From Bosea sp. 29B (lineage in GTDB: Bacteria > Pseudomonadota > Alphaproteobacteria > Rhizobiales > Beijerinckiaceae): 64,000 bases of DNA. The stretch lies in NCBI RefSeq assembly GCF_902506165.1, contig NZ_LR733817.1, forward strand, positions 5,439,403 to 5,503,402, in the 5' to 3' direction. The notes beneath the pieces were generated by a model that did no database searches, was not told the DNA's origin, and saw only the letters and a program-made list of their open reading frames with translations. Positions 1 to 64,000 of this stretch are shown here, one piece after another. The translations under genes and the position numbers were made by a program. The first letter of the stretch is position 1, and every line of letters starts with the position of its first letter.

Positions 1-552
1 ATAGAGCCGGTCGCCGAAGATCGCCGTGAGGCGCTGCAGCCGTGCCTGCGCTTGAGCCGGCTGGCCGGCGCGCAAGGCGAGATCGAGCGGCCCGCCCGCC
101 CCGCCCGTCAGGGCGATGATATCGGCATGATAGGCGGACAGATGCTCGACGCTCGCGACCGGGCTGCCACCGGCGGCGGCGAGACAGGCTTCCGTCACCA
201 GCTTCATCAGATTGCCATAGCCGGCTTCGCTGGTCGCGAGCAGGACGACATGCGGCGTCACGCTCTGCACCGGCTTGCGCCCGCCGGTATCCTCATCGGC
301 GAAATCGACCGAGAGCTGCACGCCTGCAATCGGCTGGATGCCGGAGCTCGCCAGCTTTTCCGAGAATTCGAGCGCGCCGAACAGGTTGTTCGTGTCGGTC
401 AGCGCCATGGCCGGCTGGCCGTCGCCGGCGGCGAGCTTGGCGAGCGCACCGACCTGGATCGCGCCTTCGAGCAGCGAATAGCTCGAGTGGACATGGAGGT
501 GGACGAAGCCGACCTCGCCCTGAACCTGTGTATCGTCTTTACGGTCGGTCAT
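1..552 (-). CDS. dnaE: DNA polymerase III alpha subunit, N-terminal part (cut by window edge)
   Basis: This is the first 184 codons of the replicative DNA polymerase III catalytic subunit; the rest lies beyond base 1. The protein starts MTDRKDDTQVQGEVGFVHLH and carries the PHP-domain opening motif HLHVHSSYSLLEGA at about residues 18-31, followed by the family-typical ALTDTNNLFGALEF stretch. The frame stays open to the edge and ends in FGDRLY, which also fits the family. I take it as dnaE rather than the error-prone dnaE2 because no imuA or imuB gene lies beside it, but only the N-terminus is visible, so this is an inference. The ATG at 550-552 is the start; a small gene lies 185 bases upstream on the same strand. 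Confidence 0.9.
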   Translation of the reverse strand, partial: MTDRKDDTQVQGEVGFVHLHVHSSYSLLEGAIQVGALAKLAAGDGQPAMALTDTNNLFGALEFSEKLASSGIQPIAGVQLSVDFADEDTGGRKPVQSVTPHVVLLATSEAGYGNLMKLVTEACLAAAGGSPVASVEHLSAYHADIIALTGGAGGPLDLALRAGQPAQAQARLQRLTAIFGDRLY

Positions 553-607
553 CGCGCCCTCCGGCGCGTCACCCGCTCAGCCGATGGACCGAGTGAGAGG
601 AGCTGCG

Positions 608-642
608 CCGATTCTTGATCCCAAGAGCATGCTCGGAATCGG
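608..642. repeat. Imperfect inverted repeat between the small membrane gene and dnaE
   Basis: CCGATTC at 608-614 is matched by GAATCGG at 636-642, with the palindrome GCATGC in the loop. It lies in the 185-base space between the stop of the 36-residue gene and the dnaE start. It could be a weak terminator or a dispersed palindromic unit. No T-run follows on either strand, so its role is unknown. Confidence 0.3.
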
Positions 643-737
643 TTATTGCGCGCCACCCCTCCCCGGTCGAGCCGATCCGTTTGCGAGGCTGTGGACACCT
701 CCGGGCACGGCTTTCGGTGTCGGTCCCAAAGGGCCGC

Positions 738-848
738 TCAGACATGCGGTCCCGAGGCGAGCGCAGCCCAGACCCAGATCATTCCGACGAAGAGAGCGAG
801 TGCCAGGAACTCCACGGCCCCGGCCATCAGCTTGCGGGCAACAACCAT
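738..848 (-). CDS. 36-residue single-pass membrane protein, probably SOS-regulated
   Basis: A tiny ORF starts at ATG 846-848 and ends at TGA 738-740. The peptide has a basic start (MVVARKLMAGAVEF), one hydrophobic segment at about residues 11-31 (LALALFVGMIWVWAALA) and a short tail ending SGPHV, so it is a bitopic inner-membrane peptide. A good ribosome site (AGGAG, 7 bases before ATG) supports translation. Upstream, a sigma70-type promoter (TTGACG, 16-base spacer, TAAACT) is followed directly by GAAC-N7-GAAC, the alphaproteobacterial LexA box. Size, topology and apparent LexA control resemble the Caulobacter SOS division inhibitor SidA (29 residues), but homology is not shown. A constitutive small envelope peptide is the alternative. 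Confidence 0.65.
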   Translation of the reverse strand: MVVARKLMAGAVEFLALALFVGMIWVWAALASGPHV

Positions 849-862
849 GCTCGATCTCCTAT

Positions 863-877
863 GTTCTCTATATGTTC
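863..877 (-). promoter_or_regulatory. LexA (SOS) box, GTTC-N7-GTTC
   Basis: On the plus strand the sequence is GTTC TCTATAT GTTC (GAAC-N7-GAAC on the gene strand), which matches the LexA operator of alphaproteobacteria with an AT-rich spacer. It starts one base downstream of the predicted -10 element and lies 15 bases upstream of the small gene's ATG, the position expected of a repressor. Eight fixed bases occur about twice by chance in 64 kb counting both strands, so position is what makes this one convincing. Confidence 0.65.
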
Positions 878-905
878 AGTTTAATTCCCTCTTTGTTCAC
901 GTCAA
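878..905 (-). promoter_or_regulatory. Sigma70-type promoter of the 36-residue gene
   Basis: On the minus strand, TTGACG (900-905) matches the -35 consensus in five of six bases. After a 16-base spacer, TAAACT (878-883) matches the -10 in four of six. The LexA-type box begins immediately after the -10, so bound LexA would cover the transcription start. Confidence 0.55.
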
Positions 906-1021
906 TATCGCAAGGTCAGCTGACGCTGGGAGACGCGCCGGACAGTTAACCCGGATTTACCGAGGCTGTGGAAACGTTAACGCCAACGCTGTCTCGGGCG
1001 GAATCAGATAGGGTCGGCGCC

Positions 1022-1933
1022 ATGCCCTCTTCCCCCGATCAGGCGCACCACAAACTGCGCAGCGAGACGCTCGGCGTCGTGCTCATGGCCGCGGCGATGC
1101 TGATCGTTCCGATCGCCGACGCGATCGCGAAATATCTCAGCGGCGTCCACGCGCCGGTCTTCCTCACCTGGGCACGCTATGTCGCTGCGCTCGGCTTCAT
1201 CCTCCCGGTCGCCATGGTCCAGCGCGGGCAGCGTCCGTCGCCCACGCCGGCATGGTCGAGCCGGCACTGGCTGTCGCAGATCCTGCGGGCCGGTTTCCTC
1301 GTCGCGGCGATGGCGCTCTATTTCGCGGCGATCGCGCGCATTCCGCTGGCCGATGCCCTCGGCGCCTATTTCATCGCCCCGATCGCAGCGACGCTGCTGG
1401 CCGCGATCCTCCTGCGCGAGCGGCTCGACCGGCGAAAGCTGATCGCCGTCCTCCTCGGCTTCGTCGGGGCCATCCTCGTCGTGCGCCCCGGCGCGCAGAC
1501 CAGCGCCGATACGCTGATCGCGCTCGCCTCCGGCGGCTGCATGGCCGGCTACCTGGTGCTGACCCGCCTCACGGCACAGGACCGGCCGCCGGTCGCGACG
1601 CTGACGATCCAGCTCGTCCTCGGCGTCGCGATGCTGACGCCCTTCGCGCTGCTGCAATGGACGACGCCGACACGCAACGGGCTGCTACTGATCTTGCTGA
1701 TGGGCCTGGTCTCGACGCTCGGCCACCTGATGACGATCAGCGCCTTCCGCCTGGCGCCGGTCGCGACGCTCTCGCCCTTGGTCTATCTCGAACTGATCGG
1801 CGCGACCGCGCTCGGCTTTGCCTTGTTCGGCGACCTCCCCTCGCCGATGACCTGGGCCGGGATCGCGGTGATCGTCGCAGCCGGGCTGATCGTCGCCACT
1901 GCACCGCCGGCAAAGCGCCGCATGGCGCCATGA
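1022..1933 (+). CDS. EamA/DMT-family transporter
   Basis: This 303-residue inner-membrane protein has the drug/metabolite transporter layout: about ten hydrophobic helices in two tandem EamA repeats. The first half contains the family-like stretch IARIPLADALGAYFIAPIAA; the second ends APVATLSPLVYLELIGATAL, the usual repeat end. Substrates of the family range from amino-acid derivatives to nucleobase-related compounds, and nothing here narrows it down. I start at ATG 1022 (MPSSPDQAHH); an in-frame GTG at 968 would add a hydrophilic tail with no homology signal. It converges with the PAAR cassette, 18 bases away, and probably has no functional link to it. Confidence 0.85.
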   Translation: MPSSPDQAHHKLRSETLGVVLMAAAMLIVPIADAIAKYLSGVHAPVFLTWARYVAALGFILPVAMVQRGQRPSPTPAWSSRHWLSQILRAGFLVAAMALYFAAIARIPLADALGAYFIAPIAATLLAAILLRERLDRRKLIAVLLGFVGAILVVRPGAQTSADTLIALASGGCMAGYLVLTRLTAQDRPPVATLTIQLVLGVAMLTPFALLQWTTPTRNGLLLILLMGLVSTLGHLMTISAFRLAPVATLSPLVYLELIGATALGFALFGDLPSPMTWAGIAVIVAAGLIVATAPPAKRRMAP

Positions 1934-1951
1934 GGCAACGCAGCGCCGCCC

Positions 1952-2731
1952 TCAATTCACCAGCGCATTCAGTGCCGCGATGACGGAGCGCGGCTCGATC
2001 TCGCGCGGCGTCTCGTCGAAGGCGGCGCGATAGTAGTCGAGCATGCTGAGCTGCTCGAAACTGTCCCAGATCTCCTCGTCGTTCATCGCCTGGCTGCGCT
2101 CTTCGAGGTTGAGGATCATGCCGTAGTCCTCGGGGCCTGTGCCGTAGACCAGTGGCGGCGGCAGCGGCTCGGTGCGCAATTCGTTCTCGGCAGCAGCGAT
2201 CGCTGCGAGCGCGCCCGGCACCCAGGCACGATGATAGGCGTTGGAGACATCGCGCTCAGGCTCGCCCGTGCCGGTCAGCACGGCGCGGCAGGCGGAGGCG
2301 AAGGCGTCGACCATGCCGTTGCGCTCGGCTAGCCGATCGGCCGCGTTGTAGTTGGCGTGGATCGGATCGACATAGGCGAACTCGTTCTGCAGCAGCCGTG
2401 CCGGCTCACCCTGCAGGAAGAGCCAGGGATAGGTGTTGTCGATCAGGATCTGCCCCGGCAGCAGATGCGCCGCCTGGTTCTCGCCGGACGCGCTGAAGAA
2501 CTGCTGCTCCGCGCCCTTGCAGGTCACGTTCGGATTGGCCGTCAGCGGCAGTCCCGGCCGGTCCGGCATCCGGATCGCCGCCATGTAGACGAGTACCTTG
2601 GCGACGCGGGTGTTGCGTGAGCGCCCGTGCCAGAGCGCCTTCTCAGTGTCGGAGGAGAAGCGCTGGACCCGCAGCAGGCGGAAGCGCTCCTCGGCTGCCA
2701 CGGCCCGGTCGGGAGAACGGCGACGCCCCAT
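1952..2731 (-). CDS. Unknown 259-residue protein, last gene of the PAAR cassette
   Basis: I do not recognise this protein. It begins MGRRRSPDRAVAAEERFRLL, has no signal peptide or membrane segment, and is mixed alpha/beta in appearance with an acidic C-terminal half (residues EEIWDSFEQLSMLDYYRAAF near 220-240). Its ATG (2729-2731) follows the stop of the PAAR gene with one base between, so the two are almost certainly translationally coupled. Genes in this position after a PAAR protein are often effectors, effector adaptors or immunity proteins. No catalytic motif is visible to choose between these. Confidence 0.7.
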   Translation of the reverse strand: MGRRRSPDRAVAAEERFRLLRVQRFSSDTEKALWHGRSRNTRVAKVLVYMAAIRMPDRPGLPLTANPNVTCKGAEQQFFSASGENQAAHLLPGQILIDNTYPWLFLQGEPARLLQNEFAYVDPIHANYNAADRLAERNGMVDAFASACRAVLTGTGEPERDVSNAYHRAWVPGALAAIAAAENELRTEPLPPPLVYGTGPEDYGMILNLEERSQAMNDEEIWDSFEQLSMLDYYRAAFDETPREIEPRSVIAALNALVN

Positions 2732-2732
2732 C

Positions 2733-3938
2733 TCAGCCGCCGATCAGCACGGTCGGCTCGCCCATGGCGATCTTGTTCGGCGGCCCGACCGCCTCGATGA
2801 TCGTGTCGCCCATGCGGCAAAGCGGCAGGCCGTTGACCAGCACGGTCTGCGAGCCGTCGATCACCACGCCCGGCCCATGCGGCGGGATCGGCAGTGGTGT
2901 CGCGCAGATATGGATGTCGGCTCCGCCGGCGGCGCTCGTGATCGTCGAGCCCATGCTGGCCGCGGCCGTCGCCTTCGCGGTCTCCTCGGCCACCTTCGCC
3001 GCCGGTGCGCCGGGTGTGCCTGCGGCGGCCAGCGTCGCCGCTTCGGCCACTTGGATTGCCGCGTCGGAGGTTGCTTTGGCCGACTGGATCGCCGCAGCGG
3101 CACCAGCCGGAACGCCGCGCCAGGCGAGCTTGTTGCCGATGATCACGTTGAAGCTCCCCGGGCCTGGCTGCAGCACGCCGGGCAGCGGGTGGATGACGGG
3201 GTCGAGGACGCGGGCAGCAGGGCGGCCGGCTCCGCCTCCCCCACCTCCTCCACCACCTCCGCCCGGCGTGGATGCGGAGGGAGGCGCCGGCGGCGTGAAG
3301 ACTTTTGCACGCGCCTCGGCGGAGGGCCAAAGCGTGCTGAGCGCCACGTTCGGATTGGGTGGCAAAGATGCGATCGGGATCCCGTTGATCGTCGAACCGG
3401 GCAGCTTGCCGGCCGCACAGGCAGCCTGGAGCGCCGGGAGCTCAACGGCCCAGAACACCTTCTGGACAGGACGCCCCAGCAGCAGGACGACATGCCCGGA
3501 CGCGCCTTCGGCGAATTCGCGCGAAGCCTCGCCCCAGAACGAGCTCTGCAACGCCGCCGCATCGCTCTCGACACCGAACATGGCCGCGTTGCCGACGATC
3601 GCCGCCGCCTTGTCGGGATGCCCGTCCGGCAGACGCCCCCCCTGCATCAGATTCTCGACCGCGCGCTTCGGATTGGGTTCGGTGATTCCAGCCGCACGCG
3701 CGACCGCGAGCAAGAAATCGCCATCCGACAGGAAGGAGGCGCGCTCGGTATCGTCGATCAGCGCGTAGCCTGTGCCAGCCTGGCAGGCCCGCTTCGCCGC
3801 ATCCGAGACGGCGGAATAGAGGATGACATCGGGGCCTGCGGGCGCGGCCGAGACCTGACGCGCCAAGGCGCGCAGCTCGTCCAGGGTCGCTCCCGGCTTG
3901 ATCTGCGCAATCGCATCCGCTGGGCTGAGCTTGGCCAT
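2733..3938 (-). CDS. PAAR-domain T6SS spike-tip protein with N-terminal extension
   Basis: This 401-residue cytoplasmic protein ends in a PAAR-type domain (about residues 330-401: GADIHICATPLPIPPHGPGV, VVIDGSQTVLVNGLPLCRMG, then IAMGEPTVLIGG). PAAR proteins cap the VgrG spike of the type VI apparatus and carry effectors. The N-terminal 210 residues are a globular domain seen in T6SS-linked proteins (possibly DUF6931, uncertain), joined by a Pro/Gly linker with 11 consecutive glycines. I start at ATG 3936-3938 (MAKLSPADAI), one base after the stop of the upstream gene. An earlier in-frame ATG at 4001 would overlap that gene and reads as low-quality sequence. No VgrG gene is present in the window. 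Confidence 0.8.
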   Translation of the reverse strand: MAKLSPADAIAQIKPGATLDELRALARQVSAAPAGPDVILYSAVSDAAKRACQAGTGYALIDDTERASFLSDGDFLLAVARAAGITEPNPKRAVENLMQGGRLPDGHPDKAAAIVGNAAMFGVESDAAALQSSFWGEASREFAEGASGHVVLLLGRPVQKVFWAVELPALQAACAAGKLPGSTINGIPIASLPPNPNVALSTLWPSAEARAKVFTPPAPPSASTPGGGGGGGGGGGAGRPAARVLDPVIHPLPGVLQPGPGSFNVIIGNKLAWRGVPAGAAAAIQSAKATSDAAIQVAEAATLAAAGTPGAPAAKVAEETAKATAAASMGSTITSAAGGADIHICATPLPIPPHGPGVVIDGSQTVLVNGLPLCRMGDTIIEAVGPPNKIAMGEPTVLIGG

Positions 3939-3939
3939 G

Positions 3940-4329
3940 TCAGAAGATCTCGACCATCGGATCCTCGGCGACGAAATCGACGCCGCTGATCCTTTCTCCA
4001 AACAGCGGCAGCGGATGGAGCATGGCGTAGATGCGCAAGCGTTCCTGGATCCGCACGAGCATGGTCGGGGTGAAGTTCACCGGCGGCAATGGCGATCCGC
4101 CGAGCTTGGCGCCGATATGCGAAGCGACGATGCGGTTGTCGTTCGGAGCCGGCCTGCTTGTCGAAAACCGCCAGCCGAAATGGAATGCCGGAAGCCCCGG
4201 TGCATGAACCCGCAGGGCATGCGGGCCGCCCGGATAGAGCATCCGGTTGAGATCGACGATCTGCCAGCCATCCTCGTCGATCGGGAACCGACCGCTACGA
4301 TCGTAGTCTGGCGCCTGGTTCTGGTTCAT
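3940..4329 (-). CDS. Unknown 129-residue protein, first gene of the PAAR cassette
   Basis: The protein starts MNQNQAPDYDRSGRFPIDED and ends DFVAEDPMVEIF. It has no signal peptide or membrane helix and no family I can name. It is rich in Pro and aromatic residues (LYPGGPHALRVHAPGLPAFH), which suggests a compact beta fold. It is the first gene of a three-gene set with one-base junctions and is divergent from tssK, so a role in loading or assembling the PAAR tip is plausible but unproven. A longer in-frame start at 4467 exists, but its extra N-terminus looks non-coding and would run across the tssK promoter region, so ATG 4327-4329 is preferred. Confidence 0.6.
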   Translation of the reverse strand: MNQNQAPDYDRSGRFPIDEDGWQIVDLNRMLYPGGPHALRVHAPGLPAFHFGWRFSTSRPAPNDNRIVASHIGAKLGGSPLPPVNFTPTMLVRIQERLRIYAMLHPLPLFGERISGVDFVAEDPMVEIF

Positions 4330-4529
4330 CCTGCTGCCCCAATAGGCGACGGCCGGTCGGCTGCGCCTCACGCTACATCCATCTGCGCGCACTTGCGATC
4401 GTTTCGCAGCGCCCCGGCGAAATGCGCTCTGAATCCGGCAATGGTCGAGGCACCGATGACATTGCAATGGTGACGCTCGGGAACGAGCCGTATAGTGTCC
4501 TGGATAGGCCTTGAGATAGCGAGAACTGG

Positions 4530-5867
4530 ATGTCGTGGTACAGTAAGGTCGTCTGGTCCGAAGGCTTGTTCCTGCGGCCGCATCACCTGCAGCAGAACGA
4601 TCGTTATCTCGAAAATCTGCTGGAGAATCGCGTCCGGCACGTCACGCCTTATCCGTGGGGATTCTCGGTGCTCGAGATCGACCGCGACCTGGCACAGCAG
4701 AGCCGCATCGGGCTCCGGCGCGCCGTCGGCGTGATGCCGGACGGCACGCCCTTCGCCATGCCTGACAACTCGCCTTTGCCGCCAGCCATCGAGGTGCCGG
4801 AGAACGCCGCCGGCCAGATCGCCTGGCTGTCGCTGCCGCTCGCCGCCTCCAACACCCGCGAAGTCGAGGACAGCCTCAACGGCTCGGCCAGCCGCTTCTA
4901 TCCGGCGACCGAGATGCTGATCGATTCGACCGCCTCGCTGCGCGTCGACGAGGAGATCGACATCGCCCATCCGCGCTTCGGCCTGGAGCTGCGCAAGACG
5001 AGCAAGCCCGGCTATGTCGGCCTCGCGCTCGGGCGCATCCTCGAAGTGCGCGACCGCGCCATCCTGTTCGACGAGAAGTTCGCCCCGCCGGTGCTGCTCT
5101 GCTCGGCCCATCCGGTGGTCGACGGCTGGATGGACCGCGTCATCGGCTGGATCGACAACAAGCTTGAAGAGCTTGCCCGCTACGCCGCAGACCCGACCGC
5201 CGGCGGCGGCCTGCAGAGCGCCGACTACTTCATCCTGCAATTGCTCAACCGGCACATCCCGGTGCTGAAGCACCTGCGCGGCTCGCGTTTCGTCCATCCC
5301 GAGCGCCTGTTCATCACGCTGCTCTCCATCGCCGGCGAGCTCGCCACCTTCACCACCGCCGAGCGCCGCGCCCGAGACTATCCGGCCTATGACCATGACG
5401 ACCTGGAGGGCTGCTTCACCCCGGTTGTGCGCGACATCCAGGACTTCCTCTCGGCCCAGCTCGGCCGCCGCGCCATCCGGCTGGAGATCGTCGAGCGGGC
5501 GCAGAATGCCTTCATGTCGACGATCCGCGACCGCGCCTTGATGCGCAATGCGACGCTGATCCTGGAGGTGGCGGCGCGCCGACCCCTCACCGAGATCCAG
5601 TCGCAGTTCCCGCATCTGTTCAAGATCGGTCCCAACACCAAGATGAACGAGATCGTCCATGCCCATCTGCCGGGCATCAATCTCGTCCACCTGCCGACAC
5701 CGCCGCCCCAGATTCGCGCGCTCACCGACCACGTCTATTTCTATCTCGACCGCACCTCGCCGCTCTGGCCGGAATTCAGCACGGCGAGCTCGATCGGCAT
5801 GCATTTCTCCGGTGACTGGCCCGATCTCGAAATGGAGCTCTGGGCCGTGCTCGAGGGCAGGCGATGA
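4530..5867 (+). CDS. tssK: T6SS baseplate subunit TssK (ImpJ/VasE)
   Basis: The 445-residue protein opens with the family hallmark (MSWYSKVVWSEGLFLRPHHL then QQNDRYLENLL) and keeps normal family length to its C-terminus (LWPEFSTASSIGMHFSGDWP). TssK is the trimeric adaptor that links the cytoplasmic baseplate to the TssL-TssM membrane complex, so it precedes tssL here as expected. The ATG at 4530 has no strong ribosome site but gives the conserved N-terminus. A TATAGT -10-like hexamer lies at 4491-4496, with no convincing -35. The stop overlaps the tssL start by four bases (ATGA), so this is the first gene of an operon that runs to the kinase gene. Confidence 0.95.
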   Translation: MSWYSKVVWSEGLFLRPHHLQQNDRYLENLLENRVRHVTPYPWGFSVLEIDRDLAQQSRIGLRRAVGVMPDGTPFAMPDNSPLPPAIEVPENAAGQIAWLSLPLAASNTREVEDSLNGSASRFYPATEMLIDSTASLRVDEEIDIAHPRFGLELRKTSKPGYVGLALGRILEVRDRAILFDEKFAPPVLLCSAHPVVDGWMDRVIGWIDNKLEELARYAADPTAGGGLQSADYFILQLLNRHIPVLKHLRGSRFVHPERLFITLLSIAGELATFTTAERRARDYPAYDHDDLEGCFTPVVRDIQDFLSAQLGRRAIRLEIVERAQNAFMSTIRDRALMRNATLILEVAARRPLTEIQSQFPHLFKIGPNTKMNEIVHAHLPGINLVHLPTPPPQIRALTDHVYFYLDRTSPLWPEFSTASSIGMHFSGDWPDLEMELWAVLEGRR

Positions 5868-7393
5868 GCAACGACGGCTCCGATCCGTTCGGCCGTTCGG
5901 ACCGGACCTTCATCCGGCCGAACCCGGCCGGACGGCGCGTGCCGCAGCCCTCACGCCCGGCGCAGGATGCAGGTCCAGGCTATCCGCCCCAGGGGCAGCC
6001 CTACCCGCCCCCGAACGCGCCCTATGCGCCTCCGCCCGCCGGCTATCCGCCGCAGCCCTCGCCCTATGCACCGTCCGGCGCGCCGCAATACCCGCAGTCG
6101 GCGCCCTCACCGGGCGTGCCCGGCGGCGAGGAATGGCTGTCGCAGCCGCAGCAGCGACCAAGCGTGCCGCCGCCTCCACCGCAGGGTTATGTGCCGCAGG
6201 CCCTGCCCAAGCGCGAGCAGATGCTCACGCCGAATACCAATCCGCTGCTGAAGGCAGCCGGCCCGCTCCTGCTCCTGCTCGGGCGCCTGCGTGCCAATAT
6301 CTCCAGAGCGCCGGCGACGCAGATGATCGGCCAGGTCGGCGAGACGATCGAGGCCTTCGACCATGAGGTCAGGGCGGCCGGCTTCACCGCTGAGCAGACG
6401 CGCACCGCCAAGTACATCATCTGCGCCTTCGCCGACGACATCGTCCAGAATATCCCAGGCGAGGACCGCCATGTCTGGACGCAGTACAGCATGCTCTCGC
6501 GCTTCTTCGGCGAGCGCACCGGCGGCGTGCGCTTCTTCGAGGAGCTGGAGCGCGCCAGGAAGGATCCCTCAGTCAATTACGACCTGCTCGAACTGATGCA
6601 TGTCTGTCTGTCGCTCGGCTTTGAAGGCGTGCACCGCACCTCGGCCGGCGGCGCCGCCAACCTGCAGATGATCCAGCGTGGCCTGTTCGAGACGCTGCGG
6701 CGGGTGAAGCAGCCCGATCCGGAATTGTCGCCGCGCTGGCAGGGCCAGGCCCTGACCGCTCGGCTTGCCGGCTTCAAGATCCCGGTCTGGTCGATCGCCG
6801 CCGTCGCGGCGGTCGCCGTGCTCGGCCTCTATTTCATCTTCCGTGCTTTGCTCGGCGGCAATGCCGAGGCTTCGGCCAGCGCCCTGCTCACAGTGCACCC
6901 CAAGGGCGACATCGAGATCCTCCGCAGGGTCGCCGCCCGGCCGCCGCCGCCGCTGCCACAACCACCGCCGGCGCAGCAGCCCAAGGTCTGCGCGACCGTG
7001 CAGCCGCCGATAACCTGCCAGGTGACGCCGAACCTGATCATCGTGCGCCTGATGGGCATCACCTTGTTCGAGCCCGGCCAGGCCGTGGTGCGCGACGAAT
7101 TCCGCCCGCTGATCGAGCGCATCTCCGCGGTGCTCAACGACGAAGGCGGTGCGATCAAGGTCGTCGGCCACTCCGATTCCGACCCGATCCGCACCGCCCG
7201 CTTCCCCAACAACCTCGAATTGTCGAAGGCGCGCGCCGTGGCGGTCGGCGACCTCCTGAAGACCAAATTGAAGCAGGCGGACCGCATCAGCACCGACGGC
7301 AAGGGGCCCGACGTGCCGATCGACACCAACGCGACCGCGGCCGGCAAGGCGAAGAACCGACGCGTCGAGATCCTGATCCAGCGCAACAGCTAG
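5864..7393 (+). CDS. tssL: T6SS inner-membrane protein TssL fused to an OmpA-like domain
   Basis: The 509-residue protein has a Pro/Tyr/Gln-rich cytoplasmic tail (residues 1-110), a DotU/IcmH-type domain (about 120-300, with AKYIICAFADDIVQ and the FFEELERARKDP motif), one membrane helix (about 306-330) and a periplasmic OmpA-like peptidoglycan-binding domain (about 390-505, ending KAKNRRVEILIQRNS). This is the extended TssL architecture, which anchors the TssL-TssM complex to the cell wall without a separate TagL. The ATGA overlap with tssK fixes the start. The proline-rich tail is longer than in most family members and could be an interaction platform. Confidence 0.93.
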   Translation: MSNDGSDPFGRSDRTFIRPNPAGRRVPQPSRPAQDAGPGYPPQGQPYPPPNAPYAPPPAGYPPQPSPYAPSGAPQYPQSAPSPGVPGGEEWLSQPQQRPSVPPPPPQGYVPQALPKREQMLTPNTNPLLKAAGPLLLLLGRLRANISRAPATQMIGQVGETIEAFDHEVRAAGFTAEQTRTAKYIICAFADDIVQNIPGEDRHVWTQYSMLSRFFGERTGGVRFFEELERARKDPSVNYDLLELMHVCLSLGFEGVHRTSAGGAANLQMIQRGLFETLRRVKQPDPELSPRWQGQALTARLAGFKIPVWSIAAVAAVAVLGLYFIFRALLGGNAEASASALLTVHPKGDIEILRRVAARPPPPLPQPPPAQQPKVCATVQPPITCQVTPNLIIVRLMGITLFEPGQAVVRDEFRPLIERISAVLNDEGGAIKVVGHSDSDPIRTARFPNNLELSKARAVAVGDLLKTKLKQADRISTDGKGPDVPIDTNATAAGKAKNRRVEILIQRNS

Positions 7394-7425
7394 GACCGGG
7401 TGACGATGCAGGAGACGGGTAGACG

Positions 7426-10400
7426 ATGAATCTCGCAACATGGCTCAGAATCGCAGCCATCTTCGTCGGCGCACTGGCGCTGGCGCTGCTGATCTGGTTC
7501 GGCGGCCCCTTCGTCGCCTTCGGCGAGGTCCGCCCGTTCGAATCGTTCTGGGTCAGGCTGCCGATCGCGCTCGTCCTGATGCTCGGCGCGCTCGGCTGGA
7601 GCGTGTGGATCGTGATCAAGCGGCGCAAGGCCGTCGCCGCGCTCTCCGACGCGATGGCCAAGGAGGAAGTCCAGACCGGTGACGGCGCCGCGCTCTCCGC
7701 CTCCATGCGCGATGCGCTGGCGACGCTCAGGCGCACCCGCGGCAAGGATGGCGGCGATTATCTCTACGACCTACCCTGGTATGTCATCATCGGCCCGCCG
7801 GGCGCCGGCAAGACCACGGCGCTGGTCAATTCCGGGCTGAAATTCCCGCTCGCCCGCGGCGGCCAGACGCCGGCCGCGGTGGCCGGTACCGGCGGCACCC
7901 GTTATTGCGACTGGTGGTTCGCCGAGGACGCGGTGCTGATCGACACCGCCGGGCGCTACACCACGCAGGACACCGATACGAAGGCCGAGCGCACGAGCTG
8001 GCTCGCCTTCCTCGATTTGCTCAAGACCAACCGGCCGCGCCAGCCGATCAACGGCGTCATCGTCGCGATCAGCGTCGAGGACCTCCTGACCTCCTCGCAA
8101 GAGGAGATCATCGCCCATGCCGACGCGATCCGCGCCCGCCTGCTCGAGCTCAACGAGCGGCTCAAGGTCGACTTTCCGGTCTATGCAGTCTTCACCAAGG
8201 CCGATCTGATCGCCGGCTTCAACGAGTTCTTCGCCGCACTCTCTGAGCCGCAGCGGCGCATGGTCTGGGGCCACACCTTCCAGACCGTCGACAAGACCCG
8301 CAACATGATCGGCGACGTGCCGCCGGAGTTCGACGCGCTGATCGAGCGCCTGAACGAGCGGCTCTCCGACCGGCTGCAGGACGAGCACAACCCGACCTCG
8401 CGCGCCAAGCTCTTCGGCCTGCCGAGCCAGATGGCGACGCTGAAGCCTGTTATCATCGACTTCCTCGGCCGCGTCTTCGAGCCGACGCGCTACCAGTCGA
8501 GCGCGACCTTGCGCGGCTTCTACTTCACCTCCGGCACCCAGGAAGGCACGCCGATCGACCAGCTGATCGGCGCGCTCTCGCGCAATTTCGGCAGCGACCA
8601 CGCCGATTCCGGCGCCTATTCCGGCCGCGGCAAGAGCTTCTTCCTGACCGACCTGATCCAGAAGGTGATCATCGGCGAATCCGGCTGGGTCTCGACCGAT
8701 TTGCGTGCCGCGCGCCGCTCGACCCTGTTGCGCATCGCCGGCTTCAGCGCGATCGCGCTGCTCTCGCTGGCGCTCGGCGGCATGTGGTGGACGAGCTATG
8801 CCCGCAACAGCGACCTGATCAACCAGACCAATTACGGCCTCGCCGATTATCGCTCCAGCGCCGCCCCGGTGCTGCAGGAGACCACCCTCTCCGACCGCAA
8901 TTTCAGCCGCATCCTGCCGCTGCTGCACAAGCTGCGCCACATGCCGGCCGGCTATGCCGACAAGGACGAGCCGACCCCGGTCGCCGCCACCTTCGGCCTC
9001 AGCCAGCGCGAGCGCCTGCAATCGGCGACGCAGGAGAGCTATCATCAGGCGCTGGAGCGGCTGCTGCGCTCGCGCATCATCTTCCGGCTCGAGGAGCAGC
9101 TCGAGGCCAACGTCAACAATCCCGGCTTCATCTACGAGGCGCTCAAGGTCTACCTGATGGTCGGCGGCCGCGCCCCGCTCGACCGCGACCTCGTGCTCGC
9201 CTGGATGCGGCAGGACTGGGCCGAGAACCTCTTCCCGGGTGCCGCCAACGCCAAGGGCCGCGAGGCGCTGGAGGAGCATCTCGTCGCCCTGCTCGACCTC
9301 GACGACGGCGGCGAGCCGGTGGTCAAGCTCAATCAGCCATTGATCGAGAGCAGCCAGCGCACCCTGCGCCGGCTCAGCATCGCTGAGCGCGCCTACGAAC
9401 TGCTGCGCACGCAAGGGCGCAACGCCAGTCGCGACTGGGTCGCGGCGACCCGCGGCGGCTCCGATGCACGGCTGGTCTTCGAAGGCGTCTCAGGCGAGGA
9501 CCTCGACTCAATCCGGGTGCCGTATTTCTACACCTATGACGGCTTCCAGGGTGCCTTCGTCGACCGGCTCGGCGATATCGGCGAGCGCATAGAGAAGGAG
9601 CGCTGGGTCCTCGGCGACAATGCCGACCAGGCGGCGATCACCTCGCAATATGCCAGCCTGTTCCAGGACCTGCTCAAGCTCTATGCCCGTGACTTCACCG
9701 CGTCTTGGCAGAAGGCACTGCGCCGGCTGAAGCTGCGGCCGCTCAACGCCGACAAGCCGAAATACATCGCGCTTTCGGCGATCTCTGCGCCGACCTCGCC
9801 CTTCAAGCAATTGCTGGAATCGATCCGCGACGAGACGCAGCTGACCAAGGAACGGGCAGCAAAGCGCCCCGCAGCGGCGCAGGCCGCCGAGAAGATGGCA
9901 GGGCAAGTCGCCGACAAGGCAGCCAAGACCCTGGAGGAGCGCGCCAATTACTCGCTGAACCGCCTCGGCACCAGCCTGCCGCTCAGCGCACCCGGTGTCG
10001 ATCGCGTCATTGCCGGCGGTGGCGGCGGCGAGGCGCTCGGCGCCAATATCGAGGCGCAGTTCAAGGCCTTCCACGTCCTGGTCGAGGGCGATGGCGGCAA
10101 GCGGCCGGTCGATCAGGCGCTGCAGATCTTCGCCGAAATCAACCAGAACCTCGCAATGGCCGCGACCACCCCGGCGCAGGCCGCCGCGGCCAATGCCGCG
10201 CTGGTGCCGCTGATCGCCTCGCTGCGCGGTAACTCCTCGCGCTATCCGGCGCCATTCGACGCGATGATCGTCGCCGCCGTGAACGATTTCGAGGGCGACG
10301 CCACCGGCGCGACCGTCTCGCTGCTGCGTCAGGCGCTGGCCAGCGAGGTCACCGGCCGCTGTTCCAGCCTGCTGGCCAATCGCTATCCCTTCGCCAAGGG

Positions 10401-11088
10401 CAGCACGAGCGAGATCGGCCTCGCCGATTTCGCCCAGCTCTTCGCGCCGGGCACGGGTGCGATGGACAAGTTCATGAAGGAGCGGCTCGACCCCTATATC
10501 GACAAGTCCGGCCAGAACTGGAGCTGGCGCCAGGACAGCCGCGTCGCCCGCGCGCTCTCGCCGACGACGTTGCGTGAGTTCCAGCGCGCCAGCGACATCC
10601 GCGAGGCCTTCTTCCCGACCGGCGGCAACCTGCCGAACTTCCAGATGGTGGTAGTGCCGACCACCCTTTCGTCCGACGCCTCCGGCGCCAAGCTCGAGAT
10701 CAACGGCTTCACCGTGGCGAGTCAGCAGGGCGTCAACACCCCGACGCCAGTGATGTGGCCGGGCGGTGGCCTCGCCAAGACCTCGATCACGCTGACGATC
10801 GGCGCAGCCGCCGCCAACAACAATGCCGGCGGCATCTTCGGCGGCGGCTTCTTCTCCAACAGCCCGACGCCGGCGGCGCCGACCGAGGTGAAGATGTTCG
10901 ACCGCGCCGGCGTCTGGTCCTTCTTCCGCCTGCTCGATGCCGGCTCGGTCCTGCGCCAGGGCGACAATGTCGTCTTCACGCTCGCGGCCGGCGGCCGTCA
11001 GATCGGCTACCAGTTCGGCGTCGGCTCGCTGAAGAACCCGCTGGTGCTGCCTGCGCTGCGCGAAATCCGTTGTCCGGCGGGGATTTGA
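7426..11088 (+). CDS. tssM: T6SS membrane-complex protein TssM (IcmF)
   Basis: At 1220 residues this is full-length TssM, the trans-periplasmic core of the T6SS membrane complex. Two membrane helices (about 7-27 and 44-64) precede a cytoplasmic NTPase domain with an intact Walker A (GPPGAGKTT, 123-131) and the LIDTAGRY motif near 170. A third membrane helix lies near 433-455 and a large periplasmic domain follows, ending with the TssM C-terminal domain. Not all TssM proteins keep Walker A, so this one may bind nucleotide. It lies 32 bases after tssL, with GGAG upstream of its ATG. No tssJ lipoprotein gene is nearby. Confidence 0.95.
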   Translation: MNLATWLRIAAIFVGALALALLIWFGGPFVAFGEVRPFESFWVRLPIALVLMLGALGWSVWIVIKRRKAVAALSDAMAKEEVQTGDGAALSASMRDALATLRRTRGKDGGDYLYDLPWYVIIGPPGAGKTTALVNSGLKFPLARGGQTPAAVAGTGGTRYCDWWFAEDAVLIDTAGRYTTQDTDTKAERTSWLAFLDLLKTNRPRQPINGVIVAISVEDLLTSSQEEIIAHADAIRARLLELNERLKVDFPVYAVFTKADLIAGFNEFFAALSEPQRRMVWGHTFQTVDKTRNMIGDVPPEFDALIERLNERLSDRLQDEHNPTSRAKLFGLPSQMATLKPVIIDFLGRVFEPTRYQSSATLRGFYFTSGTQEGTPIDQLIGALSRNFGSDHADSGAYSGRGKSFFLTDLIQKVIIGESGWVSTDLRAARRSTLLRIAGFSAIALLSLALGGMWWTSYARNSDLINQTNYGLADYRSSAAPVLQETTLSDRNFSRILPLLHKLRHMPAGYADKDEPTPVAATFGLSQRERLQSATQESYHQALERLLRSRIIFRLEEQLEANVNNPGFIYEALKVYLMVGGRAPLDRDLVLAWMRQDWAENLFPGAANAKGREALEEHLVALLDLDDGGEPVVKLNQPLIESSQRTLRRLSIAERAYELLRTQGRNASRDWVAATRGGSDARLVFEGVSGEDLDSIRVPYFYTYDGFQGAFVDRLGDIGERIEKERWVLGDNADQAAITSQYASLFQDLLKLYARDFTASWQKALRRLKLRPLNADKPKYIALSAISAPTSPFKQLLESIRDETQLTKERAAKRPAAAQAAEKMAGQVADKAAKTLEERANYSLNRLGTSLPLSAPGVDRVIAGGGGGEALGANIEAQFKAFHVLVEGDGGKRPVDQALQIFAEINQNLAMAATTPAQAAAANAALVPLIASLRGNSSRYPAPFDAMIVAAVNDFEGDATGATVSLLRQALASEVTGRCSSLLANRYPFAKGSTSEIGLADFAQLFAPGTGAMDKFMKERLDPYIDKSGQNWSWRQDSRVARALSPTTLREFQRASDIREAFFPTGGNLPNFQMVVVPTTLSSDASGAKLEINGFTVASQQGVNTPTPVMWPGGGLAKTSITLTIGAAAANNNAGGIFGGGFFSNSPTPAAPTEVKMFDRAGVWSFFRLLDAGSVLRQGDNVVFTLAAGGRQIGYQFGVGSLKNPLVLPALREIRCPAGI

Positions 11089-11089
11089 G

Positions 11090-11794
11090 ATGGCGTGTGG
11101 GCTGTTCGGGAAGCTTCCGGGCAAGCGGGATTTCATCGCGCTGAATGCGCCGACGGCCTTTCTCTCGGCTTATGAGCGCTGGCTCCAGGGCGGGCTCACC
11201 GCCAGCCGGGTCGAGCTCGGCGGCGGCTGGCAGGATGCTTTCCTCAACGCGCCGATCTGGCGCTTCTGGTTCGGCAGCGCCTTCTGCGGCACCACTGTCG
11301 CCGGCGCCTTCATGCCATCGGTCGACGGTATCGGCCGCTATTTTCCGCTGACCGTCTTCGCCCTCGCCGGCCCCGGCGCCGCGATCCCGCCGCCCGAGCT
11401 CGACCCGCAGGACGCCTGGTTCGCCCAGGCCGAGGACTTCCTCCTGCGCGCGCTCGAACCCGAGGCGAGCTTCGAGGCCGTCGCGCATGCGCTGGGTGGG
11501 CTCGCTTTGCCCAATGACGATCTCAAGGCCGCCCCGCCCGCCGACATGGTGCGCCTCTCCGACGGCACCATCGTCAGCGCGCTCGATTCCGCGACCTTCC
11601 CGTCCAGGCTTTCGGCGCTGCGCGTTGAGGACCATATCCGCGCCTATGCCCATGCCAGCTATCTCTGGACCATCGGCGGCGACGATTTCGAGCCGCTCGC
11701 TCTGGTCGGCCATGGCCTGCCCAGCCCCTATCTCTATACCGGTCTCCTGACCGGACGCTTCGACGCCTTCCTCGGCGCAGGATCGACAGCATGA
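11090..11794 (+). CDS. tagF: T6SS-associated protein TagF (DUF2094)
   Basis: The 234-residue protein starts with the typical TagF N-terminus (GLFGKLPGKRDFIALNAP) and has the conserved SVDGIGRYFPLTVF core. TagF is known in Pseudomonas and Agrobacterium as a post-translational repressor of T6SS assembly; in Agrobacterium it is fused to or acts with the PppA phosphatase. Here it is a separate gene directly upstream of the phosphatase gene, overlapping it by four bases (ATGA). Its start lies one base after the tssM stop. Confidence 0.93.
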   Translation: MACGLFGKLPGKRDFIALNAPTAFLSAYERWLQGGLTASRVELGGGWQDAFLNAPIWRFWFGSAFCGTTVAGAFMPSVDGIGRYFPLTVFALAGPGAAIPPPELDPQDAWFAQAEDFLLRALEPEASFEAVAHALGGLALPNDDLKAAPPADMVRLSDGTIVSALDSATFPSRLSALRVEDHIRAYAHASYLWTIGGDDFEPLALVGHGLPSPYLYTGLLTGRFDAFLGAGSTA

Positions 11795-12588
11795 ACGAGC
11801 ACCGCACCGGCTCCAGTTTCGAGACGGGCGCGGTCAGCCACGCCGGGCGTGTGCGCAGCCATAACGAAGACAACCTGGTAGTCCGGCCCGAACACGGGCT
11901 CTGGGCCGTCGCCGACGGCATGGGCGGCCATCAGAACGGCGCCATGGCGAGCGCCACCGTGGCGGCCAGCCTGTCGGCCATCGGCGCGGCCGGCTCCGCC
12001 GCCGAGCTGCTCGACCGGCTCGAACGCGGCGTGGTCGAGGCCAATGCGGAGCTGCGCCGCAAAATCCGTGAGCATGACGGCGCCACAATGGGCGCGACGC
12101 TCGCCGTGCTGCTCGCCCATGACCGCCATTTCGCCTGCGTCTGGTGTGGCGACAGCCGGGTCTATCTCGTCCGCAGCGGGCAGATCACCCAAGTCACCCG
12201 CGACCATACCGAAGCCCAGGACATGATCGAGCGCGGCCTGCTCACCATCGAGGAAGCACGGACCTGGCCGCGGCGCCATGTCATCACTCGCGCCATCGGC
12301 GTGCATGAACGGCCCGAGCTCGATATCGACCATGGCGAGCTCGAAGGTGGCGACGTCTTCGTGCTCTGTTCGGACGGGCTCACCGACCATGTCCGCGACG
12401 AGGAGATCCTGCGCGCGACGGTGACGACCGGCGCCCAGGCCGCCTGCAATGCCCTGCTGGCGCTGACGCTGGAGCGCGGCGCCACCGACAATGTCACCGT
12501 GATCGTGGTGCGCTATCATCACGACGGCGGGACCGAGAAGACGCGCTGGGTGCCGAACATGCGCCAGCGCAGGAGCGATGCGCCATGA
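11791..12588 (+). CDS. pppA: PP2C-family Ser/Thr phosphatase of the T6SS switch (PppA-like)
   Basis: The 265-residue soluble protein has all PP2C metal-site motifs: RVRSHNEDN near residue 19-27, ADGMGGH near 43-49, GATLAVLL, CGDSRVYLVR, SDGLTDHV and TDNVTVIVV. In the Pseudomonas H1-T6SS, PppA removes the phosphate that the kinase PpkA places on the FHA protein Fha and so resets firing. The four-base overlaps with tagF and with the kinase gene indicate tightly coupled synthesis. No FHA-domain gene is seen in this window, so its substrate must be encoded elsewhere or be a different protein. Confidence 0.92.
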   Translation: MNEHRTGSSFETGAVSHAGRVRSHNEDNLVVRPEHGLWAVADGMGGHQNGAMASATVAASLSAIGAAGSAAELLDRLERGVVEANAELRRKIREHDGATMGATLAVLLAHDRHFACVWCGDSRVYLVRSGQITQVTRDHTEAQDMIERGLLTIEEARTWPRRHVITRAIGVHERPELDIDHGELEGGDVFVLCSDGLTDHVRDEEILRATVTTGAQAACNALLALTLERGATDNVTVIVVRYHHDGGTEKTRWVPNMRQRRSDAP

Positions 12589-14552
12589 GCGATTCCGACC
12601 GCACCGTCTTCATGCCGCGCACGGGCCTGGCGCCTGGCGTGCGGCTGAACGGCATCTACGAGATCGAGCGCCTGATCGCCACCGGCGGCATGGGCGAGGT
12701 CTATCAAGGCCGCGCCATCCAGACCGGCGATGCCGTCGCGATCAAGATCGTGCGCTCCGACATGGCGCAGGACGCCAACGTCATCGCCCTGTTCCGCAAC
12801 GAGGCGTCGGCGCTGCACAACCTCTACAACGAGGCGATCGTCCGCTATTACGTCTTCACCGTCGACCCGGCGACGCAGGCGACCTATCTCGCCATGGAGT
12901 TCGTCGACGGCAAGTCGCTCTCCGACCTGTTGAAGCAGGGCCCGCTGCCCTTCGAGGAGGTCGACCTGCTGCGCCGGCGCATCGCGTCCGGCCTGCATGC
13001 CGCCCATATGCTGGGGATCACCCATCGCGACGTCTCGCCCGACAACATCATCCTGCCCGGCGGCCAGGTCACGCGTGCCAAGATCATCGATTTCGGCATC
13101 GCCAAGTCGAAGCTGGCCGAGAAGACGGTGATCGGCTCCGGCTTTGCCGGCAAATTCAATTATGTCTCGCCCGAACAGCTCGGCCTCTACGGCGCCGAGG
13201 TCACCGGCAAGTCGGACATCTACAGCCTCGGCCTGGTGCTGGCCGAGGCGCTCGGCGGCCGCCCGCTCGATATGGGCGGCACGCAGATGCAGATCCTGGA
13301 GAAGCGCCGCCGCGTTCCCGATCTCGCCACCATCGACAAGCGCATCCGCCCGCTGCTGGTGCGCATGCTGGCGCCCGATCCGAAGGACCGCCCGGCCGAC
13401 ATGGCCGAGGTCGCCTCCTGGCAGGCGAAAGGCGGTGCGAACTCTGCCGGTGGCGGTGGACGCGCCTTTCCCTGGCCGCGGGTCGCCGGCGTTGCCGCGC
13501 TCGCGCTGCTTGCCGGGGGCGGATTCTTCGCCTGGAAAATGCTGGGCGGTAGCACTCCGGTCCAGCAGGCGATGAACAGCCCGCCGCCCGCCTTGAGCGA
13601 CGAGCGCCCGCCAGCCTCGCCCAGCGCTGGGTCGAGCACCCCGGTGCCGGAACTCACGCCCGCGACTCCGCCTCCACCGGCGAACCCGGCGCCCTCCCCG
13701 CAGCCGGCAAGCCAGAGCGAGCCGCCCGCGCTGCAATCGCCTACGCCTCCCGGGCCAGTTGCGCCGCCGCAGCCATCTGCGTCTTCGCAATCTCCTGCGC
13801 CCGCGACACCGGAATTGAAGCCGGCGCCGACACTGCCGCCGGCCACCTCAACCTCGACGACCGGCCCGAAATCGACGCCGGTCGCTCCGCCGCCAGCCTC
13901 AACGGCTCCGGAGCCCGAGCCGCGCACTGCCGCCGAGCGGACGGCGCGCTATGTCGCCGACTATGACGGTGGCGCCTGCTTCTTCCTGTGGCCGACGGCG
14001 ATCGCCGACAAGCGCACCACGATCGAAGGCTTCGGCAGCACGGCCGAGCCCTTCGTCGGCTTCGATGCCGCTTTCAAGAAGGCGCAGGGCTACGAGGCGC
14101 AGATCAGCCTGCGCACCGTCACCACAGCGCAGTGCCCGATGGTCGACTTCCTGCGCCAGCTCGGCCGCGGCATTGACCGCAGCCCGGTCATGCAGATCGG
14201 CGCCTTCACCATGAGGAGCGGCGACACGCTGTCCGGCACGGTCGAAAGCGACCCGGGCAAGAATCTCGATATCCTGCTGATCGGCGATGACGGGCTGGTC
14301 TACAATCTCGCCAACTACACCCGTCGCGAAGGCGGCAAGGCGAGCTTCAACCTCAAGCTTGAATCGACGGCGGCTTCAGGCGCGCCCGTGCGGCCGCAGA
14401 CCGTGCTCGCGCTGGTGAGCCAGGCGCCGCTGCCGGCACTGTCGGGCCCGAACCCGGCCCCGGCCGGCGACATCTTCCCCGGCCTGCACCAGGACCTCGC
14501 CCGCGCCGGCGGCAAGGTCGGCGTCGGCATCAAGTATTTCCGGATCGAGTGA
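12585..14552 (+). CDS. ppkA: Membrane-anchored Ser/Thr kinase of the T6SS switch (PpkA-like)
   Basis: The 655-residue protein has a complete Hanks-type kinase domain: Gly loop GGMGEVY (34-40), VAIK lysine 54, HRD with catalytic Asp149, DFG (169-171) and SPEQ (195-198). A membrane helix follows (about 300-318), then a Pro/Ser/Thr-rich linker (about 325-450) and a periplasmic domain (455-655) with two cysteines that I cannot assign. This matches PpkA, which senses envelope state and phosphorylates T6SS regulators. HRDVSPDN replaces the usual HRDLKPEN, but the essential D and N are kept. The start overlaps the phosphatase gene by four bases; it is the last gene of the operon. Confidence 0.92.
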   Translation: MSDSDRTVFMPRTGLAPGVRLNGIYEIERLIATGGMGEVYQGRAIQTGDAVAIKIVRSDMAQDANVIALFRNEASALHNLYNEAIVRYYVFTVDPATQATYLAMEFVDGKSLSDLLKQGPLPFEEVDLLRRRIASGLHAAHMLGITHRDVSPDNIILPGGQVTRAKIIDFGIAKSKLAEKTVIGSGFAGKFNYVSPEQLGLYGAEVTGKSDIYSLGLVLAEALGGRPLDMGGTQMQILEKRRRVPDLATIDKRIRPLLVRMLAPDPKDRPADMAEVASWQAKGGANSAGGGGRAFPWPRVAGVAALALLAGGGFFAWKMLGGSTPVQQAMNSPPPALSDERPPASPSAGSSTPVPELTPATPPPPANPAPSPQPASQSEPPALQSPTPPGPVAPPQPSASSQSPAPATPELKPAPTLPPATSTSTTGPKSTPVAPPPASTAPEPEPRTAAERTARYVADYDGGACFFLWPTAIADKRTTIEGFGSTAEPFVGFDAAFKKAQGYEAQISLRTVTTAQCPMVDFLRQLGRGIDRSPVMQIGAFTMRSGDTLSGTVESDPGKNLDILLIGDDGLVYNLANYTRREGGKASFNLKLESTAASGAPVRPQTVLALVSQAPLPALSGPNPAPAGDIFPGLHQDLARAGGKVGVGIKYFRIE

Positions 14553-14569
14553 TTGTCGGAGGCGTCATT

Positions 14570-14597
14570 CTCGGGCGAAGCGAAGCGCAGACCCGAG
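14570..14597. repeat. Short palindromic unit between convergent operons
   Basis: CTCGGG at 14570-14575 pairs with CCCGAG at 14592-14597 around a GAAGCGAAGCGC-type loop. It lies 17 bases after the kinase stop and just before the convergent small gene. The sequence resembles dispersed REP-like units of Rhizobiales and could serve as a weak bidirectional terminator; no T-run follows. Confidence 0.4.
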
Positions 14598-14611
14598 CAT
14601 GACGCGAGCCA

Positions 14612-14890
14612 TCAATCCTCGCGGTAGAGCTCGCCCCAGTCGTCCTGCCAGAGACCTTCTGTGTCCTCGACGACGATCGGTGCCTTGATCTCGTTGGCCA
14701 GGCGCACCGCCGAGCGAAAGCCCTCGACCGGTTCGAGCTCGTCGCTGACGAAATCATTGGTGAGATGGCCTGCCGCCAGCTCTGCCGGGCAGGCGATGCG
14801 AGCGAACGTCTTGCCGTCCCGCTGGCCAAGGCTCAGCGTGATGGCGTCGGGTTGCGGCTCATCGACCTGCTCGAACCGGTTCTTCGCCAT
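14612..14890 (-). CDS. Conserved-looking 92-residue cytoplasmic protein of unknown function
   Basis: The protein (MAKNRFEQVDEPQPDAITLS to EGLWQDDWGELYRED) is acidic and hydrophilic, without signal peptide or membrane segment. I do not recognise a family. AGGCGAGGAGACGACG-type sequence before the ATG at 14888-14890 gives a good ribosome site. It is the last gene of the minus-strand set that begins with the caspase gene, 113 bases after the lytic-transglycosylase gene, and converges on the kinase gene. Confidence 0.7.
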   Translation of the reverse strand: MAKNRFEQVDEPQPDAITLSLGQRDGKTFARIACPAELAAGHLTNDFVSDELEPVEGFRSAVRLANEIKAPIVVEDTEGLWQDDWGELYRED

Positions 14891-15003
14891 CGTCGTCTCC
14901 TCGCCTCTAGGATAGGTCGATCATGGGCCATCGCCGCCATCGCGGCAAATTCGCTGCCCGCGATCGCTTTGGCCGGACCTGGCCGGTATTCGCTTCCAGA
15001 ACT

Positions 15004-16596
15004 CTACTTCTGTTGCTGCCGCGCCGGAGCGGCAGCCGGCCCGCCGCGCACCACCTTGTAGCGGTCGAGCCTGACCTTGATCATCTCGTCGAACTTCTTG
15101 TGCACCTCGGAGACCGAGAGCGTCTTGGTCTCGCCACCGGCCTGGGCGTAGAAGATCGGCCGGTTGGCTTCGGCCGGCTTCGGCAGCAGGGCTGCCGCGC
15201 TCGCACCGGGCGTCTCCTCCATCGTCTCGATGAAGGTCTGCGCCGCATCCGGCCCAAGGAAATGGATCAGGTAGATCTCGCCGCCGGTGAGATGGCGCCC
15301 CATCGCCTTTTCCAGCCTGAGCGTATCGCGCTTCAGCATCTCGCCCGCCAGCAGGGCCGAGAGATAGGGCTCGCGCCTGAGGTCGAGGATGCGCTGGCGC
15401 TCATTGGCGTCGGCGATGACGAACTGCCGGCCACTGCGAGAAATCAGCGCCGCCTCGGCGACGAGCCCATGCTTGCGGCCGAATTCGAAGATCACGCCGA
15501 ACCAGGTCTGCTCGATGAATTGGTAGAGCCCGGTCGCCGAGGAGGTCTTCGCCTTCACCTCCGTCGCGAACGAGGATTCCTTGTCGGCGACCGCCATCAG
15601 CAGGGTCGGGTCGGCGCCGACGACGCGCCCTGCCCTGACGATCATCTCGACCAGATGCCGGCGAATCTTGATCGGCCCGAAGGTCAGGATCTGGTTGGGG
15701 TCGCCGGTATAGTTGATCGGCGCCTGTGGCAGCTGGCTGCGCGGCGCCGCGGCCGGAGCACCCAGCTTGCCCGGCAAGGTCGGCGGCACCAGGATGATGT
15801 TCGAGGGCGGCATCACAGGAATCGGCAGCGCCGGCTGGTTCGACATCTCAGTCCCAACCTGCTCCTTGATCGCTGCGAGCGAGGGATCGGCGTTCAGCGC
15901 GAACTGCGTCGCCTGCCTGGCAGCCTCGAGATCGCCCTCGACCGAGGACAGGATCAGCGATGGCCGGGTCGGCGCCTTCAGCGCTGGCGCCTCGACGCTC
16001 TCGATCGGCTCGAAGCCGCCGGTCACCTCGGTGGAACCGGGCTTCAGCGTCGCAACGGCGACACCGCCGGCGATCGCCAGTACAAGCGCGCCGCCGCCGA
16101 TCAGGGAGACGAGCCGCAGCCGCGAACCGCCATCCGCAACCGCGAAGGGCACGCCGGCGGCGACATTTGTGGCGCTGGCGCCGCCGGCCACCGCCTTTTG
16201 CGCCAGCACCAGCCAGTCCGGCGGCTTGCCATCCTTGCTGGCTGTCTCCTGCAATTCGGCGATCATCCGCCGCGCCTGCTGAGCCGGGACATCCGCATCG
16301 CGCTCCAGCGTCGTGGCCGCGCTGCGCGCGCCCTGCTCGGTCAACGCCTTGAGCGCGAAGAACCAGAGCTGCAGCGAGATGCGCCGGCTCTCCAGCGGCG
16401 TGCCCTGGCAGGGCGAGACCAGGAAATTGCAATGCGGGCAGGCATAGGCGCGCAGCTTCACCCGCGGCGCGAAGGCCGCGGTCTTGCCGCAGGCCGAGCA
16501 GGCCAGCGTGGTGCCGCCCCGCCGCGCCCGCATGATGGTTTCAAGGCAGGCATCCTCCTGGAATGCGGCCTGAAACTGCTTGAAGCGCTGCCCCAT
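15004..16596 (-). CDS. Zinc-ribbon / membrane / lytic-transglycosylase fusion protein
   Basis: This 530-residue protein combines parts not usually found together. Residues 30-60 form a four-cysteine ribbon (CSAC at 33-36, CPHC at 53-56), and residues 65-118 form a helical segment; together they resemble the zinc-ribbon head of IS1595/ISXO2-type transposases. A membrane helix follows (about 162-184), then a Pro-rich linker, then a goose-lysozyme-like SLT domain (about 312-470) with the presumed catalytic glutamate 340 in ADKESSF and the SATGLYQFIEQTW motif. The topology would put the ribbon in the cytoplasm and the peptidoglycan-cleaving domain in the periplasm. Lytic enzymes of this kind open the wall for secretion machines. 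Confidence 0.85.
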   Translation of the reverse strand: MGQRFKQFQAAFQEDACLETIMRARRGGTTLACSACGKTAAFAPRVKLRAYACPHCNFLVSPCQGTPLESRRISLQLWFFALKALTEQGARSAATTLERDADVPAQQARRMIAELQETASKDGKPPDWLVLAQKAVAGGASATNVAAGVPFAVADGGSRLRLVSLIGGGALVLAIAGGVAVATLKPGSTEVTGGFEPIESVEAPALKAPTRPSLILSSVEGDLEAARQATQFALNADPSLAAIKEQVGTEMSNQPALPIPVMPPSNIILVPPTLPGKLGAPAAAPRSQLPQAPINYTGDPNQILTFGPIKIRRHLVEMIVRAGRVVGADPTLLMAVADKESSFATEVKAKTSSATGLYQFIEQTWFGVIFEFGRKHGLVAEAALISRSGRQFVIADANERQRILDLRREPYLSALLAGEMLKRDTLRLEKAMGRHLTGGEIYLIHFLGPDAAQTFIETMEETPGASAAALLPKPAEANRPIFYAQAGGETKTLSVSEVHKKFDEMIKVRLDRYKVVRGGPAAAPARQQQK

Positions 16597-16661
16597 CCTT
16601 CGCTACCGCTGCTGCCGTGCCCCGCCATACGCAGCCGGCGCGGCCTCGACAAGCCTTGCTC

Positions 16662-18224
16662 TCAACCTGCCAGCAGAGCCAGCCGCGCGACATCCCTCAA
16701 ATGCATGTCGACCTCCGCCGCCGTCGCCTCCTTCGGCAGGGCCGGGCCGCCGCGCCCCGACTTATGCGCTTCGCTCAGGAAAGCGTTGAGCGCGTCGAGC
16801 AGCATCGCCGGGGTGCGCGTGCCGTCGAGCAGGCTGACGAATTTGCGCACCACCACACCGTCGAGCGCAACGGCCCGATGGCGCAGATCGGTGACTTCGT
16901 GGCTCGCCAGTGCCTGGCGCCGCGCCAGGAGGCTTGCGACCGGCCGCTCGCTGATCCGCGTCGCCAGCCGATGCGGCTCCAGGCCGATCTCGATCAGGCC
17001 GGCCCGGTAGATCGCGGTGAGCGCCTCGTTCAGGCGCTCGATCTCGCGCTCGCGATCGGAACCGCCCCCGGCCTCCTGCAGCGCCAGGGCGACCAGCTCG
17101 TCATAGCGGATATTACCCGGCCACGTCCGCCCGAGCGCCCGCAACGCCGCCTTGGCCGCCGGCAGGTCGACGGCGAGACGAACGCCGTCCGCGAACAGGA
17201 AGCTCGCCGCCCCCGGCCGCTTCTCGTCGACCTTGCCCTCCTCTTCCTGGACATTGGCGGCAAGATGATACGGCGCGAAGCTGAAGCCGGCGAGGCCGCG
17301 ATGCAGCGCGACATCGGCACGGCAAAGCAAGGTCTGGCGGAAGCAGCGGCCGATCAGCAGGTCTAGCGCCTGCTCTTGCCGGAGCGGCTCGGAGATCGGG
17401 ATCGCGTTCAGCACCTGCTGGGCCGGGCCCCGCGCGCCGCCGAAATTGTTCGGGAAGGAGGTCTCGGAGAGGAACTGCAGCCCATGCGGCTCGGCTGCGG
17501 CCAGCACCTCGTGCAGCGCGAAGGCGCGCGCACCGGGGTTGAGATCGTCATGGTAGAGGACATTGTCCGGGATATCCTCGATCTGCTTGGCCCGCTCGCG
17601 CAGCGCGACGCCGTAGAAGGTCTCGGCATCGGTCGCCTCGGCGAAACGCTTGATCGCCGCCCGCGCCACCCTGACCTTCTCGAGGGGATCGTCGATCTCG
17701 CGCGTCTCGAACAGCATGACATCGCGGGCAAGGTCGCGCAGCCGGCAGCCCGGCAGGGCGTTGTAGCTGACATAGGCGATGCCCTGGGGCGCCAGCAGCT
17801 CGCCGAAGAGCGCCAGGATCCGCTCGCGCACCGGCTGCGGCACCCAGGAATAGACGCCATGGACGATGATGTAGTCGAACTGGCCGAGCCCCGTGGTCAC
17901 CGCCATGATGTCGCGCTGCTCGAAGCTGACATTGCTCAGCCCCAGCTCGGCCGCTTCCGCCTTGGCGCGCGCGATCGCCCGGCCGCTCAGATCAATGCCG
18001 ACGAGCTGCGCTCCCGGGCATTGCAGCGCCATCGGGATCAGGTTGCCGCCACTGCCGCAGCCGAGTTCCAGCACCCGCATCGTCGCGGTCGGCGCCGGGG
18101 TCATGCCGTGGATATGCGCGATCGTCGCCAGATGCGCCGGATGGGTCTGCGAGAAGGCGTGCCCGGGATAGGCGACTGCGTCGTAAGGGTTCGTCGCCAA
18201 GTCTCTCGTGGCCATGTCGTTCAT
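16662..18224 (-). CDS. SAM-dependent methyltransferase with regulatory domain (protein lysine methyltransferase type)
   Basis: The 520-residue protein has a class I methyltransferase domain with motif I VLELGCGSGGN (51-61) and the acidic ribose-binding Asp78 (GIDLS). A methyltransferase regulatory region follows (about 215-300, PF10119 type), then a C-terminal helical winged-helix-like part. This three-part layout is that of the Rickettsia PKMT enzymes, which methylate lysines of outer-membrane proteins; that is family knowledge, and the substrate here is unknown. I start at ATG 18222-18224 (MNDMATRDLA); the longer frame upstream is non-coding in appearance. It lies between the OmpA-like and lytic-transglycosylase genes with gaps of 50 and 65 bases, so it is probably in one operon with them. 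Confidence 0.85.
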   Translation of the reverse strand: MNDMATRDLATNPYDAVAYPGHAFSQTHPAHLATIAHIHGMTPAPTATMRVLELGCGSGGNLIPMALQCPGAQLVGIDLSGRAIARAKAEAAELGLSNVSFEQRDIMAVTTGLGQFDYIIVHGVYSWVPQPVRERILALFGELLAPQGIAYVSYNALPGCRLRDLARDVMLFETREIDDPLEKVRVARAAIKRFAEATDAETFYGVALRERAKQIEDIPDNVLYHDDLNPGARAFALHEVLAAAEPHGLQFLSETSFPNNFGGARGPAQQVLNAIPISEPLRQEQALDLLIGRCFRQTLLCRADVALHRGLAGFSFAPYHLAANVQEEEGKVDEKRPGAASFLFADGVRLAVDLPAAKAALRALGRTWPGNIRYDELVALALQEAGGGSDREREIERLNEALTAIYRAGLIEIGLEPHRLATRISERPVASLLARRQALASHEVTDLRHRAVALDGVVVRKFVSLLDGTRTPAMLLDALNAFLSEAHKSGRGGPALPKEATAAEVDMHLRDVARLALLAG

Positions 18225-18274
18225 CGAGGAATTCCGTCTATCCCATTCGTATCGTTGCAGGTTTTTAGGCGCGC

Positions 18275-19465
18275 TCAGCAGCCGATCACCTTGAACTCGA
18301 CCCGGCGGTCGAGCGCGTCGCTGGCATCGTCCTTGCCGGTGCCGACCAGGTTCTCGTTGTAGCCGCGCCCGCTCGCGATCATCCGGCCACGGCTGTCGGG
18401 CGCCCCGGCCTGGAGCAGGTCCATCACATATTGCGCCCGCAGCACCGAGAGCCGCTCGTTGACCTGCGGCAGACCGGTGCGTGAGGTGTGGCCGACGATC
18501 TCGATGCAGGCGCCCTTCTGCTGGGCGCGGGTCGCGATCTGGCTCAGCCACATCGGATAGGGCTCGGTGATCTGCGGATTGGCGATGAACTGCGTCGAGC
18601 CCGGCTGGAACAGCAGCTTGACCATCAGCTGGTTGTCGGAAAGGCCGCTGTCGACGAGGTCGCCGAAGGCTTCGACCGCATCGTCCTTGCGTCCGAGCTT
18701 GCTGCTGGCGAGATAGGCGCCGATGCGGACACGGTGCTGGTCGCCGCCCGGCAGCACCCGCGCCGTCCGGTAGAAGGCGAGCGCCTCGCGATAATGCCGC
18801 GCCTCGTATTCGAGGATGCCGTCATTGATCAGCGCCGCGACATTGAGGCGTTCGGCATAGAGCGGATCGATCGCGTCGCCGAGCTTCGTGCCCTGGCAGG
18901 TCTTGATGTAAACGTCGGTTGCCGGATCCTTCGACCACATCGGCGAGTCCCGGTAATAGGTCGTCGGTGTGGCGTCGATGCCATCCGGCTTCGCCCGGGC
19001 AACGCCCTTCGACACCACCCGTTTCGACTTCATGTCCAGCAGCGTCAGGCAGATCCGATAGGCGTCGCGCGCGCCCTTCGCGTCCCCGGCATTGTTGACC
19101 GCAGTGAAGGTCCCGACCAGTACCGCTGGATTGCGCGCCAGCGCCTCGGCCGAGAACGGCTGCACCTGGAAGCGCGGATAGGATTTGCCGACCAGCTCGA
19201 TCAGGCTCTGCTGCATCGAGCGTGTCGAGGTCGATTGCGCCCCGGAGATGCCGTCGATCAACGGGTCGATCACCAGCGTGATGCGTTCTCCCTCGATCTG
19301 CGCCTTGGAGAACAGGTCGTTGGCGGCCCGCTCCAGCGCCTGTGGAAACGGGATCGGCGTCGGGGCTGCAGCCGGGGCCGGGCTCGGGGCCGGCTGCGTC
19401 TGAGCCAGGGCTGGCGAAGCCAGCAGCCCCAGCAAGACCATGCAGGCGAGCGGAGAACGACGCAT
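18275..19465 (-). CDS. Exported OmpA-like protein
   Basis: The 396-residue protein starts with a signal peptide (MRRSPLACMVLLGLLASPALAQ) and a short Pro/Ala spacer. A middle region of about 250 residues (including a TPR-like stretch, EARHYREALAFYRTARVLPG) leads to a C-terminal OmpA-type peptidoglycan-binding domain (GSTQFIANPQ, IEIVGHTSRTG, LSVLRAQYVMDLL, ending DRRVEFKVIGC). It probably sits in the periplasm bound to the cell wall. GGGGG five bases before ATG 19463-19465 favours this start; 19486 is an alternative. It lies 74 bases after the caspase gene on the same strand. Confidence 0.85.
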   Translation of the reverse strand: MRRSPLACMVLLGLLASPALAQTQPAPSPAPAAAPTPIPFPQALERAANDLFSKAQIEGERITLVIDPLIDGISGAQSTSTRSMQQSLIELVGKSYPRFQVQPFSAEALARNPAVLVGTFTAVNNAGDAKGARDAYRICLTLLDMKSKRVVSKGVARAKPDGIDATPTTYYRDSPMWSKDPATDVYIKTCQGTKLGDAIDPLYAERLNVAALINDGILEYEARHYREALAFYRTARVLPGGDQHRVRIGAYLASSKLGRKDDAVEAFGDLVDSGLSDNQLMVKLLFQPGSTQFIANPQITEPYPMWLSQIATRAQQKGACIEIVGHTSRTGLPQVNERLSVLRAQYVMDLLQAGAPDSRGRMIASGRGYNENLVGTGKDDASDALDRRVEFKVIGC

Positions 19466-19539
19466 CGAAGCCCCCAATTGCATCATGTCCGAGGCGATGT
19501 CTGGCCTTCGCCGGCGGTGAAGGCCGCTTCGCAACTGTG

Positions 19540-21060
19540 TCAGCGGCAGTTCTTCGGGACGCTGCCGCCATCGCCGAGCTGGGCCCGCATCAGCGCATCG
19601 GTGCAGTCCACCGTCCCGCCAACGCCCGGCCGACGCTTGTTGCTGCGAGGCTCCGGGGCGGCCTCGACGCCGCCGGTCAGGATGCCGGTCGACTTGCGAT
19701 CGAGCACGACGCGCGGCTGCTGGACCTCACGCGGCTCCTGCCGCTGTGGACGCGTGGTGGGAACCGCCGGCAGCAGCGGCTTCTGCGGGGGCGGCAATTC
19801 GGTCACGCCGCCGGAATTCATCCGCGTCGCCACCGCCTTCTCGCGCTCCTCGCGCTCCTGCGAGAGCTTGGCCTTCTCGGCTTCGAGCGCGGCGAGCTCC
19901 TGCTCCTTCTTGGCCAGTTCCTTGGCGAGGCGCTCGCGCTCATTCGCATCGGTCGGCTTCGCCGACGTCACCTCGCCCGGCTTCGGCACGGCGCGCTCGG
20001 TGTCGGCGGTCTTGCCGGCATCGCGGCCAGCAAGATCGGTCGCCGCCTTGACGCGGTCCTTCTCGGCCTGCTGCACGCGGTCCAGCAAGGCCTTCTCCTT
20101 CGCGGCGAATTCCTGCTCGAGCTTCTCGCGCTCTCCCGTCGCAAGGCCACGGCGCTCGATCAGATCGAGCCTCGTCTTGGCGTCGACGGCGAAGAAGCTG
20201 GTCGGGAAGCGCTGGATGAAGGCCTTGATCTCGGCAACGTTGTCGCTGCTGCGCAGGCGCTTCCAGATGTCGGCGTCGGTCTCCTCGCGATTGAGGTAGA
20301 AATCGCCGAGCAGCGAGAGCGAGAGTTCCGGCGTCTGCTTGCCACCGGTGGAATCGTAGACCGCCTTCTGGACGCGGCGGAACATAGTGGCGATCTCGAG
20401 GCCGGGCTGCTGGATCTCCTGCACCAGCGCCGCCGTGAACGGGCTGTTGCGGCCGGCACCGTCGGCGGCGACGTCGTTGGCCTGCGTCGCATAGGCGGTC
20501 ACCATGCCCTGCGCCTTCACGATCGGTGCGAGGCCGGAGCCGACCGACATGCTGCGCGTCGTCGACTTCTTCGAGAGCTGGGCGAGGAAAGGATTGTTGC
20601 GGCAAGCGTCGAGCACCATGATCTTGACGCCCTTGGCGAAGCCCAGCGCCGTGGTGACTTCGCTCAGCTTGACAGTCTCGTACTGGACCGAGACCTCGTC
20701 ATCGATCTTGGCTTCGACCGGGACCAGGAAGTTCTCGCCGTTGAACTGGAAGCCGTGGCCGGCATAGTAGAACATCACCGCGTCGGCATCCTGCGCGAGG
20801 CGGGCGAAGCGCGAGACAGCTGCGTCCATGCCCCGCTTGTCGAGATCGATGCCATCGACCACCTCGAAACCGACCTTGCGCAGCGCCTCGGCGGTGTCGC
20901 GCGCATCGTTCGGCGTGTTGGGCAAAGCGGGAGCGTTCTTGTAGGCGGAATTGCCGATCACCAGGGCGACGCGGCGTTCCTGCGTCTGTGCCAGCGCCGG
21001 CACGACGACGAGCTGCGCAAGAAGAGCGATCAGTGCACAAAATCTGACGGCTACGATCAT
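19540..21060 (-). CDS. Exported caspase-family (C14) protease with coiled coil
   Basis: The 506-residue protein has a signal peptide (1-25, ending PALAQ) and a caspase-hemoglobinase fold domain (about 30-250) with the dyad His102 (YYAGHG) and Cys153 (LDACRNNP), the full bacterial metacaspase/orthocaspase signature. A charged coiled coil follows (about 305-420), then a Pro-rich tail with a short Cys-containing end (GTVDCTDAL to PKNCR). It is likely periplasmic and probably cleaves after basic residues, as related enzymes do. It is the first gene of the minus-strand arm and diverges from the DUF4399 genes across a 141-base region with a 20-bp palindrome. Confidence 0.9.
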   Translation of the reverse strand: MIVAVRFCALIALLAQLVVVPALAQTQERRVALVIGNSAYKNAPALPNTPNDARDTAEALRKVGFEVVDGIDLDKRGMDAAVSRFARLAQDADAVMFYYAGHGFQFNGENFLVPVEAKIDDEVSVQYETVKLSEVTTALGFAKGVKIMVLDACRNNPFLAQLSKKSTTRSMSVGSGLAPIVKAQGMVTAYATQANDVAADGAGRNSPFTAALVQEIQQPGLEIATMFRRVQKAVYDSTGGKQTPELSLSLLGDFYLNREETDADIWKRLRSSDNVAEIKAFIQRFPTSFFAVDAKTRLDLIERRGLATGEREKLEQEFAAKEKALLDRVQQAEKDRVKAATDLAGRDAGKTADTERAVPKPGEVTSAKPTDANERERLAKELAKKEQELAALEAEKAKLSQEREEREKAVATRMNSGGVTELPPPQKPLLPAVPTTRPQRQEPREVQQPRVVLDRKSTGILTGGVEAAPEPRSNKRRPGVGGTVDCTDALMRAQLGDGGSVPKNCR

Positions 21061-21114
21061 GGCACCATTCCCTGCGTCACCCTAAAGAAAGTGACCGTGA
21101 AAATCCAGATTTAT

Positions 21115-21134
21115 CCGCCTGTCATGACAGGCGG
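21115..21134. promoter_or_regulatory. Perfect 20-bp palindrome in the divergent caspase/DUF4399 promoter region
   Basis: CCGCCTGTCATGACAGGCGG reads the same on both strands. It lies 54 bases upstream of the caspase ATG on one side and 67 bases upstream of the DUF4399 ATG on the other. A dimeric repressor or activator bound here could control both arms together. It could also fold as a hairpin in either transcript leader. No regulator gene is adjacent. Confidence 0.6.
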
Positions 21135-21201
21135 TTTGCTTGCTCCCCACCCAACCCGCTGCTAACTTTACGGCGGTCACGCGCCGCGAGGAAGAGCGCC
21201 G

Positions 21202-22452
21202 ATGCGGGGACTTCGACTTAAGCTCATTGTCGGGGTTACGGCCGTTTTCGCCGCGACCATCTCCGTGGGCGTCACACAGGAGCGCGCCCGGGCGCGCAGC
21301 CCCGCCCCCGCCAGCGCGAAGCTCTCCTTCATCGACCTGCAGAACAATGCCCGCATTCCCGGCAAAGCGACGATCCGCTTCGCCATATCAGGCATGGAGA
21401 TCGCGCCCGCCGGCACGGCACGCCGCAATACCGGCCACCATCATCTGCTGATCGACACCGAATTGCCGCCGCTCGGGCAGCCGATCCCGAGCGATTTCAA
21501 CCATCTGCATTTCGGCGGCGGCCAGAGCGAGGCCGAGATCCTGCTCTCGCCCGGCCGCCACACGCTGCAGCTTCTCTTTGCCGACCACGACCATGTCCCG
21601 CACGATCCGCCGGTGCTGTCGGAGAAAATCACCGTCGAGGTCATGGCCGCACCGGAGGAGAAGCCGCGAACGGCCGCGGCGCCCAACGCCAAGGTCTTCT
21701 TCGTCGGCTTGCAGGACGGCGCCGTGATCCCGCCGCGCTCGCTCGTCCGCTTCGGCCAGGAGAACATCGCACTCGTCCCTGCCGGCACCAGGCAGGACAA
21801 TGCCGGCCATCACCATCTCCTCATCGACACCGACCTGCCGCCGCTCGACCGCGAGATCCCCAGCGATTTCAACCACCTGCATTTCGGCCGCGGCCAGACG
21901 GAAACCGAGCTCACCTTGCCGCCCGGTGAGCACACGCTCCAGCTCCTCTTCGCCGACCATGAGCACGTCCCGCACGATCCGCCGGTGATGTCGCAGAAGA
22001 TCAGGGTGCGGGTGCAACAAGCGTCCGTAGCGGCCCCGGCTGCGCCCCCACCTGCCCGCGCCGCCTCCGGTCGGACCCCGGCGCCCAACGACGCCGCAGT
22101 CTATTTCATCTATCCGCGCGACGGCACACGCATCTTCGCGACCTCGACCATCCGTTTCGGCCTGCGCAACATGGGCGTCGCGCCGGCCGGGATCGTCAGG
22201 CCCAACACCGGCCACCACCATCTCCTGATCGACGTGCCGACGCCGCCGCTCGACGCTGCGATCCCCGCCGATCTCAACCATATCCATCTCGGCAACGGCC
22301 AGACCGAACGCAAGATCACGCTGCCGCCGGGTGAGCACACGCTGCAGCTCATCCTCGGCGACGACCAGCACGTGCCCCACGATCCGCCGATCATGTCCGA
22401 GCGCATCACCGTCTATATCGGCGCTCCCGCCAGGCGGAGGGCGCGCCGATGA
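21202..22452 (+). CDS. Exported protein with three tandem DUF4399 domains
   Basis: The 416-residue protein has an N-terminal signal-like segment (LKLIVGVTAVFAATISVGV) and three copies of a His-rich domain at about residues 40-147, 163-271 and 298-406. Each copy repeats NTGHHHLLID or NAGHHHLLID, then a conserved NH(L/I)H(F/L)G, GQ(S/T)E and PG(E/R)HTLQL series, and HVPHDPP. DUF4399 has no established biochemical role; the clustered histidines suggest metal binding, which is inference. The copies differ enough to be an old duplication rather than a recent one. GAGGAAGAGCGCCG just before the ATG at 21202 is the ribosome site. It is the first gene of the plus-strand arm and overlaps the next by four bases. 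Confidence 0.88.
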   Translation: MRGLRLKLIVGVTAVFAATISVGVTQERARARSPAPASAKLSFIDLQNNARIPGKATIRFAISGMEIAPAGTARRNTGHHHLLIDTELPPLGQPIPSDFNHLHFGGGQSEAEILLSPGRHTLQLLFADHDHVPHDPPVLSEKITVEVMAAPEEKPRTAAAPNAKVFFVGLQDGAVIPPRSLVRFGQENIALVPAGTRQDNAGHHHLLIDTDLPPLDREIPSDFNHLHFGRGQTETELTLPPGEHTLQLLFADHEHVPHDPPVMSQKIRVRVQQASVAAPAAPPPARAASGRTPAPNDAAVYFIYPRDGTRIFATSTIRFGLRNMGVAPAGIVRPNTGHHHLLIDVPTPPLDAAIPADLNHIHLGNGQTERKITLPPGEHTLQLILGDDQHVPHDPPIMSERITVYIGAPARRRARR

Positions 22453-22922
22453 CGGCTGGTACCTGCCTTCTCGCCTCTCGCCATCGCGCCAAGACCGCGA
22501 GACTGCTCCTGCTGCTCGCAGCGCTGGCGCCGATGTCCGCGCCGCTCTGCGCCCAAACCGCGCCCCCGCGTCAGCCGGCGCCGCGCAACGCCATGGTCTA
22601 TTTCCATTATCCGCTCGACGGCCTGCGCGTACCTGAGCGCTTCACTGTGCGGATCGGGCTGAAGGAGATGGGCGTCGCCCCGGCCGGCATCGACAAGCCC
22701 GGCACCGGCCACCACCACCTGCTGATCGACACCGATCCTGGCCCGCCGGACCAGCCGATCCCTTCGGACTACAACAACATCCATCTCGGCAACGGCCAGA
22801 CCGAGGTGGTGGTTACGCTCCCGAAGGGGACGCATACGCTGCAATTGCTGCTCGGCGATCACACGCACACGCCCCATCGGCCGCCGGTTATGTCTCAGAA
22901 GATCACAGTCTACGTCAGATGA
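22449..22922 (+). CDS. Exported single-domain DUF4399 protein
   Basis: The 157-residue protein has a signal peptide (hydrophobic LLLLLAALAPMSAPLCAQ, about 19-36) and one DUF4399 domain (about 46-157) with GTGHHHLLIDTD, NNIHLGNGQTE and HTPHRPPVMSQKI. It is most like the third domain of the preceding protein (GNGQTE is shared), so it probably arose from it by duplication. It begins in the last codons of the upstream gene (ATGA overlap), so the two are co-translated. Confidence 0.88.
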   Translation: MTAGTCLLASRHRAKTARLLLLLAALAPMSAPLCAQTAPPRQPAPRNAMVYFHYPLDGLRVPERFTVRIGLKEMGVAPAGIDKPGTGHHHLLIDTDPGPPDQPIPSDYNNIHLGNGQTEVVVTLPKGTHTLQLLLGDHTHTPHRPPVMSQKITVYVR

Positions 22923-22981
22923 GGGATCGATGCGGCGCGGCCGCATCGCCAAGCGAAAGGCCGCAGCGAAGGATGAACGCC

Positions 22982-24736
22982 ATGTCCTGGTATCGGTGCC
23001 TCGCCGTCGCCGTGCTGGCCCTGCTCGCGCCGTTCGCCCCGGCTCTCGCCCAGGGCGGCAACGGCCAGCCGTCGCGCATCGCCTTGGTCGTCGGCAATGC
23101 CGCCTATCGCGCGGCGCCCTTGGCCAACGCCGCCGTCGATGCCCGCGCCGTCGCCGATGTGCTGCGCCAGGGCGAGTTCGACCTCGTCAGCATCGAGAAT
23201 GCCGATCGTCCCGCGCTGGACAGCGCGATCGCGACCTTCCGCGGCAAGCTCACGCGCGGCGCCCAGATCGTCGTCTTCTATTCTGGGCACGCCGTGCAGT
23301 CGCGCGGCCGCAACTTCCTCGTCCCGGTCGACGCCGCGCCGCGCGGCCCGGCCGAGGTCGCGCGCGACGCCATCGACCTCGACCAGCTTCTCGATGCGCT
23401 GATCGTCAGCCGGCCGGCCAGCGCTGTAGTCGTGCTCGACGCGGCGCGCGACAATCCCTGGCAGGCCGGGCTCGGCGGCGGCAAAGGGCTCGCCCCCATC
23501 GAGCAGATCGAGACGATCGCGATCATGGCACCGGTGGCGCCGGGAAAGACCGTGCCCGAGACGCAAGGTCGCGCCGATCCGGCGATCGACGAATGGCTGA
23601 AGGCGATCCGCACGCCAGGGCTCGACATGACGGCGGCTCTGACCCGCACGCGCGACGCTGTCAGCCGCGCAACACGGCGCTCGCAGCAGCTCTGGTTGTC
23701 CTCGATGCCTCCGGCCGGGCTCGTCGTCACACCGACCGGCCGGCCGGTCGCGACCGCCCTCAACACCACCCGCGCCATTACCACCGCGCCGCCGCCTCCC
23801 GGACCACAATCCGACCAGCTCGGCCCCTACGAGCTCTCCTTCTGGGAGACCATCAAGGACAGCCGGAATCCGGACGAGTACCGCGCCTATCTCGAAGCCT
23901 ATCCGAACGGCCGCTTCGCCGGGCTCGCCCGCACCCGCGAGCAGTCTCTCAGGGCCCAGCGGACGGCAGCGACGCAGCCGCCCGCGCCATCGCCGGTGCC
24001 GGCTCCTGCAGCTTCTACGCAAGCCCGGACCATGCGCGATTGCGATGACTGCCCCGAACTCTCCCTGATCCCGGCCGGCAGTTTCGAGATGGGCTCGAAC
24101 GAGATGTTCGAGTTCGAGAAGCCGATACACGCCGTCACCATCGCGCGGCCATTCTATCTCGGCACCGACGAGGTCACCTTCGCGCAGTGGGATACTTGCG
24201 TCGCCGAGGGCGGCTGCAGCCATCGTCCGAGCGACCGCAATCTCGGCCGCGGCAAGCGCCCGGTCACCGACATCCACTGGAACGACGCCAACGCCTATCT
24301 CGTCTGGCTGTCCTACAAGACCGGGCGCAAATACCGGCTGCCGACCGAGGCGGAATGGGAATACGCCGCCCGGGCCGGCACGACGGCCAGCTATCCCTGG
24401 GGCAATTCGGTCGACAAGGAGATGGCCAACTGCCTCGGCTGCAATGCGCAGCCACGCCGCCAGGCGAGCGAGGTCGGCCAATTCCCGCCGAACCGCTTCG
24501 GCCTGCGCGACATGGCCGGGAACGCCGCCGAATGGGTCGCCGACTGCTGGAGTGAGAATTATCGCGCCGCTCCCCGCGACGGCAGCGCCTACGCGCCCGC
24601 CGGCTGCCGCGAACGCGTGCTGCGCGGCGGCTCCTTCAACAACGATCCGCGCTATCTGCGCTCAGCGGCTCGCTTCAAATACGAGAGCGATGTGCGCTTC
24701 TACACCAACGGTTTCCGCGTCCTCCGCGAGCCCTGA
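22982..24736 (+). CDS. Exported pseudo-caspase fused to a SUMF1 (formylglycine-enzyme-like) domain
   Basis: The 584-residue protein has a signal peptide (1-24, ending ALAQ), a caspase fold (about 30-250), a linker and a SUMF1/FGE-sulfatase-type domain (about 358-584: IPAGSFEMGS, FYLGTDEVTFAQW, YRLPTEAEWEYAARAG, GLRDMAGNAAEWVAD, VLRGGSF). The caspase part keeps His103 (FYSGHA), but the position of the catalytic cysteine is alanine (LDAARDNPW, residue 155), so it should be inactive. The SUMF1 part lacks the paired cysteines of true formylglycine enzymes after GGSF, so it is probably a binding or lectin-like fold. I choose ATG 22982 for its AAGGA ribosome site; an ATG at 22919 overlapping the upstream stop would add 21 residues. 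Confidence 0.88.
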   Translation: MSWYRCLAVAVLALLAPFAPALAQGGNGQPSRIALVVGNAAYRAAPLANAAVDARAVADVLRQGEFDLVSIENADRPALDSAIATFRGKLTRGAQIVVFYSGHAVQSRGRNFLVPVDAAPRGPAEVARDAIDLDQLLDALIVSRPASAVVVLDAARDNPWQAGLGGGKGLAPIEQIETIAIMAPVAPGKTVPETQGRADPAIDEWLKAIRTPGLDMTAALTRTRDAVSRATRRSQQLWLSSMPPAGLVVTPTGRPVATALNTTRAITTAPPPPGPQSDQLGPYELSFWETIKDSRNPDEYRAYLEAYPNGRFAGLARTREQSLRAQRTAATQPPAPSPVPAPAASTQARTMRDCDDCPELSLIPAGSFEMGSNEMFEFEKPIHAVTIARPFYLGTDEVTFAQWDTCVAEGGCSHRPSDRNLGRGKRPVTDIHWNDANAYLVWLSYKTGRKYRLPTEAEWEYAARAGTTASYPWGNSVDKEMANCLGCNAQPRRQASEVGQFPPNRFGLRDMAGNAAEWVADCWSENYRAAPRDGSAYAPAGCRERVLRGGSFNNDPRYLRSAARFKYESDVRFYTNGFRVLREP

Positions 24737-24766
24737 CCCCGCGCGGCGCAGCGGGCCGAGCGTTGA

Positions 24767-24821
24767 GCCAGGTGGCAATTTGCACACAGATGCGGAACGA
24801 AGGCCGCCAGGCGGCAATTTG
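24767..24821. promoter_or_regulatory. Pair of 16-bp direct repeats upstream of the caspase-barrel gene
   Basis: GCCAGGTGGCAATTTG (24767-24782) recurs as GCCAGGCGGCAATTTG (24806-24821) with one mismatch and starts 39 bases apart, nearly four helical turns. They lie in the 193-base gap before the caspase-barrel gene. The spacing suits two protein dimers on one face of the DNA, so they are candidate operators; no promoter hexamers are clear. Confidence 0.45.
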
Positions 24822-24929
24822 TTGTTCTCTTCATGGCCGCGTCGCCGCTAATCTCTGCCTTGCTAAGGGTAAGCGTAAGAGACGAATCAGCAGCGGCCAA
24901 GCTTCGGGCCAGGCCGCCGAGGAGGCGCC

Positions 24930-27176
24930 ATGCGGACCGGCCTGCGGCTACCCATCTGCATCCTGTTGGCGCTCGCCGCCATCGCAGGCGCCCTCGCTCT
25001 CGCCATATCGCCTGCCGTCGCGCAGCAACGGCGCTTCGCCTTCGTCATGGGCAATGGCGCCTACCAGAACATCGCCAAGCTGCCGAATGCCCTCGGCGAC
25101 GCCAATGCGACGCGCGCCATGCTGCAGGAGGCCGGCTTCGACGTCACCGCCGCGACCGACCTCTCGCTTGCCGGCCTGCGCAGCGCACTCGATGTCTTCG
25201 TCGAGAAGGTGAAGCAGAGCGGCGCCGGCGCGACCACCCTCGTCTACTATGCCGGCCACGCCGTGCAGCTCGACGGCGCCAACTACATCCTGCCGACGGA
25301 TGTCCGCGTCGAAACCTCGGCGAACATCCCGAACCAGTCGCTCTCGCTGACCGAAATCCTGCGCAAGCTCGACGCCGCCGGCGCCAGATCGAAGATCGCG
25401 ATCCTCGACGCCTGCCGCAACAACCCCTTCGCCGGGCGTGAATTGTCGCGCGGGCTGGCGCTGCAGATGGTCGACGGCGCCAACGAAGGCATTCGCAGCG
25501 AAGCGGGCCTCGCCCGCATCGATTCCAGCAGCGGCACCTTCGTCGCCTTCGCGACCTCGCCGGGCTCGACCGCGGCCGACGGCACCGGCCCCAACAGCCC
25601 GTTCACCACCGCCTTCCTGCGCGAGGCGCGCGAGCCGGGGCTGCCGATCGAGCAGGTCTTCCGCCGCATCCGCCTGGCCGTCTACGACGCCACCAGCGGC
25701 ACCCAAATCCCCTGGGACACCTCCTCGCTGATCACCGATGTCGCCTTCTTCCAGCGCCCGGCCAGCGCCGCCCCGGCACAGCCGGCAGGCACTCCCGCAG
25801 TTGCCGGCGCCATTCCGCTCGCGGCTCGCCCGACGGCAGCGGCGCTGCGCGCCATGTCGCTTGCGGATGCCTACCGCACCGCCATCGCCTGGGATCGGCG
25901 CGACATCTACCGCAGCGCCCTCGCCATCAACCCGGACGACCAGAGCGCCTTGAGGCTGCATCGCATCCTGGCGCAGCGGACCGAGGAGACTGCCTGGGCC
26001 GAGACCGTGCTCGCCGGCGACGCCGAATCGCTCAAGCTCTTCGCCCGCCTCTATCCCGGCTCGCAGCATGAGAACGAGGCGCTGCGCCTGGCCGCGAGCG
26101 CCCCGAGCCGCAACCGCGTCCAGGTCGCCCAGACCTGCCCGATCTGCCCGGCTCTGCAGCCACGCGTGCGCCGCGCCGACTATACGCCGCGCTCGCCTTC
26201 GCCCAGCCGGCCCGGCGCGCCGCGACAGCCGCGCGCCGTCCAGCCCGCATCGGACGTTTATGCACCGCCCCTTCCCGTCATTCTCCCGACGCAGCCGCGC
26301 TGGAGCGGCTTCTATGTCGGCGGCTCGCTCGGCGGAGGCCGGCAGGCCAGCAGCACGAGCGTCCAGGGGCCCTATGGCACTCCCATGGTCACCCCGACGA
26401 CCACGAACACGAACACTGCGACCAACACCACGACCAATGTCGCGAACACCACGACCACGACGACGAGCACGTCTACGACCATCGTCGGTTCGGATCCCGT
26501 CACGACGACCGTGACGTCGACGACCAACACGACCTCGACGACCACCAACACGTCGACGAACTCATCGAGCACCGCGGTCGCGGGCACGCCAACCACCGCC
26601 TCCTGGGCGATCGACCCATCCGCTGTGCCGCGCAGCCTGGCGCCGGAGGGGAACAACGCCGTCGGCGGCGCCCAGTTCGGCTTCAACTACCAGATCGGCG
26701 CTGTCGTGATCGGCGCCGAGACCGACCTCTCCGCCACCCGCCTTGGCGGTAGCAAGAGCGTCTCCGCCAACCCCGGCACCCAGTTCACCACCCGTGCCAG
26801 CAACGAGCTCTCGATGCTCGGCACGGTACGGGTGCGCGCCGGCATCGTTCTCGGCAATTTCCTGATCTACGGCTCAGGTGGCTATGCCTATGGCCTCGTC
26901 GAGCAGAAGGGCTCGATCACGCCCGACAACACCCGGGCCACCTCGGCCGTCAGCGGCTCGCGCTCGGGCCTCATCGGCGGCTGGGCGGTGGGTGGCGGCG
27001 TCGAATACGCGATCGCTCCCGGCATGACGATCCGGCTCGACTACACCCATTACGAGCTCGGCCAGAAGCGCCTGCTGCTGCAGGATTATACCGGGCTGGC
27101 GCCCGATCAGTACGCGGCCATGCGGATCCGCACCGCCGGCGACATCGTCAAGGCCGGCTTCAACTTCGGCTTCTGA
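24930..27176 (+). CDS. Caspase-family protease fused to an outer-membrane beta-barrel
   Basis: The 748-residue protein has a signal peptide (1-32), a caspase domain (about 34-275) with an intact His110 (YYAGHA) and Cys162 (LDACRNNP), a helical region (300-390), a Pro/Arg-rich linker with CPIC (403-406), and a C-terminal domain (458-748) that starts WSGFYVGGSLGG and ends in GFNFGF. Those are the first strand and terminal phenylalanine of Omp25/Omp31-type outer-membrane barrels. A Thr/Asn/Ser-rich stretch (about 488-553) sits where the first surface loop would be. If the barrel inserts, the protease domain lies in the periplasm. GAGGAGG upstream of the ATG at 24930 is a strong ribosome site. 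Confidence 0.9.
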   Translation: MRTGLRLPICILLALAAIAGALALAISPAVAQQRRFAFVMGNGAYQNIAKLPNALGDANATRAMLQEAGFDVTAATDLSLAGLRSALDVFVEKVKQSGAGATTLVYYAGHAVQLDGANYILPTDVRVETSANIPNQSLSLTEILRKLDAAGARSKIAILDACRNNPFAGRELSRGLALQMVDGANEGIRSEAGLARIDSSSGTFVAFATSPGSTAADGTGPNSPFTTAFLREAREPGLPIEQVFRRIRLAVYDATSGTQIPWDTSSLITDVAFFQRPASAAPAQPAGTPAVAGAIPLAARPTAAALRAMSLADAYRTAIAWDRRDIYRSALAINPDDQSALRLHRILAQRTEETAWAETVLAGDAESLKLFARLYPGSQHENEALRLAASAPSRNRVQVAQTCPICPALQPRVRRADYTPRSPSPSRPGAPRQPRAVQPASDVYAPPLPVILPTQPRWSGFYVGGSLGGGRQASSTSVQGPYGTPMVTPTTTNTNTATNTTTNVANTTTTTTSTSTTIVGSDPVTTTVTSTTNTTSTTTNTSTNSSSTAVAGTPTTASWAIDPSAVPRSLAPEGNNAVGGAQFGFNYQIGAVVIGAETDLSATRLGGSKSVSANPGTQFTTRASNELSMLGTVRVRAGIVLGNFLIYGSGGYAYGLVEQKGSITPDNTRATSAVSGSRSGLIGGWAVGGGVEYAIAPGMTIRLDYTHYELGQKRLLLQDYTGLAPDQYAAMRIRTAGDIVKAGFNFGF

Positions 27177-27195
27177 CGGACATCACGGCAACGAA

Positions 27196-27222
27196 AAAGG
27201 CCGCTGCATCGCAGCGGCCTTT
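27196..27222. terminator. Bidirectional intrinsic terminator between the caspase-barrel gene and the suf operon
   Basis: AAAGGCCGCTGC (27196-27207) pairs perfectly with GCAGCGGCCTTT (27211-27222) around a three-base loop: a 12-bp stem. T-rich sequence follows on the plus strand and the A-run at 27194-27198 gives a T-run on the minus strand, so it can end both converging transcripts. Confidence 0.9.
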
Positions 27223-27253
27223 CTGTCTTGCGAGGATGGTGGGGCTCCCGCGC

Positions 27254-27637
27254 TCACCACATGTCGAGCGCGACCCGAGCCTCGTCCGACATGCGCGATT
27301 GATCCCAGGGCGGGTCAAAGGTCATGTTGACGGTCACGCCCGAGACGCCCGGCACGGCACCGACCGCATTCTCGACCCAGCCCGGCATTTCGCCCGCCAC
27401 CGGGCACCCCGGCGCGGTCAGCGTCATGTCGATCGCCACCTGCCGGTCGTCGGCGATGTCGACGCGGTAGATCAGGCCGAGCTCGTAGATGTCGGACGGG
27501 ATCTCCGGGTCGTAGACGGTCTTCAGCGCCGCGACGATGTCGTCGGTCAGCCTGTCGATCTCCTCCGGCGGCAGGCCGGAGCTCGCGCCCATGGTCGGTG
27601 CGTTCGGCTTGAACTCTTCGGCAACGGTCTCGTTCAT
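27254..27637 (-). CDS. sufT: Iron-sulfur assembly protein SufT (DUF59/MIP18 family)
   Basis: The 127-residue protein contains the MIP18 core DIVAALKTVYDPEIPSDIYE and the TLTAPGCPVAGEMPGWVE motif with its conserved cysteine. SufT-type proteins help iron-sulfur cluster maturation and delivery. An unconserved N-terminal tail of about 27 residues precedes the domain. I start at ATG 27635-27637 (MNETVAEEFK). It is the last gene of the suf operon, 49 bases after sufS. The A-type carrier gene often found after it is absent; a terminator follows instead. Confidence 0.9.
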   Translation of the reverse strand: MNETVAEEFKPNAPTMGASSGLPPEEIDRLTDDIVAALKTVYDPEIPSDIYELGLIYRVDIADDRQVAIDMTLTAPGCPVAGEMPGWVENAVGAVPGVSGVTVNMTFDPPWDQSRMSDEARVALDMW

Positions 27638-27686
27638 CGCAAAACTTCCATTCGGCGCAAGGCTGGCTTGGCAGCCCGGCGGAGCA

Positions 27687-28925
27687 TCATGAGAACAGCT
27701 CTTCCGCCTTGCGCAGGGCTTCCACCAATATATCGACTTCCTCCAGCGTATTGTAGAGGCCGAAGGACGCACGGCAGGTCGAGGTCACGCCATAGCGCGC
27801 GAGCAGCGGCATGGCGCAATGCGTGCCGGCCCTGACCGCGACGCCGGCCCGGTCGATCACCGTGGCGACGTCATGGGCATGCGCGCCGGCAAGCTCGAAG
27901 GCGATGATCGCGCCCTTCTCCTTCGCCTTGCCGAAGATGCGGATCGAGTTCATCTGCCCGAGCCGCTCCATCGCATAGGCGTTGAGCCTGGCCTCATGCG
28001 CCGCGATGTTCTCGCGTCCCAGCGCCATCATGTAGTCGAGCGCCGCGCCGAGGCCAACCGCCTCGACGATTGCCGGCGTGCCGGCCTCGAAGCGGTGCGG
28101 CGGATCGTTATAGGTGATCGCGTCCTCGCTGACGGTCGCGATCATCTCGCCGCCGCCTTCATAGGGCGGCAGCTTCTGCAGCCATTCACGCTTGCCCCAG
28201 AGGATACCCGAACCGGTCGGCCCATAGGTCTTGTGGCCGGTGAAGGCGTAGAAGTCGCAGCCGAGCGCCTGCACGTCGACCGGCAGGTGCACCGCACCCT
28301 GCGAACCGTCGACGACCAGCGGGATGCGATAGGCCTGGCAGATCCTGGCGACCTCGGCGATCGGGACGATGGTACCGATCGCGTTCGACATATGCGTCAG
28401 CGACACCACCTTGGTGCGCGGCGTGATCAGCTTCTCGAATTCCTCGATGAGGAAATTGCCGTCCTCGTCGACCGGCGCCCATTTGATCACGGCGCCGTGG
28501 CGCTCGCGCCAGTAGTGCCAGGGCACGATATTGGAATGGTGCTCCAGGATCGAGAGAATGATCTCATCGCCTTCCTGGATCTTGAGGTACTGCCCGAGCG
28601 AGGAGGCGACGGTGTTCAACGCCCCGGTCGAGGAGCGGGTGAACAGGACCTCCTCGATATGCGCGGCATTGAGGAAGCGCCGGGCGCTCTCGCGCGCCGC
28701 CTCATAGGCCTCGGTCGAGGCGTTGGCGAGGTAATGCAGGCCGCGATGGACATTGGCGTAGTCCTCGCGCATCAGCCGCGTCATCGCCCCGATCACCGCT
28801 TCCGGCTTCTGGGCCGAGGCGGCGTTGTCGAGATAGACCAGCGGCTTGCCGTAAACCTGGCGCGAGAGGATCGCGAAGTCCTTGCGGATCGTCTCGACGT
28901 CGTAGGGCTTCGCGATCGCGTTCAT
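27687..28925 (-). CDS. sufS: Cysteine desulfurase SufS
   Basis: The 412-residue PLP enzyme removes sulfur from cysteine for the SufBCD scaffold. It has the group II signature: PLP lysine in FTGHKTYGPTG, active-site cysteine in VRAGTHCAMPLLARYG, and VYLDNAASAQKP near the N-terminus. ATG 28923-28925 lies one base after the tautomerase stop. No SufE or SufU partner gene is in the window. Confidence 0.95.
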   Translation of the reverse strand: MNAIAKPYDVETIRKDFAILSRQVYGKPLVYLDNAASAQKPEAVIGAMTRLMREDYANVHRGLHYLANASTEAYEAARESARRFLNAAHIEEVLFTRSSTGALNTVASSLGQYLKIQEGDEIILSILEHHSNIVPWHYWRERHGAVIKWAPVDEDGNFLIEEFEKLITPRTKVVSLTHMSNAIGTIVPIAEVARICQAYRIPLVVDGSQGAVHLPVDVQALGCDFYAFTGHKTYGPTGSGILWGKREWLQKLPPYEGGGEMIATVSEDAITYNDPPHRFEAGTPAIVEAVGLGAALDYMMALGRENIAAHEARLNAYAMERLGQMNSIRIFGKAKEKGAIIAFELAGAHAHDVATVIDRAGVAVRAGTHCAMPLLARYGVTSTCRASFGLYNTLEEVDILVEALRKAEELFS

Positions 28926-28926
28926 C

Positions 28927-29136
28927 TCAGGCCTTTCCGGAAGGCTGGGCGGGCCGGTCGGCGACGAGCGTGCCGGCGTGTCCCCAATCCTCGCGCTCGA
29001 TCTCCTGGATCACGATATGGGTGCTCTGCGGGTTCTTGCCGAGCACACGGACGAGCGTCTGCGTGAACTCCTTGACGATCTCGGCCTTCTGCTCGCGCGT
29101 CGCGCCCTTGGTGATCTGCAGGTTGACGTAAGGCAT
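28927..29136 (-). CDS. 4-oxalocrotonate-tautomerase-family protein inside the suf operon
   Basis: The 69-residue protein starts MPYVNLQITKGATREQKAEI, with the N-terminal proline that becomes the catalytic base after Met removal, and ends in a short Pro-rich tail. It fits the small tautomerase family, usually hexamers of about 60-70 residues. Its ATG shares one base with the sufD stop (TGATG) and its stop is one base before sufS, so it is co-translated with both. No role in cluster assembly is known to me; promiscuous tautomerase or dehalogenase activity is the family norm. Confidence 0.88.
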   Translation of the reverse strand: MPYVNLQITKGATREQKAEIVKEFTQTLVRVLGKNPQSTHIVIQEIEREDWGHAGTLVADRPAQPSGKA

Positions 29137-30485
29137 CAGGCAACTCCGGGCTTGGGTGCACCTTCGCGCTGGCCGAGCCAGCAATCGATCTCGCGGCCGA
29201 TGATCTCGCGAACGCCCTCGTCGCCGACCATGTCGGAGACTTCGCCGACGAAGGCGGCGAGCACCAGCGCCTCGGCCTGCGGCCGCGGCAGGCCGCGCGC
29301 CATCAGGTAGAAGAGCTGCTCGGCGTCGATCTGCGCCACGGTCGCGCCATGGCCGCAGACCACGTCGTCGGCGAAGATCTCGAGCTCCGGCTTGTTGAAC
29401 ATGGTCGCGCCGTCATTCAACAGCAGCGCATGGCTCTTCATGCTGCCATCGACCTTCTGCGAATGCTGGTGGACGATGACCTTGCCCTGGAAAACGCCTG
29501 TGCCCTCGCCCTCGATGATGCTCTTGAACAGCTCGCGGCTCTCGCCATGGGCCGCCGCATGGTCCATCACCAGCGTGACGTCGGAGTGCTCCTGCTTGCG
29601 CAAGAGGTTGATGCCGCGCAGCGCCGCGCGGCTGTGCTCGCCGCCATAGCGCAGGAAGCTCTGCTGGCGCAGTACGCCGCAGTTCACGGCGACCGCGACG
29701 GAATCGAAGGTGGCATGGCCGCCGAGCTCGACCAGCAGCGACTGCACCTGAACGGTCTCCGCGCGCTGGCGCGAGACCATGCGCACATGCTCGACCTGCG
29801 CGCCCTCGCCGATGACGAAGGAAGTGGCGTGGTTGATCTGCACCGGCGCCGCGCCGACGCTCTCCTGCAGCTCGACCACGGTGACCTTGGCGCCGGCGCC
29901 GATCTTGACCAGCGAGCGCGAGACGATCGAGGCCTCGCTCGCACCGGTGCCGAGCGCCAGCAGAACGATCGGCTGGTCGAGCTCGGTGCCGTCAGCAATT
30001 TCGATCACCACGCCGTCCTGGGCGAAGGCGGCGTTGAGCATCAGCGCGCCGTCGTCGCGGGCCACCTCCGGCACAGCGAAGGCCGCGGCGATCTCGTCCG
30101 GGCTCTCGGTCAGCGCCTCGGCCAGGCTGCGCGCCGTGATGCCGACGGGCAGCCCCTGCAGATCGGAATCGGCAGCGCTGAACACGCCGTCGATGGTGAC
30201 GAAGCGCCGGCCGGCGATGGTCTGCAGCGCCAGCCGGTCGGCGATCGCCTGCGGCCGGGTCGGGCGGCGCGCCAGCGGCTTCGCCTCGCGCCAGAGCGCG
30301 CGCAGATCGGTATAGCGCCAGGATTCGAGCCGGCGATGCGGCAGGCCCTTGGCCTCGAAGCCGGCGAAGGCATCCTCACGCACCTTGCGCATCGCGCCGG
30401 CGCCCGGCAGCTCGGCCTTGACATTGGCGAACTGCTCGGCGAGCTGCTGCTCCGCCGCGGTCTTGAGCGGGGTGATGATCGCCAT
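29136..30485 (-). CDS. sufD: Fe-S scaffold subunit SufD
   Basis: The 449-residue protein has an N-terminal helical region (RRLESWRYTDL, family-typical) and the right-handed beta-helix core shared with SufB, ending with VVCGHGATVAQIDAEQLFYL and the conserved RGLPRPQAEALVL. It forms the SufBC2D scaffold that builds Fe-S clusters. ATG 30483-30485 overlaps the sufC stop by one base. Confidence 0.93.
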   Translation of the reverse strand: MAIITPLKTAAEQQLAEQFANVKAELPGAGAMRKVREDAFAGFEAKGLPHRRLESWRYTDLRALWREAKPLARRPTRPQAIADRLALQTIAGRRFVTIDGVFSAADSDLQGLPVGITARSLAEALTESPDEIAAAFAVPEVARDDGALMLNAAFAQDGVVIEIADGTELDQPIVLLALGTGASEASIVSRSLVKIGAGAKVTVVELQESVGAAPVQINHATSFVIGEGAQVEHVRMVSRQRAETVQVQSLLVELGGHATFDSVAVAVNCGVLRQQSFLRYGGEHSRAALRGINLLRKQEHSDVTLVMDHAAAHGESRELFKSIIEGEGTGVFQGKVIVHQHSQKVDGSMKSHALLLNDGATMFNKPELEIFADDVVCGHGATVAQIDAEQLFYLMARGLPRPQAEALVLAAFVGEVSDMVGDEGVREIIGREIDCWLGQREGAPKPGVA

Positions 30486-31237
30486 CACGCAGCCTCGCCA
30501 TAGGAGGCATAGCCGCTCTTCTCGAGCTCGAGCGCCAGCTCTTTGCCGCCGGTCCTGACGATCCTGCCCTTTGACATCACGTGCACGGTGTCGGGCACGA
30601 TATGGTCGAGCAGGCGCTGATAGTGGGTGATGACCAGGAAGCCGCGGTTCTGGGCGCGGAGCGCGTTGACGCCATCGGCGACGATACGCAGCGCGTCGAT
30701 GTCGAGGCCGGAATCGGTCTCGTCGAGAATGCACATGGACGGCGACAGCAGCGCCATCTGCAGGATCTCCATGCGCTTCTTCTCGCCACCGGAGAAGCCG
30801 ACATTGAGCGGCCGGCGCAGCATGTCCCGGTTGATGCCGAGCTTGTCAGCGGCGCCGTTGACCTGCTTGATGAAGTCGGGCGTCAGCAGCTCGGCCTCGC
30901 CGCGGGCCTTGCGCTGCGCATTCATCGCCGCCTTGAGGAAGGTCATGGTGGCGACGCCGGGGATTTCCAGCGGATACTGGAAGGCGAGGAAGATGCCGGC
31001 GGCGGCGCGGGCATCGGCCTCCATCTCCAAGAGGTTCTCGCCGTTGAGCAGGATCTCGCCGTCGAGAACCTCATAGTCCTCCTTGCCGGCGATGACGTAG
31101 GACAGCGTCGACTTGCCGGAGCCGTTCGGCCCCATGATCGCGGCGACCTCGCCGGCGTTCACGGTGAGGTTGAGGCCGTTGAGGATCTGCTTGTCCTCGT
31201 CGGCGATCTTGACGACCAGATTGCGAATTTCGAGCAT
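30485..31237 (-). CDS. sufC: Fe-S assembly ATPase SufC
   Basis: This 250-residue ABC ATPase of the SufBC2D complex has Walker [10 protein letters not shown], the signature [10 protein letters not shown] and Walker [12 protein letters not shown], with the SufC-specific [14 protein letters not shown]. Two adjacent ATGs (31238-31240 and 31235-31237) follow AAGGA; I give the second because family members start MLEIRNL. It has its own ribosome site ten bases after the stop of the inserted exported-protein gene. Confidence 0.95.
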
Positions 31238-31247
31238 CATAACTTCC

Positions 31248-31690
31248 TTATTCACACGTCCCAATCTGTTGTTCAGGACGATAAAAATCGATTCCTTCGG
31301 CAAAGCTGTGTTGTGACAGCACAGCAACAAGTTTGCCTTTGACTTTTTCCTTTAGAAAAATGGTCACGAAGAACCCATTGTCCGATCCATCGGCCCGCTC
31401 GACGATATCAATCTTCGAAGGGCCACGGAAAATGGAGATATCTCCTTCAAAACCATTCTCTACATTACGAAAAGCGCCCAACTCCGATCCTGCCAGACCA
31501 GAAAACTGGAACCGTCGTGTTTCCGGCGCTTTCCTAGCAGGCGTCGCAAGAACGCGAACGGCATCAACGTCTAAGCCAACTCCCGAAGTGAAAGTGCAAG
31601 CCAGCGAAGTGATGGCCGCCGCCGGTCGCGAACCCGTGGTCATCCCACAGATGACCAAAGCCGTTGCAAAGCCGGCGGAAAGGCCAAGCC

Positions 31691-31694
<4 letters not shown>
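31248..31694 (-). CDS. Small exported protein of unknown function wedged between sufB and sufC
   Basis: A 148-residue ORF begins at GTG 31692-31694, overlapping the sufB stop (GTGA), and ends ten bases before sufC. It has a clear signal peptide ([20 protein letters not shown] then RPAAA), a mature part with one cysteine near each end (SLACTFTSG and QQIGTCE, perhaps a disulfide), and no known domain. Counting 31261-31500 by hand gives 111 G+C of 240 bases (46%), against 41 of 60 (68%) for 31801-31860 in sufB. The periplasmic destination and base content do not fit a cytosolic iron-sulfur operon, so I read it as an inserted gene that rides on suf transcription. Confidence 0.75.
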
Positions 31695-33163
<1,469 letters not shown>

Positions 33164-33223
33164 CTCTAAACTCCTGTCGCGGGTTCAAGGCCCGCCGGTT
33201 CGGTCTTGGTTTTGCGCAAGGCC

Positions 33224-34429
33224 TCAGGCGGCTGCCTGAACCTTCCGGTTCGGGTTCGCGGCCAGCGCCTTGGCATAGGCCGCGATGAATTGGTCGATGT
33301 CCGCCTCGCAGGTGGTCCATCCCAGCGAGGCGCGCAAGGCCCCTTCGCTCATGACAGGGTCGACACCCATGGCTGTCAGCACGTGCGAGCGCCTGACCTT
33401 GCCGGAGGAACAGGCCGATCCCGAGGACAGGGCAACGCCGGAAAGATCGAGCATGATCAGCGCCGTTTCGGCCTTGATGCCGGGCGTTGCGAAGGCGGAC
33501 GTGTTGGGCAGGCGCGGAGCCTTGGCGCCGAAGACCGCGGTATCGGGCGCGAGCGCGATAAGCCGGGCCTCCAGCTGATCACGCAGCTCAGCCAAGCGGA
33601 TCGCCTCCGCAGCAAGCGCCTTGCTCGCCTCTTTCGCTGCGACGCCGAAGCCGACGATGCCCGGCAGGTTCTCGGTGCCGGCACGCCAGCCGCGCTCCTG
33701 GCCGCCGCCGCGCAGGGGCTTGTCGATGAGTTCAAGCGCTCCGGTCCGGAAGACGATCGCGCCGACGCCCTTGGGGCCACCGATCTTATGGGCGGACAGC
33801 GTCAGAGCATCGACGCCCAAGCTATTGATATCGATCGCGGTCTTGCCAGCGGCCTGGACCGCGTCGGAGTGTACGAGCGCGCCATAACGCCTGGCGATGG
33901 CGACGATCTCGGCGATCGGCTGCAGAACGCCCGTCTCGTTGTTGGCGAGATGGGCCGAGACCAGCGCGCGCTCATCCGGCCGCTCCGCCGCAAAGCGCGA
34001 CAGCCGCTCACCCAGCCAGCCGAGATCGATGAGGCCTTCGCCATCGACCGGGATCGCCTCGGCCTGACCGGCCGGGAAACGATGGCCATCGCGCACGCAA
34101 GGATGCTCGCTGGCGCTGTGCAGCAGCAGCGTCACCGGCGCCCGCACGCAATCGCGCGCGCCGCTGCAATCGCTGAGGCCGGGCGACAGGATCGTCGCAT
34201 TGGCCTCGGTGCCGCCGCTGGTGAAGACGATATTGCTCGCCTTGGCGCCGCAAAGCGCCGCGACCCGCTCGCGGGCCTGCTCGATCGCGCCGCGGGCCGC
34301 GCGGCCCTCGTTATGGACGGAGGACGGGTTGCCCGGCATCTGCAAAGCCCGCAGCATCGCCTCCGCCACGGCCGGGCGAACCGGCGTCGTGGCGTTGTGG
34401 TCGAGATAGCTGCGGGTCGTCGCGAACAC
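33224..34429 (-). CDS. NifS/IscS-like cysteine desulfurase, first gene of the suf operon
   Basis: This second PLP desulfurase is group I in type: SYLDHNATTPVRPAVAEAM, PLP lysine in LSAHKIGGPKG, and active-site cysteine in SSGSACSSGKV. It lies 60 bases upstream of sufB, a common Rhizobiales arrangement. The start is uncertain: no ATG precedes the conserved YLDHNATT in a sensible position. GTG 34427-34429 (VFATTRSYLDHN), with GGAG 11 bases before it, is my choice, giving 401 residues. The frame stays open further upstream. Confidence 0.85.
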   Translation of the reverse strand: MFATTRSYLDHNATTPVRPAVAEAMLRALQMPGNPSSVHNEGRAARGAIEQARERVAALCGAKASNIVFTSGGTEANATILSPGLSDCSGARDCVRAPVTLLLHSASEHPCVRDGHRFPAGQAEAIPVDGEGLIDLGWLGERLSRFAAERPDERALVSAHLANNETGVLQPIAEIVAIARRYGALVHSDAVQAAGKTAIDINSLGVDALTLSAHKIGGPKGVGAIVFRTGALELIDKPLRGGGQERGWRAGTENLPGIVGFGVAAKEASKALAAEAIRLAELRDQLEARLIALAPDTAVFGAKAPRLPNTSAFATPGIKAETALIMLDLSGVALSSGSACSSGKVRRSHVLTAMGVDPVMSEGALRASLGWTTCEADIDQFIAAYAKALAANPNRKVQAAA

Positions 34430-34564
34430 CTGCGCTAATGCTCCGCTTTGGAGGGCTTGCCCGAAGACGCGGCACGAAATGCTTGAAATCGCACCCCTGC
34501 ACCGTGCTATAGCCGCCCGTCCGAGCCGCGATGGACCGGAACTGCAAGCGGCTCCCGCTCGCAT

Positions 34565-34579
34565 GTTCCAGTTTTGTTC
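34565..34579. promoter_or_regulatory. Possible second LexA-type box (GTTC-N7-GTTC)
   Basis: GTTC CAGTTTT GTTC lies in the divergent region between the desulfurase and the hydrolase genes. Its right half overlaps a possible -35 (TTGTTC, 34574-34579), with TCTAAG 17 bases on as a poor -10 toward the hydrolase gene. Two such matches are expected by chance in 64 kb, so support is weak. Confidence 0.3.
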
Positions 34580-34719
34580 ACGGCTGTTAGAACCATTCTA
34601 AGCGCTTCATGTAGGGCGCGAGCGGCGGGGCCGTCAAGGGTGAGCAGGCTTTTCAGTGGCAGCAAAGCCGCTTTTCAGCCGGCCGCCCGCGTGCCTCGCC
34701 CGACAAAAGGCGAGATGTG

Positions 34720-35391
34720 ATGCCAGAGGTGATTTTCAACGGACCGGCCGGCCGGATCGAGGGCCGCTACCAGCCCGCCAAGAAGCGCGGCGCGCCGCTG
34801 GCGATCATCCTGCATCCGCACCCGCAATTCGGCGGGACGATGAACAACCAGATCGTCTACAACCTGTTCTACACCTTCGTGAATCGCGGCTTCTCGGCCC
34901 TGCGCTTCAACTTCCGCGGGGTCGGCCGCAGCCAGGGCCAGTTCGACCACGGCGCCGGCGAGCTCTCGGATGCCGCAGCCGCGCTCGACTGGATGCAGGC
35001 CCTGAACCCCGAGGCCAAGAGCTGCTGGATCACCGGCGTCTCCTTCGGCGCCTGGATCGGCATGCAGCTCCTGATGCGCCGCCCCGAGATCGAAGGCTTC
35101 ATGTCGATCGCGGCGATGGCGAACCGCTACGATTTCTCCTTCCTCGCCCCCTGCCCATCCTCCGGCCTGTTCGTCCACGGCTCGGAAGATCGCGTCGCGC
35201 CGGTCAAGGAGGTCATGGCGGTGATCGAGAAGGTCAAGACCCAGAAGGGCATCCAGATCGAGCACGCGGTGGTCGAGGGCGCCAACCACTTCTTCGACGG
35301 CCGCGTCGACCAGCTGATGGAGCAGGTCAGCGCCTATCTCGACCGCAAGGTCGGGCCCGAGATCATCAAGAGCGAGCAGGAAAAGGCCTGA
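34720..35391 (+). CDS. Alpha/beta hydrolase (short cytoplasmic esterase-like type)
   Basis: The 223-residue protein has the fold's HPHPQFGGTMNN oxyanion region, nucleophile elbow GVSFGAW, acid in HGSEDRVAP and histidine in GANHFFDGR, so the triad is complete. It belongs to a widespread family of small hydrolases in proteobacteria with no settled substrate. AAAAGGCGAG lies upstream; GTG 34717 and ATG 34720 are both possible starts and differ by one residue. Confidence 0.88.
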   Translation: MPEVIFNGPAGRIEGRYQPAKKRGAPLAIILHPHPQFGGTMNNQIVYNLFYTFVNRGFSALRFNFRGVGRSQGQFDHGAGELSDAAAALDWMQALNPEAKSCWITGVSFGAWIGMQLLMRRPEIEGFMSIAAMANRYDFSFLAPCPSSGLFVHGSEDRVAPVKEVMAVIEKVKTQKGIQIEHAVVEGANHFFDGRVDQLMEQVSAYLDRKVGPEIIKSEQEKA

Positions 35392-35402
35392 GTGCCAACG
35401 CC

Positions 35403-35493
35403 GTCATGCTCGCCCTTGTGGCGAGCGTCCACGTCTTGAACACCACGCTTGGTGAAGGAAGACGTGGATGGTCGGGACAAGCCCGGCCATGAC
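35403..35493. repeat. 91-bp three-hairpin repeat element upstream of tyrS
   Basis: The element is bounded by GTCATG and CATGAC and holds three hairpins: GCTCGCC/GGCGAGC (35408-35426), CCACGTCTT/AAGACGTGG (35429-35467) and ATGGTCGGG/CCCGGCCAT (35468-35490, one T-G pair). Compact multi-hairpin elements of this type are dispersed in Rhizobiales genomes (RIME-like). It lies between the hydrolase stop and the tyrS start, so it is in the tyrS leader or the hydrolase 3' end and could affect RNA stability. Confidence 0.7.
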
Positions 35494-35523
35494 GCGAAAA
35501 CCGTCGAACCATCGAGCCCTGTC

Positions 35524-36774
35524 ATGACCGCCTTCAAGTCCGATTTCCTGCGCGTGCTCGACGAGCGCGGCCTCATCCACCAGATCTCCAACCCGGAGGA
35601 GCTGGACAAGCTCTGCCGGCAGGGGCCGCAGACGGCCTATGTCGGCTATGACGCGACCGCGACCAGCCTGCATATCGGCAACCTGATCTCGGTCACCATG
35701 CTCTACTGGTTCCAGGAGACCGGGCATCGGCCGATCACGCTGATGGGTGGCGGCACCTCAATGGTCGGCGATCCCTCCTTCCGCGACGACCAGCGCAAGC
35801 TCCTCTCGATCGAGGAGATCAACGCCAATATCGAGAGCATCAAGAAGGTCTACTCGCGCATCCTGCGCTATGGCGACGGCCCGAACGATGCGCTGATGGT
35901 GAACAACGCCGACTGGCTGCTCAAGCTCAACTATGTCGAGTTCCTGCGCGATGTCGGCCGGCACTTCTCGGTCAACCGCATGCTCTCCTTCGACTCGGTG
36001 AAGCTGCGGCTCGATCGCGAGCAGTCGCTCTCCTTCCTCGAATTCAACTACATGATCATGCAGGGCTACGACTTCGTCGAGCTCAGCCGCCGCTATGATT
36101 GCCGCCTGCAGATGGGCGGCTCCGACCAGTGGGGCAACATCATCAACGGCGTCGACCTCTCGCACCGCATGGAGGGCAAGCAGCTTTTCGCGCTGACGAC
36201 GCCGCTGCTGACCACCGCTTCGGGCGCCAAGATGGGCAAGACCGCCAGCGGCGCCGTCTGGCTCAATGGCGACCTCTTCAGCCCCTATGAGTTCTGGCAG
36301 TATTTCCGCAACACCGAGGACGCCGATGTCGGCCGCTTCCTCAAGGTGTTCACCCGCCTGTCGCTGGCGGAGATCGCGAAGCTCGCCGCACTCGGCGGCT
36401 CGGAGATCAACGAGGCCAAGAAGGTGCTCGCGACCGAGGCCACCGCGCTGCTGCATGGCCGCGAGGCGGCGGAAGCCGCCGCCGAGACCGCCCGCAAGAC
36501 CTTCGAGGAAGGCGGAGCCGCCCAGGACCTGCCGAGTATCGAAGTGCCTGTTGCCGAGCTCAAGGCCGGCCTCGGCGTGCTCAGCGCCTTCGTCAGCGCC
36601 GGCCTCGTGCCCTCGACCGGCGAGGCTCGCCGCCAGATCAAGGCCGGCGGCCTGCGCGTCAACGACGCCCAAGTCTCCGACGAGCGCGCGACGCTGACGC
36701 CGGCCGATCTGGTCGACGGCGCGGTCAAGCTCTCCTTCGGCAAGAAGAAGCACGTCCTGCTGCGGCCGGTTTGA
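35524..36774 (+). CDS. tyrS: Tyrosyl-tRNA synthetase
   Basis: The 416-residue class I synthetase charges tRNA-Tyr. The HIGH-type motif is ATSLHIGNL, the KMSKS-type loop is [13 protein letters not shown], and tyrosine-site residues appear in YVGYDATA and [13 protein letters not shown]-terminal S4 RNA-binding domain (about 340-416, [20 protein letters not shown]) completes it. ATG 35524 is chosen; the frame is open further upstream, but that part lies in the hairpin repeat. Confidence 0.96.
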
Positions 36775-36813
36775 GGCAGGCGCGCGGCTCGGCGCCCCGC
36801 TTGCCGCCGCGCC

Positions 36814-37707
36814 TCAGCTGAAATGGTAGCGATTGAACCGGTCGAGCTGGTCGTAATACACCAGCGTCGTCCCGCAGCTCCTGTCGGCGACGCTGAAGAT
36901 ATTGGTATCGTCGTAGCCGGTCAGAACCACCCAGTGATTGACGGTCCCTTCATTGGTGATGTGGGCGACGATGCCGGCGCCCGACTTCAGCCAGCGGCTG
37001 ACCTCGCCAAAGCTGGTTTCCGCGCCCTTGTACTGCCGGTAGAGCCAGACACGCTTGCCGAATGCGCCGGTCAGGAGCCCGAAGTCTAGGTCAGAGCGCT
37101 GCTTGCTGCGATGCGCGTAGCCTTGCGCCTCGTGCGACATCCAGGCTTCGAGCGTGGCCGGCGTGACGATCGCCGGGTCGAGAGGGTAACCGGGATTCTT
37201 GCTCGCCAGGACAGTCTTGACCGTGTCGAGATGCGGTGGGGTGAACCTGATGTTCTTCGAGGCGATCATCGTGGCGCAAGCCGTCAGCGCGCACCCCTTG
37301 GCCCGGATCTCGTCGGCCGTCCCGTTCAGTGTCTGGTCGCCCCAGCGATTGTCGCCTTGCGAGTAGTTGCAGGCCGGCGCCACCGTGAAGGTGGCCCTGA
37401 TCGCGGCACTGACGGGATAAGGCCGCGAAGGATCGGGCTCGGTCAGGCGGCCCGCATAGGAATTGAGCGCCTTGAGCGTAGGCCGCGTCAGGCCGGGACT
37501 TACGATACCGTCGCCGCCGCCCACGCGTGCGACGCGCTGGAACGTTCGGATCCTGTCCTTGAAGTTCGACCGGTCGGCGTCAGGGCTGCCGCCGGACCAG
37601 TCCTTGACCTCGCGCAACAGGATGATGATCTTGTCGACATCCTCCTCCTTGTTGGGCGAGTTTCCGGCCCCGACGGCGAATTTGATCTCAAGTGGTGGCC
37701 CGGGCAC
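36814..37707 (-). CDS. C39-like cysteine peptidase, candidate secreted amidase effector
   Basis: The 297-residue protein has no signal peptide. The N-terminus (FAVGAGNSPNKEEDVDKIII) resembles the VGxGGxNxxxDVxxVQxxL leader of many peptidoglycan hydrolases in phages and T6SS cargo. Residues 115-290 look like a C39-like (papain-fold) domain: SQGDNRWGDQTLNG, presumed nucleophile Cys139 in KGCALTACATM, His258 in VNHWVVLTGYDD, Asp275 in VADRSCG. Such domains cleave peptide or amide bonds. Lack of a signal peptide plus this leader suggests export by T6SS or phage-like release, which is inference. The start is GTG 37705-37707, five bases after GAGG. Confidence 0.7.
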   Translation of the reverse strand: MPGPPLEIKFAVGAGNSPNKEEDVDKIIILLREVKDWSGGSPDADRSNFKDRIRTFQRVARVGGGDGIVSPGLTRPTLKALNSYAGRLTEPDPSRPYPVSAAIRATFTVAPACNYSQGDNRWGDQTLNGTADEIRAKGCALTACATMIASKNIRFTPPHLDTVKTVLASKNPGYPLDPAIVTPATLEAWMSHEAQGYAHRSKQRSDLDFGLLTGAFGKRVWLYRQYKGAETSFGEVSRWLKSGAGIVAHITNEGTVNHWVVLTGYDDTNIFSVADRSCGTTLVYYDQLDRFNRYHFS

Positions 37708-37799
37708 ATCGACCTCGCTCGTTCCGGGTGGAGCAGCGAGACTCTAGCCGAGCATTCCCTTAGGTCAACACGCCAAGAACCCGCGCCCTGTTGGCGCGC

Positions 37800-40700
37800 T
37801 CAGCGTTCCGCCGTGCCGGGCGCCGGCACATTGGTACCCGGCCGCCCTTGCCCCACCGGTCCGCCGCCAAGCGGGTCGACGAAGCGGCGCAGGATGCCGG
37901 GCGCGATCGCCGAGAGCGGGTTCACCGTCATGGTCGGCTGGCTGGCAGAGCCCGAGACGCGGAAGTTCACCGCGAACAGCCCACCATATTGCCCACCACC
38001 GAGGATCATGCCGACCACCGGCACCTGGGCGAAGGCGTTGTTGAAGGCATAGCCCGGCACGAAGGTGCCGCCGATATCGACGCGGTCGCGGCCATAGTCG
38101 ACATTGCCCTGGATGGTGAAGCCGACCTGTTGGCCCCAGAGCACTGCATCATTGATGTCGATCCGGCTGGCGCTGCGCACGAACTCGGCGCGCAATTTGG
38201 TGAAGGCGACATCGCTCGCATCGACGCGCGGGGCTGGCGCGCCGGTGCTGTCGAGCGCGCCCGGCGCCTGGGAGCCCGGCGGGCCGACGACGCGGCGCAA
38301 GGCCGGCTCGTCCCGCACCGTGAAACTGCGCAGGAGCAGTTCGCCCGGCTGGCGCCCCTCGCCGGCTCCGATCTGCAGCACCAGATCGCCGCCATAGGCG
38401 CGGCGATAGAGGTCGAGGAAGCGCAAGGTGGCGCCGCCATTCTCCGACTGCACCACGATCGACCCCGGGCCCTCGCCTTGCCTGGCCTGCTTGATCGAAA
38501 GGTCCGCCTTGCCGATCCGGCCCTGATAGGCGATCGAACGAACGGCGCCGTTGCGGCGCGAGAGCTTGAGCTGTGAATTGCCGAGCGCCTCGCTGTTGAA
38601 GCCGGTCAGGATCGGCACGTCGAGGTCGAGGTCGAAATCAGCTCCGGACGCGGCGTTCTGGCCGCCGCGAGCGCCGCTCCTGGCGGAGGCGGCAGGCGCA
38701 TCGAACAGATCGCGGATGAAAGGCCGGGCATCGAGCACCGCCCCCCGCACCGAGAGCTTGGTCACGCCGCCATCGCGGCCGATCTCGACCTTGGTCAGGT
38801 TGTCGCCCGGCGACAGGCGCAATTGCGAGAAGCTCGCGCTCTCGAACGCGTTCTGCCTGGTCAGCGAGATCCGCCCCTTCGCCAGCAGCGGCGCGCTCTC
38901 GATCGTCAGATCCTCCAGATCCGGACCGTCATCGTCGACAACATAGGTGAAGACTGCCTTGCCGGCCCGGCCGGCAGGCTTGCCGACGCCGGGCACGCCC
39001 GTGTCGATCGTCGCCTTGGTCAGGTCGACCTCGACGCGCGGCGGCGCCTCCGGGACCTTGCCGAGCGGTTTCACGACCTTGACCTGCATCGACCCGCTGA
39101 CGCCGGTCTCAGGGCCGAGGCCACGCCGCTTCAGCGCAGCATTGTCGAGATTGAGCGAGACGGTCGCCTCGCCCTGCCCCTTCGCATTCTGCCTGAGCTC
39201 GATCGGCGCCTTGTCGCCGCCGACCCTGCCTTCGCCCTTGATCGCGAGCTGGCCGCGGTCGTAGGTCAGCGCCAGATTGGCGCCCTCCAGCTTTTCGCCA
39301 CCGAGCAGATTGTCGGAGGCGACGTTCGAGAGCATGCCAGTGCTGCGAATCAGGACGTCATTGAACGTCAGATCGTTGACCAGCGGCAGTGAGAGCTGGT
39401 TGGTCAGATCGATCGCGCCGCGCAACGCCCCGGGCTCGATCTTGAGCGGCGAGAATTCGCGCAGCGACGGGAAATTGAGGAGCGCGACCAGCGCGTCGGC
39501 TGAGCCCGTCGACTTGAAGCCGATCCGCGCCTGCGGCCGGTCCGCCCAGGTGTCGGACATGGCGAAGGTGCCTTCGCCGAGCTGGAGCTTGCGGCCCTCG
39601 CCGACCTCGGCCGTGGCCTGCGAAATGACAAGGTCGACGGTGCGGCCTGTCGTCGAGCCGACGACGCGGGCATCGGTGAGGAGAGGCAAGCCGGGATTCG
39701 GCAGGAAACTGACCTGCGAGGCCTTCAGGCTCACGGCGACGGCGTCGTCATCCATGCCTTTGCCGTCCGCCAGCCGGGCGTTCGCCTCCGGTGACATCGC
39801 CAGCTTGACGTCGATCTCCTCGACACGCCCGCTCTTCACCATCTCGACCAGGGCTGCATGCAGTCCGGGCGAGGTCACGGCCGGCCAGACCGCGAGCGCC
39901 GCCCGCATGTCGGTATCGACCGCCCTGATCTGGAAGCGATGCGAATTCTTGTCGTCGCGCCGGCGCGCCATGCCGGAGCCTTCGGCGTTGATCAGCGGCC
40001 CCTTGAACGAGAGCTGGCCCATCCTGACCTCGCCCGCGCCGGGGTCGACCTCGAGCTGCGTGCGCAAGCTCGAGAGGACCACCGCCGCATCCTTGCCGAT
40101 ACCGGCCACCTGCCCCGCACCGTCGAGCGCCAGCCGCCAGATGCCCCCCTCGTTGCGCGCCTCTCCGCTTCCGGCGAGCCTAGTCTCGCCGGCCTGGAGC
40201 TGGGCGGTCGTGACCTTGACCGTCTTGAGACCGTCATCGCTGGTGAAGTCGAGCTTGGCGCCCTGGACCTCGATCGGGTCGAGCCCCGCATTGTGAAGCT
40301 TGACCACCCCCGGCGCGACGGAGAGCCCCGCGGCGATCCTGCGTTCGCCGCCGCCGGTCTGGGTCAGCGAGATCTTGCCGCTGAGCGCCAGGCCATCGAG
40401 CGCAACCATGGCGTTGCCAAAGGCCAGCGCCACCGCCTCTGCCGGCTCGAAGCGATGGATGTCGATCGTAGCGCTGCGCGTACCGTCCGGCGCACTAGCC
40501 AGATCGATCGCCAGCTCCTTCCAGCGCGGCCCGATGCGCCCTTTCATCGACAGCCGCGCCTGCCCGTCGCCGAAGCGCTCCAGCCGGATGTCGACATCCT
40601 CCAGGCCGGAGCGCTGCCGCCCGGCCGGGTCGATCAGCGTCACCCGTGCTCCGCCGATGCCGGCGACCTCGAGCGAGCCGAGGAGGCCATCATTCGAGAC

Positions 40701-41201
40701 CAGCGCGCCGATCGCGTTCATCGCCCCGGCAAAGGCGTCCCAGTCGACGGGATCGCCCGCGACCGGCGTTTTCGGAGCCTGCTCCGGCTGAACATCCTGT
40801 TCCAGCAGCAACAAGCCGTCCTGCCTGACGCCGAGCCGGATGTTGACGCCGCGCAAGTCGAGCGAGACCAGGCGGATATCGCCGCGCAGCAGCGCCATCG
40901 GGTCATAGCCCAGCACCGCCTCCGGCGCCCGGAACGAAGCCCCACCGGCATGCTTGAACGAGACTTCGCGAACCCGAAGGCGCGAGCGGCCATCGACGCG
41001 GTCGAGCTGGGCATGCTCGGCCGTGACTTTCCAGTTCGGCCCGAGCCGTTCCTCAATGGCGGTGGAGATGCGGCCCTCAAGCCCTGAGAGCGGAATGAAG
41101 CCGCTGACCAGCAGGGCGGCCGCGGCGAAACCCAGCATGACGACGGCGACGCAGACCGTGAGCGCGATGGTGACGATGCCGCGCCAGGCGCGCTTGGCCA
41201 C
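37800..41201 (-). CDS. Large AsmA-like protein (DUF3971, YhdP/TamB superfamily)
   Basis: This protein of about 1133 residues has one N-terminal membrane helix (GIVTIALTVCVAVVMLGFAA) and a very long periplasmic region built of beta-rich repeats, with the DUF3971 region and AsmA-like C-terminus (DRVDIGGTFVPGYAFNNAF, VNFRVSGSASQPTMTVNPLS). E. coli relatives form bridges that carry phospholipids to the outer membrane. I start at GTG 41199-41201 because AGGAGG lies eight bases before it; a TTG at 41279 would add 26 residues and lacks a good site. It diverges from the peroxiredoxin gene. Confidence 0.9.
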   Translation of the reverse strand: MAKRAWRGIVTIALTVCVAVVMLGFAAAALLVSGFIPLSGLEGRISTAIEERLGPNWKVTAEHAQLDRVDGRSRLRVREVSFKHAGGASFRAPEAVLGYDPMALLRGDIRLVSLDLRGVNIRLGVRQDGLLLLEQDVQPEQAPKTPVAGDPVDWDAFAGAMNAIGALVSNDGLLGSLEVAGIGGARVTLIDPAGRQRSGLEDVDIRLERFGDGQARLSMKGRIGPRWKELAIDLASAPDGTRSATIDIHRFEPAEAVALAFGNAMVALDGLALSGKISLTQTGGGERRIAAGLSVAPGVVKLHNAGLDPIEVQGAKLDFTSDDGLKTVKVTTAQLQAGETRLAGSGEARNEGGIWRLALDGAGQVAGIGKDAAVVLSSLRTQLEVDPGAGEVRMGQLSFKGPLINAEGSGMARRRDDKNSHRFQIRAVDTDMRAALAVWPAVTSPGLHAALVEMVKSGRVEEIDVKLAMSPEANARLADGKGMDDDAVAVSLKASQVSFLPNPGLPLLTDARVVGSTTGRTVDLVISQATAEVGEGRKLQLGEGTFAMSDTWADRPQARIGFKSTGSADALVALLNFPSLREFSPLKIEPGALRGAIDLTNQLSLPLVNDLTFNDVLIRSTGMLSNVASDNLLGGEKLEGANLALTYDRGQLAIKGEGRVGGDKAPIELRQNAKGQGEATVSLNLDNAALKRRGLGPETGVSGSMQVKVVKPLGKVPEAPPRVEVDLTKATIDTGVPGVGKPAGRAGKAVFTYVVDDDGPDLEDLTIESAPLLAKGRISLTRQNAFESASFSQLRLSPGDNLTKVEIGRDGGVTKLSVRGAVLDARPFIRDLFDAPAASARSGARGGQNAASGADFDLDLDVPILTGFNSEALGNSQLKLSRRNGAVRSIAYQGRIGKADLSIKQARQGEGPGSIVVQSENGGATLRFLDLYRRAYGGDLVLQIGAGEGRQPGELLLRSFTVRDEPALRRVVGPPGSQAPGALDSTGAPAPRVDASDVAFTKLRAEFVRSASRIDINDAVLWGQQVGFTIQGNVDYGRDRVDIGGTFVPGYAFNNAFAQVPVVGMILGGGQYGGLFAVNFRVSGSASQPTMTVNPLSAIAPGILRRFVDPLGGGPVGQGRPGTNVPAPGTAER

Positions 41202-41209
41202 GGCGACCA

Positions 41210-41215
41210 CCTCCT
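41210..41215 (-). promoter_or_regulatory. Ribosome binding site deciding the AsmA-like start
   Basis: On the minus strand this reads AGGAGG, a full match to the anti-Shine-Dalgarno, eight bases before GTG 41199-41201. It decides the start against the upstream TTG. Confidence 0.6.
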
Positions 41216-41504
41216 GGCACTCCGTGTCGGAAGCCGCGCCGGCTGCAGAAGCCGCGGCGATCTTGCTGGTCTCGGTCAAACGGAATCGCTTCTTGTCTTG
41301 CTGCTCGAATCATGCGGATCGATGCGGTGGCTTCGGCAGCCGGGCCGCCGCAGCATCCGCATGATGCGCCTGATCCGGGGAGCGGTACAGCAGCGGCAAG
41401 CTAGCTGATTCGTCCCCGGTCGGTTCTGGTCTGTGGTCGGAGCCGGCTTATTGCCTGCGGCTTACCCGGCCCTTGCATGTGATCGCGACCAAAGGAAGGC
41501 GAAG

Positions 41505-41969
41505 ATGGCGTTGAACGAAGGCGTACCGGCCCCCGACTTCACCTTGCCGACAGATGGCGGCGGCTCGCTCACGCTCTCCGGCCTGCGCGGCCGCAAGGTC
41601 GTGCTCTATGCCTATCCGCAGGACGACACGACGAGCTGCACCAACGAGGCGCTCTCCTTCGATGCCTTGCGCGACGATTTCGCCGCGGCCGGCACGTCGG
41701 TCATCGGCATCTCGCCGGATTCGGTGAAGCGCCATGACAAGTTCAAGCAGAAATACGGCCTGCAGCTGACGCTGGTCTCGGACGAGGAGCGCAAGGCGAT
41801 CGAGGCTTACGGCCTGTGGGTCGAGAAGCAGATGTATGGCCGCCACTATATGGGCGTGGAACGCAGCACCTTCCTGATCGACGAGGCCGGCAGGATCGTC
41901 CGCGTCTGGGCCAAGGTCCGGGTCAAGGGTCATGCCGAGGCCGTGCTCGCAGCCGCCCGCGAAATCTGA
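41505..41969 (+). CDS. bcp: Peroxiredoxin of the Bcp/PrxQ family, one-Cys type
   Basis: The 154-residue thioredoxin-fold peroxidase starts MALNEGVPAPDFTLPTDGGG and has the Bcp signature YAYPQDDTTSCTNEALSFDA. The peroxidatic cysteine lies in TSCTNEA, but the resolving cysteine five residues on (CTxxAC in E. coli Bcp) is missing, and no other cysteine occurs. It should act as a one-Cys enzyme using an external thiol. AAGGAAGGCGAAG upstream gives a strong ribosome site for ATG 41505. Confidence 0.93.
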   Translation: MALNEGVPAPDFTLPTDGGGSLTLSGLRGRKVVLYAYPQDDTTSCTNEALSFDALRDDFAAAGTSVIGISPDSVKRHDKFKQKYGLQLTLVSDEERKAIEAYGLWVEKQMYGRHYMGVERSTFLIDEAGRIVRVWAKVRVKGHAEAVLAAAREI

Positions 41970-42069
41970 GGCCAGGGCTCGGATACCCGCAAAACCCGCT
42001 GAGATTTGCGATTGGTTAACCCTAACGAGGTCTAATCATCCTATCGCAGCGTCACTTCCGGTTTTGCGT

Positions 42070-43395
42070 ATGACCTCCTTGGATTCCCGTGCTCAGGCCG
42101 CCGGCCACGAGCTTGCCGTGACTGGCATTCTTGCCCGCCGCAGCTTCACCGTTCGCCGCTCGACCGCCTTGCTCGGTCTCAGCCTCCTGGCGCTGACCAC
42201 TGCCTGGAGCGGCGCGACGAGCTGGTACATCCTGCGCAAGGACGACCTCGCCGCGCGGTTGATCAGCCGCGAGACCTCCCGCCAATACGCCTATGAGGAT
42301 CGGATCGCCGCCCTGCGCGCCGATGTCGACCGGCTCGCCAGCCGCGCTTTGCTCGACCAGGACGGCGTCGAGGCCCGCGTCGGCGAGATCGCCACGCGCC
42401 AGGCCGAGCTCGAATCGCGGCAATCCCTGGTCAACGCTGTCGCCGAAAGCCTGCAATCGGCCGGTATCGGCGTGTCGCAAGCCGCCAAGAACCCGCTGCG
42501 CCAGCGCATGATCAAGCCCGAGGAACCGGTCCGCGCCTCCGGCGTCACCAGCTTCGCGCCCTTTGCCTCCGGCAAGCCGACCCCGGCACCGGAGACCCTG
42601 CCTCTGCGCGGTGCCGACGACCGCCCGGCGCCCTGGCAGTCGGGCGAGGCCGAGGCACCGGTCGCGCCGGCCAAGCGCGTCGCCGAGGCCCTGACCCAGC
42701 TCGACCAGTCGATCGAGCGCAGCTCGGCCACGCAACTCGCGGCTCTGCGCGAACTCGACAGGAATCTCGGCGATACCCAGAAGACGTTGCGCAGCGCTCT
42801 TGCCGAAACCCGCCTCGACACCGACAAGCTCACCGTGGCCGCCCAGGTCCCGAAGGGCGTCGGCGGCCCCCTGGTCCCGGTCAATCTCGATCCCTCGGCG
42901 GGGCCCTTCGAGGCGACCCTAAGTTCACTGCAGCCGCGTATCGCGACCGTCTTCCGCCTGCGCGGCCTCGTCGAGCAGCTGCCGCTGCGCCGGCCGCTCG
43001 CGGGAGAACTCGAGCTGAGCTCCAATTACGGCTATCGCGCTGATCCCTTCACGCGCGGCGCGGCCCTGCACACGGGCATGGACCTGCGTGCCGAGCACGG
43101 CTCGCCGGTGCGCGCGACCGGCCCGGGCAAGGTCGTGACGGCCGAGTATTCCGGCGGCTACGGCAATATGGTCGAGATCGAGCATGCCAGCGGCATCACC
43201 ACCCGCTATGCCCACATGTCGGCGATCCTGGTGAGCGAGGGGCAGATCGTGACGGCCGGCACGTTGGTCGGCCGCGTCGGCTCCACCGGCCGCTCGACAG
43301 GCCCGCATCTGCACTACGAGACCCGCATCGACGGCGAGCCTGCCGATCCGAATCGTTTCCTGCGTGCCGGCGACAAGCTGGCCGGGCAGCTCTAA
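42070..43395 (+). CDS. Membrane-anchored M23-family peptidoglycan endopeptidase
   Basis: The 441-residue protein has an N-terminal membrane helix (about 35-55), a coiled coil (about 65-125), a Pro/Ala-rich spacer and a C-terminal LytM/M23 domain (about 315-435). The zinc ligands are visible in LHTGMDLRAEHG, TTRYAHM and GPHLHYET, so the enzyme should be active rather than an EnvC-like activator. The layout resembles periplasmic cell-wall endopeptidases of Rhizobiales. I start at ATG 42070 (MTSLDSRAQA). A strong terminator follows. Confidence 0.92.
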   Translation: MTSLDSRAQAAGHELAVTGILARRSFTVRRSTALLGLSLLALTTAWSGATSWYILRKDDLAARLISRETSRQYAYEDRIAALRADVDRLASRALLDQDGVEARVGEIATRQAELESRQSLVNAVAESLQSAGIGVSQAAKNPLRQRMIKPEEPVRASGVTSFAPFASGKPTPAPETLPLRGADDRPAPWQSGEAEAPVAPAKRVAEALTQLDQSIERSSATQLAALRELDRNLGDTQKTLRSALAETRLDTDKLTVAAQVPKGVGGPLVPVNLDPSAGPFEATLSSLQPRIATVFRLRGLVEQLPLRRPLAGELELSSNYGYRADPFTRGAALHTGMDLRAEHGSPVRATGPGKVVTAEYSGGYGNMVEIEHASGITTRYAHMSAILVSEGQIVTAGTLVGRVGSTGRSTGPHLHYETRIDGEPADPNRFLRAGDKLAGQL

Positions 43396-43424
43396 CGACC
43401 CGCGACCAACGAGCGCAAATCCTC

Positions 43425-43463
43425 ACAACCAGTTGCAGCATTCAGCTGCAACTGGTTGTTTTG
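43425..43463. terminator. Intrinsic terminator between the M23 gene and prfB
   Basis: CAACCAGTTGCAGC (43426-43439) pairs with GCTGCAACTGGTTG (43445-43458), a 14-bp perfect stem (15 with the flanking A-T) and a five-base loop, followed by TTTTG on the plus strand. The converging prfB transcript can also end here, though its T-run is poor. Confidence 0.88.
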
Positions 43464-43494
43464 ATTCGATAAGCCAGTCGGAGTGAGCCCGCTC

Positions 43495-44623
43495 TCAGTC
43501 GATATCCTCGACTTCGACGGTCGTGCCGTAGACGCGCTGGGCCAGCGACGCTTCCATGAACGGGTCGAGCTCGCCATCGAGCACGTCGGAGGGCGCCGTC
43601 GAGGTAACGCCCGTGCGCAGGTCCTTCACCAGCTGATAGGGCTGCAGCACATAAGAGCGGATCTGGTGGCCCCAGCCGATATCGGTCTTGGAGGCCTGCT
43701 CCGCGTTGGCCTTCTCCTCGCGCTTCTTCAGCTCGGCCTCGTAGAGGCGGGCGCGCAGCATGTCCCAGGCCTTGGCCCGGTTCTTGTGCTGCGAACGCTC
43801 CTGCTGGCAGGCAGCCACGATACCGGTCGGGATATGGGTGATGCGCACCGCCGAATCGGTGGTGTTGATGTGCTGGCCGCCGGCGCCCTGGGCCCGGTAG
43901 GTGTCGATGCGGCAGTCGGATTCCTTGACGTCGATGACGATGCGATCGTCGACGACTGGGTAAACCCAGACCGACGCAAAGGACGTCTGTCGACGAGCAT
44001 TCGAATCAAACGGCGAGATGCGCACCAGTCGATGCACACCCGATTCCGTCTTCAGCCAGCCATAGGCATTGTGGCCCTTGAACTGCAGTGTCGCCGATTT
44101 GATGCCGGCCTGGTCGCCATCCTGATATTCCAGCATGTCGACCTTGAACTTCCGCCGCTCGCCCCAGCGCCGATACATGCGCAGCAGCATCTCGGCCCAG
44201 TCCTGGCTCTCGGTACCACCGGCGCCGGGATGGATCTCGACATAGGTGTCGAGCATATCGGCTTCGCCGGAGAGCAGCGATTCGACCTGCAGCCGGCCGG
44301 CCTCAACCTCGACCGTCTTGATCGCAGCTTCGCCCTCGGCGATGGTGGCCGCATCTTCTTCCATCTCGCCGAGCTCGATCAGGGTCAGCGCATCGTCGAC
44401 CTCACGCTCGAGCCGCGTGATGCCCTCGATCTGCGTCTCGAGCTGGGTGCGTTCGCGCATCAGCTTCTGCGCGGCTTCGGCGTCGTTCCAGAAATCGGGG
44501 CCTTCGGAAAGCGCGTTCAGCTCCGCCAGGCGTCGTTGTGCGACATCCCAGTCAAAGATGCCTCCTCAGCAGTCCGATCGACTGCTTGGCGTTGTCGAGT
44601 TGCGTCTGGATTTCGGGTCGCAT
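43495..44623 (-). CDS. prfB: Peptide chain release factor 2, with programmed +1 frameshift
   Basis: RF2 frees finished proteins at UGA and UAA stops. The gene starts at ATG 44621-44623; 23 codons (MRPEIQTQLDNAKQSIGLLR to RRHL) end at an in-frame TGA (44552-44554). Reading resumes one base on at GAC 44551-44553 (DWDVAQRRLAELNALSEGPD) and runs to the stop at 43495, giving 375 residues. The shifted product has the stop-recognition SPF motif (ISPFDSNARR) and the catalytic GGQ (QGAGGQHINTTDS). Anyone calling only ATG 44460 would lose the first 54 residues. It lies downstream of mrcA and DUF1697 on the same strand. Confidence 0.95.
44551..44566 (-). other. prfB: prfB autoregulatory +1 frameshift site
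   Basis: On the minus strand: AGGAGG CAT CTT TGA C. An internal Shine-Dalgarno-like AGGAGG (44561-44566) lies three bases before CTT (44555-44557), followed by the stop TGA. This is the known RF2 control: when RF2 is scarce the ribosome slips from CTT to TTT and continues. All parts are intact. Confidence 0.95.
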
Positions 44624-44738
44624 GGTGCGGGCTAGGCTTTCCTGATGGGTTTCGATCGGGCACGCCGAACGGAATTGTTCAGATAGGGGTGAAAGGACCG
44701 GGTGTAAACGGCGGCCATAGCCTCGCCGGCAGTCGCGG

Positions 44739-45251
44739 TCAGAGCGCCTTGGCCATCTCGGCGAGCTTGGCGACGGTGTTCATGTTGCGCGCCGTGCCGG
44801 CATCGCCTGCCGGTATGCGCAGGCGCGAGTGAGCCATTCCATCGCCGTAAAAGACGTAGATCTCGCGCTGCCCCAGCCGCATCAATTCGTCCTGGACGCC
44901 GCGCGCGTCAGCCAACGCGTCGGCAGGAATCGGACCATCGACGAACAACGCGACCGTCCGATTGCCCGGCTTGTCCGAGAACGGATTGCGAGCGAGCACC
45001 CCGGCGATCTCATCCGCGGACCGGATCAGCACGCCCACGGGCTTTCCGGCATAGGCCTGCAGCCTGGCCTCGAGGCTCGCCTTGATCTGAGCTTCGTCCG
45101 CGTCGCTGGAAAACACGACATTGCCGCTGGCAATATAGGTTCGGACCTTTTGCAGGCCCGCGTCCTGGCACATCGCCGTCAGCTCGTTCATCGGGAGCTT
45201 CCCGGTGCCCCCGACATTGACCGCGCGCAGCAGCGCTACATACGCCTTCAT
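44739..45251 (-). CDS. DUF1697-family protein
   Basis: The 170-residue cytoplasmic protein starts MKAYVALLRAVNVGGTGKLP, the family hallmark, and has the TYIASGNVVFSS and IYVFYGDGMAHSRLRIP motifs. No biochemical role is established for the family. It lies between mrcA and prfB on the same strand, where related genomes usually have those two close together, so it may be an insertion. The start ATG is at 45249-45251. Confidence 0.9.
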   Translation of the reverse strand: MKAYVALLRAVNVGGTGKLPMNELTAMCQDAGLQKVRTYIASGNVVFSSDADEAQIKASLEARLQAYAGKPVGVLIRSADEIAGVLARNPFSDKPGNRTVALFVDGPIPADALADARGVQDELMRLGQREIYVFYGDGMAHSRLRIPAGDAGTARNMNTVAKLAEMAKAL

Positions 45252-45370
45252 TGGTCACAGCCCGCAGGCGACAAGGGGTTCCACCTGTCGCCGAAACCGT
45301 TCTCGAAAACCGAAGCGCAAGCGTGGGAATCGCCTTCGGCGCTCGCGCTCCACACTGGAAGAAGCGGTCT

Positions 45371-47818
45371 CTAGTAGAGACCGCCCGTACCGGAGCCGAC
45401 CGAACGACCGCCAGCCGGCGCAACGCTCACCGCCCCGCCAGTGCCGTCGGAAGCGCCGATCACCGAATAGCTGTCCGGCGGCGCCGTGCCCGGCTTGAAC
45501 GCTTCGAGGATGCCGCCTTCGCCGCCGGCACGCATGCCGGTACGGGGATCGACGCGGATCAGCTTGATGCCGGGTGGCACGCGGAACGGCGTCGCCGGCT
45601 TGTCCTTCAGCGCGACGGTCATGAAGTCGCGGAAGATCGGTGCGGCGTACTGGCCGGCGGTCGCCGAGTTGCCAAGCGACTTCGGCTTGTCGAAGCCCAT
45701 ATAGACGCCGACGGCGAGGTCCGGCGAGAAGCCGACGAACCAGACGTCCTTGGCGTCGTTGGTCGTGCCGGTCTTGCCGGCGAGCGGCTTGCCGACCGAC
45801 TTGACCACCGTCGCGGTGCCGGCATTGACGACGCCTTCGAGCATCGAGACCATCTGGTAGGCGGTCAGCGGATCGAGGACCTGCTCGCGATTGTCGATCA
45901 GGCGCGGCTCACGCTGGTTGCTCCACTTCTCGGCCTCGCAGCCTTCGCAGGTGCGCTGGTCGTGCTTGAAGATCGTCGCGCCCCAGCGGTCCTGGATGCG
46001 GTCGATCAGCGTCGGCCGGATGCGCTTGCCGCCGTTCGCCAGCATCGAATAGGCCGCAGTCATGCGCATGACCGTCGTCTCGCCGGCGCCGAGCGACATC
46101 GAGAGCACCGGCAGCATGTCGTCATAGATGCCGAAGCGGCGGGCATATTCCGCGATCAGCGGCATCCCGACATCCTTGGCGAGACGCACCGTCATCAGGT
46201 TCTTCGAGAACTGGATGCCGTAGCGCAGCGTGCGCGGGCCGGTAAACTTGCCGTCGTAATTGCTCGGCGTCCACATGCCGAGACCACCGCCCTGGTCGAC
46301 CTCGATCGGCGCGTCGAGCACGATGCTGGACGGGGTGTAACCGTTGTCGAGCGCGGTCGCGTAGACGAAGGGCTTGAAGGACGAGCCCGGCTGGCGCAGC
46401 GCCTGCGTCGCGCGGTTGAACTCGGACTGGTCATGCGAGAAGCCGCCGACCATGGCGAGCACGCGGCCCGAGAACGGGTCCATCACGGTGATCGCGCCGT
46501 TGACCTCGGGCATCTGGCGCAGGCGCACCTGGCCCGGCTTGCCATCGATCGGCTCGACATAGACCACGTCGCCAGCCGAGACCGCCTGCGAGACGCGGGT
46601 GCGCCGCGTCCAGCGGATGCCGTCCGGCCCGAGCGTCACCGTCTCGCGCTCCGGACGGAGCTGGCCGGAGGCTTCGCGGACCGGCTGGAGGCCGAGGCGA
46701 GCACTGTCGCCGCTGGCGTCGAGCACGACAGCCAGGCGCCAGGGCTTGACGTCGCCGAGCACCGGCAGCTCGGCGATGGCGAGGCCCCATTCGCGGCTCG
46801 CAGCGTCGATCTTCTGGATCGGGCCACGCCAGCCGCGCGCCTCGTCGAAGCGCACGAGACCGTCGACCAGCGCCTTGCGCGCCATCAGCTGCATCTTGGG
46901 ATCGACCGTGGCGCGCACCGAGAGGCCGCCTTCGAGCAGCTTCTTCTCGCCATAGCGGTCCTGCAACTCGCGCCGGATTTCCTCGGCGAAATAGCCGGCG
47001 GCGATCTGGTTCGGCGAGACCGTGCGCGGGTTGACGCCGAGCGGCTGCTTCTTCGCAGCATCGGCATCGGGCCGCTTGAGGAAGCCGTTCTCGGCCATGC
47101 GGTCGAGCACGTAGTTGCGGCGCTCGATCGCGCGCTCGCGGTTGCGGAACGGGTGCAGGTCGGTCGGCGCCTTAGGCAGGGCGGCGAGATAGGCCGCCTC
47201 CTGCGCGTTGAGCTCGTGCACCGACTTGCCGAAATAGTTCAGCGCCGCGGCGGCGACGCCGTAACTGCCCTGTCCCGGAGCCGGCGCGCCGAGATAGATC
47301 TCGTTGAGGTAGAGCTCGAGGATCTTGTCCTTCGAATAGGTCGACTCGATTCGCAGCGCGATCAGCGCCTCGCGAATCTTGCGCTCGAGGCTCTGCTCGG
47401 AGCCGACCAGGAAGTTCTTCGCCACCTGCTGGGTGATGGTCGAGGCGCCCTGCGGCCGGCGGCCGGAACCGCGATTGCGGAAATTCGAGACCGCGGCGCG
47501 GGCCAGGCCCTCGGGGTCGACGCCGAAATGCTTATAGAAATTCTTGTCCTCGGCCGAGAGGAAGGCGTCGATGATCAGCTTCGGCACCGCCTGGATCGGC
47601 AGATAGAGCCGCCGTTCCCTAGCGAATTCGGCGATCAGGCTGCCGTCGCCGGCGTGGACGCGACTCATCACCGGCGGCTCGTAATTCCGCAACTGCGCCG
47701 AATCGGGCAGGTCCTTGGAGTAGTGCCAGATCACGCCGGCCGCGCCCGCGACGCCGATCACAAACAGGATCGTACCGACGGCGAACGCCCATCCGAAAAG
47801 GCGCAGTATGAACCGCAT
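45371..47818 (-). CDS. mrcA: Penicillin-binding protein 1A (bifunctional transglycosylase/transpeptidase)
   Basis: The 815-residue class A PBP has an N-terminal membrane helix (about 8-30), a GT51 glycosyltransferase domain (EDKNFYKHFGVDPEGLARAA, with the catalytic Glu; GASTITQQVAKNF), an OB-like inset, and the transpeptidase domain with SxxK in GSSFKPFVYA (near residue 477) and KTGTTNDAKD (near 682). It builds the cell wall. The Gly-rich C-terminal tail is unconserved. It lies downstream of the amidase gene, a common alphaproteobacterial pair. Confidence 0.96.
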   Translation of the reverse strand: MRFILRLFGWAFAVGTILFVIGVAGAAGVIWHYSKDLPDSAQLRNYEPPVMSRVHAGDGSLIAEFARERRLYLPIQAVPKLIIDAFLSAEDKNFYKHFGVDPEGLARAAVSNFRNRGSGRRPQGASTITQQVAKNFLVGSEQSLERKIREALIALRIESTYSKDKILELYLNEIYLGAPAPGQGSYGVAAAALNYFGKSVHELNAQEAAYLAALPKAPTDLHPFRNRERAIERRNYVLDRMAENGFLKRPDADAAKKQPLGVNPRTVSPNQIAAGYFAEEIRRELQDRYGEKKLLEGGLSVRATVDPKMQLMARKALVDGLVRFDEARGWRGPIQKIDAASREWGLAIAELPVLGDVKPWRLAVVLDASGDSARLGLQPVREASGQLRPERETVTLGPDGIRWTRRTRVSQAVSAGDVVYVEPIDGKPGQVRLRQMPEVNGAITVMDPFSGRVLAMVGGFSHDQSEFNRATQALRQPGSSFKPFVYATALDNGYTPSSIVLDAPIEVDQGGGLGMWTPSNYDGKFTGPRTLRYGIQFSKNLMTVRLAKDVGMPLIAEYARRFGIYDDMLPVLSMSLGAGETTVMRMTAAYSMLANGGKRIRPTLIDRIQDRWGATIFKHDQRTCEGCEAEKWSNQREPRLIDNREQVLDPLTAYQMVSMLEGVVNAGTATVVKSVGKPLAGKTGTTNDAKDVWFVGFSPDLAVGVYMGFDKPKSLGNSATAGQYAAPIFRDFMTVALKDKPATPFRVPPGIKLIRVDPRTGMRAGGEGGILEAFKPGTAPPDSYSVIGASDGTGGAVSVAPAGGRSVGSGTGGLY

Positions 47819-47973
47819 CGAGAATTTTGACCCTGGCTAGCGGCAGTATCGGCGCCCTCCCCCTTTGGCGTAGCGACCTGCCCGGCTGATCTTCAACTCA
47901 TTTCTATATCACGGCAGAAATGGCGGAACCGTGGCTTTGCGACCACAAATCGCCATCTTCGACCGTCGAACAG

Positions 47974-49194
47974 TCAAGGCTTGCTTTGCGCAGCCTTGCC
48001 CGACACCTGCAGGCGCTCGAAATACTGGTCGACCGCCTGCTGAACGGCCGCGGAAGCCTGCGTGCGCCAGCCCTCGGAATTCAGGAGCTCGGCATCCTTC
48101 GGGCTCGACATGTAGCCGAGCTCGATCAGCACCGACGGCACGTCAGGCGCGGTCAATACGCGAAAACCTGCCGAACGCAACGGCACCTTGTGCATCTTCA
48201 CCGAGCCGCCGAGCCTTTCGACCAGGTTTCGCGCGAAGATCGTCGAGAAGCTGCGGGTCTCGCGCTTGGCAAGATCCATCAGGATGCCCGCGACATCATG
48301 CACGTCCTCGCTCGAATCGAGGCCCGCGACGGCATCGGCCTGGTTTTCCTTGGCCGCCAGCCGCGCCGCCTCGGCATCGCTGGCGCGCTCCGAGCCGGTG
48401 TAGACGGTGGCACCGCGCACATCCTGAGCCTGCGCCAGCGAATCGGCGTGGATCGAGATGAAGAGGCTGGCCTCGACGCCGCGTGCGATACGGACACGGT
48501 CGTTCAGCGAGATGAAGGTGTCGTCCGAGCGGGTCATGATCACCCGGTAGCGTCCCTGCGCCTCGAGCTGTTCCTTCAGCTTCAGCCCGAAGGCGAGGAC
48601 CACCGCCTTCTCGGCGATCGCCGCAACCTGGGTGCCGGGGTCGATACCGCCATGGCCGGGATCGATCACCACGATCCGGCGCGAATCGCCCTCGGCCTTG
48701 CGCTCGACCGGGATGCTCGGCAGCTGCGTCTTCGCCGTCGCCTCGCGGGCGAGCGCGGCAAACTCCTCGCGGCTCGTCCGCTTCAGCTCGACGACCAGCT
48801 CGCCGAAGCCGCCGCGCACCGGCTTGACCGATACGCTCGCCACCGTAGCCGGCTGGGCGAGATCGAGGATGATGCGGGATCGGTCGGCCATGAACAGGCC
48901 GTAGCGGAAGCCGGAGACGAAGCCTGCGGACTTGCGCCCCTGTTTCGGCTCGACCTGGAAATTGATCGAGGGCAGTTCGACGATGACGCGATCGGGCCCT
49001 GCCATGACCGTGGCGCTCGCGCTCACCGGCCGGGACAGCGCCATGGTCAGCCGGACATTCTCGCCATGGACCTCGAGCCGCGCATCGGTGCCAACAGGAA
49101 GATCGCTGGCTGAACGTGCCGGCGAATTCGCGGGTGCAAGAGAGAGCGATGACAGGAGCAGTACCGCATATGCGAAAAGCCGCAAGGCCGGCAT
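47974..49194 (-). CDS. amiC: N-acetylmuramoyl-L-alanine amidase (AmiC-type)
   Basis: The 406-residue protein has a signal peptide (MPALRLFAYAVLLLSSLSLA), an N-terminal AMIN domain (about 35-140) that binds the envelope, and a C-terminal Amidase_3 domain with zinc ligands in VIDPGHGGIDPG, the EKAVVLAF glutamate, ISIHADS and the catalytic region LIELGYMSS. It cuts septal peptidoglycan so daughter cells can separate. ATG 49192-49194 is chosen to begin the signal peptide; the frame is open further upstream. It diverges from rne across a 685-base region. Confidence 0.93.
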   Translation of the reverse strand: MPALRLFAYAVLLLSSLSLAPANSPARSASDLPVGTDARLEVHGENVRLTMALSRPVSASATVMAGPDRVIVELPSINFQVEPKQGRKSAGFVSGFRYGLFMADRSRIILDLAQPATVASVSVKPVRGGFGELVVELKRTSREEFAALAREATAKTQLPSIPVERKAEGDSRRIVVIDPGHGGIDPGTQVAAIAEKAVVLAFGLKLKEQLEAQGRYRVIMTRSDDTFISLNDRVRIARGVEASLFISIHADSLAQAQDVRGATVYTGSERASDAEAARLAAKENQADAVAGLDSSEDVHDVAGILMDLAKRETRSFSTIFARNLVERLGGSVKMHKVPLRSAGFRVLTAPDVPSVLIELGYMSSPKDAELLNSEGWRTQASAAVQQAVDQYFERLQVSGKAAQSKP

Positions 49195-49879
49195 GGCGAT
49201 GCGGTGCGGGACGCCCTTTGCGGAGAGGCGAAGCCGGTGAAGCAGGAGGAAGCTCCTCGATTCGCTGGTTCGACGCTTAACAAGCCTTAACCATAGCGCC
49301 GCCAATCGTTGACAACCCGTTACCATGGCCGGCCGGCAGCGGAAACCGCGCCGGCCCGATCACCCACCGTTAACGCGCTTGCAAAAATGCATCGCCTGTC
49401 TGTAATGGAGACGGTTGCATCGCGAAGGCTACCGCAGCGCGCAAACCGGGTCCCTGGCCCGCTGACGCCCTGCGAACTGGCCGAACGACCGGATCATCCC
49501 GATCCGTGCCGGCGCGAAGGCAGCCAGCAACGGAATCGTCCGCGGACGGGCTTGCGCCAGGCAGCAATCGGCGCCGGTCTTCTTGTCCACGAGCGTGTCA
49601 ACGCGGTGCGCCCCGTTCGAGGCGCGCTGCAGGTCAAAGGTAAGATGTCGGAGCAAACGACGCCGTTCTCCTTTTCGGTGTTTCGTCGAAACCTCTCAGG
49701 TGGCGACGGGCTGATTGCCCGCTCCGCCGCCCGCTTCCGTCGTCCGTCCCAGACCGAACTCCTCTCCCTGCAACAGGCCGGCTTCAGCCGGCAAACGCGC
49801 GGTGCCCCTGCCCGCGGCCGCGGATTGACGTCCGCAGCCCGGCGGATTGCCAAGGCCGCCGCGCCAATGGAATTGTCCC
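49195..49879. other. 685-base divergent intergenic region and rne leader
   Basis: No convincing gene is seen here. A plus-strand frame running through 49309-49965 has no ribosome site or recognisable protein pattern and overlaps rne. The left part must hold the amidase promoter and the right part the long 5' leader of rne. Long rne leaders act in RNase E self-regulation in E. coli; no conserved hairpin was identified with confidence here. Confidence 0.5.
49379..49406 (+). promoter_or_regulatory. Possible rne promoter
   Basis: TTGCAA (49379-49384), a 16-base spacer and TGTAAT (49401-49406) match the sigma70 consensus in four and five of six bases. Transcription from here would give rne a leader of about 470 bases. 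Confidence 0.4.
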
Positions 49880-52651
49880 ATGGCCAACAAGATGCTCATC
49901 GACGCCACCCACCCGGAAGAGACCCGGGTCGTGGTGTCCCGTGGCTCGCGTATCGAAGAGTTTGATTTCGAATCAGCCAGCCGCAAGCCGCTCCGCGGCA
50001 ATATCTATCTGGCGAAGGTGACGCGGGTGGAGCCTTCGCTCCAGGCCGCGTTCGTCGAATATGGCGGCAACCGCCATGGCTTCCTCGCCTTCTCCGAGAT
50101 CCATCCCGACTACTACCAGATCCCGGTCGCCGACCGGCAGGCCCTGCTCGCCGAGGAAGCGCGCGCCGAGCGCGAGGAAGAACGCGACGAGGAGAAGCGC
50201 GAGCGCCGTGGCCGCCGCGGCCGCCGCGATCGTGACAACCGGCCCAAGCGCTCTGCCGAAAGCGGCGAGACCGTCAGCGCCGAGGTCGAGGCCGGCGCCG
50301 CCCAGCCCGGCGACCTGGTCGAGACCAACGGCAAGGAAGCGGCCATGGTCAACGAAGGCGCCCCCGCCTTCGGCGAGAGCTTCGCGCCCGAGATCGCCGA
50401 ATCCGCCAACGAGGACGCGGCCGAGAATTCCGCGCCGCTGACCTTCGAAACCACCGCCGAGGCGCCCGCCTCCGAGGACGGCGACGACGCGGCTGAAGCA
50501 CGCCGCCCGTCGCAGGACGACGAGGACGCCGAGGAGAACGGCGGCGACGAAGCCCAGGAAGAGCCAGAGCATCTCGGCGGCGGCGACGCCCTCGACGACA
50601 TGCCTGAGCGCCCGCGCAACCTGCGCCGCCAGTACAAGATCCAGGAGGTGATCAAGCGCCGCCAGATCATCCTGGTTCAGGTCGTCAAGGAAGAGCGCGG
50701 CAACAAGGGCGCCGCCCTCACCACCTACCTTTCGCTCGCCGGCCGCTATTCCGTGCTGATGCCGAACACCGGCAAGGGCGGCGGCATCTCGCGCAAGATC
50801 ACCAATGCCGAGGACCGCAAGCGCCTCAAGGAGATCGCCCAGGAACTGGAGGTGCCGGAGGGGATGGGCATTATCCTGCGCACCGCCGGCGCGTCCCGCA
50901 CCAAGCCGGAGATCAGGCGCGACTACGAATATCTGATGCGGATGTGGGAGAGCGTGCGCGAATTGACGCTCGGCTCGGTCGCTCCGGCTCTGGTCTATGA
51001 GGAGGGCAACCTCGTCAAGCGCTCGATCCGCGACCTCTACAACAAGGACATCGACGAGGTTCACGTCGCCGGCGAGAGCGCCTATCGCGAGGCCAAGGAC
51101 TTCATGCGCATGCTCATGCCGAGCCATGCCAAGAGCGTGAAGCCCTATCGCGAGCAGACCCCGCTCTTCGCCGCCTTCGGCGTCGAGAGCCAGCTCGACG
51201 CGATGTTCTCGAACACGGTGACCCTGAAGTCGGGCGGCTACATCGTCATCAACCAGACCGAGGCGCTGGTCGCGATCGACATCAACTCCGGGCGCTCGAC
51301 CCGCGAGCACAACATCGAGGACACCGCCCTCAAGACCAATCTCGAAGCGGCCGAGGAAATCTCGCGCCAGTTGCGCCTGCGCGACCTTGCCGGCCTCATC
51401 GTGATCGATTTCATCGACATGGAGGAGAACCGCAACAACCGCGCGGTCGAGAAGAAGCTGAAGGAGTGCCTGAAGAACGACCGGGCCCGCATCCAGGTCG
51501 GCCGCATCTCCGCCTTCGGCTTGCTCGAGATGTCGCGCCAGCGCATCCGCACCGGCGTGCTGGAGAGCTCCTCGGTGCCGTGCCCGCACTGCGCCGGCGC
51601 CGGCCTCGTCCGCTCGACGCCGTCGATCGCGCTGCAGATACTGCGCGCCCTCGAAGAGGCGCTGATCAAGAGCGCCTCGCATAATCTCGAGGTCCGCACC
51701 CGGCCCGAGGTCGCGCTCTACGTGCTCAACCAGAAGCGCGCCCATCTGCGCGACCTGGAAGAGCGCTTCAACATCGCGATCACCATCTCGGCTGATGCGG
51801 CCCTGCTCGGCACTCGCTATTTCGAGGTCGAGCGCGGCGAGTTCGTCGGCAACGAGAACCGCGTCGTGCCGGTCTCCAGCATGCGCGCCGAAGCGATCAT
51901 CGACGAGCCCGAGGACGAGGACATCGTCGAAGTCGAGGTTGAGGCCGAGGCCGAGATTGAAAGCGGGGCCGAAAGTGAGACCGCGGCTGAGCCGCGCGCC
52001 GCTGCCGAGGGCGAAAGCCAGGAGAGTCGCGACGGCCGGCGCCGGCGCCGGCGCCGGCGGCGCCGGCGTGGTGGCGAGCGTGACGGGCAGGACCAGCAGG
52101 GTGCTGCCGAGGGCGACGACCAGACCGAAAGCGATGAAGACGACTCCGGCGAGGACGAGAACACTGCTTCGGCTCCTGTCGCGGTTGTCGCCGAGGACGC
52201 AACTCCGGCCGTGACCGAAGCGCCTGCTGCGGAACCGGAGGCCGATGCCAAGCCGAAGCGGGCGCGCCGCGGCCGTGCCAAGAAGGCAGAGGCAGAGGTA
52301 GAGTCTGAAACCGTCGAAGCCCCCAAGAAAGCTGCGAAGGAAGCTGCCAAGGCAGTGGAGAGCGCGGCGGAGAGCGTCGCCGAACCGGCGGAAAAGCCCA
52401 AGCGCAGCCGCTCGCGCAAGAAGGTCGTGCCGATCACCGAGGACGGCGTCGCCGCCACCCCGGCTGAGGTCGCGCCTGCTCCCGAGCCGGCAGCGCCTGA
52501 AGCCGTTGTCGCTCCGGCGCCCGAACCGGTGGTTGAAGAGGCGCCTGCTCCACGGGTCGTCGAGGAGCCGGTCGCGGTCGTGCTGACGCCGCCGGATCCG
52601 GATCGGCCGAAGCGCGGCGGCTGGTGGAACAAGCTGGCCGGACGCAAGTAA
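49880..52651 (+). CDS. rne: Ribonuclease E
   Basis: The 923-residue endoribonuclease processes rRNA and starts mRNA decay. The N-terminal catalytic half has an S1 domain split by an acidic, Arg/Glu-rich insert (about residues 90-248), as in other alphaproteobacteria. The DNase I-like site includes VAIDINSGRSTREHNIEDTA and LIVIDFIDMEENRNNRAVEK, and the zinc link is CPHC (near 568-571). The C-terminal half is low-complexity: an Arg-rich RNA-binding patch, then Ala/Pro/Glu-rich sequence that would scaffold the degradosome, ending RGGWWNKLAGRK. ATG 49880 (MANKMLIDAT) is the conserved start. A terminator follows at once. Confidence 0.96.
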   Translation: MANKMLIDATHPEETRVVVSRGSRIEEFDFESASRKPLRGNIYLAKVTRVEPSLQAAFVEYGGNRHGFLAFSEIHPDYYQIPVADRQALLAEEARAEREEERDEEKRERRGRRGRRDRDNRPKRSAESGETVSAEVEAGAAQPGDLVETNGKEAAMVNEGAPAFGESFAPEIAESANEDAAENSAPLTFETTAEAPASEDGDDAAEARRPSQDDEDAEENGGDEAQEEPEHLGGGDALDDMPERPRNLRRQYKIQEVIKRRQIILVQVVKEERGNKGAALTTYLSLAGRYSVLMPNTGKGGGISRKITNAEDRKRLKEIAQELEVPEGMGIILRTAGASRTKPEIRRDYEYLMRMWESVRELTLGSVAPALVYEEGNLVKRSIRDLYNKDIDEVHVAGESAYREAKDFMRMLMPSHAKSVKPYREQTPLFAAFGVESQLDAMFSNTVTLKSGGYIVINQTEALVAIDINSGRSTREHNIEDTALKTNLEAAEEISRQLRLRDLAGLIVIDFIDMEENRNNRAVEKKLKECLKNDRARIQVGRISAFGLLEMSRQRIRTGVLESSSVPCPHCAGAGLVRSTPSIALQILRALEEALIKSASHNLEVRTRPEVALYVLNQKRAHLRDLEERFNIAITISADAALLGTRYFEVERGEFVGNENRVVPVSSMRAEAIIDEPEDEDIVEVEVEAEAEIESGAESETAAEPRAAAEGESQESRDGRRRRRRRRRRRGGERDGQDQQGAAEGDDQTESDEDDSGEDENTASAPVAVVAEDATPAVTEAPAAEPEADAKPKRARRGRAKKAEAEVESETVEAPKKAAKEAAKAVESAAESVAEPAEKPKRSRSRKKVVPITEDGVAATPAEVAPAPEPAAPEAVVAPAPEPVVEEAPAPRVVEEPVAVVLTPPDPDRPKRGGWWNKLAGRK

Positions 52652-52658
52652 ACATCCG

Positions 52659-52689
52659 GGCCGTCGCGAGCGATCGCGGCGGCCTTTTT
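52659..52689 (+). terminator. Intrinsic terminator of rne
   Basis: GGCCGTCGCGA (52659-52669) pairs with TCGCGGCGGCC (52674-52684, one T-G pair) around GCGA, followed by five Ts (52685-52689). It begins eight bases after the rne stop. Confidence 0.9.
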
Positions 52690-52705
52690 CTTAGGCGGAG
52701 AGGAT

Positions 52706-53071
52706 ATGCGGCCACCGCGAAGCCCCGAACGTTTCGTGATCGCGGCCCTCGCCTGCGCCGGCCTGATCGGCTTGGCCGTCCTCGCCCAGCAGGCAATCGG
52801 CTGGCTCGGCGTCGGCCTCATCGGCCTGTTCACCCTTTTCGTCGCGGTGCGCTACGAGCTCGAGGGCAATCTGCCTGTCGGCCCGCAGATGACGCCCGAC
52901 CTCTATGCCAGCCAGTTCGGCAAGCATGGCCGCGAACATGACGCCGAGCGCGCCGATCGGCGCCATGAATGGCAGGGTCAGCTCTCGGCCGCCCACCTCG
53001 CCGCCGGCATGGGCGCACTTCTGGCCCTGGTCGGCTTCGGCTTCTTCCTTATTCTGGAATTCGGACAGTAG
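52706..53071 (+). CDS. Small membrane protein of unknown function
   Basis: The 121-residue protein has two N-terminal hydrophobic segments (about 10-30 and 33-48), a hydrophilic middle (GREHDAERADRRHEWQGQ) and one more helix at the end (about 98-117, MGALLALVGFGFFLILEF), so it is an inner-membrane protein with about three passes. I recognise no family. TTAGGCGGAGAGGAT before ATG 52706 includes AGAGG, a good ribosome site. It lies between the rne terminator and a convergent gene, so it has its own transcript. Confidence 0.75.
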   Translation: MRPPRSPERFVIAALACAGLIGLAVLAQQAIGWLGVGLIGLFTLFVAVRYELEGNLPVGPQMTPDLYASQFGKHGREHDAERADRRHEWQGQLSAAHLAAGMGALLALVGFGFFLILEFGQ

Positions 53072-53083
53072 CCGAGCAGCGCC

Positions 53084-53374
53084 CTATCGTAGCGAGTCCG
53101 CCCCGCAGCGATGCCAGCTCATCTGCGCGCCGATCTGTCCGCGGCGACCATAGCAATAGCCGGCCTGCTGCAATCCGGCGACGACACGATCCCGCTCAGC
53201 GCAGGCTTTTTGCGTGCGAGGATCATCTCCAGACCCGCCACGACAGGTACTGTTGAGCGCGGGATAGCTTGCGATCAGCTCATCGCCCGACTGCGCCTGC
53301 ACCATTGCGGTGCCCGCGGCCATGATCGCCGCCAGGGACAGCGCCACATATCCCGATCGCGCGACACCGCGCAT
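53084..53374 (-). CDS. Small exported cysteine-containing protein
   Basis: The 96-residue protein starts MRGVARSGYVALSLAAIMAA with signal cleavage likely after VQAQ (residue 28). The mature part has four cysteines (STCRG, KACAERD, GYCYGRRGQ, WHRCG), enough for two disulfides. The CAERD..L..AGYCYGRRGQ pattern occurs in small Rhizobiales proteins without known function. Its ATG (53372-53374) is eight bases after the stop of the channel gene, so the two are probably co-transcribed. Confidence 0.78.
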   Translation of the reverse strand: MRGVARSGYVALSLAAIMAAGTAMVQAQSGDELIASYPALNSTCRGGSGDDPRTQKACAERDRVVAGLQQAGYCYGRRGQIGAQMSWHRCGADSLR

Positions 53375-53382
53375 GCGTCGCC

Positions 53383-55635
53383 TCACTCGGCGGCCGGCGC
53401 GAACGGCGTCGGCGGCGGCACGGTCGCGATCGCCGCGGCAGCGCTCTTGCCGCCTCCTTCTTTCACGGTGACCGCGTTGGAGGCGAACGGCACCTCGGCC
53501 TCGATCAAGCCGCGATAGACCCGCTTCAGCGCCTCGCGCTGCAGCATCGAGGCCTGGTTCGGCTTGGCGGTGAACTTCAGCCTGATCACGATGGCCGCAT
53601 CGGTGATGTCGGCGACGCCCTGCATCTTGAGTTGGGAGATGAAATGCGGCCCGTATTCGGGATCCTCCAGTAGGGCGAGGCCGATCTTCTTGATCGTCTT
53701 GCGCGCCTTCTCGATGTCCGCGGAGTGGTCGAGGCGGACGTTGAACTTCACCGTCGCCCAATCGCGGCTGGCATTGGTCAGCGACTGTACCTGGCCGAAG
53801 GGCACGGTGTGGACCTGCCCGCTCTGGTGCCGCAATTGCATCGAGCGCAGCGAGATCTTCTCGACCGTGCCCTTGAGCCGGCCGGTATCGACATATTCGC
53901 CGACGCGGAAGGCGTCCTCGAGCATGAAGAAGAAGCCCGAGACGATGTCGCGCACCAAGGCCTGCGAGCCGAAGGACACGGCGAGGCCGAGGATGCCGAA
54001 GCCGGCGAGCAGCGGCCCGATATCGACGCCGAGGCGCGACAGCAGCACCAGCGCGGTCAGGCCGATGGCCGCGGTGAGAACCACGCCGCGCAGCACCGGC
54101 AGCACGGTTGCGAGCCGTGAGGGCACGTGGTCGTGCGGAACCGCATCCTCGTCGCCCGGCAGGCTGATCGAGGGCTTCGGCGTATAGGCGTCGAAGAAGC
54201 TGCGCAGGAAGACAACGATCACCCAGCCGCCGAAGGCGAGGATCGCGACGCCGCCGGCCTGACGCATCAGCACCGCGAACTGGTCCGAGCTGACGCCGAA
54301 GAGGAAGCCGGCCCAGAGCCGCGCCAGCAGATAGAAGCCGCCGGCCCAGATCGCGCCGCCGGCTGCGGCCCGCAGCGCATGACCGACCGCGAGCGAGAGC
54401 GGCGCCGTCTCGCCCATAGCCGCCGCATGCGCCTGCCGGCAGGCCATCAGGCTGGTGATTCCGACCGCCAGGATCGGCGCCAGCACGATGATGAATTGCG
54501 TCAACGCAGCGGCGGCCGCCCAGCGTTCCCCACCCTCCATCATCGAGGCTGCATTCCCGACCATCCAGATCAGAACGGCGAGCGCAGCATAGAGCCAGCC
54601 CGTCGTCAGGGCGATCGCGCGGCGCGCTGGCCCAGGCGCGTGGGCCGAACCAAGGATGAGCGCCGCCAGGTCGTGCCGCGCATCGATGAACCACCAGGCC
54701 TTGAACAAGGTCGTAGCGACCCCGACCAGCGCGAACAGCCCGACGACAGCTCCGGGGCCGGCGGCATGCTGGATCGAGACGGTCGCAGTGAGCACGATCG
54801 GCATGACGATGCCGTAGAAGGCCAGGAAGTTGAAAGCCCGCTCGGCCCGCGGCAGCGGCATGATCCGGCGCTCCGGCGCCCCTGGCGAGAGCAGGAAACG
54901 CCCGAGGATCAGGTGCCCTGCGCCGATCGCGATGCCGTTGGCGATCGTGCGCAGCACCATATGAGCAAGGTCGGTCTCCGGCAGCCACATCGTGCGAACC
55001 GCGTGCAGCACACCAAGGCAAAGCCCTAGCGTCATCAAGTCCTGCAAGAAACCGAAGGAGGAAGCGATCAGGCGCGGCGTGAATTCTGGTCCCTCCGGCC
55101 GCAGCCGGCGCGCGAACCAGCCTGCCGTCGCGAGCCGGAACAGCCCGGCGACGGCGAGCGCGAGCATAAGGCCCATGGCGAGCCGCCAACCGGCAGGAAC
55201 TCCGCTCGCGCCATTGCGGTTCTGCGCCCAGGCGAGACGCCAGGCCTCCGGCAGTTGAGTAAGGCGCGGCACCGCCCCAAGACCGGTCGACACTCCATCG
55301 ACGAAGTGGTCCAGGAATGCTTCGGCTGGAGTCTCGTCTGCCGCAGGAGCACTGGCTGGCGGCGCAGCACCGAGGCCCGTTGCCGCAGCAGCCGGCGCGA
55401 CCGGGGATTTGATCTCATCCTTGCCGGCGATCCTGATCTCGACCTTGCGTCCACCGGCCGACAGGGCATCGACAAGCTTGCGCACCGTCTCGGGCGTCTC
55501 GTCGCCACGCAGCGTCAGAACGGGCGCGGCGTCCGTTTTGGCGTGCTGCGCCGCGACCGGGCCTGCGACGACGCCAGCCAGCAGCGCCGCCCCGCACCAC
55601 GCCATGGCCTTCAGCCAGTTCCGCATTGCGACCAT
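53383..55635 (-). CDS. MscS-family mechanosensitive channel with large membrane N-terminus
   Basis: The 750-residue protein has a signal peptide (MVAMRNWLKAMAWCGAALLA, ending VAAQ), a periplasmic part of about 120 residues (ALSAGGRKVEIRIAGKDEIK), some nine to eleven membrane helices, and a C-terminal MscS core: the pore helix GFGILGLAVSFGSQALVRDI, then the beta domain (FRVGEYVDTGRLKGTVEKIS, LRHQSGQVHTVPFGQVQSLT). Such large MscS proteins open under osmotic downshock. ATG 55635 is chosen; ATG 55626 is possible. Confidence 0.93.
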   Translation of the reverse strand: MVAMRNWLKAMAWCGAALLAGVVAGPVAAQHAKTDAAPVLTLRGDETPETVRKLVDALSAGGRKVEIRIAGKDEIKSPVAPAAAATGLGAAPPASAPAADETPAEAFLDHFVDGVSTGLGAVPRLTQLPEAWRLAWAQNRNGASGVPAGWRLAMGLMLALAVAGLFRLATAGWFARRLRPEGPEFTPRLIASSFGFLQDLMTLGLCLGVLHAVRTMWLPETDLAHMVLRTIANGIAIGAGHLILGRFLLSPGAPERRIMPLPRAERAFNFLAFYGIVMPIVLTATVSIQHAAGPGAVVGLFALVGVATTLFKAWWFIDARHDLAALILGSAHAPGPARRAIALTTGWLYAALAVLIWMVGNAASMMEGGERWAAAAALTQFIIVLAPILAVGITSLMACRQAHAAAMGETAPLSLAVGHALRAAAGGAIWAGGFYLLARLWAGFLFGVSSDQFAVLMRQAGGVAILAFGGWVIVVFLRSFFDAYTPKPSISLPGDEDAVPHDHVPSRLATVLPVLRGVVLTAAIGLTALVLLSRLGVDIGPLLAGFGILGLAVSFGSQALVRDIVSGFFFMLEDAFRVGEYVDTGRLKGTVEKISLRSMQLRHQSGQVHTVPFGQVQSLTNASRDWATVKFNVRLDHSADIEKARKTIKKIGLALLEDPEYGPHFISQLKMQGVADITDAAIVIRLKFTAKPNQASMLQREALKRVYRGLIEAEVPFASNAVTVKEGGGKSAAAAIATVPPPTPFAPAAE

Positions 55636-55694
55636 GTCCTGCCCCCAGCCGGATGAGATTGAGTCCGCCACGTCGCCTTTGGCAAGCGCTCGCT

Positions 55695-56885
55695 TCAGCG
55701 CGCCTTGAGCCAACGCCCGAGCCGCGCCACCGCCTCCTCGCATTCGGCCAGCGAACCGGCGAAGGAGAGCCTGACCGTGCGCGCCCCCCGCCCCTCGTCG
55801 AAATCGAGCCCCGGCGTGATCGCGACGCCGGCATTCTCGAGAGCGTCGCGGCAGAAACTCATGGAATCGTTCGAATATCTGCCGATGTCGAGATAGATGT
55901 AGAAAGCGCCGTCGACCGGCAGGAAATCGCCCAGCCCGATCTCCGGCAACGCCTTCAGCAGATAGGCGCGGTTCTGTGCATAGCCGGCCTTGATCGCCTC
56001 GCATTCCTCGCTGGCGTCAAAGGCCGCCTCGCCGGCGACCTGGCTCAGCATCGGCACCGAGATCGAGAAATTCTGCTGCAGCCGCTCGATCACCCGTACC
56101 AGCCGCTCCGGCACCACCAGCCAGCCGACACGCCAACCGGTCATGCAGTAATATTTGGAGAAGGAGTTGACGATGATCGCGTCGGGATCGGCGGCAAGCG
56201 CCGTCGTCGCCGGCCGCTCATAGGTCAGGCCGTGATAGATTTCGTCGGAGATGTACCAGAGCCCGAGCCGCCGGCACTCGGCGGCCACCGCAGCGATCGC
56301 CTCGGGCGTCATCACCACGCCGGTCGGGTTGGCCGGGCTCATCGTCAGCACGCCGGCGAGCGGCTTTTCGGCATGTGCTTTGGCGATCAGCTCCGGTGTC
56401 AGCGCATAGCGCGTCTCCGGCCCGACCGGGATCGCGACCGGCTCGAGCCCGAGCGCGATCAGGATGTTGCGATAGGCCGGATAGCCCGGCGCGGTGATCG
56501 CGATGCGCGCACCCGGCTCGAAGCAGGCGAGGAAGGAAAGGATGAAGCCGCCGGACGAACCGGTCGTCACCACGACGCGCTCGGCCGGCACCTCGACGCC
56601 GTAGGTATCGCGATAGTGCCGCGCGATCCGGGCCCGGAGCGAGCCGATGCCGAGCGCCTGGGTATAGCCGATCCGGCCATCCTCCAGCGCCCTTGCCGCG
56701 GCAGCCCGGATGCTGGCCGGCGTCGCCGCCGAAGGCTGCCCGACCTCCATGTGCACGACCGAGCCGCCGCGCCGCTCGATCGCCTCGGCGGCATTCATCA
56801 CATCCATGACGATGAAGGGCGAGACGCCCTGCGCGCGTTGAGCGGGCTTCGGCGCCGGCGGCAGGCCGGTAGCGGCGATGGTCAT
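55695..56885 (-). CDS. PLP-dependent class I/II aminotransferase
   Basis: The 396-residue fold-type I enzyme has SFLACFEPGARIAITAPGYP, the SPANPTG motif, SDEIYHGLTYE, the PLP lysine in NSFSKYYCMTGWRVGW, and the C-terminal arginine in RTVRLSFAGS. It acts on amino and keto acids; the exact substrate cannot be told, though it resembles the aspartate-type branch. GAGGA four bases before ATG 56883-56885 fixes the start; a GTG at 56906 is possible. Confidence 0.92.
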   Translation of the reverse strand: MTIAATGLPPAPKPAQRAQGVSPFIVMDVMNAAEAIERRGGSVVHMEVGQPSAATPASIRAAAARALEDGRIGYTQALGIGSLRARIARHYRDTYGVEVPAERVVVTTGSSGGFILSFLACFEPGARIAITAPGYPAYRNILIALGLEPVAIPVGPETRYALTPELIAKAHAEKPLAGVLTMSPANPTGVVMTPEAIAAVAAECRRLGLWYISDEIYHGLTYERPATTALAADPDAIIVNSFSKYYCMTGWRVGWLVVPERLVRVIERLQQNFSISVPMLSQVAGEAAFDASEECEAIKAGYAQNRAYLLKALPEIGLGDFLPVDGAFYIYLDIGRYSNDSMSFCRDALENAGVAITPGLDFDEGRGARTVRLSFAGSLAECEEAVARLGRWLKAR

Positions 56886-56949
56886 GGCGTCCTCGATAGC
56901 AGTCACGTTGCCCGAGCCATGCCCTGCGGGCGCGCCGACCGCAAGCGGC

Positions 56950-57516
56950 TCAGAGGTCGAGTGAGCCTTGCCGCGAAGACAGGGCCCGTGCGCTCTCACC
57001 GGATCTCAGCTCGCTATGGCGCACGATCGCGGCGCTCATGCTGACCCGGTAGCGCTCGCTCAACGCGGTCGCGTCGAGCCGGCGCACCGCCGGCGTGTCC
57101 GGAATCAGGAAGGCGGCCGCATAACGCCGCGCCTGATACTCCATCGAGCGCAGCCTGGCTGAGACCCGCTCGGCCCGACCGCCGGCCGGCCCCCGGTTCA
57201 GATTGCCCTCATGGCCGAGCAGGGCGTGGCCGACCTCGTGCGCAACCGTCATCAGCGCCCTGCCCTCGCCGCGTTCGGCGGCCTGGAACACCGCATCCGG
57301 AATCAGCAGCCGCCTGGCTTGTGAATCCCATTGTGCCTCGGCCTCGCCGAGAGAGCCGTCGGGTACGCGCTCATGGGAGAACTCCGGATAGCGCGCCTTG
57401 AGCCTGGCCAGCAGCACCGCGACCTCGACGGCCTCGTCGTCGCGGAAGCCGAGCCCACGCCGATGCGCCAGGGCGCGGGCGTCGATCTGGGCGTCGGTGA
57501 GGAAGGCATGGCGCAT
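56950..57516 (-). CDS. ImmA/IrrE-family metallopeptidase
   Basis: The 188-residue soluble protein has the zinc-protease motif AHEVGHALLGHEG (HExxH, near residues 92-96) and the second-helix EYQARRYAAAFLIP with its glutamate. ImmA/IrrE enzymes cleave repressors of mobile elements or stress genes, such as ImmR or DdrO. No helix-turn-helix part is fused, and no repressor gene is adjacent, so the target is unknown. The aminotransferase gene follows 64 bases downstream on the same strand. Confidence 0.88.
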   Translation of the reverse strand: MRHAFLTDAQIDARALAHRRGLGFRDDEAVEVAVLLARLKARYPEFSHERVPDGSLGEAEAQWDSQARRLLIPDAVFQAAERGEGRALMTVAHEVGHALLGHEGNLNRGPAGGRAERVSARLRSMEYQARRYAAAFLIPDTPAVRRLDATALSERYRVSMSAAIVRHSELRSGESARALSSRQGSLDL

Positions 57517-57576
57517 CGGCAGGCCTCCTGAGCCCGCCGATCATAGACCTCCGGCCATGTCGCCTCAATGAAGGCG

Positions 57577-58539
57577 TCAGCTTGCCAGGATCGCCTCGAC
57601 GATCTCCTGGACATTCAGCGCTTCTTCCAGCGCCGCCAGCTGATGCGGCTCGCCGCGCGCCAGCTTCGCCACACCCTCGATCTGCCGCTTCAATGCGATC
57701 GGACGCGCCTCGAGCTGCGTCAGCGCGTCCGGAGCCCGCTGCCAGGAGCCGTCCGGCTGGCGCTGCTCGGCCAGCGACCAGTCGCAGAGCCGGATCGCGC
57801 CGCCCTCGCCTTCCAACATCCAGATGTTGTGGTCGTCCTTTGGCGTCGTGCCGACGCTGCCGGTCAACGTCACCGGGATGTCGCCCGCCATCAGGCGCGC
57901 CTCGATCCGGCGTTCAGACTTGCCCGCCTCCGGAAAGGAGGCGCTCGCCTGCAGGCCGTGAAGCACCCCGCCCAGTCGGCGGCTGAGGAAGAGGAAATGC
58001 GAGACGACCTCGCGGGTGAAGCCGCCCTGCTCGCGCCGGTCGAGCCAGCCGGCCGCATCGGCCTGCCAGGAGCGCGGCCAGCTCGCGAAGGCGACCTCGA
58101 TCGCGATCCGCCGATTGCTTCCGACGCCGCCCACCCAGTCCTGCAATTGCGCGACCGCGGGCGAGGAGGCGAAGGGGAAGTTGACCGCCCCGCGCCCGCC
58201 TGCCTCGGCGACGAAGGCACGGGAGTCGGCAACGTCGATCGCGAGCGGCTTCTCGCAGAACACGCTCTTGCCGGCCGCGAGCGCGGCCCGGGCATGGCCG
58301 AGATGGGAGGCCGGCGGCGAGGCGATGTAGACGCAGTCGCTCTCCGCGATGACGGACGCCGCATCGGGCTTCTGCGCGACCTGCGGCAGCTCGCTACCGA
58401 TCCGCGCCGTCGCCTCGCTGGACGGGTCCCAGATCCCGGCGGCACGCACCAGCTCGGGTGATTGCGCCAGGATCGCGCGCAGCATGCGCTCGCCCATGAT
58501 ACCGGCGCCGATCAGGCCGATGGAAACGGGTGCGGACAT
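57577..58539 (-). CDS. Gfo/Idh/MocA-family oxidoreductase
   Basis: The 320-residue protein has an N-terminal Rossmann fold with GLIGAGIMGERM and the EKPLAIDV motif typical of the family, then an alpha/beta substrate domain. These enzymes oxidise or reduce sugars, inositols or related compounds with NAD(P). The substrate is not evident from sequence or neighbours. It starts at ATG 58537-58539, 58 bases after the diguanylate cyclase gene. Confidence 0.9.
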   Translation of the reverse strand: MSAPVSIGLIGAGIMGERMLRAILAQSPELVRAAGIWDPSSEATARIGSELPQVAQKPDAASVIAESDCVYIASPPASHLGHARAALAAGKSVFCEKPLAIDVADSRAFVAEAGGRGAVNFPFASSPAVAQLQDWVGGVGSNRRIAIEVAFASWPRSWQADAAGWLDRREQGGFTREVVSHFLFLSRRLGGVLHGLQASASFPEAGKSERRIEARLMAGDIPVTLTGSVGTTPKDDHNIWMLEGEGGAIRLCDWSLAEQRQPDGSWQRAPDALTQLEARPIALKRQIEGVAKLARGEPHQLAALEEALNVQEIVEAILAS

Positions 58540-58597
58540 GGCAAATCTCTCATCGCGTCAGGACGGACGCCGCATAGCAGCTCGGCAGCGCAACAGG

Positions 58598-59752
58598 CTA
58601 CCCTGCGAGGCGTTCGCCGCCCTTGCCCAGCTCGACTCGGTTCCGGCCCGAGGCCTTGCCGGCATAGAGCGCCGCATCGGCGCGCCGGTAGAGATCGACC
58701 GCCGTCTCCTGCCCGTCGAAACCGACCGCCCCCATGCTGACGGTGATGTATTGCGCCGTCGGCGATGCCGCGTGCTCGATCCGGAGCTCGGCGATCGCCT
58801 GTGCGACCCGCTCCAGCCGCTCCTGCGCCTTCTGCGGCGCGGTGTCGTAGAGCAGCAGGCCGAACTCCTCGCCGCCGAGCCGCCCGACCATGTCCATCGG
58901 CGGGCGCAGTTTGCTGTCGATGGCGCGGGCGATCAGGGCGAGCGCGATGTCGCCGGCCTGGTGGCCATAACGGTCGTTATAGCGCTTGAAGTGGTCGACA
59001 TCGAGCACAGCGAAGACGACCGGCGACCGCTCGCGCCGCGCCTGCAGCAGTGCCATCGCGACATGCTCCTCGAAGCCGCGCCGGTTGGCGATGCCGGTGA
59101 GCGCATCGGACATTGCCCGGCTGTGCAGCATGCGGCGCAGCAGGAACTGGTCGCGCTCGGCCCTCTCGCGCAGCCAGGCACCGACGGCACTGACGAAAAC
59201 GGCGAAGAACAGCAGGATCGACAGCCGCCCATGCTCGGCCAGTTGCGCCGGTTCGAGCATCAGCAAGCCGAGCCCGGTGGTGAACACCGCGATCAGCAGG
59301 GCGATGCCGAGGCTCTGCAGGAAGGTCAGCCCGACCGGCAGGAACACGGCGGCGATGATCACGAGTTGCGCGATGTCCGCCTGCGGCAGGCCGCGCAGCT
59401 TGTACATGTTGGCGATGAAGGCGCAGGTCACGCCGATCAGCGCCAGCGCCAGCATGGTGAGGTGGTGATAGGCATGGGCCTGGCGGTTGCGGCGGACGAT
59501 CCAGACCAGGCGCAGGATCACGGCGAGCGTCCCCAGCCTCAGCACGATCGCGAGTTCGACGAAGCTGTCGCGGCTGCCGATCGCGACGAGATTGTCGAGG
59601 CGTGTCAGGTCGAGCCCGATGAAGGTCAGCCAGATGCCGAGCGCCGTGATCAGGCAGACCAGGGTGCTGCGGTGCTGGTCGGCGCGCATATGCTGCCGAT
59701 ACTCGCGTTCCAGTACCGGCTCGAAGCCGAGACCGTCGAGGCGACGCGCCAT
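58598..59752 (-). CDS. Membrane diguanylate cyclase (GGDEF)
   Basis: The 384-residue protein has about six membrane helices (residues 30-190, a MASE-like sensor region) and a C-terminal GGDEF domain with the active GGEEF motif (VGRLGGEEFGLLLY) and VLDVDHFKRYNDRYGHQAGD. It should make c-di-GMP. The inhibitory RxxD site is replaced by PPMD, so product feedback may be lost. The start is uncertain: ATG 59752 (MARRLDGLGF) is chosen over 59824 and 59689. Confidence 0.9.
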   Translation of the reverse strand: MARRLDGLGFEPVLEREYRQHMRADQHRSTLVCLITALGIWLTFIGLDLTRLDNLVAIGSRDSFVELAIVLRLGTLAVILRLVWIVRRNRQAHAYHHLTMLALALIGVTCAFIANMYKLRGLPQADIAQLVIIAAVFLPVGLTFLQSLGIALLIAVFTTGLGLLMLEPAQLAEHGRLSILLFFAVFVSAVGAWLRERAERDQFLLRRMLHSRAMSDALTGIANRRGFEEHVAMALLQARRERSPVVFAVLDVDHFKRYNDRYGHQAGDIALALIARAIDSKLRPPMDMVGRLGGEEFGLLLYDTAPQKAQERLERVAQAIAELRIEHAASPTAQYITVSMGAVGFDGQETAVDLYRRADAALYAGKASGRNRVELGKGGERLAG

Positions 59753-59987
59753 CGTCCCGCCGCTCGGCGGATCGCCCGCCGGCTCGGCATGCCTGGAGAT
59801 CGGGTCGTGGCGTGGGGCGTGCACGCGCAGGACAATGGCGGCAACTGGCTAACGCCGCTTTGACGGCGGGTGCTGGGCACACAGCTTTCGCCCGGCAGGG
59901 TTTCGCCAGCCTTGCCGCGATGGCCTGCATTCGACTGATTTCGCTGCCGCTTGACCCTCCACCAGATGGAGACGCTACGACGATCCC

Positions 59988-60950
59988 ATGACCGCGAACG
60001 ACCAACGCTACACCATCGGCGAGCTCGCTCGTCTCTGCGCAGTGCCCGTCCGGCGCATCCGCTTCTATTCCGACGAGGGATTGCTGCCGCCGGCGACCCG
60101 CACCATGGCGAACTACCGCGTCTATTCGAACGCCGACGCGGCGCGGCTCGACCTGATCCAGGCGCTCCGGGCCATGGGTACGAGTCTCACGGCGGTCCGG
60201 GGCATCCTCGCCCGCAAGGGGTCGCTCGCCGAATTGCTGGCGCTGCGCCTCTCGGCGCTCGAGGCCGAGATCGCCGGCAAGCGCCGGATCGCCGCGACCC
60301 TGCGCGCCGCCCTGCGCAATCCCGAACCCACCGCCGACGACATCCGGAGACTATGGACCATGACCAGCCTGTCCAATGCCGACATGCGCGCTTTGACCGA
60401 ACGCTTCTATGATGAGGTCACCGGCGACAGGATGAACCCGGAATGGCGGCAGAAGGCGATCGCAGCCGGCGCGCCCGAACTTCCCGATGATCCGACGCCT
60501 GAACAGATCGATGCCTTCGCCGAGCTCAGGGCGATGTTGAGCGACGAAGCGGTCATTGCCCAGGCCAAGGCCGATGCCGCCGCGATGTGGACGCCCGATT
60601 TCGACCCTGCCGCCTATCACGCCGCCGCCGAGCGCATCTTTGCGGACGTTCGCGAGGCGATGGACGCAGGCCAGGCTCCGGACTCGGACAGAGGCCGCAC
60701 CATCGCCGGCAACTGGCTGGACGCCTCGGCCAAGGCGATGCAGCGCGAGCCGGACGAAGCCTTCCGCGCCTGGCATCTCGACCAGTATCGCCGCCATCAT
60801 GAGCGCTCGCTGCGCTACCAGCAGTTGCTCGCGACCTTGCGCGGCGAAGCTGCACCCGGCCGCGAATGGTGGTGGATCAATGAGGCGATGACGGTGCTCG
60901 TGCTCGAGCCAGAAGCTGCCGCGGCTTCCTCCCATCTCCGACTGGGCTAA
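59988..60950 (+). CDS. MerR-family transcriptional regulator with large ligand domain
   Basis: The 320-residue protein has an N-terminal MerR winged helix (YTIGELARLCAVPVRRIRFY then SDEGLLPP), the linker helix, and a long C-terminal helical domain of some 190 residues (TERFYDEVTGDRMNPEWRQK, WWWINEAM) resembling TipAS-type ligand-binding regions. It likely responds to a small molecule. It ends 37 bases before tenA on the same strand, so the two may be one operon. Confidence 0.88.
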   Translation: MTANDQRYTIGELARLCAVPVRRIRFYSDEGLLPPATRTMANYRVYSNADAARLDLIQALRAMGTSLTAVRGILARKGSLAELLALRLSALEAEIAGKRRIAATLRAALRNPEPTADDIRRLWTMTSLSNADMRALTERFYDEVTGDRMNPEWRQKAIAAGAPELPDDPTPEQIDAFAELRAMLSDEAVIAQAKADAAAMWTPDFDPAAYHAAAERIFADVREAMDAGQAPDSDRGRTIAGNWLDASAKAMQREPDEAFRAWHLDQYRRHHERSLRYQQLLATLRGEAAPGREWWWINEAMTVLVLEPEAAAASSHLRLG

Positions 60951-60987
60951 GACTGCGGCCAGCGATTCCCGTTGCGAGAGGGCGGCC

Positions 60988-61656
60988 GTGGACATCTTCG
61001 ACAGGTTGAAGGCTGCCGCGGCGGCGGATTGGGCATCTTACGTCGAGCATGATTTCGTCCGGCGCATGGGCGACGGCACGCTGCCCGAGGCCGCCTTCCG
61101 GACCTATCTCGTCCAAGACTACCTTTTCCTGATCCAGTTCGCCCGCGCCTATGCGCTGGCGGCCTATAAGAGCCGCAATCTTGCCGACATGCGCGCCGCC
61201 AAGGCCGGGTTGTCGGCGATCCTCGATCTCGAAATGGACCTGCATCTCCGGCTCTGCGGCCGCTGGGGGCTTTCGCCCGAGCAGCTCGAAGCCGCGCCCG
61301 AGCACCAGGCGACGGTCGCCTACACCCGTTTCGTGCTCGATTGCGGCGTCTCCGGCGACCTGCTCGACCTGCATGTCGCGCTCAGCCCCTGCATCGTCGG
61401 CTATGCCGAGATCGGCGCCCAGCTCGCCAGAGAGCTCGGACCGGCGCTCGACAACCATCCCTATCGCGACTGGATCGGCGAATATGCCGGCGAAGCCTAT
61501 CAGCAGGTCGCACGCGACGCCCGCCGCCATCTCGATGAGCTCGCGGCGCGGGCGATGACCGAAGCGCGCTTTTCCGAGCTCGCCGCCCTGTTCGGCCAGG
61601 CTTCGAAGCTGGAGGCCGATTTCTGGCAGATGGGGCTCGACACGCCGCAGGCCTGA
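60988..61656 (+). CDS. tenA: TenA-family aminopyrimidine aminohydrolase / thiaminase II
   Basis: The 222-residue all-helical protein has the TenA catalytic cysteine in LSPCIVGYAEIG and the conserved WASYVEHDFVRRMGDGTL and FRTYLVQDYLFL motifs. It salvages thiamine pyrimidine from breakdown products. The start is GTG 60988 (MDIFDRLKAA), with GAGAGGGCGGCC before it. No TPP riboswitch is seen in the 37-base gap. Confidence 0.92.
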   Translation: MDIFDRLKAAAAADWASYVEHDFVRRMGDGTLPEAAFRTYLVQDYLFLIQFARAYALAAYKSRNLADMRAAKAGLSAILDLEMDLHLRLCGRWGLSPEQLEAAPEHQATVAYTRFVLDCGVSGDLLDLHVALSPCIVGYAEIGAQLARELGPALDNHPYRDWIGEYAGEAYQQVARDARRHLDELAARAMTEARFSELAALFGQASKLEADFWQMGLDTPQA

Positions 61657-61691
61657 ACGGTCGAACCAGGCGTGTCCGTGCGTCCCCGGGG

Positions 61692-62618
61692 CTATTTGGC
61701 CCGATGCCCTCTCGCCCGGGTCATCGTATCATCGATATCCGCCTGAGAGATCCTGCCGATCTCCGCGATGAAGACGATCCTGGTGCCTTGCACCAGCTCG
61801 TCACGATCGAGAGGTGCCAGCGTGGCCCTCCCGCCGGCGAGCTGGAAGAGATACCGGCAATCTGGCTTCTCGATCGTTTCGAGAAATCCTTTCGCACGCA
61901 CGAGCCGTGGCGCCAGCCGGCCGACGACGTGCTGAAACCCGGCGAGCGAAATCGGCTCGCTGGACGTCCAGTTGAAGCTTTCGAAACGGTCGACACTCGG
62001 CCTCTTGGGGCGCGTCGTCCGCTCGCGAGCCGTGCCGACGTCAGGAAAGACCAGATCGAGCGGGACATCGCCCCCGGTCGCCTTGACAAGAGCGGCCCGG
62101 CGATTGATCTGCGACAGGGACCGGCAGCGCGCGTCGAGAGAGGCCTTGTCGACGAGGTCCCCCTTGCTGACGGCGAGCAGGTCGGCCATCCGCAACTGGC
62201 TCAGGAACAGCGGATCGCCGAGCCCCGCCTCCGGCGCCGCCGCATCGACGACGCACAGCACCGTCTCCAGCGGGGCTTCCCGCCAGATCACCGGGTCCAT
62301 CAGGTTGCGGATGATGTCGTTCGGATCGGCGACGCCGCTCGTCTCGATCACGATGGCTTCAGGGCGCGGCGTTCGCCGCAGCAGATTGGCGAGCGTGCGC
62401 AGCAGGTCGCCTTCCAGCGAGCAGCAGATGCAGCCATTGGCGAGGCTGACGACCCCGTCCTCCGCGCCGGCGATCAGTTCCGCATCGATGTTGATCGCGC
62501 CGAAATCATTGACAACGGCGGCGATACGCCGACCGTCAGCCTGTTGCAGGATGCGATTGACCAGCGTCGTCTTGCCAGCTCCGAGAAAGCCCGTCACCAG
62601 CAGGATCGGAACCGGCAT
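61692..62618 (-). CDS. CobW/COG0523-family GTPase, metallochaperone type
   Basis: The 308-residue protein has the P-loop GFLGAGKTTLVNRIL near the N-terminus, the metal-site motif ANGCICCSLEGDLL (CxCC), and SKGDLVDK as the guanine-specificity loop. COG0523 GTPases deliver metal, mostly zinc, to client enzymes. It starts at ATG 62616-62618, three bases after the deacylase stop, so it is co-transcribed with it. The C-terminal CobW_C domain ends shortly after SQADIDDTMTRARG. Confidence 0.92.
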   Translation of the reverse strand: MPVPILLVTGFLGAGKTTLVNRILQQADGRRIAAVVNDFGAINIDAELIAGAEDGVVSLANGCICCSLEGDLLRTLANLLRRTPRPEAIVIETSGVADPNDIIRNLMDPVIWREAPLETVLCVVDAAAPEAGLGDPLFLSQLRMADLLAVSKGDLVDKASLDARCRSLSQINRRAALVKATGGDVPLDLVFPDVGTARERTTRPKRPSVDRFESFNWTSSEPISLAGFQHVVGRLAPRLVRAKGFLETIEKPDCRYLFQLAGGRATLAPLDRDELVQGTRIVFIAEIGRISQADIDDTMTRARGHRAK

Positions 62619-62621
62619 GGC

Positions 62622-64000
62622 TTAAGCAGCCGCGCCGAACGGACGGCGCACCGGCCGGCCCGGCCGGGCCGCGACATTCATGACGCCATCGGCGATGACC
62701 GGCTCGCCGCTGACGACGAGGTGCCGAACACCCTCGGCGGGGCGGTTCATCGCCGAAAACTCCGCCCGATCCGTGAGCTGCTCCAGATCGAACACCACGA
62801 CATCGGCATCGGCTCCAGCCTTCAGCCGGCCCTTGTCACGCATGGCGGGCGTGCTCGCGGCCAGGATCTCGGCCGGGATCAATGTGCACTTTGCGATCCC
62901 CTCCTGCAGGCTGACCGCCTGCCGTTCGCGCACCCAGTGACGCAGGAAGCGCGTGAAGGTGCCGGACGAGCGCGGATGCGAGGTCGCCTCGTTGGGCAGC
63001 GGCCAGGCATCGCCGGTATAGGTCGATCCGTCCGGCATCGACCAGGGCATGGCGTCCGATGCGATCGCGCCGCCGGGATACAGGACCGAGAGGTCGAGCA
63101 TGTCGCGATGGCGGGCATTGTTCTCGGTGTCGAGCACGTGCCACAGCACCAGCTGCGACGGGTCTTCCGATTGCGCGGTGAGCAGGTCCTCGCGGTCCTG
63201 GATCCGGCGCCCGCTGGTGACAAGCTGGATCTGCTCGTAGCTCGTGTCATTGCGGCGCTCGAATTCGGGGTCGCTGAAGAAGGCGGCCGCGATCACCGTC
63301 GAGCCGGTGCCGTAGGGATAGGCCTCCACTGTGATCGGCAGGCCCTGCTCCTGCGCCTTCTTGATCAGCCACGCGCAACGCACGACATCGGTCTTGCTGG
63401 AGCTGTTGAAGTGGCAGATGTGCATATGCGCACCGGTCGCGCCGGCATAGCCGATCAGGCGGATATAGGCCTCCGCCGCACTCTTCGGGTCGGTGTTCGC
63501 CATATAGGCGATATGGGTGAAGGTCGGCACGCCGCGCTCGGCGGCGAGCTGGCAGAGCGCGGTCAGCTCCTGCACGCCAGCGCCGGGAGCATAGGCGTTC
63601 AGGATGCCGATGCCGATGCCGCCCTCGTCGAGCCCGGCCGCGATGCGCTCGAGGATGTTCTGCTGCTCGGACGGCGACGAGATATTGTCCATCCAGCGCG
63701 GATCGCGCATCGCGCGTCCGAACGCTTCCAGCGACGATTCCTCATTGATCCCGATCATCGCGCCGATGCGAGCGAAGGCCCAGTTCGTCGCGGCGCCGTA
63801 GTTCAGGATGCGGCCCTGTTCCGCCTGGCGGCGATACCAGGAGGCGACCGGCAGCACGCCGGCCTCGAGGTCCAGTGTCGTCGTGACGCCGTCGAAGGCC
63901 TGCATGCGGTCGGCCGGGATCGACTGGCCATGGGCATGAAGGTCGATGAAGCCGGGAGCGACGACCAGCCCCTTCGCGTCGATCACGCGTTCGGCGCTGC
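62622..64000 (-). CDS. N-acyl-D-amino-acid deacylase (amidohydrolase), N-terminus beyond the window
   Basis: The frame stays open to base 64000 and enters mid-protein (ERVIDAKGLVVAPGFIDLHA), so the first part is missing. The metallo-dependent amidohydrolase pattern is clear: DLHAHGQ (HxH), TFTHIAYMANTD, AHMHICHFNSSSK, and SDAMPWSMPDGS with the catalytic Asp, then the closing KGRLKAGADADVVVFDLEQL. Relatives remove acyl groups from D-amino acids using zinc. It is directly upstream of the CobW-type gene. Confidence 0.9.
   Translation of the reverse strand, partial: SAERVIDAKGLVVAPGFIDLHAHGQSIPADRMQAFDGVTTTLDLEAGVLPVASWYRRQAEQGRILNYGAATNWAFARIGAMIGINEESSLEAFGRAMRDPRWMDNISSPSEQQNILERIAAGLDEGGIGIGILNAYAPGAGVQELTALCQLAAERGVPTFTHIAYMANTDPKSAAEAYIRLIGYAGATGAHMHICHFNSSSKTDVVRCAWLIKKAQEQGLPITVEAYPYGTGSTVIAAAFFSDPEFERRNDTSYEQIQLVTSGRRIQDREDLLTAQSEDPSQLVLWHVLDTENNARHRDMLDLSVLYPGGAIASDAMPWSMPDGSTYTGDAWPLPNEATSHPRSSGTFTRFLRHWVRERQAVSLQEGIAKCTLIPAEILAASTPAMRDKGRLKAGADADVVVFDLEQLTDRAEFSAMNRPAEGVRHLVVSGEPVIADGVMNVAARPGRPVRRPFGAAA

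Follow-up and report, generated by a model that had tools for sequence, protein, structure and literature searches.

Closest described systems

To our knowledge, the signal input of PpkA-type kinases of type VI secretion systems (T6SS) is known in only a few species. One protein belonging to such an input, TagR, bears a SUMF1-type domain. According to the available text of the study, the TagQRST-PpkA pathway of the Pseudomonas aeruginosa H1-T6SS is a trans-envelope input in which TagR is periplasmic (PMC10482370). A different arrangement is found in Acidovorax citrulli, where the outer-membrane protein TssW is encoded beside ppkA, binds both TssM and PpkA and sets the position of the T6SS (PMC12607579, available excerpt). 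That excerpt mentions no caspase domain for TssW, and comparison with the TssW-PpkA-Fha axis is made here by description.

Caspase homologues of prokaryotes (metacaspases and orthocaspases) have been surveyed, and the available part of that work describes them as abundant in Alphaproteobacteria, with substitutions of the catalytic dyad reported among them. Caspase-FGE-sulfatase fusions account for 33 of 671 sequences, OmpA occurs in 14 metacaspase operons, and 20 operons hold more than one metacaspase (PMC3501461). The same part makes no mention of a divergent five-gene unit, of DUF4399 partners or of linkage to a T6SS. Caspase-FGE fusions, OmpA in caspase operons and envelope inputs to PpkA are already known from the accessible portions of four sources (PMC3501461, PMC10482370, PMC12607579, PMC3953482). 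The original prediction for the locus considered here had been that no system of its composition is described. Among the open-licence papers listed, and in the accessible portions of these four sources, this holds for the combination of a T6SS with the five-gene unit defined below as module E, but not for its parts, which are on record.

The locus, from Bosea sp. 29B, resembles TagQRST-PpkA in that apparently exported proteins and membrane proteins stand upstream of PpkA, a kinase accompanied by PppA. Its PpkA carries a domain beyond the membrane segment, and PppA and TagF are encoded at the same locus (Pfam and hydropathy). It is unlike TagQRST in that the 19 neighbouring ORFs scanned with Pfam contain no TagST-like ABC-transporter pair; by eye, no outer-membrane lipoprotein corresponding to TagQ was recognised among the E proteins. 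What the locus has beyond the TagQRST complement is a caspase and a pseudo-caspase, DUF4399 proteins and a barrel-caspase.

Organization of the Bosea locus

The window, meaning the whole 64,000-nucleotide stretch of DNA that was analysed, comes from a genome of 6.33 Mb with six PF00656 matches, three of them at this locus. Between 2.7 and 14.6 kb Pfam identifies, in order, PAAR, TssK, TssL, TssM, TagF, a PP2C phosphatase (PppA) and a Ser/Thr kinase (PpkA), confirming the adjacency to T6SS switch genes that had been claimed. The T6SS proteins assigned by Pfam in the window include TssK, TssL, TssM and PAAR; TssB is encoded elsewhere in the genome, in two copies. Beyond PpkA, the leftward genes encode a lytic transglycosylase (LT), a methyltransferase (MT), an OmpA-like protein and C1, and the rightward genes encode D3, D1, C2 and C3. 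After C3 come a class V aminotransferase (SufS by position) and then suf-like genes. The features are as follows.

4530..12588, plus strand: TssK, TssL, TssM, TagF and PppA, i.e. T6SS membrane complex, baseplate protein and phospho-switch (Pfam)
12585..14552, plus strand: PpkA-type Ser/Thr kinase with a hydrophobic segment near 300 and a C-terminal domain taken as periplasmic; proposed receiver (Pfam; hydropathy)
15004..16596, minus strand: LT, with a zinc-ribbon-like N terminus, a hydrophobic segment near 160-185 and a C-terminal SLT lytic transglycosylase domain; T module (Pfam SLT)
16662..18224, minus strand: MT, a methyltransferase with MethyTransf_Reg and PKMT-type C-terminal domains; T module (Pfam)
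18275..19465, minus strand: OmpA-like protein with a hydrophobic N terminus, a predicted LpoB/CsgG-type domain, a helical region and an OmpA peptidoglycan-binding domain; E module (Pfam OmpA; model and Foldseek; hydropathy)
19540..21060, minus strand: C1, an apparently exported caspase-fold protease with intact His-Cys dyad; E module (PF00656)
21061..21201, no strand: divergent intergenic region common to both arms of module E (alignment of intergenic regions)
21202..22452, plus strand: D3, apparently exported, with three DUF4399 domains; E module (Pfam, three stretches)
22449..22922, plus strand: D1, apparently exported, a single DUF4399 domain with a predicted Ig/FN3-like sandwich and an invariant His cluster; E module (Pfam; model and fold search)
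22919..24736, plus strand: C2, an apparently exported fusion of a pseudo-caspase and a SUMF1 (FGE-like) domain; E module (Pfam)
24930..27176, plus strand: C3, an apparently exported fusion of a caspase-fold protease, dyad intact, and an outer-membrane beta-barrel (OMP_b-brl); T-linked (Pfam)

All of the predicted protein types (caspase, pseudo-caspase, caspase-barrel, OmpA-like, DUF4399, SUMF1, methyltransferase and transglycosylase) are thus present. They are encoded by long ORFs whose GC3 pattern is typical of coding DNA, with Pfam scores above the curated cut-offs, and among the matches listed their named relatives are mostly from Bosea. Searches with MT and the OmpA-like protein used 16662-18221 and 18275-19471 as queries, the likely start codons being at 18224 and 19465. 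The D3 and D1 genes overlap by 4 bp, as do those of D1 and C2. Within 21061..21201 the alignment reveals two conserved blocks, TCCAG and CTTG...CTG.TA.C, and this region presumably holds the promoters for both arms.

Two modules

The locus is a meeting of two modules. Module E comprises the OmpA-like protein, C1, D3, D1 and C2; module T is the T6SS membrane/phospho-switch block together with LT, MT and, in some genomes, C3. Among 29 loci (L017-L045) taken around the C2 orthologues of genus members, the five E genes keep the same order and orientation in 28, and the 29th (L034) runs off its contig. LT, MT, PpkA and TssM are nevertheless all absent from the 20-kb stretch in 12 of the 29 (L025-L033 and L035-L037), and coordinates, judged by eye, place E apart from the T6SS in about half of the genomes that bear it. 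The idea of one cluster built on three caspases, as a conserved unit, does not survive these 12 loci: the whole set of families separates, an outcome that the original prediction had named as refuting it, and what stays together is the five-gene sub-block.

The 12 genomes with a stand-alone E indicate how the arrangement in the window is put together. In all of them LT and MT lie behind PpkA, MT being next to LT in T6SS loci. C3 is at the T6SS locus in eight, directly beside MT in six and with a C1 between in two (G007 and G028); a fragment alone is found there in G039, and there is no C3 at this locus in G042, G037 and G029. Since C3 can adjoin MT where E stands alone, module E in the window's lineage sits between MT and C3. 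Across 67 Bosea genomes C3 occurs in 28, all with this T6SS, and adjoins the T6SS in 21 of these (coordinates, by eye).

Inheritance of module E with the T6SS

Genomes were scored as T6SS-positive where TssM was at least 78% identical to that of the window (45 of 67 Bosea genomes). G004 was added as a 46th, its broken contig carrying PpkA, LT and E, with TssB elsewhere. The presence of module E was marked by D3, which occurs at 68% identity or above in 43 of the 46 positives, and no D3 of the window type was found in the 21 negatives, a genome-wide check that bears out co-occurrence with this T6SS. The OmpA-like protein, at 66% or above, is likewise found in 43 genomes, all among the positives: 42 are shared with D3 and the other is G377. 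In G020, which has D3, it is only a fragment. The positives without D3 are G015, G023 and G377, and in the last of these the contig carrying the OmpA-like and TssM genes ends, cutting off the rest. The 21 negatives do contain D3 relatives, with two domains at 54-65% and in pieces (four genomes) or with a single domain at 50-51% (four genomes). Four of the 21 have TssM at 55% identity and one a partial match at 56%; TssB has no match in 15 and a match in six. Of 49 genus members examined, all 32 with this T6SS (31 by TssM, plus G004) gave a long match to LT, as against 0 of the 17 without it.

On a PBP1A tree of 48 Bosea, 30 genomes have both modules, two have T without E, 16 have neither and none has E without T. 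The T-negative tips G045, G041, G002, G006, G011, G024 and G018 and the clade with 55% TssM are scattered among positives; with both modules present in the crown ancestor, this would mean that T and E were lost jointly about eight times (counted by eye, with some nodes weak at support 36-65). A two-trait likelihood test favours dependence between T and E (LR 31.4, p 2.5e-6), the p value being rough because the tree is of one gene, the fit ran into parameter bounds and one deletion can remove genes that are linked. Many of the co-losses could indeed each reflect one such deletion. The unlinked cases come to two lineages, G041 and G002, which lack both T and E and fall, with support 100, in a clade where the two are unlinked. 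What ties E to one T6SS and its PpkA in Bosea is, so far as shown, shared inheritance alone.

PpkA has a C-terminal domain that is 62-96% identical to that of the window in the scanned T6SS loci of this type that cover it, those of G015 and G023 included. Two of the four genomes with 55% TssM, G001 and G008, have a kinase domain at 64-65% and a C-terminal part of TssM at 48-49% identity, and their PpkA C terminus gave no match to the window's C-terminal domain; that of G001 is, by eye, a long, charged, coiled-coil-like region. E and LT are absent from all four of these genomes. The pattern stems from a single evolutionary event and is no more than suggestive.

The reading that we tentatively prefer, while giving it somewhat less than an even chance, is that E is a periplasmic, peptidoglycan-anchored protease/pseudo-protease module with a functional role for this T6SS. 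It draws on the integrity of the unit, the co-inheritance, the unlinked co-absences and the fixed protease/pseudo-protease states described below. Also in its favour are the lack of E, LT and a matching PpkA C terminus in genomes with 55% TssM, and the case of G007 and G028, whose T6SS locus retains C1 alone among the E genes but which have a complete E of G042 type at another site. Of three options put forward in the original prediction, that of an accessory to the T6SS is the best supported. Against such a role stand G015 and G023, which keep the T6SS and the same PpkA C-terminal domain and have no E, and two genomes in which an E gene appears split into two pieces in different frames (C1 in G034, at L042; C2 in G009, at L044).

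Another explanation, rather doubtful in our judgement but the most serious of the alternatives, is that E, as a protease anchored to peptidoglycan with a pseudo-protease as its regulator, is a general unit for envelope stress or quality control, which co-occurs with the T6SS through larger-genome or competitive lifestyles or through joint loss in genome reduction. The frequent separation of E from the T6SS is in its favour, as are the genome sizes of 3.2-4.7 Mb in 12 of the 21 Bosea negative for both T and E. The same set of negatives also has genomes of 6.6-7.3 Mb (G045, G370 and G385), however, and the absence of E from every one of the 21 T-negative genomes likewise speaks against a general function.

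Pairs of E-type proteins in genomes without this T6SS bear on both explanations, counting for a general envelope unit and against one serving the T6SS. A two-gene DUF4399-SUMF1 set occurs in the four genomes with 55% TssM (G001, G008, G019 and G032), by coordinates away from TssM; in G001, the one of the four scanned with Pfam, the SUMF1 protein has no caspase domain. Coordinates also put DUF4399 and SUMF1 matches next to each other in G006 and G024, from which TssM and TssB are absent. In G018, where TssM and TssB are likewise missing, and in G010 and G014, a SUMF1 protein comes after a paralogue of the OmpA-like protein (42-44%); in G004 and G377 the contig includes only the N-terminal part of the SUMF1 neighbour. 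G269, from another genus of the family, has an OmpA-like relative followed by a SUMF1 protein. The core partnership is therefore not T6SS-specific, and the strongest argument against exclusivity comes from these pairs in relatives free of the T6SS. OmpA-SUMF1 and DUF4399-SUMF1 look like more widespread associations; the caspase pair and the link to the T6SS may have been added to them.

Predicted properties of the proteins

The three caspase-fold proteins score 145.2 (C1), 125.9 (C3) and 75.3 bits (C2) against PF00656 (cut-off 21.4). The His-Cys dyad is intact in 32 of 32 sequences of C1 and 14 of 14 of C3, that of the window included. In C2 the Cys position is Ser, Gly, Ala or Thr in all 28 sequences (Ala in the window), with the catalytic His kept in 27 of 28, or in 24 of 26 of a partly different set. 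An assignment of one active caspase and one pseudo-caspase had been made from the window; C1 and C2 agree with it, but C3 has a full dyad as well, which points to two potentially active proteases and one pseudo-protease. As judged from residue conservation, the active state of C1 and the inactive state of C2 are fixed.

The second part of C2 matches the FGE-sulfatase fold domain at 180.1 bits (Pfam), with PvdO as the nearest solved chain. Formylglycine-generating enzyme has an active-site pair of cysteines near its C terminus. The SUMF1 part of C2 has eight cysteines that are invariant in 28 sequences, all within 375-563, and the last 42 residues contain no such cysteine; these invariant cysteines fit an oxidising compartment. 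Hydropathy gives a hydrophobic N-terminal stretch to all five E proteins and to C3, and no lipobox was noticed by eye in the E proteins. The suggestion that nearly all products of the locus are exported or wall-directed is consistent with this for C1, D3, D1, C2, C3 and the OmpA-like protein, which are apparently exported, but not for MT, which has no hydrophobic N terminus by hydropathy and is probably cytoplasmic. LT has an SLT domain (22.8 bits, Pfam cut-off 21.3), and the SLT-motif Glu is kept in 31 of 31 sequences. Its N terminus gave only weak, sub-threshold Pfam matches to zinc ribbons, with one hydrophobic segment near 160-185; from this order of zinc-ribbon-like region, hydrophobic segment and SLT domain, it looks to be inner-membrane-spanning.

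The model of the OmpA-like protein, built from 19 sequences, has a mean pLDDT of 59, high only in the N-terminal domain, and predicts an LpoB-type domain, helices and an OmpA domain in that order. Foldseek likens the N-terminal domain to LpoB and PelC, with three LpoB chains at E values of 4.3e-4 to 1.1e-3, probability 1.00 and TM scores to the target of 0.42-0.63, a modest fit. The domain may thus have a fold of the kind known from the LpoB/PelC/CsgG-type outer-membrane lipoproteins; unlike in these, it is joined here to helices and to an OmpA domain. Such an LpoB-like fold would point to control of peptidoglycan synthesis, which would favour the general envelope unit considered above. D1 is modelled as an Ig/FN3-like sandwich (mean pLDDT 81), with residues G87-H88-H89-H90, N109 and H112 invariant in 28 aligned sequences, and the DUF4399 proteins are probably metal-binding.

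A possible role in T6SS control

If E does serve this T6SS, its role would probably be as an input to PpkA. The OmpA-like protein would anchor the module to peptidoglycan. The DUF4399 proteins, Ig-like, histidine-rich and probably metal-binding, would form, with the SUMF1 domain of C2, a sensing or scaffold part, and the dead caspase domain of C2 would pair with and control the live protease C1. A disturbance of the envelope would release C1 to trim a partner in the periplasm, the likeliest being PpkA, in its periplasmic domain, or a protein associated with TssM, and this would set the T6SS on or off. The T6SS locus may have a further protease in C3, anchored in the outer membrane through its barrel, and LT may open peptidoglycan for the T6SS membrane complex. 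A sensor of envelope damage with a proteolytic output, as originally proposed, is possible, the proteolysis being putative. We consider it unlikely that the caspase/pseudo-caspase pair is specifically a T6SS damage sensor, in which an attack on the envelope frees C1 from C2 and firing is triggered when C1 cuts PpkA in its periplasmic part or cuts a PpkA ligand. Were that so, it would be a bacterial counterpart, linked to a secretion weapon, of the way in which a protease and a pseudo-protease control death receptors. Should E be the PpkA input in Bosea, that input would be a separable set of five genes, and caspase homologues would have a function besides cell death. As an instance of pseudo-protease regulation in bacteria, the fixed pairing of an active with an inactive form would be a clean one.

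It is distinctly improbable that E instead protects the cell from its own T6SS or that of sister cells, repairing or removing envelope proteins damaged by firing or effectors, and does not regulate the T6SS. The co-inheritance data would suit such a unit too, as would the hydrophobic N termini of all five E proteins and the peptidoglycan-binding domain. Immunity genes usually vary with effectors, however, and E is one conserved set, at ~56-98% identity to the window over full-length matches, which counts against self-protection.

Movement of module E

Stand-alone E loci match one another over ~6.3 kb of DNA, and the match goes no further than the ends of the OmpA-like gene and of C2. The flanks of the 12 stand-alone loci (4.5 kb leftward, 3.7 kb rightward) were compared, taking matches of at least 250 bp. 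Five loci (G042, G022, G026, G037 and G039) have no flank match with any other of the 12, and the remaining seven share parts of one rearranged context, so that E is found in at least six contexts besides that at the T6SS. At one stand-alone locus, L035, a scan of five neighbours gave metabolic genes and a GntR-type regulator, and no recombinase. Trees of C1, the OmpA-like protein and D3 group the stand-alone E of G007 and G028 with that of G042 (support 0.99-1.00), in contradiction to the PBP1A tree, which puts both genomes with the window.

These varied flanks and the conflict with the marker tree are what a wandering, partly selfish cassette with an incidental T6SS adjacency might leave, but the lack of a recombinase among the neighbours at L035 and the absence of E from every one of the 21 genomes without T, which would be surprising in a wanderer, make this explanation very improbable. 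At the T6SS locus of G007 and G028 themselves, a window-type C1 and a C3 are present, but the OmpA-like protein, D3, D1 and C2 are missing. Among several possible histories, we read this as loss of most of a native E and acquisition of a foreign one.

Chromosomal arrangement of the T6SS genes

The T6SS of the window (4530-14552) looks split across the chromosome. In this genome, TssM is separated by around 260 kb from the nearest chromosomal TssB (C1:5188189, where C1 is a contig label), and comparable spacings were found in two of the related genomes, G035 (around 290 kb) and G047 (around 240 kb). The same two genes are only 11-12 kb apart in, for example, G036, G013, and G012. The genome of the window also holds a second, distant T6SS (TssM 31%). 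In genome G028, the TssB match (G028:C1:110981-111441) consists of two overlapping pieces in different frames.

A further arrangement is found in genome G003, which suggests an inversion running through the T6SS locus, because the transglycosylase LT, the methyltransferase MT, and module E (the block of OmpA-like, caspase, and DUF4399 genes) lie around 260 kb from TssM, all on one contig, and yet are close to a TssB match.

Proteins of the T6SS and caspase regions

The following proteins are considered here.

2733-4001, PAAR protein of 422 aa, with the PAAR motif C-terminal
1952-2731, ORF of 259 aa, downstream of the PAAR protein
15004-16596, minus strand, SLT transglycosylase LT
24930-27176, plus strand, C3, caspase with an OMP_b-brl barrel

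Neither the N-terminal part of the PAAR protein nor the 259-aa ORF has a Pfam match, and the pair are candidates for a T6SS cargo and its partner. In LT, a zinc-ribbon-like N terminus, the matches of which include, weakly, a transposase zinc ribbon, precedes the membrane segment; LT is possibly a cell-wall enzyme bearing a cytoplasmic DNA- or protein-binding head.

The caspase and barrel of C3 are joined by a long Thr/Ser/Asn-rich linker. Among the best 120 of its 1143 listed relatives, the first 111 (including that of the window) contain both Pfam domains, and where their names specify an organism, it is Bosea or a member of the Hyphomicrobiales. Elsewhere, the pseudo-caspase C2 of G009 (L044 14510-16287) and the caspase C1 of G034 (L042 3128-4607) both seem to be divided into two parts that do not share a reading frame, which may reflect a genuine split, decay, or a sequence error.
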